Shown here: piece by piece, positions 1 to 21,935 of the stretch
Position numbering within the stretch: position 1 is the first letter of the stretch
Layout: the number at the start of each line of letters is the position of its first letter
IMG/VR virus record: IMGVR_UViG_3300047469_000401
Coordinates: 1 to 21,935 of that record
DNA length: 21,935 bases
Reading direction: 5' to 3' (one strand)
Origin: a virus
Position numbers and translations under genes: made by a program
The notes under the pieces: generated by a model
The model's input: the letters and a program-made list of their open reading frames with translations, nothing else
Told to the model about the DNA's origin: nothing
The model's database searches: none

Positions 1-43
1 GGGGCTTCTCGATGGAAGAGGCGGCAGTGTTGTTTTACAGGAT

Positions 44-301
44 TTAATCCACCTCCTGTACTAGCAGAACTGATAGTGGCCCAGCTCTAATCCCGCCTTT
101 ATTATGATCTGCCGAAAAATCGCTCCTCGCCGACCCCCACCTCTCGATCCTCAAACAGAACGCACCGCCACCCTCATCTTCAAGCTTCGGGTACCCTTTC
201 TTCAGCTTGCCGGATACCACCCAACCGCTCTCCTTAATAGAACGGATGATTCGATTTACATCCAGGTCCGAGGCCGGTTGATATATTTCTGAGTCAGCAC
301 A
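44..301 (-). pseudogene. Start-less open frame directly after hicB, possible gene remnant
   Basis: Directly after the hicB stop codon, and in the same frame, 85 further codons stay open until a TAA at 44-46. There is no ATG, GTG or ribosome binding site near its beginning. The translation has a plausible protein-like stretch (DLDVNRIIRSIKESGW, then GKLKKGYPKLEDEGGG) but I do not recognise it. It could be the tail of a gene whose start was lost, a hicB extension cut off by a point mutation, or chance. The plus-strand frame over the same bases looks less like a protein. Confidence 0.25.
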
Positions 302-715
302 TCAGCTCTGCTGCAAAACCTTAAGCGCTGCCGAGGCCAGAAAACCCGAGCGGCTTTTCTCTTCCGGATGGTGCAGCACGTACTCATCAATCCGGTTGAG
401 CAGGTAACCGGGCAATGTGATGTTCAGCTTCTGGGCCTTGCCCAGGTATTTGGTAACGTCGATATCTACCAGTGCCCACGCACAACCCGCGTACTTTGGA
501 TTGACTGCATGCAAGGTCACTTTATTAGCGGGCGGAATGGGTGAGCCGTCTTCAGCCAGAATCTCGAAATGGCCTTCAATGGCTTCCCGAGCCATGGCCA
601 TCGCGTCATCCAAATCTTCCCCGGCGGAAAAGCACCCCGGGATGTCGGGGACTTCCACTCCCCAGGCGTGCTCGTCGTCGCCCATTGAAATCGCAATTGG
701 GTAAAGCATGTTCAT
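302..715 (-). CDS. hicB: HicB-family antitoxin
   Basis: This 137-residue protein is the antitoxin of a type II toxin-antitoxin pair. HicB proteins bind and block the HicA mRNA interferase and repress their own promoter. The N-terminal half (YPIAI, WGVEVPDIPGCFSAGEDLDDAMAMA) is the partial RNase H-like fold of the HicB family. The C-terminal half (about residues 95-135, LNITLPGYLLNRIDEYV and a following helix) reads as a ribbon-helix-helix DNA-binding domain, as in long-form HicB proteins. A strong GGAGGA ribosome binding site precedes the ATG at 715. The toxin gene lies 30 nt upstream on the same strand, the usual hicA-hicB order. Length is normal for the long form. Identification is by recognised motifs. 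Confidence 0.9.
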   Translation of the reverse strand: MNMLYPIAISMGDDEHAWGVEVPDIPGCFSAGEDLDDAMAMAREAIEGHFEILAEDGSPIPPANKVTLHAVNPKYAGCAWALVDIDVTKYLGKAQKLNITLPGYLLNRIDEYVLHHPEEKSRSGFLASAALKVLQQS

Positions 716-745
716 TGTCCTCCGAGGACGTAGCGCATCGGCTCA

Positions 746-925
746 TTAGAGCAGCGCCTGTTGCAAAATACTGATGGCCGTTTTCTTGAGCAGATCTTTC
801 TTCGGGTGAGGGACTGTCACCAGCCCCGGCTTGGTCGGGTGCTTGAAGTGATGATGGCTGCCTCTGATACGCACCAGACACCAGCCGTCCGCAACGATTT
901 GGCTTATCAAAAATCGGCTATTCAC
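746..925 (-). CDS. hicA: HicA-family mRNA interferase toxin (59 aa, GTG start)
   Basis: This short gene encodes a 59-residue HicA toxin, a small double-stranded-RNA-binding-like fold that cleaves mRNA. The diagnostic run is RIRGSHHHFKHPTKPGLVTV followed by PHPKKDL; the histidines around residues 24-26 include the expected catalytic His. The start is GTG at 925, chosen because GGGAGG lies just upstream at normal spacing and no ATG is in reach. The stop is TAA at 746-748. hicB follows after 30 nt, so the two form one operon in toxin-antitoxin order. The length is typical of HicA and no residue appears missing, so the toxin is probably functional. Confidence 0.9.
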   Translation of the reverse strand: MNSRFLISQIVADGWCLVRIRGSHHHFKHPTKPGLVTVPHPKKDLLKKTAISILQQALL

Positions 926-953
926 AACACCTCCCTGTGGTGTGCTTGTGGTT

Positions 954-981
954 ACTATACCTACTGATATTTTGTAATCAA
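954..981 (-). promoter_or_regulatory. Likely sigma-70 promoter of hicAB
   Basis: Reading the minus strand, TTGATT (976-981) and TATAGT (954-959) are separated by 16 bp and lie 29 nt upstream of the hicA start. The block is flanked by GGTTA/TAACC inverted arms (950-954 and 987-991), which could be the HicB ribbon-helix-helix operator for autoregulation. The promoter elements are seen in the sequence; the operator role is inferred from the known autoregulation of this family. Confidence 0.5.
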
Positions 982-1244
982 CACTATAACCACCGAAACC
1001 TCCTGGGTTAGATGATATAGGCGATAGGGATCGAGTCTAGGGGGACGCTGCGGCGATGGCTTTACGCAGGCTTGAATTGAAGTGTTCCGTGTATTGCGAG
1101 GTTTTTCCGACAGCACTCAGCTCGCCAGGCTCGCGTGTTCGTAGGTATAAAAACGTTAATGCGGGAAGAAATTTGATAATAAATCCGTGTTTTTCGAGAA
1201 AAACGCTAACGGAAGTCACTGCTCAGGAAGCAAAACCCAAACAC

Positions 1245-1286
1245 AAAAAACCGGCCATCAAGGCGCCATCAAGGCCGGTTTTTTTC
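1245..1286 (+). terminator. Rho-independent terminator
   Basis: The arms AAAACCGGCC (1247-1256) and GGCCGGTTTT (1273-1282) pair perfectly over 10 bp around a 16-nt loop, and the right arm runs into a T tract (TTTTTTTC, 1279-1286). An A run on the left side makes it potentially bidirectional. The loop holds GGCGCC and a duplicated CATCAAGGC. No recognisable gene ends directly before it on the plus strand, so it may be left over from a lost gene or may shield the hicAB side. Confidence 0.8.
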
Positions 1287-1601
1287 TTTACCTGCATCCC
1301 CGTCAAAAAACGACGTGAGACCGAAAAATGAGTGGGGGGGAAAGGATGATCAGGTGACATCTAGTGTTAACAAGACGGTCAACTGACCGAAAAACACTTA
1401 ACGCTCTTTCATACGCAACTCTCAGATTTTGCCTACCAACCAAGCGGGAGTCACCCGCTATCCACTGCTTGGCAGATAGGAAATAGTGCCACGTAGAACG
1501 CACTGCATCATTGGTGATGCGCGATGACGTTTGACAGACTTTGCCGGCTTAGCTGAAAGCGACGCTTAGGGTGGCGGCTAAAACCCGAGAAAGGATGATC
1601 A

Positions 1602-1796
1602 ATGCTCCAGAACGACCGCGAAAATTTAGAGCTCGATAAGCTACTGGTCGAAACCCGAAAATTGTTGGCTGAGACTCGCAAGCTCACGGCCGAAGAAATG
1701 AAGCTGAAGCACGAAGCTCTCTGGTACCCATACGCAGTAGGGGCTGGGGTAATGACCGCTATTGTCGCCGTTGTGGGCTTTTGGACTAAAATCTGA
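1602..1796 (+). CDS. Small coiled-coil membrane protein (64 aa)
   Basis: This is a 64-residue protein of unknown function. Residues 5-40 are highly charged and contain a degenerate repeat (LLVETRK, LLAETRK, LTAEEMK) typical of a short coiled coil. Residues about 43-62 (YAVGAGVMTAIVAVVGFW) form one hydrophobic helix long enough to cross the membrane. The ATG is preceded by AAGGA at 6-nt spacing. Small proteins of this build (ETRKL repeats then one membrane helix) are common in Pseudomonas accessory DNA, but I know no established role. It is followed by a second protein of the same architecture, suggesting a functional pair. I cannot name it as a holin or a toxin from sequence alone. Confidence 0.7.
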   Translation: MLQNDRENLELDKLLVETRKLLAETRKLTAEEMKLKHEALWYPYAVGAGVMTAIVAVVGFWTKI

Positions 1797-1927
1797 GCGC
1801 TGGTTCGCCACAACAACCAATGCTCACCATGCATTGCTGGTGCTTGAGCTTTGCAATCACACGGCTCACATTGCGAGGAGCGGTTTATGGACTCAACACG
1901 GCCCGAGACCTCGAAGGAGAAAGAGAC

Positions 1928-2113
1928 ATGTCCACACATCGTAGTAATCAAGCAAGCATTGAGCAATTGCATCGTGAGGTAGAGGCTTTAGCTGAAGAGA
2001 TGAGGCGCCCGGCCCCGACCACAATCCGCGCTACGTTGTTGCCGTTCAGCATCGGTGCTGCGTTCGCTTTGATCCTGTTTGTCGTCGTTGCTTTTGTCGC
2101 AAAGCATGTTTGA
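1928..2113 (+). CDS. Small coiled-coil membrane protein (61 aa), second of a pair
   Basis: This 61-residue protein starts at ATG 1928, chosen because AAGGAG lies 8 nt upstream; longer in-frame versions have no such site. Residues 8-28 (SIEQLHREVEALAEEMRR) are an amphipathic helix with heptad spacing. Residues about 34-59 (ATLLPFSIGAAFALILFVVVAFVAKHV) are one strongly hydrophobic membrane segment. The plan is the same as the upstream 64-aa protein, though the sequences are not obviously homologous. The gap between the two genes is 131 nt. Function unknown; a small membrane toxin, a phage membrane protein or a membrane-anchored regulator are all possible. Confidence 0.7.
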   Translation: MSTHRSNQASIEQLHREVEALAEEMRRPAPTTIRATLLPFSIGAAFALILFVVVAFVAKHV

Positions 2114-2704
2114 TTTTCTGTCGGCCCAGATACTTTTTTTCGTGCTATCGGAGGCGCGGAAAAAATTTCATCGCTGTGCGTTCCCTCGCTGCCTCCCTCC
2201 AGCTAATGCTTATCGGCAATCTACCGTCCACAACTGATCAAGCCGCGTCGTATAACTCTGACTCATCATTGTCCGGTGCATAGCCCAATCCGAGCCGGGG
2301 GGAAACGTCTTTTTTGAAAGCCCGAGGGATGATCGAGATCGAAGTTTGGCGTCTCTCTTCGAGGGTCAGTCTGCGGTCGTTGAGCCACTTCTCATGCCGT
2401 CGGAATCGCTGAGCGCGTATTTTTTACCAGTGGCTTTGGCTTGGTGGATTTTGAAATCGGTGAGCATGTGTCCAACCCTCAGAATTAGAGTTGGATGCGA
2501 TGGTTATCCCCTGAGGATATCTCATCCAGCAACAATGCGATAAGCGTAAATACCGCAAGGATGTACCACTTTATGTACCGGATCGGAACGGTAGTCAGTG
2601 GATTTCGCTGAGGGTCACTGGAATGAAACTAGGAAAAAACTATTTCAGCTCAGTGACTTGCATGCGTTCCGTGGCTTTGTATAGACGTCCTTGGAAAGAC
2701 GATG
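2114..2704. other. Intergenic region left of the element, no supported gene
   Basis: About 590 nt between the second small membrane protein and attL. I find no gene with a start signal. One plus-strand frame stays open from 2515 to 2793 and has protein-like patches (KDVPLYVPDRNGSQW, ISLRVTG), but it has no start codon near its beginning, and it runs through the tRNA-derived attL, whose translation (GIEPSLSAWE) is a familiar artefact. It may be a decayed gene cut by the insertion. Confidence 0.4.
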
Positions 2705-2748
2705 TGGAGCGGGTGAAGGGAATCGAACCCTCGTTATCAGCTTGGGAA
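2705..2748. repeat. attL: copy of the tRNA-Gly(CCC) 3' half
   Basis: All 44 bases match 20871-20914. The block contains CCA, the acceptor 3' strand, the T arm and the anticodon loop in reverse complement. Beyond the identical core, GTAATGCCAT (2761-2770) again matches the tRNA D-arm region (20921-20930), but with 6 extra bases in between. The acceptor 5' strand is absent, so this copy cannot make a tRNA. Confidence 0.9.
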
Positions 2749-2877
2749 ACTATTATTGGCGTAATGCCATCATTGGTCGGGGAATATCATTAACCCCCCT
2801 TAGCCCAGTAGAATCGTGACTTTCAGCGTGGTGGGACATTCAGTGCTCGTTCAGCTCAGGCCACAGTGGTTCTGGCG

Positions 2878-2900
2878 AACTGTCACCACAAACTGTCACC
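2878..2900 (+). promoter_or_regulatory. Probable integrase arm-type sites, left end
   Basis: AACTGTCAC occurs at 2878-2886 and 2891-2899, 13 bp apart, between attL and the integrase start. The same paired motif, in the same orientation and 12 bp apart, lies near attR (20802-20810 and 20814-20822). Paired short repeats on both flanks of the core are the known layout of tyrosine-integrase arm sites. The sequence identity is seen; the binding role is inferred. Confidence 0.6.
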
Positions 2901-2921
2901 AACTACCAGGACGAGACACCG

Positions 2922-4121
2922 ATGCTCACGGATAAGCAGATACGGGCGCTGCAGCCACGGGAAAAGCCATACGTCATGTCGGACGGGCGTAGTGCGAGGG
3001 GAGAGGGTGTATTGATACTCAAGATTCGCCCGAACGGGACAAAGGAGTTCTATTTTCAACGCTTCGTTGGCGGTAAGAAGAAACTCACAAAGCTGGGGAC
3101 ATGGCCGGCGTTGAGCCTAATCGCTGCCAGGGACAATTGCCGTGAAGAAAAGGAGTTGGTGATTTCAGCTGGTACGTTTCAGCAACTCCTGGACAATTAC
3201 ATCGCCAAGCTGCGGGCCGAGAATGCAGCGTCAGTCGAGGACGTGAAAAGCTCGTTTGAACGCTATGTGACTCGACCTTTTCCACAAATGGTCCAGCGTC
3301 CAGTCGCGATGATTGGGCCGGTCGAGATCCGGACTGTTATTGCGAGGATGATCGACAACGGCATTACCACCTACTGCAACCGCGTACGATCGCAACTGCA
3401 CGCTGCGTTCCAGTTGGGTTTGGAGCAAGAGCACAACCCGCGTAACTATCTGCAGAACAAGGTTCAGTTTGGGCTGGTGAGTAATCCGGTGGCCAGCATT
3501 CCCGTGCAGGCCGACTGGGAGCAACCGGGTAATCGGGCGTTGTCCGTTGCTGAACTCAAATCCCTATGGAATCTTTTGCCCGAACAGCTATCGCTTGTGA
3601 CGTCTGAGCTGATCAAGTTCCTGGTCGCGTCAGGTGGCCAGCGCCCCCAGCAATTGCTGGGCACCACGCGAAAGCAATATTTCGACGATCATCTGGTAAT
3701 CCGTAACCTCAAGGGTGTCGACGGTGAGCGGATCTTACACGCGGTGCCGTACAACAGACTGATGCGGAAAAGCCTGAAGACGCTGGATGAGATCAGCGAA
3801 ACGAGCGCTTATCGGTTTATGGGGAAGATGGAAGACAAGCCGCTGCACACTCAGTCGTTGTCTCGGGCGGTGACGAAGCTTTACAGCCGACATACAAAGC
3901 TGTTCGACGGGCCGTTTACCCTTCGCGATGTTCGACGGACCTGTAAAACATTGATGGGGGTTGCGGGCCTGGAGAAGGAGTTGCGCGATCGGATCCAGGG
4001 CCATGCATTTAACGATGTGTCGTCCAAGCACTACGATCGGTACGACTACTTTAAAGAGAAGCAGCGCGGTCTACAGCGTTGGTCATTGTGGTTGCAGAAG
4101 AATATTGTCGCAACGGAGTGA
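2922..4121 (+). CDS. int: Tyrosine recombinase (phage/island integrase)
   Basis: This 399-residue site-specific recombinase of the arm-binding (DUF4102) integrase type should catalyse integration and excision at tRNA-Gly(CCC). Residues 1-75 look like the arm-binding domain (LILKIRPNGTKEFYFQRF, KLGTWPALSLIAAR). Residues 85-180 are the core-binding domain. The catalytic set is readable: R241 (SGGQRPQQLL), K264 (RNLKGVDG), R335-x-x-R338 (LRDVRRT), H361 (GHAF) and nucleophile Y371 (KHYDRYDY), ten residues after H361 as usual. Position 335 is Arg where many relatives have His. Start ATG 2922 has AGGA about 10 nt upstream. The gene lies just inside attL and reads inward, on the side away from the intact tRNA. 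It appears full length. Confidence 0.93.
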   Translation: MLTDKQIRALQPREKPYVMSDGRSARGEGVLILKIRPNGTKEFYFQRFVGGKKKLTKLGTWPALSLIAARDNCREEKELVISAGTFQQLLDNYIAKLRAENAASVEDVKSSFERYVTRPFPQMVQRPVAMIGPVEIRTVIARMIDNGITTYCNRVRSQLHAAFQLGLEQEHNPRNYLQNKVQFGLVSNPVASIPVQADWEQPGNRALSVAELKSLWNLLPEQLSLVTSELIKFLVASGGQRPQQLLGTTRKQYFDDHLVIRNLKGVDGERILHAVPYNRLMRKSLKTLDEISETSAYRFMGKMEDKPLHTQSLSRAVTKLYSRHTKLFDGPFTLRDVRRTCKTLMGVAGLEKELRDRIQGHAFNDVSSKHYDRYDYFKEKQRGLQRWSLWLQKNIVATE

Positions 4122-4139
4122 GGCCGCTTACGCGGCCTC
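4120..4139. terminator. Hairpin between convergent int and alpA
   Basis: GAGGCCGC (4120-4127) and GCGGCCTC (4132-4139) form a perfect 8-bp stem with a TTAC loop. It overlaps the last bases of int and the stop codon of the convergent alpA-like gene, so it can serve both. No clear T tract follows, so termination is inferred from the hairpin and the convergent layout. Confidence 0.5.
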
Positions 4140-4331
4140 TGTGGCTCTCCATCCGGCAGGGTTATTCTGCCAGGTGATAATTGCAGACTCCCGCCACCCT
4201 ACACGGCCAGGGGATATCAGGATGGGCCGGGGGAACCGCCCATCCTTCATGGCGCGCCAAATGGTGGAGTGTGAAAGAGACGTTACTTCGATCACGTCCT
4301 TTTCACGCATGAAACGATCCAGCTTACTCAC
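4128..4331 (-). CDS. AlpA-family regulator / excisionase-like protein
   Basis: This is a 67-residue winged-helix DNA-binding protein of the AlpA family. Such proteins regulate or direct excision of P4-like elements and islands. Diagnostic features are the helix-turn-helix EVTSLSHSTIWRAMKDGRFPRPI (about residues 15-37, quoted in part), then ISPGRVGWRESAI and ITWQ. Start is GTG at 4331, preceded by AAAGGGGG; no better ATG exists. It is the last gene of the leftward operon and lies tail to tail with the integrase, sharing a hairpin with it. A role in excision and in control of the element is likely by family; the operator is not visible. Length is normal. Confidence 0.85.
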   Translation of the reverse strand: MSKLDRFMREKDVIEVTSLSHSTIWRAMKDGRFPRPILISPGRVGWRESAIITWQNNPAGWRATEAA

Positions 4332-4336
4332 GTTGG

Positions 4337-4597
4337 TTACCCCCTTTGATCGTCATGTTGCAGCTCCGGCCATTCAGTGACGATCTTCATTGGTTCGGAA
4401 TTCGTGTCACTGAAAATGATCGCTGTAAGCGGAATTGCTGCCTGCAGTAGGTCTAGCCGGTTGTAATCAACGGTTGGAGTTGCTCCGGACACAACCAAGG
4501 CTTCCTCAATGTTGGCCATGAAAACCACCAACATATCAGACAGCAGAATTGGATCAAATCCACGGGGAGGATGTACCAAGCGCTTATTTACGGTCAT
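4337..4597 (-). CDS. Hypothetical protein (86 aa), early operon
   Basis: I do not recognise this 86-residue protein. It has no membrane segment; a mildly hydrophobic middle (LLSDMLVVFMANIEEALVV, residues 18-36) probably forms a buried helix. The ATG at 4597 overlaps the stop of the 87-aa gene upstream (ATGA), a sign of translational coupling. It ends only 5 nt before the alpA-like start at 4331, so it sits tightly inside the same operon. Small unknown proteins between alpA and the primase are typical of this class of element. Its being a gene is supported by the tight packing. Confidence 0.7.
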   Translation of the reverse strand: MTVNKRLVHPPRGFDPILLSDMLVVFMANIEEALVVSGATPTVDYNRLDLLQAAIPLTAIIFSDTNSEPMKIVTEWPELQHDDQRG

Positions 4598-4857
4598 GCG
4601 TGTGCTCCAAGGTTTACAGGTTTGGCCAGCAGTTGGGCCACAACAGCAGCCTCGCTTGCAGTGAGGTCACCGAGCAGTTGGGCCATGGTGGTGAGAGACT
4701 CGAGGCGGATCCGCGCGTCGGGAGTTTTCCGCACCTGGTAATCGAACAAAGCTGTTCCGACGATCCGGACAGCCATCAGGTGCCGTGCCGCTTGTGCGCG
4801 TTTAACGGTCGATGTGATAGCCTTCGGATCGCTGCTGCTTTGGTGCTGTGCTTGCAT
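4594..4857 (-). CDS. Hypothetical protein (87 aa), early operon
   Basis: This is an 87-residue protein of unknown function. The N-terminus is polar (MQAQHQSSSDPKAITS); residues 17-85 look helical, with basic patches (VKRAQAARH, RKTPDARIR) and an alanine/leucine-rich end (LLGDLTASEAAVVAQLLAKP). It might be a small all-helical nucleic-acid or protein-binding factor, but no motif supports a firm call. Its stop overlaps the next start by 4 nt, and 78 nt separate it from the gene upstream (4936-5331), all on the same strand. Confidence 0.65.
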   Translation of the reverse strand: MQAQHQSSSDPKAITSTVKRAQAARHLMAVRIVGTALFDYQVRKTPDARIRLESLTTMAQLLGDLTASEAAVVAQLLAKPVNLGAHA

Positions 4858-4935
4858 GGTGTTGCCCTCAGTGGTGGTTGGTGTCGAGGAGGTGCGAACT
4901 CCTCGACGCCCTTCGTCTACCGGCTCAACCCGGTG

Positions 4936-5331
4936 TCATTGGATTCGGTGAAACTCCCCGTTGTGCTTGAACAGCACGTCCACGTCTTCAATCCGGTAAC
5001 ACCCACCTACACCTCCCTTGACGACGTAACCAGATGGGTCCTCCTCAAAACGGACTGGGAACGGATATTTTTTTCGCAACTGCATCCAACCAATCTGGGA
5101 CGCGTATTTACTTGTCGTCTTGATCTCCGCGTACAGCTGCTGGCCCAGTACCCGCACTGGGTTTGGTTTCAGTCCTTCCACGTAGGCTTCAAAAACCAGC
5201 TGGACCGTTTTGTTTTCAAATCGGCCACCGTCGTGACCCAAATTTTCTGGCGCGATCTTGTGAAACATCACCTCCATGAAGGTGCTGATATTCAGTTGTT
5301 GTTCCAAGTATTTCACTTCATCGTCATGCAT
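4936..5331 (-). CDS. Hypothetical protein (131 aa), early operon
   Basis: This 131-residue protein of unknown function begins MHDDEVKYLEQQLN. The ATG at 5331 is preferred over an in-frame GTG at 5346 because GAGGAG lies 7 nt before it. The start overlaps the end of the 103-aa P-loop gene by 8 nt, so translation is probably coupled. The protein is mixed alpha/beta: an N-terminal helical part (to about residue 45), QLYAEIKTTSKYASQIGWMQLRKKYPFPVRF in the middle (quoted only as a landmark, about residues 65-95), and a C-terminal beta-rich end (GYVVKGGVGGCYRIEDVDVLF). No transmembrane segment or catalytic motif is evident. Confidence 0.7.
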   Translation of the reverse strand: MHDDEVKYLEQQLNISTFMEVMFHKIAPENLGHDGGRFENKTVQLVFEAYVEGLKPNPVRVLGQQLYAEIKTTSKYASQIGWMQLRKKYPFPVRFEEDPSGYVVKGGVGGCYRIEDVDVLFKHNGEFHRIQ

Positions 5332-5635
5332 GGTTTTGCTCCTCACGTTTGCGCGCTAAGTGAATAACCAGGTCATCAAAACTCGGGTCATCCTCAGTGC
5401 ATGACCGCCATTCCAGAACCTTCAAAATTTGCAACCGACTGCAGTCGTCCACCAGGATCTCTCGCTGGCCACCTGCTGCTCGAACCTCAATAATCTGCAG
5501 CAAACCATCTTCACCGTAGGTGCCTGCCTGGATAATCGGCGCGCCTTGTCCTAGCGTGGCCAGGCGGTCTTGGACCTCCTGCAGCTTTGATGTTTTGCCG
5601 TCGCCGGCACTTCCCATAAAGACTTGAACCTGCAT
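5324..5635 (-). CDS. Small P-loop NTPase-like protein (103 aa)
   Basis: The first 15 residues, MQVQVFMGSAGDGKT, contain a good Walker A motif (GSAGDGKT). ILVDDCS at about residues 60-66 is a plausible Walker B strand. At 103 residues it is much shorter than a normal P-loop ATPase domain, so it may be a minimal nucleotide-binding protein or a partner of the helicase encoded next to it. The ATG at 5635 is preceded by AAAGGAGGG, which itself begins at the primase stop codon (TAA, 5651-5653), so the genes are tightly coupled. The downstream gene overlaps by 8 nt. Nucleotide binding is read from the motif; the function is unknown. Confidence 0.75.
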   Translation of the reverse strand: MQVQVFMGSAGDGKTSKLQEVQDRLATLGQGAPIIQAGTYGEDGLLQIIEVRAAGGQREILVDDCSRLQILKVLEWRSCTEDDPSFDDLVIHLARKREEQNHA

Positions 5636-5650
5636 GTTTTCTACCCTCCT

Positions 5651-7800
5651 TTACGCTTTGAAAATCCAGCATTTAACTGTTGGGCAACGGCTGGTCATCG
5701 GCGTCCTGATGGCCTGTGCTGCTCGCACTGCGCTGTCTACAGCCTTGTAATCAACGAACTTACGGCTGCGGGACTCTTTCAGCAGATCCTTCAATGTCGA
5801 GACGTCGGCCAGCTTTTGGCGGTGCTCTGCGGCCCGCTCTGCGAACTCGTTGATGTTTATGGCAATGAGGTCCGGGTTTTTGCTGTGGTTGACCAGGGGA
5901 TCTTCGTAGAGCGATTCGAGGTATTCGTAGACCTGCCAGAATTCGGCAACCGCCGCGTGGTCGGCACTGGTGGTGCTTTGGCGCTCGAGCGCCATTTCGA
6001 GGATCTGCCGCCGTGTTGCTTCGACCTGGTTATCAGTGAGCGTTACGACGAGGCGGATGGAGTCGAGCAGGCTGAGCAGCTGGGCGTGGTTTTTGATAAT
6101 TCGCTCGACGCGGATCTGGCCACGGATGGCGTTGCCACACTTCTTGCACTGACTGTCTGCAGTAAATTCGGTGCTGCAGAAGAAGCAATGGGTGTGCAGG
6201 CGGCGCAGCTTGCCTTCGTACTCGGGCATACGGTGACCCAATGCATCCATTACGGCTGACTCTTTGCTCACCGCCTGCAGCAGGAAGTGGCTGAGTGTCG
6301 GGCCATCGAGGGCGTTGAGCTTGTCCGCCGACTCACGGCTTTCTGGCGTGACTGTCGGGCGTACAAAGTGCAGCTTGCCGATCCGCGTCATAATCGCTTC
6401 GTGGGCAACAACAGCAGCGTTCTGGCTGATTGCGATTGCGCCTCGAAACGGCGGCTCATAGGTTTCGTTGCCAGCAGTCTTTACACCCTTGGTGGCCAAA
6501 GTGCCGCCGCCGTAGAAGTCTTTCAGCTCGTCCCATTCAAAGGCCTTTGCGTGGGTTTTGTTGTCTTCGCTGTGACGGTCAGCTTCCAGGAACACCACGG
6601 GCATACCCGATACCTGACCCATCAATCGAGAGCGGCCGGCTTTGGTCGATTTCATTGGGTCGAAACCCTCGTAGCCTTCACGACCGAGCAGCTTCCACAA
6701 CAGGTTGAGCAGCGTGGTTTTACCCGCACCGGCTTCACCCGTGAGCTCAAGGAAAAGGTAGGACTGATATCGAGCGCGGATCTGTTCACAAAACAGCGAC
6801 CCGAAAAAGAACACCAGGGCGACCAGGCCTTGGGTGCCAAAGCAGATCCACAACAGGCGCAGCCATTCCTCGTTGTAGTCCTTCCGCTCACGCTGCAGGC
6901 GAACAGAGACACCCTTTTGAAGCGTCTTCAGGCGCATTTTTCCGAACTCGAAATAGTCCTCGAGGTTGATCGGGTATACAGCGCCGTCTTTGACGGCTAC
7001 GTCACCAAATAGGTAGGCGCCGTGTTCCTTGCTGTAGCCGATGTAATCAATCGTCGACACTGTTTTGAGGCCATAGAGTTGGTCTTTCATGATCTTGTCC
7101 AGTTGTTGACCGCTACCGGTGTACATGGCACCAGCAGCCATCCCGAGCAGTCGTTTTTTGAATTCGCTGGCTGCAGTGAGTTGGCCACTGGTGAAGGTGT
7201 TCTTGACGCTGTCACCGTCATGCGGGAAGTCGACGCGGACGTAGTACCAGGACTCATCCGTTACCTCGTTACGCTGGTAATAGAGAGCTTGGGGATAGCA
7301 GTTGGCGATCTCGAGCACGCTCCCACACTGCTGCAACGCCTTGTCGACAACTTCTTTCTTGTTGAGCAATTGGTCGTCGTGGTCGTCGCTGTCTTCAAGG
7401 TCCTGAGTGGCACGATTGAATTTCTCCATATCCAACTTGAACCAGTACAAGCGGCTGCTAAATCCGAAGTGGAATTCCACCCGCTTGTTCCAGTCGTACA
7501 TGAGCAGGGCTTTTTCGGAGGCGGTCTCAGCGATGAGCAAGGCGCCCTGGTGACGAGCCTGCTTGATGTCTGTCGCGATCTGGTCCGATCGCTTAGCTTC
7601 GTCGTCGATGAAGGCCCAGCGCTGGTGTAGGTCGTTCCAGTCGACCTTGCGCCCGTCGCGTTGTGGGACCTGTGCGGCCTCGCACACAAACCCAAGCTCC
7701 CTGGCCATCCGGACCCAGCGGCGGGTGTAGCCATGCGCACCTGGTTCGTTATCGAGCGCCCATACCAGTTTCGGCAGCTTGGCCAAGCTCAAAGCGGCCG
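5651..7800 (-). pseudogene. Toprim primase-helicase, 5' part missing
   Basis: This is the back part of a large replication protein of islands and prophages: the end of a toprim primase domain (LVWALDNEPGAHGYT, encoded near 7725-7770), then a superfamily-3-like helicase with Walker A LTGEAGAGKTT (about 6719-6745) and Walker B MPVVFLEAD (about 6580-6606), then a zinc-binding C-x2-C-x9-C-x2-C knuckle (HCFFC...CKKC, about 6128-6192). Homology-like sequence stops around 7780-7830. Further upstream the frame stays open to 7912, but only as the antisense of a tail gene, so the nominal start there is not credible. The zinc/primase N-terminus and the first half of toprim are missing, along with the operon promoter. 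The helicase half looks intact, but without a start it is probably silent. The left end at 7800 is approximate. Confidence 0.8.
7776..7789. repeat. 14-bp perfect palindrome at the module junction
   Basis: AGCTTGGCCAAGCT lies where the 5'-truncated primase and the 5'-truncated tail gene meet head to head. It falls inside both reading frames. It may mark the recombination or deletion joint, or be coincidental coding sequence. Confidence 0.5.
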
Positions 7801-8330
7801 CACAAGCCTGGTGGAGCAAAGTCGAAAACTGGCTGCACTGGCCGTTGCTGCAAATGGACGCCGAGAACTGCCACCTGAGTGTGCTCGACCTGTTGGCCTG
7901 GCAGCGCGACATTCAGCGCTTTCACGGCGAGCCGGAAAAGCTGTACCGACGCCGGGTGAAATACGCCTTTATCAACGCGGTGGACGCGGGCAGCACCGCC
8001 GGCATGGTCCGCATTTTCGAACGCCTGGGCGTGGGGTATGTGGAGATCCAGGAGCGCCTGCCGGGTCTCGATTGGGACGTGGTTCTGCTGCACCTGTCCG
8101 ACACGCAACTGAGCGAAAACCCGGTGCTGCTGCGTGTCCTGATGCAGCAATACGGCCGCACTTGCCGGCGTTACGACTTCGTCACGATCACCCCCGTGAA
8201 ACTGAACATCGGCGTGGCCGACTTCAACGACGACCAACAGACCCTGATCGCCACGCTGGATGACAGCGCAAGCCGCCTGATCGTGATCAACGAGCTCGCA
8301 ATCCTCACCTTACTGAACGATTCATTTTAG
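7779..8330 (+). pseudogene. Phage tail protein I-like baseplate protein, start missing
   Basis: The readable part is a tail/baseplate wedge protein similar to the P2 gpI group in Pseudomonas myoviruses. Landmarks are WLHWPLLQMDAENC, LLAWQRDIQRF, EPEKLYRRRVKYAFINA and AGSTAGMVRIFERLG. In this family these lie after an N-terminal stretch longer than the few residues left here. The frame is open from 7731, but the only near-5' start is TTG at 7779, with no ribosome binding site, inside the junction palindrome; the next is ATG at 7857. So the native start was probably lost when the block was joined to the primase. The remaining 180 or so residues look intact, and the stop (8328-8330) overlaps the ribosome binding site of the tail fibre gene. 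If TTG is used it might still be made. Confidence 0.7.
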
Positions 8331-8338
8331 GAGCCCCC

Positions 8339-9952
8339 ATGGGAGCTAGCATCACCCTTGCCGGCGAGAGTCTTATTGCCCAAAAGCAAGGCGCTGGGGA
8401 GAAGCTTGAGATTGCTCGCTTCGTTCTGGCCCTTGTTCCTGGGCTTGACCCGAATGCCCCTGTCGATCGAGCAGCTGGCAAGCCGCCGTCGGAACAGATC
8501 GTCTTCACCAAAGCTTACGACCGCAAAGGCTACGTCAGCCCCAACCAGGTGATCTACAGCCTGATGGTGGGCTCTGATGTTGGTGACTGGGACTTCAACT
8601 GGATCGGCCTGGAAGCCGCCGAGGGTGAGCTGCTGGCGGTCGCGACCGTTCCGGTACAGCAGAAGCGCAAAAACATCCCGCCGCTGCAAATCGGCAACAA
8701 CGTCACCCGCAACTTTCTGGTGGAGTTCAACGGTGCGCAGGCACTGACGGGCATCACCGTCGACGCCAGTACCTGGCAGCACGATTTCACGGTGCGCCTG
8801 AACGGCATCGATCTGCGCGAGCGCCTAAGCAATCGCGACGTGTTTGGCCGTGTCTGCTACTTGGCCGACAGCCTGCAGATGGAACGCAGTTTTGGGTTGT
8901 ACCAGGTCAAAGCGGGCATTGCCTACGTGGAGGGGATCCGCGTCGAGCTGGCTGAACCTGTCCATGCGCAACTGCCGGCATTGCCCGCCATAGCCTGGCT
9001 CGACGTTGCGCTGGTCCGGGAAGGCAGTGACACGGTCGTCGCTTGGAAAGTGGTGTTCGGCGCGGCAAAGACCGACTACGTCGACAGCAACGGGACAGCC
9101 CATTACCTGGTGGAACTCGCCAGCGTGGCCGTGTCAGGTGTAATCACCGACATGCGCCAAAGTGAGCCGATCAGCAGTGCCCTGGTGAAGCACTTCGCTG
9201 CACGCAACGGGGACTACGAGAATCTGCGTGCCCGCGCTACGACCAAGGATGACGTCGACCTGGGCGAATTGCCCAATGCCAAAAGTGACGATCCGGGTAC
9301 GGACAGCAGCGAGGTTCTGGCGACCACCAAGGCACTCAACGCGCTGCGCAAGATCATTGCCGACTCCGAGGTCGGACGTATCGGCACGTTTGCCATGGCC
9401 ACACCACCGCCGGGATGGTTTCGGGCCAACGGTGCGGCGGTGTCGCGCACGGTATATGCCGCGTTGTTCGCCAAGATCGGCACCACTTACGGCGGCGGCG
9501 ACGGCGTCAATACCTTCAATCTGCCGGACCCACGCGGCAAATTTATTCGCGTCCTCGATGACGGGCGGGGCATCGATGTCGGTCGGGTATTGGGTAGCTC
9601 TCAGGCCGACGAAATTCGCAGCCACACCATCAGCGGTAGCACCGACGGTGCGGGTGGCCACACGCCTACGGCATCGACCGGGACCGCCGGTAACCACGCG
9701 CATTATGTGCGATCGGGCACATTCACACCGGATGGCGTTGATAGTTCCGGCGACATCACCGAGCCGCGGAACATCGTCAATTACGGCGAACCAGGTGCGC
9801 ACGACAAGCTGACCAGCGAAGGCGGCTCGCACACCCACCCAGTCACGGTAAACCCCGTACCTGACCACATTCACGCCGTCACCCTCAGCTATGTCGGGGG
9901 CGCAGAAACACGCCCGCAAAACATCGCCTTCCTTGCCTGCATTAAGTACTGA
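8339..9952 (+). CDS. Phage tail fibre protein with collar domain
   Basis: This 537-residue receptor-binding fibre would attach by its N-terminus to the baseplate. Residues 1-180 match the N-terminal tail-fibre domain (TLAGESLIAQKQGAG, IARFVLALVPGLD, YVSPNQVIYSLMVGSDVGDWDFNWIG, quoted as landmarks). Residues about 345-410 are a phage tail collar domain (IGTFAMATPPPGWFRANG, TYGGGDGVNTFNLPD, RGKFIRVLDDG). The end is rich in His/Gly, with HTH-type metal-binding turns (NHAHYV, GSHTHPV, DHIHAV), as in trimeric fibre tips. AGGAG sits 5 nt before ATG 8339. The chaperone gene follows after 8 nt. Full length, no break seen. Confidence 0.92.
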   Translation: MGASITLAGESLIAQKQGAGEKLEIARFVLALVPGLDPNAPVDRAAGKPPSEQIVFTKAYDRKGYVSPNQVIYSLMVGSDVGDWDFNWIGLEAAEGELLAVATVPVQQKRKNIPPLQIGNNVTRNFLVEFNGAQALTGITVDASTWQHDFTVRLNGIDLRERLSNRDVFGRVCYLADSLQMERSFGLYQVKAGIAYVEGIRVELAEPVHAQLPALPAIAWLDVALVREGSDTVVAWKVVFGAAKTDYVDSNGTAHYLVELASVAVSGVITDMRQSEPISSALVKHFAARNGDYENLRARATTKDDVDLGELPNAKSDDPGTDSSEVLATTKALNALRKIIADSEVGRIGTFAMATPPPGWFRANGAAVSRTVYAALFAKIGTTYGGGDGVNTFNLPDPRGKFIRVLDDGRGIDVGRVLGSSQADEIRSHTISGSTDGAGGHTPTASTGTAGNHAHYVRSGTFTPDGVDSSGDITEPRNIVNYGEPGAHDKLTSEGGSHTHPVTVNPVPDHIHAVTLSYVGGAETRPQNIAFLACIKY

Positions 9953-9960
9953 GACTCGCT

Positions 9961-10671
9961 ATGGAAACCAAAGTCGTCTATCAAACCGATCACCAGGGCA
10001 TCTTCATTGGTGAAACCGTGGCCGATCGCTCACCGCTGGAAGCGGATGTCTGGTTGATACCTGGCGGGTGCGTTGAGGTCGCGCCGCCGGTGGTACCGGA
10101 AAAAAAGGCAGCGTTCTGGGATGGTCACCGCTGGCAGCTGGTTGACTCCTGCCAAGGGTTGACGGCCTACAACATTGAATCCGGTGAGCCCCTGGTGATC
10201 GAGCGTGCGGGAACCCTGCCGACGGGGTACACGCTGGAAGTGCCAGGCCCAGGCCAGATCTGGAGCAACGGCCATTGGATCGATGACATCCCGGCGGTGA
10301 TTGAGCTGCGTTACGTCGCCCAACTTTCGGCGCTCAACACCGCTTGTCTGCAGGAGATCACCGGTGGGTTCTGGTCGTCGGCGTTGGGCGATCGCTTTTT
10401 CTATGAAACCCAGCTTGAGGATCAACTGAACCTGACCGGCATGATTCTGCGCGGCTTGGACGGTGGCTATGCCTGCCGCGATGAGTCGGGCGTGAAAGCC
10501 TTCCGGGATCACTCCAGCGAGCAACTGCGCCAGATCGGCGACGAGTTCACCGAGTTCAAGCAGCAGCGCCTGCGCCAGGCCAACGACCTCAAGCAGGCGT
10601 TGGCGGCGGCGCGATCGGCGTCGGACTTGGACGCGCTCAACGCCGTAGTGTGGGAGTTCGCGCCGGTATGA
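9961..10671 (+). CDS. Tail fibre assembly chaperone (DUF4376-like)
   Basis: This 236-residue protein sits directly behind the fibre gene, where tail-fibre assembly proteins normally lie. The N-terminal half has repeated short beta segments of the kind seen in gp38-like chaperones (VYQTDHQGIFIGETVAD, FWDGHRWQLV, IWSNGHWI). The C-terminal half (from about residue 115, LRYVAQLSALNTACL to the end) is helical and resembles the DUF4376 domain found in many Pseudomonas and Burkholderia fibre chaperones. It presumably helps the fibre fold and trimerise. The stop overlaps the next start (ATGA at 10668-10671), so translation is coupled. Confidence 0.8.
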   Translation: METKVVYQTDHQGIFIGETVADRSPLEADVWLIPGGCVEVAPPVVPEKKAAFWDGHRWQLVDSCQGLTAYNIESGEPLVIERAGTLPTGYTLEVPGPGQIWSNGHWIDDIPAVIELRYVAQLSALNTACLQEITGGFWSSALGDRFFYETQLEDQLNLTGMILRGLDGGYACRDESGVKAFRDHSSEQLRQIGDEFTEFKQQRLRQANDLKQALAAARSASDLDALNAVVWEFAPV

Positions 10672-11588
10672 CTTGGGCACCCATCACCATGCGCTGGCCG
10701 GAGCAATCCACCCAGTGGCTTGTCGACCTCGAGGCGGCCAAAAATCTGGCCAGCAACGAGCTCACCAGCACCGGGCAACGCCTGGAAGGTCTGGCTGATC
10801 TGGCCACGACTTCGCCGGGGCCGGTCGGTGCCGCCGCTGAAGCCGCCGTGGCCGCTGGCCGCGCAGGGTTGACCGATGCCCTGGGCGAAGTGCCGGCGTG
10901 CCTGGTGGTGACGCCATTTCAAAGTGGCGTCGGGCAAGGGCGCGGCTACCAGCGTTACCTGTCCGCGCCCAACCTGCTGCAGAAGCTGGGCGAGAAGATC
11001 GAGGACACCGGCGACGACGGTCGTCCGGCGGGCTCGCAATACGCCTTGGCCGTGATGTTCCTCGGCACGCGCTACGACAAATTCGCGGCGACCTTGTCCC
11101 GATTCAATGCCGTGTTACCGATGCCCGACCTGCAGCGCGCCGAACGCCGAGCGAAAAAACTGTTCGCCCTGGACGCCGAGAAGTGGGAGCTGCCCACGGC
11201 CGGCACACTGCCACGCTGGGGCGCGCTGCCGCTGGAACGTTGCACCGTGACCAAGGCTGCCACGCAAGCCCTGAACGGTCAGCTGTCGGCATTGGAGAGC
11301 TACGCGGACAGTTCGCCGATGGCCGATCTGGGGCGGCTGGCTGCTCGCAAAGCTAGCCAGGCGCAAGCACAGGCGCAGAAATTGGCCGACCTCAAGTCGC
11401 AGTTCGCCGGTTGCACGGCAGATGACGCCATGCGCGCGCGCCTGATCGGCCCAGGAAATGCCGCCGAGTTACGTCGCCAGCTGCTGCAGGGTGAAGCACC
11501 AGGTCACGAGTGGGGGCTGTCCGCAGGATTGCTCCTGGTCGGATCCCTGAAGGGATTGGGGTTTGTTCGGGAACTGGTGGGCCTATGA
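10668..11588 (+). CDS. Phage tail-module protein of unknown function (306 aa)
   Basis: This 306-residue protein is part of the tail operon, with ATGA overlaps on both sides. The start at ATG 10668 is preferred over GTG 10650 because of the overlap with the chaperone stop. It is alanine-rich and mostly helical: LASNELTSTGQRLEGLADLA at the start, two coiled-coil-like runs near residues 225-255 (RKASQAQAQAQKLADLK), and a hydrophobic glycine-rich end (LSAGLLLVGSLKGLGFVRELVG, about residues 284-305). The central part has a globular stretch (ACLVVTPFQSGVGQG, GYQRYLSAPNLLQKLGEKI). I recall similar proteins in Pseudomonas myovirus tail clusters without assigned function. A baseplate or tape-measure-linked role is possible but not shown. 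Confidence 0.75.
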   Translation: MTWAPITMRWPEQSTQWLVDLEAAKNLASNELTSTGQRLEGLADLATTSPGPVGAAAEAAVAAGRAGLTDALGEVPACLVVTPFQSGVGQGRGYQRYLSAPNLLQKLGEKIEDTGDDGRPAGSQYALAVMFLGTRYDKFAATLSRFNAVLPMPDLQRAERRAKKLFALDAEKWELPTAGTLPRWGALPLERCTVTKAATQALNGQLSALESYADSSPMADLGRLAARKASQAQAQAQKLADLKSQFAGCTADDAMRARLIGPGNAAELRRQLLQGEAPGHEWGLSAGLLLVGSLKGLGFVRELVGL

Positions 11589-12127
11589 CCTTATTGCTCG
11601 ATGGCGAACAGGTGCGCGGTAAAAACCTCAAGGTCACGGCCAACCTGCGAATCGAAAGCGATGACCTGTCCGGACAGACCAGCAACACCGATTCCGCTCA
11701 CAAAGGATTCAAGCCCAAGACACTGGCGGTCACGCTGCAGATCCCTTTCGTCGATAACACGTTTTTACGCAACTTGATGCGCCTGGCTGAAGCGACTGAA
11801 ACCGGTGGTCAACTCAAAACCTACCGGCTCGTCAACGACACGGCTTCAGCGTTTGGTGTTCGTCAGGTGCAGTTCTCCGATGGCGTCAGCGCCCGGGAAG
11901 ACGATTCGCTGAGGGCCTGGCTCGTTCAATTCACCTTGTCGGAAAAACTCTCCAACCCCGAACGGGTCGAGACGCGACGAGCTGGCAAGGGTGTGTCGCA
12001 GCAAGGCGCCCCAGGACAATCCGTCAGTGCACCAGGTGCAGGCGAGGCCCGCGCACCAGGTGAGGAACTGACCGGCTTCGAAGCGACGCTAAAAAAGCTG
12101 GATAACTACTTGGGCGGTGGGGCATGA
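11585..12127 (+). CDS. Baseplate complex protein
   Basis: This 180-residue protein resembles the family annotated as baseplate complex protein in Pseudomonas phages and tailocin-like clusters. Landmarks: TLLLDGEQVRGKNLKVTANLRIE, SGQTSNTDSAHKGFKPKTLAVTL, RLAEATETGGQLKTYRL, VRQVQFSDGVSAREDD and WLVQFTLSEKLSNPERVE (the first two longer runs are landmarks only). Residues 1-135 are beta-rich and compact; the last 45 are Gly/Pro/Ala-rich and probably flexible, ending in a short helix. The ATG at 11585 overlaps the upstream stop (ATGA), and the gene overlaps the next by 4 nt. It would act in the central baseplate with the hub and spike encoded downstream. Confidence 0.75.
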   Translation: MTLLLDGEQVRGKNLKVTANLRIESDDLSGQTSNTDSAHKGFKPKTLAVTLQIPFVDNTFLRNLMRLAEATETGGQLKTYRLVNDTASAFGVRQVQFSDGVSAREDDSLRAWLVQFTLSEKLSNPERVETRRAGKGVSQQGAPGQSVSAPGAGEARAPGEELTGFEATLKKLDNYLGGGA

Positions 12128-12834
12128 GCATGAAACTGCACAAGGTGCTGACCATCGGCGGTGTGGTGTATCCCCTGATCAGCGAGGACGTTCGCCTTGA
12201 ACTGCGAACCCCCGGCCGCGCAACGCTGACCATCCAGGCAGCGGCGCCGGTGAAGGGGCTGGTGACGCTCGACATTGGTTACAACGACGGCCAGTTGCAG
12301 CGCCATTTCCTCGGCTATGTCGAGCGCTGCACGTCGTCCAACGCGATCGAGCAGGTGCTGTTCTGTCGTGAGCTCGCCGCGATCCTGGCTAACCCTCTGC
12401 CGCTCAATCTGCGCCATGCGGATCTGAGCACGGTGCTGGGCGAGATCAACCAAAAAACCGGATTGAGCTTTCGAGTCCCTGCCAAGGCGTACGCCAAGGT
12501 CAAAGCCCCGTTCTTCTACAACCTGGCTGTCGGCTACCAGGCCATGGACAGCTTGGCCAAGGTGTTTGGAATCGCCGACTTCATGTGGCAGCAGCAGGGT
12601 GACGGGGAAGTATTCGTGGGCAGTTGGGCCGACAGCTTCTTCGGTGCCCGATCGCCGCTGCAGCTGCCCATCGAGTTGTTCAAGGACTACCAAAACAATC
12701 AGAGCGCCATGATCGCGGCCCTTCCCGGGTTGCGACCAGGTGCATCCATCAATCAAGGCGAGCGGATCACTCACGTGACGCTCACCGGTAACCAAATGGC
12801 GATCCGATGGAAGATGCAATCCGCCGCAGCGTAG
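12124..12834 (+). CDS. Baseplate hub protein, gpD/gp27-like
   Basis: This 236-residue protein most resembles the first part of the phage late control D / hub family, which forms the ring linking tail tube to spike. Landmarks: GGVVYPLISEDVRLELRTPG at the start (beta barrel), a second barrel (LVTLDIGYNDGQLQRHFLGYVERC), ADLSTVLGEINQKTGLSF and YQAMDSLAKVFGIADFMWQQ. It is shorter than P2 gpD (about 390 residues), so it may correspond to a compact hub variant rather than a truncated gene; the frame is clean and both ends are coupled to neighbours. The stop lies 28 nt inside the spike gene. Assignment rests on fold-like patterns and position. Confidence 0.75.
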   Translation: MSMKLHKVLTIGGVVYPLISEDVRLELRTPGRATLTIQAAAPVKGLVTLDIGYNDGQLQRHFLGYVERCTSSNAIEQVLFCRELAAILANPLPLNLRHADLSTVLGEINQKTGLSFRVPAKAYAKVKAPFFYNLAVGYQAMDSLAKVFGIADFMWQQQGDGEVFVGSWADSFFGARSPLQLPIELFKDYQNNQSAMIAALPGLRPGASINQGERITHVTLTGNQMAIRWKMQSAAA

Positions 12835-13757
12835 AGCGGCAGTTTCCCGAACTCACCGGCGGTTATCACCTGCCGCGCTTTGCCCGGGTCGTGGGTGTGG
12901 CAGACGCTCCGGCCGGCGCCGGGATCTGCGACGACTTCCGACCGCGCTTTGCGGTGGATCTCGAACTGCTGGGCTCGGACGACGAGCCTGATCCGGAGTT
13001 GCCCATGCTGGCCGGTGTGCCGCTGCCCATGCCCATGGGGGGCGACGAGATGGGGTTTTTTGCCTTCCCCGAGGAAGGTGCCCGGGTTGTCGTGTGCTTC
13101 GCCTATGGCCTGCCGAACAAGCCGTATATTCAGTCGATCCTGCCGCACGGCTTGAGTCTGCCCAGGGTGCCCAAGGGTGACCAGGTGTGGCAGCACAGTG
13201 AGACCACCCAACAACGCGCCGATGCGGACGGTAACTGGCTGCGCCAGACCGATGGCCGGATCCGTGACAAGTCGATCGAGCGAGAGGTTGAGAGCCTGGT
13301 CAACGCCGAACACCACCAGAGCAGCAAGGTGGAGGTGGACGACCATTCAACCGAGTCGGTCGGAGGGATCAAGACAATTGAGGCGATCGGCGCGCTCAAG
13401 CTGCTGTCGGGCGGATCCGCAAGTCTGGCCGCACTGGACGACCTGCACTTGGCCACCGGTCGCGATCTCAACCTGGTCGTTGCCAAAAAACTCAACAGCG
13501 CCGTAGGTGGTGACCTGCTGGAAATCATCCTGGGGCACCGCCGTAGTGTCTCGCCAAAAAATTGGATCGGTTCGGAGAGTGTGAATGTGCTCCAGGTGCT
13601 GTGTGACCTGATCGACCTGGTCACGCAGATGAACAGTGATATCGCCACCCACGTTCACGGATCGGGACCGACTCCGACCACCGCTGCGAACTTTGTTGCC
13701 CTTGCTGGTACCAGCGAACTACTCAATGGGCAGCTTAAGCCCATCACGGGAGCGTAA
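12807..13757 (+). CDS. Baseplate spike / assembly protein, gpV-like
   Basis: This 316-residue protein is the likely central spike of the contractile tail. Residues 20-115 form the OB-fold region of the gpV/gp5 family (RFARVVGVADAPAGAGICDD, MGFFAFPEEGARVVVCFAYG, NKPYIQSILP). Residues 150-235 read as a repetitive beta structure expected of the trimeric needle stem (IKTIEAIGALKLLSGGSAS, LHLATGRDLNLVVAKKLNS). A C-terminal part includes THVHGSGPTPTT, with histidines that can bind metal at the tip. Start is ATG 12807, 28 nt inside the hub gene; a weak ribosome binding site suggests coupling. P2 gpV is about 211 residues, so this version has a longer stem. The tailspike gene follows immediately. Confidence 0.82.
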   Translation: MEDAIRRSVERQFPELTGGYHLPRFARVVGVADAPAGAGICDDFRPRFAVDLELLGSDDEPDPELPMLAGVPLPMPMGGDEMGFFAFPEEGARVVVCFAYGLPNKPYIQSILPHGLSLPRVPKGDQVWQHSETTQQRADADGNWLRQTDGRIRDKSIEREVESLVNAEHHQSSKVEVDDHSTESVGGIKTIEAIGALKLLSGGSASLAALDDLHLATGRDLNLVVAKKLNSAVGGDLLEIILGHRRSVSPKNWIGSESVNVLQVLCDLIDLVTQMNSDIATHVHGSGPTPTTAANFVALAGTSELLNGQLKPITGA

Positions 13758-13758
13758 T

Positions 13759-15636
13759 TTGGAACTCAAGAACTTCTTTCCCCAGGATGAAATGGGGAAC
13801 GCTATCGTTGGTGCGTCTTGCTATTTGTATGAGCGCGGTAACGAAAATATTGTGGACGGCTTGCTGAAAGCCAATGGTGAGTCTTTATCTAATCCCTTCG
13901 TCACCGATCAAGGACTGGTCCAGTTTTCCGCCCCGAATGGCTTGTATGATCTGCGCGTCGTCAAAGATTCTCGGGATTACCGGATTCGATTGCAGTTCAA
14001 TGATGTGGCTGAAACAGTAACGGCTGCCGCAACTGCTGCCGATCGTGCAGAAGTTGCGCGTGATGCCGCACAATCAAGTGTGCATCAGCTTTCGACAGAC
14101 TTGGCGGACCCGCGTGGCTTGAAGTTTGTAGGTCAAGTTTCCGTTTATACAGATCTCCGGCTAATCGTGCCCGAGTATGCAGGTCAGCGCATCCAGCTTG
14201 GTGCGTACCGTTCCGGTTCTGGCGAAGGGGGCGGGGAATTCATCGCTGTAAATTCAAATGGGACCGAAAACTATGGCTCTATCTGTCGGGTCAATGCGTC
14301 TTGGTTTTGGCTGCGGGTTAGCTTTAATAGGGTAACCCCATTGATGTTTGGGGGAGTTGGCGACGGTGTTGCTAATGACAGCCTCGCCGTACAGCGAACC
14401 CTGGATGCCCACAAGTATGTGACCATGCCTATGGGTAGAAGCTTTGCGGTTGGCACGGTGGCCGCCTTCCTTGAGAATCAGAATATACGTTTTGAGGGTG
14501 GCGCCAAGCTTATTGGGGCATTCACCCTTGCCGCCGCCGCTGTATTAAGTCTGATTGGTAATTACGCCACTATCGAAGAAGGGTTTGTAAATCCTACCGT
14601 TGAGGGCAGTTATGGCGTTCAGACTTTCGGCTTTCGAAATTATTTAGAGAATGTCACGGTTTCCGGCACCTCCGAGAGGGCGCTGTGGGTCAATGGATTA
14701 GAGACGTCCATTCGGCTTGGAAAGTATAGAGGCGCTTCAATCGCTGGTATCTACATCAGCAAGCCTGACTGCTATCTGCAGAACGTCTATATAGAAGGCA
14801 ACCGGGATGGTCTGTTCGCTAGCGGTGTGGGATCGATTACCGCTCACCATGTCCATTCTTTCGGTAATACCCGGCATAATTTTTACCTGTCCGGGGCATC
14901 ATTCTCACAACTTACTGCCTGTTATGCCGACACTGCCGGTGCGAACGGTTGGGAGATTCGTGACTCAACATCGGGCCTTACTTTGGTTGACTGCTGGGGT
15001 TACAAGTCTTCCAATGGCGGTGCGGGTCTTGGTTCAGATTTTTTTGTGTTTAATGCGAACGTCACCTTTGTCGGAGGGCGAGCTTCAGGTCAGGGCGCCT
15101 TCGCCAAGACTGCAACTTTGCGCATTGCGGGTACAAGTAAATGTAGTTTTGACGGGTTCTATGCAGACTCATCTGCCCCAGTGTCTATTGATAACCCTAA
15201 TCTCCAGACCTTCAGTTCTTGTAAAGGGCAGTTGAAGCGCTACAACCGACCTGACCGAAACTACGTTGGCGGTTCCGAAATCGGAACAATAGCGGCGGCC
15301 GGGATGACAACCCCAACACTGGTTTTGGATTTGCCGTCGAGCTTTGTATCTCCGGGTGTACTGGCCTTCGAAATCTCGTTGATCTGGCGGGCGACTAGCG
15401 GGAATCAAACGGGATTTGTTAAGCATATGGTCATGGTGGGCACAGGTGGTGCATCGAGTAGCGTTACCCTGTTGGCCAACTCCATCGCTTCATTATCTAT
15501 TTCCTCTCCGTCAATACTTGAGGATTCCAGTGCTGACACTCAAGCATTAACTTTTACCGTGAATAACGCATTAGCCTACGGTGTCCAAGTGGGCTACAGC
15601 ATTAATTTCTTAGGCACCAGCCGTGGTTACTTATAA
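13759..15636 (+). CDS. Beta-helix tailspike (pectate-lyase-like)
   Basis: This 625-residue receptor-binding tailspike starts at TTG 13759: GGGAG lies 6 nt before it, it follows the spike stop (13755-13757) directly, and longer versions would lie inside the spike gene. Residues 1-90 are a small anchoring domain (ELKNFFPQDEMGNAIVGASCYLYERG as a landmark, ANGLYDLRVVKDSRDYRIRL). A short helix follows (TAAATAADRAEVARDAAQSS). From about residue 190 the pattern is a right-handed beta helix of the pectate-lyase type, opened by FGGVGDGVANDSLAVQRTLD. Such spikes bind and often cut surface polysaccharide. Base composition is clearly more AT-rich than the tail genes before it, suggesting a swapped host-range module. 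A strong AAGGAG for the next gene overlaps its stop. Confidence 0.85.
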   Translation: MELKNFFPQDEMGNAIVGASCYLYERGNENIVDGLLKANGESLSNPFVTDQGLVQFSAPNGLYDLRVVKDSRDYRIRLQFNDVAETVTAAATAADRAEVARDAAQSSVHQLSTDLADPRGLKFVGQVSVYTDLRLIVPEYAGQRIQLGAYRSGSGEGGGEFIAVNSNGTENYGSICRVNASWFWLRVSFNRVTPLMFGGVGDGVANDSLAVQRTLDAHKYVTMPMGRSFAVGTVAAFLENQNIRFEGGAKLIGAFTLAAAAVLSLIGNYATIEEGFVNPTVEGSYGVQTFGFRNYLENVTVSGTSERALWVNGLETSIRLGKYRGASIAGIYISKPDCYLQNVYIEGNRDGLFASGVGSITAHHVHSFGNTRHNFYLSGASFSQLTACYADTAGANGWEIRDSTSGLTLVDCWGYKSSNGGAGLGSDFFVFNANVTFVGGRASGQGAFAKTATLRIAGTSKCSFDGFYADSSAPVSIDNPNLQTFSSCKGQLKRYNRPDRNYVGGSEIGTIAAAGMTTPTLVLDLPSSFVSPGVLAFEISLIWRATSGNQTGFVKHMVMVGTGGASSSVTLLANSIASLSISSPSILEDSSADTQALTFTVNNALAYGVQVGYSINFLGTSRGYL

Positions 15637-15646
15637 GGAGCTCTCC

Positions 15647-15913
15647 ATGTCATTCACCATTAATCAACAACTGAAAGCGATTAAGTTGTGCTCTGATCTA
15701 GGGCTCACCCTCTCTGAAGGCTCAGAGCGATTTAATATCACTTACACGGCCCGAAGCCTTATAAGCTTGAGCGGTAGCACCGCAATCGTATGTTTCTCGA
15801 CAAAGGCCGAGGGGCGAGAGGAAGCAGGTTTATATAACTACGAGTTTGAATACTCCGGTGCGGGAAGTCCTCTTGTCGAGGCTGAGGCTGCCTTGCGAGC
15901 GAACTTGATGTGA
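15647..15913 (+). CDS. Hypothetical protein behind the tailspike (88 aa)
   Basis: This is an 88-residue protein of unknown function. The ATG at 15647 is chosen because AAGGAG lies 6 nt upstream, directly after the tailspike stop, so the two genes are coupled. The protein has an N-terminal helix (INQQLKAIKLCSDLGL), a beta-rich middle (RFNITYTARSLISLSG, AIVCFSTKAEG, GLYNYEFEYSG) and a C-terminal helix (PLVEAEAALRANLM). No signal peptide or membrane segment. Its place suggests a spike-specific chaperone or accessory factor exchanged together with the spike; that is inference from position only. It is the last rightward gene of the tail block. Confidence 0.7.
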   Translation: MSFTINQQLKAIKLCSDLGLTLSEGSERFNITYTARSLISLSGSTAIVCFSTKAEGREEAGLYNYEFEYSGAGSPLVEAEAALRANLM

Positions 15914-16049
15914 CTATAGCTGCCTGGACTTATGGATCATCAGCCCTTTACTTTTTCACTATCCCCCATAGATTTTGAGAGTCAGACCTTCTAGTGGATA
16001 GCCAGGCATCAGCGCAGGTCCATGTGCATGGCTCATGAAAAAGCAAAAA

Positions 16050-16095
16050 GGAGGCATAACTTGAAGCTGCTGCGACTGTTTCAAGTGAAGCCTCC
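16050..16095. other. Hairpin between tail block and cargo
   Basis: GGAGGC (16050-16055) pairs with GCCTCC (16090-16095) and ACTTGAA (16059-16065) with TTCAAGT (16080-16086), with a symmetric 3-by-3 internal loop and a 14-nt apical loop. It lies in the 226-nt gap between the convergent 88-aa gene and protease gene, so it may act as a transcription stop, but there is no T tract. An AAGGAGG followed by TTG and 12 codons inside the hairpin could be the cut front of a lost phage gene. Confidence 0.4.
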
Positions 16096-16139
16096 GTAAC
16101 GCTTAGCTCTCCATACAGAGAGTGGCGAGTGGTGCGCTC

Positions 16140-17117
16140 CTAATTTTGTCGATCCTTTTCAACCTGTGCTTCAAGCAAATCACGTACATGACTAGTTTTG
16201 ATAATCCGCCCAAAAGGAATTCTGGTACGTACGTGTGGTATTCCGTCTATGGGAATTGTCGCCTGAGCGCTTACGATACCAACTAACCGATCATTCGCTA
16301 CTACGGGGCCTCCGCTATTGCCTGGGTAGATGCTTATATCGGCCCAAAAAAAATCAAGAGCAGAATGGAGCATTGAAACTCGGCCAAAAGACGCTACTGG
16401 AAGCGAGTAATTATTTGATGACCATTGCACGTCGGCTGGTACTTTACCAATTTCTCCGAGTACGGCTGTGGCACCAGGAAAGCCAATTGCGAATAGCTCT
16501 TGACCTTCCGCATCGGGGCCGTCGGCAATTTCATCGGATGAAATTGGTACAAATCCACGTGAAATTAGATGCTCAGCGAAACCGTAACTGCGCTGGTCAA
16601 GTGAGATTATAGCCAGATCGATGGAAGGTTCAGAAAACGTGTATGGCGCGGAGAAATACGGGCCGGCACCGAGGCAGAACAATTTTTCCTGGTCATGTTG
16701 GTTTGCTAACAACTCGTCAATAGAGGGTACGCGGAAAATGATCCCGAATATTGTATTTTTAGCGTTTTCGTGAGCTGAATCTAGCAGTCCCTGACGCATG
16801 TTTTCTGGATAACCTTTGATCCATTCTGCGCCTTCATTGGTGCTCAGTTTCGCTTGATGTTCATCCCAGACAACATGGCGCGCAGTTAACAAGTAACGGC
16901 GACCTTCATGGATGATGAATAAAGCCGTGCCGTGAAATCTAATACTTCTTGTGTTCTGAGTCACTGCCTCTGTGAGTGTATCAATGTCGATCTCGCCTCT
17001 TTCATATAAGGCAATTAGTTCGTCGTTTCGCCTGTCGCGATCTGTAAAGTGCTCTTTATTCGTCGCGCACTCAAGATGAACGACTGCCTTCTTCCATTTC
17101 TCTAGCATTGGGGCCAC
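16140..17117 (-). CDS. Trypsin-like serine protease (cargo)
   Basis: This 325-residue protein carries a trypsin/chymotrypsin-fold protease domain. The triad reads clearly: H81 in LLTARHVV, D167 in SIDLAIISL and S268 in GNSGGPV. GTALFI (about 63-68) is the usual first strand, and AIGFPG and DISIYPGNSGG fit the second barrel. About 50 helical residues precede the domain (VVHLECATNKEHFTDRDRRN as a landmark). There is no signal peptide, so it should act in the cytoplasm. Start GTG 17117 has AGGAG 10 nt upstream; the internal ATG at 17108 is too far from it. It lies alone on the minus strand between the tail block and the nuclease pair. Cytoplasmic trypsin-like proteins are known effectors or sensors in several defence systems, so an anti-phage role is a reasonable guess, not shown. 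Confidence 0.88.
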   Translation of the reverse strand: MAPMLEKWKKAVVHLECATNKEHFTDRDRRNDELIALYERGEIDIDTLTEAVTQNTRSIRFHGTALFIIHEGRRYLLTARHVVWDEHQAKLSTNEGAEWIKGYPENMRQGLLDSAHENAKNTIFGIIFRVPSIDELLANQHDQEKLFCLGAGPYFSAPYTFSEPSIDLAIISLDQRSYGFAEHLISRGFVPISSDEIADGPDAEGQELFAIGFPGATAVLGEIGKVPADVQWSSNNYSLPVASFGRVSMLHSALDFFWADISIYPGNSGGPVVANDRLVGIVSAQATIPIDGIPHVRTRIPFGRIIKTSHVRDLLEAQVEKDRQN

Positions 17118-17491
17118 CGGTGGAATTCTCCTTTGGGCGTGTCAGCACATCGACATGCAGTGGAAGGGTTATGGTAGCTCATGCGATGTATTTACTTATT
17201 CTTCGATCGGATATAACCCAGACACTTGTTAACAAACGGTTTCGAGCTTTGGGAATCCTACACCCGGCGAAACTTGTCCAGACTCGCCTCCTGAATGAAG
17301 GTAGGGCTTTTTCATTTCCTACCTCCTTGCGCCTCCGGGAGGCGTACCAGGGCCATTTAATGGCTGTAGCGTTTGAGACTCACGGATAGCAAAGAATCAG
17401 CACGAAGGACGGCCAAGGCACCTGATCGCTGAATTACAGCGACGGCCAGTGAGCATCGGCTTCGATCGCCAACGAAAATTTGCGCGACAAG

Positions 17492-17529
17492 AAAAAACTG
17501 ACCGTAAAAGCTCTTCTCCCCCTCTCGCC
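17492..17529 (+). repeat. 38-nt imperfect direct repeat, left copy
   Basis: This stretch (containing CTGACCGTAAAAGC and TCCCCCTC) matches 19060-19097 at 32 of 38 positions without gaps, in the same orientation. The two copies flank the nuclease gene pair. A shorter related stretch is at about 1382-1402. Confidence 0.55.
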
Positions 17530-17544
17530 TAATTTCTAACGCTG

Positions 17545-17579
17545 AACGACAAACTCCGCACTGGGCGGGGTCTGTCGTT
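17545..17579. terminator. Long hairpin downstream of the nuclease operon
   Basis: AACGACA (17545-17551) pairs with TGTCGTT (17573-17579), and CTCCGC (17554-17559) with GCGGGG (17565-17570, one G-T pair), around a 5-nt loop. It lies 22 nt after the stop of the leftward 144-aa gene, as expected for its terminator, although a T tract on the minus strand is missing. Confidence 0.5.
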
Positions 17580-17601
17580 TGCAGGCTGGCTAGCGTTGCT
17601 G

Positions 17602-18036
17602 CTAATTCTTAGGTTCTTGCTCAATTACCGCTTTTAGTTTCTTTCCCGCTTCTGGGGTTGCGATCATCTTGCTCAATGCATTTTCCAAAGCAGTTTTGTC
17701 TTCGCAATATATTTCTGTATCTGACAAAACAATGCGGCAAGGATATCCAGATTCACTAAATTTCCACTCTGCCAACTCCTTTGGCTGAAAAGTTGATAGT
17801 GGGTTTGAAGCAGCGATGGCCCAGTATGTTTTTCTATTCATGATTTCAGATAGACTCATCGAAAATCCGGCTAAAGGCACTTGTTTTTCAATAATACTTA
17901 TTTTTAGCTTCCCTTTGGTCGCTTGCTGCAACTGTTCGCTAAGCTGCTCTATAACCGAGTCAATTTCATCCTTGTTTGCAATGGCTTCCTCTGCAGCTGA
18001 GAGTCCTTTGTTGAATGAATCAATGAAGTCAACCAT
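17602..18036 (-). CDS. Hypothetical partner of the EEP nuclease (144 aa)
   Basis: This 144-residue protein of unknown function is encoded with an 8-nt overlap to the EEP nuclease gene (ATGGTTGA at 18029-18036), so the two are almost certainly translated together. Residues 1-45 are helical and charged (SFNKGLSAAEEAIANKDEID, SVIEQLSEQLQQATKG) and may form a coiled coil. The rest is mixed: ISIIEKQVPLAGFSMSLSEI, ESGYPCRIVLSDTEIYCED and a C-terminal helix (ENALSKMIATPEAGKKL). There is no membrane segment and no catalytic motif. It could be an inhibitor, sensor or specificity subunit for the nuclease. Composition is AT-rich compared with the tail genes, which suggests separate acquisition with its partner. 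Confidence 0.8.
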   Translation of the reverse strand: MVDFIDSFNKGLSAAEEAIANKDEIDSVIEQLSEQLQQATKGKLKISIIEKQVPLAGFSMSLSEIMNRKTYWAIAASNPLSTFQPKELAEWKFSESGYPCRIVLSDTEIYCEDKTALENALSKMIATPEAGKKLKAVIEQEPKN

Positions 18037-18955
18037 TGTGCATGACCTTTTCTATTTTTCCATATACAGGAAGGTGATCAAATATGAAGTCAGGATTTTT
18101 AACCAATTCTATTAGCTCTGGAATCTCATGCACCAAATTAGACCTATGATTATACGCCCATCCGCGTGAGGCCAGAAAAGCCTGAGAATACATTAGCTGA
18201 TCAAAGGTGTGCCACTTGGTAGTCTTTCCGCCTTTGTAGTAATAGCTACCAGCGCCATGGTGATCCTCAGTCTGCTTGCACAGATGCCTCCAGAACGGAT
18301 TATAAAGCAGATATTTCTTACGGCGCACCAAATCGATGTCGCGACTTGCCATGACTTGCTCGCTAAGAGAGTCATCAAATGGTTCATCATTATAATCACC
18401 CAGCATGATTACGAATGGGCAAGCATCGTATACCTCGACAATGTCATCAAATGAATCTCTGAGGCGTACCCCCAAAGTTTGACGGTCGGCATTATTTTTT
18501 TCACACCAGAGCCTGCTGGGCCAGTGGGAAATGAATAAGTGAAAAACCGTCTCATCTATCAACGATATCAAGTCAACTCTTTTTGCGATTTTTAACGTCG
18601 ATTCTCCTTTCTTGGATATTATGTCCTTGAAGTCAAGTATCGACAACTTTCGATCATTGCAAATATAACAAACATCAAACTTCGACCTGCCTGCCTTCGT
18701 TATGCCTGAGTGAGCGCTATATCCCAATGCATTGCATGCTTGCGAAATAGCGGAGAGGTCTATGTCTGACATCTCTCCAAGAGCAATGAAGTCGGCGCCA
18801 ATCTCGGTTATTAAATTTATTACCACGTGGCAGGCAATCGCTCTCTCCTCGGGTGTCGACCTGCTGTTGCCTGAAGGGGCAAGGCTGGTGTTCCACCAAG
18901 CAAATACGAGATGATTTTCAGAAAACACCAACAGACGCTCCCCTTGAGCTTTCAT
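18029..18955 (-). CDS. EEP-superfamily (DNase I-like) nuclease/phosphatase
   Basis: This 308-residue protein has the full motif set of the endonuclease/exonuclease/phosphatase fold: N22 (AWWNTSL), E61 (ALGEMSD), H144 (SHWPSR), D187 and N189 (GDYNDEP), D252 (FDQLMYS), and D293-H294 (FDHLPV). Members cleave DNA, RNA or phosphoesters using Mg2+; the substrate here cannot be read from sequence. There is no signal peptide, so it acts inside the cell, unlike secreted DNase I-type toxins. RQTLGVRLRDSFDDI between motifs is typical of the fold. Start is ATG 18955, with only a weak upstream site. It forms a two-gene operon with the overlapping 144-aa gene. AT-rich composition and position in the cargo block suggest a mobile defence or toxin function, which is inferred. 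Confidence 0.88.
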   Translation of the reverse strand: MKAQGERLLVFSENHLVFAWWNTSLAPSGNSRSTPEERAIACHVVINLITEIGADFIALGEMSDIDLSAISQACNALGYSAHSGITKAGRSKFDVCYICNDRKLSILDFKDIISKKGESTLKIAKRVDLISLIDETVFHLFISHWPSRLWCEKNNADRQTLGVRLRDSFDDIVEVYDACPFVIMLGDYNDEPFDDSLSEQVMASRDIDLVRRKKYLLYNPFWRHLCKQTEDHHGAGSYYYKGGKTTKWHTFDQLMYSQAFLASRGWAYNHRSNLVHEIPELIELVKNPDFIFDHLPVYGKIEKVMHNG

Positions 18956-19469
18956 AGAAATCCGCGCATTTAAATTAATCCATTGAAGACGAAACTCAAA
19001 GCCTTATGCCCGTTTGGAAGCGCCGACGAGCGCTTCGATGAGAAAAGTACGCTCAGGATAAAACACTAACCGAAAAAGCACTTATCCCCCTCCCGCCGAC
19101 GGGCTTTGCGTCCGTTTTTTGTGCAAATCCCGATGTAGTGCAAACAAACCTGCAGCCCAAGCGGGGCGTGGGGCTCTGCGGGCGATCGGCAATTTCACTG
19201 CGTGCAATGTTTTGAAAGGAAATGCAGGGCGGTTGCACAGCGGCGCGGGGAGACGGTCACAGAAGGGGTAACGCTGGAGTGCCCGGATTCATTGGGCCAA
19301 AACTTTTAAAACGTGGGTTACAGGGTGTTTTCAAAAAAGTCACGTTCTTTTTGATGCGGGGAATTGGCTCTGTACGGGCAGAGTCTGAATTCGCTGCAAG
19401 CCACAGTTGGCGTGGGCTGTGGCGGGTTTGATGGATTTCATTCCGTGAAACAGCTTTTTGCCTACTTCG
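18956..19469. other. Intergenic region upstream of the EEP operon
   Basis: About 510 nt with no supported gene. It contains the right copy of the 38-nt repeat (19060-19097) and, right after it, a GACG/CGTC mini-hairpin with a T run (19099-19117) that may end transcription on the plus strand. The promoter for the leftward EEP operon should lie in 18956-19050, but I see no clear consensus. Plus-strand frames at 19222-19558 show no start signal. Confidence 0.4.
19060..19097 (+). repeat. 38-nt imperfect direct repeat, right copy
   Basis: This is the partner of 17492-17529 (32 of 38 identical, ungapped, direct orientation). Here it reads CACTAACCGAAAAAGCACTT followed by a C-rich run. The unit between the copies holds exactly the EEP nuclease and its partner. 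Confidence 0.55.
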
Positions 19470-20378
19470 TTATGGCTTCAACCTTTGCACTACATACTCT
19501 TTTGGGCCAATCGTGCAGTGCCAATGCTCTTGTGCCTCAATCCAGCGCGAAGCTATAGGGTTCGCCGCAAGCGGGTTGTAAACCATGGCTGATGGGTGTT
19601 GGACACCGAGTACTACCTGCTCCAGAAGGTCCAGCCCCAGGACTGCACTGATACACGAGTTCTGTTCGTTCAGGAACGTATTGGATGGCACCTTATTTTC
19701 GGTACCAGGTTTATCGAGGAGGGGGCGGTGTTGGTGAAACTGATCGACGATGCTCCCAGTCGATTTGTCTATCTGGATTTGAACGGGGCCGACGCTAAAC
19801 AAGACCTCAACCGCAGCAGGTTTTCCGCTTATGCCGTTGAGGCCGGTCATTGCAAACGGATTTAGCAAGCGCGTGTTGACTGCGATTACGTAAGGTTCGC
19901 CTGCTTTAACTACCCCAGACTCTAAGTACCCATGAAGCTTTTTTGTTTTCTGGGCAACAGCTGTGGTCCATCGGAGATTAATAGCTTCATGTGGGACGGT
20001 TCTCACCAGCCCAGGAGTGAACTTCGCCAAATACTCTTTCGGAATTCCCACCGGTTCAGGCGTCTGGAGTTCTATCCACGCGGATTTTCCATCTTTAATT
20101 GCTAGGAAATCAGGACCTTCATCTTTGCTTTCTAAGGCAAACCCATCACTCCAAAGCTTTTCAGCGAGCAGAAGCTCTCCCATTCGTTGCGCGTAGGTAT
20201 AGGGACGGCCGGATGTGAGCTCTTGCTCGAAAATGCGATCAGCAAGGCCTTCTTTCTGAAACCGATCGTAGAGCGCGGTCAGGAAGTCCACGGCTATGGC
20301 GGCATTCGTGGGGCGCGCTGTCCTCCAGCTATCTCCAAATTTCTCAATAACTTTTTTCCGTAGCGGATGATGTTCCAT
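19470..20378 (-). CDS. Putative PD-(D/E)xK-type nuclease (302 aa)
   Basis: I do not recognise a named family, but the first half reads as a restriction-endonuclease-like core: a helix with a conserved-looking Glu (RMGELLLAEKLW, E68), then EGPDFLAI (D90) and SAWIELQTPEP (E103-x-Q105), the PD-(D/E)xK pattern with Gln in place of the final Lys. This is followed by an LRWTTAVAQKTKKLHGYLESG helix (landmark) and EPYVIAVNTR, an arrangement seen in several nuclease families of this fold. The second half (from about 180) is unassigned. Start ATG 20378 has AAAGGA upstream. The gene is alone, leftward, close to attR, with a GGTAAT repeat cluster just upstream. The fold call is moderate; DNA cleavage is inferred. 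Confidence 0.7.
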   Translation of the reverse strand: MEHHPLRKKVIEKFGDSWRTARPTNAAIAVDFLTALYDRFQKEGLADRIFEQELTSGRPYTYAQRMGELLLAEKLWSDGFALESKDEGPDFLAIKDGKSAWIELQTPEPVGIPKEYLAKFTPGLVRTVPHEAINLRWTTAVAQKTKKLHGYLESGVVKAGEPYVIAVNTRLLNPFAMTGLNGISGKPAAVEVLFSVGPVQIQIDKSTGSIVDQFHQHRPLLDKPGTENKVPSNTFLNEQNSCISAVLGLDLLEQVVLGVQHPSAMVYNPLAANPIASRWIEAQEHWHCTIGPKEYVVQRLKP

Positions 20379-20449
20379 GGTGTCCTTTCTTGGTTATGGA
20401 CCGCAACTTTATGGCGGTTGGCCATTTTGCCGGCATTGCGCGGGAAAAA

Positions 20450-20723
20450 GGTAATTTCGGTAATGAGTAGCGGAGAGAGGGCTGGAGCGCTTGTATTGCG
20501 TGGCTTTGAGCAATTACCAGAGAAGGTAATTTAGGGTAATTGAAAAGGTAATTTTTTTGTAAGGTGCTGATTTTAAAGGGTTTTGGAAGGTCAGGATCTA
20601 ACCCTATCAAAAGGTAATCTGATTACTAGAAAATTACCCTATTATTACCTTTAACAATATGAGCTAACCCTTTGATTTAAAAGACTTCTGGAGGATCACG
20701 AAAATCCAATTACCAAAATTACC
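20450..20723. repeat. Cluster of eleven GGTAAT/ATTACC hexamers
   Basis: Forward copies start at 20450, 20459, 20525, 20535, 20547 and 20613; reverse copies at 20513, 20633, 20644, 20709 and 20718. Most extend to AAAGGTAATTT. Eleven copies of a hexamer in 274 bp is far above chance. The cluster lies between the start of the 302-aa gene and attR. Possible roles are replication iterons for the helicase, sites for AlpA or integrase, or an operator array for the adjacent gene. No protein-coding frame explains it. Confidence 0.75.
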
Positions 20724-20801
20724 TTTTTCCGATGGGTCAACATAAAACGGGGAAGGGTGTAGGGCGGGGCTGGCCAGAAGAGTTACACGCGAATTCTGAG
20801 T

Positions 20802-20823
20802 AACTGTCACTGAAACTGTCACC
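20802..20823 (+). promoter_or_regulatory. Probable integrase arm-type sites, right end
   Basis: AACTGTCAC at 20802-20810 and AACTGTCACC at 20814-20823 repeat the motif and orientation found at 2878-2900. They lie 48 bp from the tRNA-derived core. Binding is inferred from the two-sided layout. Confidence 0.6.
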
Positions 20824-20870
20824 AGTCTCGCTTGACGCTACCTCGACACCGCTGGAGGCCTTGAAAATAG

Positions 20871-20914
20871 TGGAGCGGGTGAAGGGAATCGAACCCTCGT
20901 TATCAGCTTGGGAA
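20871..20914. repeat. attR: core inside the intact tRNA gene
   Basis: This is the right copy of the 44-bp repeat. It covers the tRNA from CCA up to the anticodon loop, so integration keeps the tRNA gene whole at this side. Matching base for base with 2705-2748. Confidence 0.9.
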
Positions 20915-20944
20915 GCTGGAGTAATGCCATTATACGACACCCGC
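20871..20944 (-). tRNA. tRNA-Gly (anticodon CCC)
   Basis: The minus strand reads GCGGGTG at the 5' end (20938-20944) and CACCCGC, T, CCA at the 3' end, giving a complete 7-bp acceptor stem. The T arm holds GGTTCGATTCC. The anticodon loop is TTCCCAA with CCC at 20910-20912, flanked by a CAGC/GCTG stem. The CCA is encoded. It reads towards the element, whose core repeat covers its 3' half. It is the only intact tRNA gene in the window. Confidence 0.95.
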
Positions 20945-21053
20945 TCAGAGCGGCTGACTTTGTACCAGATGTGCGCGTGGAAATGAAGTTTTTCTTTGCG
21001 CTAGATGGCTTTAGCGCCGGGTAATACACAAACAGGGACCGGGTGACGGTCAT

Positions 21054-21097
21054 TCGCGGGCAAGCCTCGCTCTCACAGGGCAGGGGCTTGCTCGCGA
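21054..21097. repeat. REP-type palindrome of Pseudomonas
   Basis: TCGCGGGCAAGCC (21054-21066) and GGCTTGCTCGCGA (21085-21097) pair with a single G-T exception around an 18-nt loop. The GCGGGCAAGCCTCGCT wording is the well-known repetitive extragenic palindrome of fluorescens/putida-type Pseudomonas. It lies 10 nt after the phaG stop and may also stop transcription or protect the mRNA end. Confidence 0.8.
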
Positions 21098-21107
21098 TGA
21101 CTCTGTT

Positions 21108-21935
21108 TCAGATGGCCAGTGCATGTTGGTCCTGGACGTAGTGGTAACGCGGTCGGCTTTCGTGTTGCGCCGGTTTCAGGAAGCCCAGCAATGCATTGCG
21201 GCTGTCTCGGCAGGCGGCTTTGTGTTCCATGTCGAGAAAGTGGCCGGTGGCCTCAAGGGTGGTGAACGTGGCGTGTTGCACGTGATTGGCGAACAACTGA
21301 GCGCCTTCGGCAGCGGTGTATTCGTCCCATTCGCCGTTCATGAACAGCACCGGCACTTTGATTTTTTCCGCGGCCTTCAGGAAGCACTGACGATCGCTGT
21401 GCAGCAGGTCGCTGATGTGGAAGTGCATCTGCCCGTATTCATGGTCGGCCAGGCTGCTGACGTGCCGATAGTTGAAGCGCTTGAACAGGGTCGGCAGGTG
21501 TTTGCCGATGGTGCTGTTCACCAGGTTGCCGACGCGGTCGCCGTCCCGGCTGCCGAGGTAATCGACACCGCGCTCGAGGTAATCGAGCATGTGCGAGTTG
21601 ATCTCCGGCGAGAACGAGCTGATCACGGCTTTTTCGATGCGCCGCGGCTGTTGAGCCAAGGCGACCAGGGTCGCGGCGCCGCCCCAGGAAAACGACAGCA
21701 CGTGTTCGGCGGCGAAGTGGTCGATCAGCTCCAGGAGGATCTGCCCTTCGACTTCCTTGGTCAGCAATTTCTCATGCAGGTTGTGGGCTTTGGACCTGCC
21801 CGCGTAGGGCTGGTCGTAGCAGACCACATTGAACTGCGGGTGCAGGTTTTTGACGGTTTGCGCAAACGATGCAGTCGTGGCCATCGAGCCGTTGACCAGA
21901 ATAATGGTCTTCTCTGCGGCGTCTGCGCGATAGAA
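21108..21935 (-). CDS. phaG: PhaG-type (R)-3-hydroxyacyl-ACP acyltransferase/thioesterase, 5' end outside the window
   Basis: Reading continues past the nominal ATG at 21884 to the window edge (FYRADAAEKTIILVNGSMATT), so 275 residues of a protein of about 295 are visible. PhaG moves (R)-3-hydroxydecanoyl units from fatty-acid synthesis towards medium-chain polyhydroxyalkanoate; RhlA, making rhamnolipid precursors, is a close relative. It is an alpha/beta hydrolase: the nucleophile-elbow-like LSFSWGGAAT, then FMNGEWDEYT with the acid, and ATGHFLDMEHK with the catalytic His. The wording (FAQTVKNLHPQFNVV, HLPTLFKRFNYRHVSSL, LLGFLKP) agrees with P. putida-type PhaG better than RhlA as I recall them. 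Core chromosomal gene flanking the island. The missing part is only the first 20 or so residues. Confidence 0.88.
   Translation of the reverse strand, partial: FYRADAAEKTIILVNGSMATTASFAQTVKNLHPQFNVVCYDQPYAGRSKAHNLHEKLLTKEVEGQILLELIDHFAAEHVLSFSWGGAATLVALAQQPRRIEKAVISSFSPEINSHMLDYLERGVDYLGSRDGDRVGNLVNSTIGKHLPTLFKRFNYRHVSSLADHEYGQMHFHISDLLHSDRQCFLKAAEKIKVPVLFMNGEWDEYTAAEGAQLFANHVQHATFTTLEATGHFLDMEHKAACRDSRNALLGFLKPAQHESRPRYHYVQDQHALAI

Follow-up and report, generated by a model that had tools for sequence, protein, structure and literature searches.

A dyad array of short repeats beside attR is a probable iteron-type replication origin of P2-related temperate phages

Next to the right attachment site of a prophage, short GGTAAT repeats crowd together in both orientations, and we asked which protein reads them and for what purpose. 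The window, that is, the whole stretch of DNA analysed here (21,935 nucleotides; IMG/VR record IMGVR_UViG_3300047469_000401), contains 11 exact GGTAAT/ATTACC hexamers within 274 bp (positions 20450–20723, by letter count) near one copy of a 48-bp att repeat, just as a first-pass annotation made from the sequence alone had reported. The whole window holds 27 such hexamers, compared with 5.7 ± 2.1 (maximum 11) in shuffled sequences. As 5.7 copies are expected window-wide, about 0.07 would be expected in the 274 bp of the array, and the eleven-hexamer cluster is far above chance; the shuffling that the annotation had proposed as a check thus came out in favour of a genuine array.

The features that define the surrounding element are as follows.

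2704–2751, minus strand: attL, a 48-bp repeat that is the 3' end of tRNA-Gly(CCC)
2878–2900, plus strand: candidate integrase arm repeats, two copies of AACTGTCACC (2878 and 2891)
2922–4121, plus strand: tyrosine integrase (Arm-DNA-bind_3)
4128–4331, minus strand: AlpA-like regulator (PF05930, E 1e-15)
5651–7784, minus strand: truncated primase-helicase (phrog_1139; open reading frame called 5651–7912)
7779–13757: tail genes
7780–7784: deletion junction at which primase coding DNA joins a tail gene (blastn against G004)
19059–19331, plus strand: second conserved non-coding element, candidate cos, with a GC-rich AAAAAGCACTTATCCCCCTCCCGCCGACGGGC core and GTGCAA repeats
20802–20823, plus strand: candidate integrase arm repeats, two copies of AACTGTCAC(C) (20802 and 20814)
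20870–20917, minus strand: attR, the identical 48-bp repeat inside tRNA-Gly(CCC) at 20871–20944

The 48-bp repeat marks attL and attR and thereby gives an element of 18.2 kb, in which integrase, AlpA, small genes, truncated primase-helicase, tail genes, tail spike, cargo, array and attR follow in this order. The putative arm repeats occur in pairs at both sides of the att core and differ from the GGTAAT array. The primase-helicase matches phrog_1139 with an E value of 2e-264, but the match begins at profile position 204 and the homology of the open reading frame to its relatives begins at residue 44–45; about 220 N-terminal residues are gone through deletion. Compared by blastn with the relative G004 (34.4 kb), 16.8 kb (positions 5114–21938 of the relative) is missing at the junction, where the two matches overlap by 5 bp, and the deleted DNA encoded the N-terminal part of the primase, the head proteins and the beginning of the tail module. 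From this junction the window appears to be a defective prophage, in which the deletion seems to have spared the candidate origin, as the array is intact. Between the late genes and the array, cargo genes occupy 16140–20378 on the minus strand (a trypsin-like protease, an endonuclease/exonuclease/phosphatase-family protein (phrog_24714), a 144-aa unknown and a 302-aa protein weakly matching phrog_8571) and are possibly defence genes in a variable spot. A HicB-like antitoxin gene lies in the host flank (302–715, minus strand; PF15919, E 3e-45).

The array itself is one element of about 300 bp that combines near-dyad sites, two IHF-like linker sites and an AT-rich core, and it is laid out as follows.

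20440–20746, plus strand: whole conserved element, candidate replication origin (GGGAAAAAGGTAATTT ... CATGGGTCAACATAAAAC), a conserved block over 86 aligned arrays
20450–20464: left outer site pair, GGTAAT at 20450 and 20459, both plus strand and 9 bp apart (offsets −75 and −66 kept)
20513–20552: left inner cluster, 20513 on the minus strand and 20525, 20535 and 20547 on the plus strand (offsets −12, 0, 10 and 22 kept)
20560–20572, minus strand: IHF-like site of linker 2, TAAGGTGCTGATT, with one mismatch to the consensus
20598–20649: right inner cluster, 20613 on the plus strand and 20598, 20622, 20633 and 20644 on the minus strand (offsets 73, 88, 97, 108 and 119)
20598 and 20622, minus strand: degenerate sites of the right inner cluster, GGTTAG and AGTAAT, respectively
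20665–20677, minus strand: IHF-like site of linker 3, TAACCCTTTGATT, a perfect consensus match
20709–20723: right outer site pair, 20709 and 20718, both minus strand and 9 bp apart (offsets 184 and 193)

The layout thus has 13 positions, 11 of them exact and two degenerate (20598 and 20622), and its arms at 20443–20464 and 20709–20730 form a 22-bp inverted repeat (95%). The annotation had sorted the sites into forward and reverse groups; the positions hold, but the supposedly forward stretch 20450–20552 is not purely forward, the site at 20513 being reverse. Its description of the layout as roughly inverted was, if anything, cautious, since mirrored site starts in relatives sum to 684 or 685, which is close to a true dyad. 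A single GGTAAT array is present in the window and in each of 40 records searched, and an Rfam search of the array region returned a tRNA as the sole match.

The same element is found well beyond the window. The window array aligns without gaps over 310 bp, with all sites in register, to intergenic DNA of Citexvirus, in which the array is carried by phiCTX, Dobby, Sirocco, D14A and a further P. aeruginosa phage. A search of viral contigs and of the genomes of 84,980 species with a pattern of three GGTAAT at spacings 10 and 12 returned 132 stretches, and the pattern matches, phage records and window together gave 101 loci with at least three further sites at the expected places. The annotation had pointed to absence from close relatives as a sign against a functional array; instead, about 100 loci have the same layout. 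The conserved offsets, each followed by its orientation, are −75+, −66+, −12−, 0+, 10+, 22+, (73−), 88+, 97−, 108−, 119−, 184− and 193−. Spacing is kept within 1–2 bp while the linkers are 35–43% identical (51 arrays less than 85% alike), a comparison in which phages of one clade are not independent of each other and in which shared spacing at the three sites fixed by the search pattern is partly by construction, a bias from which arrays with other words are free. Array hosts include Pseudomonas, Stutzerimonas, Psychrobacter, Methylotenera, Ralstonia and Rhodanobacter. Wherever a record yielded an integrase, the array occupied the att end and was directed towards the integrase side. By their late genes the carriers form two classes: one has P2-like tails, and the other, to which the window belongs, has a different tail module.

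Two of the three linkers hold conserved IHF-like sites at fixed places. A site with at most one mismatch is present in linker 2 in 65% of 79 arrays compared to 7% of shuffles, and in linker 3 in 75% of 79 arrays compared to 13%; the first linker shows a weak excess (14% versus 2% in shuffles). G+C is about 25–40% across most of the region from −20 to +200 and about 55% in the flanks.

To identify the reader of the array, the annotation had suggested looking for the gene that co-occurs with it, and that gene is the phrog_1139 primase-helicase. The primase is present in 21/21 full records with an array (20/21 by automatic calling, the 21st being hidden by an antisense frame and recovered afterwards), and the large terminase in 20/21, the window having lost its terminase by deletion; no other protein family is near universal among the 21. 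In a set of 249 Pseudomonas genomes the two go together (Fisher p 2e-31): both are present in 49 and both missing from 178, while an array occurs alone in 17 and a primase alone in five. In 50/50 pairs on the same contig they are opposite in orientation. The array is 3–8 kb from the primase gene when measured across attP. Opening four of the five genomes with a primase only (G219, G234, G244 and G299) revealed in every case an array that keeps the geometry but is built on another word. By comparison, integrase arm repeats, terminase, tail type, cargo, AlpA and the 302-aa gene vary independently of the array. The 302-aa protein does not track it, and an operator of the 302-aa gene, as the annotation had also considered, is unsupported, relatives of this protein being found in none of the array-bearing records tested. 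One observation counts against an initiator as the reader, namely that some genomes have an array but no intact primase. Primase-less arrays beside recognisable phage genes look like prophage remnants, and that of G179 is an evident one, with an integrase, a primase fragment and a tail gene; the arrays of G182, G238 and G118, however, are without phage structural genes and are not accounted for in this way.

The repeat word changes together with the primase. From the geometry alone a coherent word was recovered in 54/54 arrays, with 8.3–13.5 bits of information compared to at most 5.7 in Markov surrogates, and the words are GGTAAT, AGTAAT, GCGATA, GGTTAG, TGTCAG and TGTAAG (TGTCAG in G234 and G219, TGTAAG in G299 and GGTTAG in G244). 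GGTTAG, AGTAAT and GCGATA are the words of further primase clades. Mapped onto a tree of 55 primases, the word needs 12 changes; 27 are expected, and none of 200 shuffles got down to 12. Thirty-four pairs have primases that are 75% or more identical, and in every one of them the two members have the same word. Between G029 (GGTAAT) and G299 (TGTAAG) the terminases are 97% and the primases 54% identical; the corresponding values for G014 and G234 (TGTCAG) are 95% and 54%. Compared gene by gene, G299 and G234 mostly resemble GGTAAT phages at 70–99% in their head, tail and early genes, and the primase is the sole gene replaced in both; its upstream neighbour is 84% conserved in G299 and its downstream neighbour 82% in G234. 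Two words, GGTTAG and AGTAAT, are present in the prophages of the single genome G266.

A remote primase clade extends this pattern. G187 and G212 have the same late genes with a primase about 30% identical, and a geometry scan of their late-gene ends, which served as the control, found no array there. In G187 and in G111, which has a primase of the same remote clade, an array of CCGGAACA instead lies directly downstream of the primase gene; it spans about 310 bp, and here too the outer pairs are inverted, their sites being 9 bp apart. No array was detected in the regions of G212 examined. A scan of primase divergence for the segment that marks the switch between GGTAAT and GGTTAG gave shallow dips alone (about residues 466–525 and 856–937), and we therefore claim no specificity domain.

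To gain insight into the protein, a close relative of the window primase, that of G004 (929 aa), was modelled with AlphaFold2 (mean pLDDT 83). The model consists of an N-terminal zinc-binding part, a TOPRIM primase, a Walker A helicase and a C-terminal domain. Residues 79–327 resemble DnaG (Z 14.4), and residues 322–929 resemble SCCmec Cch (5dgk; Z 18.7 for 462 aligned residues) and SaPIbov1 Rep (8tch; Z 17.9 for 431 aligned residues). phrog_1139 combines a DnaG-type primase with a helicase whose modelled fold is like that of the Rep/Cch initiators. Folded alone, the C-terminal domain gave weak winged-helix matches and no firm structural match. The profile TIGR01613, which describes the C-terminus of P4-family primases, matches weakly (E 0.003; 16.6 bits, far below the cut-off of 108.7).

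Taken with the co-occurrence, the covariation of word and primase-helicase supports the annotation's suggestion of an iteron origin or crr-like site for the element's helicase. We consider it highly likely, from comparative sequence data and the protein model, that a large family of P2-related temperate phages uses the array as an iteron-type replication origin for the initiator that the phage itself encodes, and we infer that the primase-helicase is the protein that binds and reads it.

Other binders would account for parts of these data. Arm-type or AlpA/Cox sites that build a recombination complex with IHF at attP, under integrase or excisionase control, would be placed much like this array, which lies beside attP in one orientation with the integrase on the far side, contains IHF-like sites and shares the window with AlpA and integrase genes. 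Yet the integrases are unrelated among phages with a common array, and each comes with arm repeats of its own on either side of the core (TGGGAACA in phiCTX, TTGTTACGT in Dobby and AACTGTCAC in the window); arm-type sites would not be expected, as the array is, on one core side only and in common to different integrases. Relatives of AlpA were found in only four array loci and relatives of the window integrase in only three, and the comparable array of the remote clade adjoins the primase gene, not att. A role in recombination is thus very unlikely, and the excision site proposed by the annotation is unsupported. Packaging has the terminase in its favour, a P2-type enzyme encoded in nearly all full records, together with a candidate cos 170 bp from the array in the class with P2-like tails (clear in Dobby and phiCTX; about 170 bp in Citexvirus). 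That the array is a cos or pac site read by terminase is nevertheless highly improbable, because three different words accompany terminases that are 95–97% identical, so that the array sequence does not follow the terminase as a P2-type cos would. In addition, a separate cos-like element stays unchanged while the word changes (G299, G234 and G219), at a distance from the array that varies from 0.4 to 2.1 kb. Judged by its sequence, this element (19059–19331 in the window) looks like the cos site of the window's phage class (compare GGCGAGGCGGGGAAAGCAC of P2). It is present in 43/101 array loci, left of the array and on the same strand throughout, and follows the late-gene module, not the array word, as G299, G234 and G219 have other words; cargo genes insert between it and the array. 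It emerged through conservation, a search of the window's phage class with a too strict P2-like cos motif having returned nothing.

A small protein of the replication module, linked to the primase, might bind the array as an origin or copy-control site, and small genes beside the primase are indeed partly co-inherited. However, the downstream neighbour in G234 and the upstream neighbour in G299 are 82% and 84% like those of GGTAAT phages, respectively, while the words differ, and no small gene family is near universal or swapped consistently; we judge such a partner unlikely. We give almost no credence to a host nucleoid or regulatory protein. The occurrence of the array in many Pseudomonas and its AT-rich DNA with IHF-like sites would suit one, but the word follows the primase tree, and a single host binder is excluded because two prophages of one genome, G266, have different words.

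With the array as the origin of the phage's own initiator, the following sequence of events can be proposed. In the prophage, the candidate origin and the primase-helicase gene lie at opposite ends, and excision and circularisation bring them to about 3–8 kb apart across attP. Initiator subunits would bind the 12–13 short sites through their C-terminal domain while IHF bends two of the three linkers, and this bending would fold the four site clusters into one compact complex. Six forward and six reverse sites would then assemble two initiator hexamers, oppositely facing, on the AT-rich core, which the hexamers would melt and unwind both ways as the primase half lays primers. The computation shows a rigid and widespread array, its linkage to one primase-helicase with which its word covaries, and an initiator-like fold; direct binding, origin activity, IHF bending and the two opposed hexamers are deduced. 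As the window initiator is without its N-terminus, its origin would presumably work only with an initiator of the same specificity supplied from elsewhere. A more specific reading, which we put forward tentatively as a serious possibility, is that the origin is locked in its geometry: the IHF-folded dyad of 6+6 sites would serve as the platform on which a self-loading primase-helicase assembles as two opposed hexamers, and the complex of protein and DNA would be so tightly constrained in its architecture that a change of initiator can bring in a new word but leaves all spacings as they were. If so, these phages would carry a family of mutually incompatible, structurally identical origins.

The arrangement can be compared with several known systems. 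P2 replicates by means of its A protein, with the origin inside gene A; the head modules here are P2-related, but the relatives carry a primase-initiator helicase and an array. P4 is a P2-related element whose alpha protein combines primase, helicase and origin-binding domains and reads short repeats in both orientations. Together with ori and crr, alpha appears functionally similar to the primase-helicase and its array, although the repeat is different, the sequence match to the P4-family primase C-terminus is weak and the array has no second copy of the kind given by ori plus crr. A fused initiating helicase and primase is likewise described for P4 (PMC7145576). Iteron plasmid origins are similar in having an AT-rich stretch, IHF-like sites and short repeats that their cognate Rep recognises; here, by contrast, sites in both orientations keep fixed spacing over 274 bp and the initiator would itself be a primase-helicase. 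Among described systems, the SaPI Rep origin comes closest. There the C-terminal domain of Rep contacts several short iterons, with Rep apparently forming two hexamers, and the origin lies directly downstream of the initiator gene (PMC7581432). SaPI Rep and SCCmec Cch and Cch2 have the same initiator helicase fold as modelled for residues 322–929 here. In contrast to SaPIs, helicase and TOPRIM primase are here joined in one protein, four clusters of sites make up a rigid dyad that includes two conserved IHF-like sites, and the carriers are phages of Proteobacteria rather than satellites of Staphylococcus. The origin is moreover remote from the initiator gene and beside attP, which counts against membership of the SaPI group; the SaPI position of the array directly downstream of the gene is matched only in the remote clade of G187 and G111. 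The array is thus set apart from the SaPI system by where it lies and from the P4 system by how many cis sites there are.

The annotation knew of no described element that uses the motif. This stands for function, as no description of a phiCTX/Citexvirus origin or of a GGTAAT array was found in the open-access literature, but not for the motif, which is present in sequenced phages such as phiCTX. Our data predict the site of replication initiation for many prophages of Pseudomonas and other Proteobacteria, a large group that is mostly uncharacterised and includes the old model phage phiCTX. They also provide many natural initiator-origin pairs, with at least six words on one fixed scaffold, in which initiator-origin specificity and the loading of two opposed helicases become directly testable, and they may help to predict which phage can replicate which prophages or defective remnants.

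Some arrays occur in other settings. Solitary GGTAAT arrays at L279:3812, L280:3971 and L185:1951 have no phage structural genes within 40 kb, and those of L279 and L280 have cargo-like genes to the left; they could be remnants or small elements that borrow a helper's initiator. Pairs of arrays in the same orientation, 3.6–5.8 kb apart, are present in G288 (C1:4850180/4853805), G172 (C2:110867/114542) and G085 (C1:1592207/1598040) and are possibly tandem elements or array-bounded satellites. Finally, about 1.6 kb downstream of the primase gene of G187 (L213), and separate from its CCGGAACA array, eleven perfect copies of CGTTACAG are arranged head to tail.
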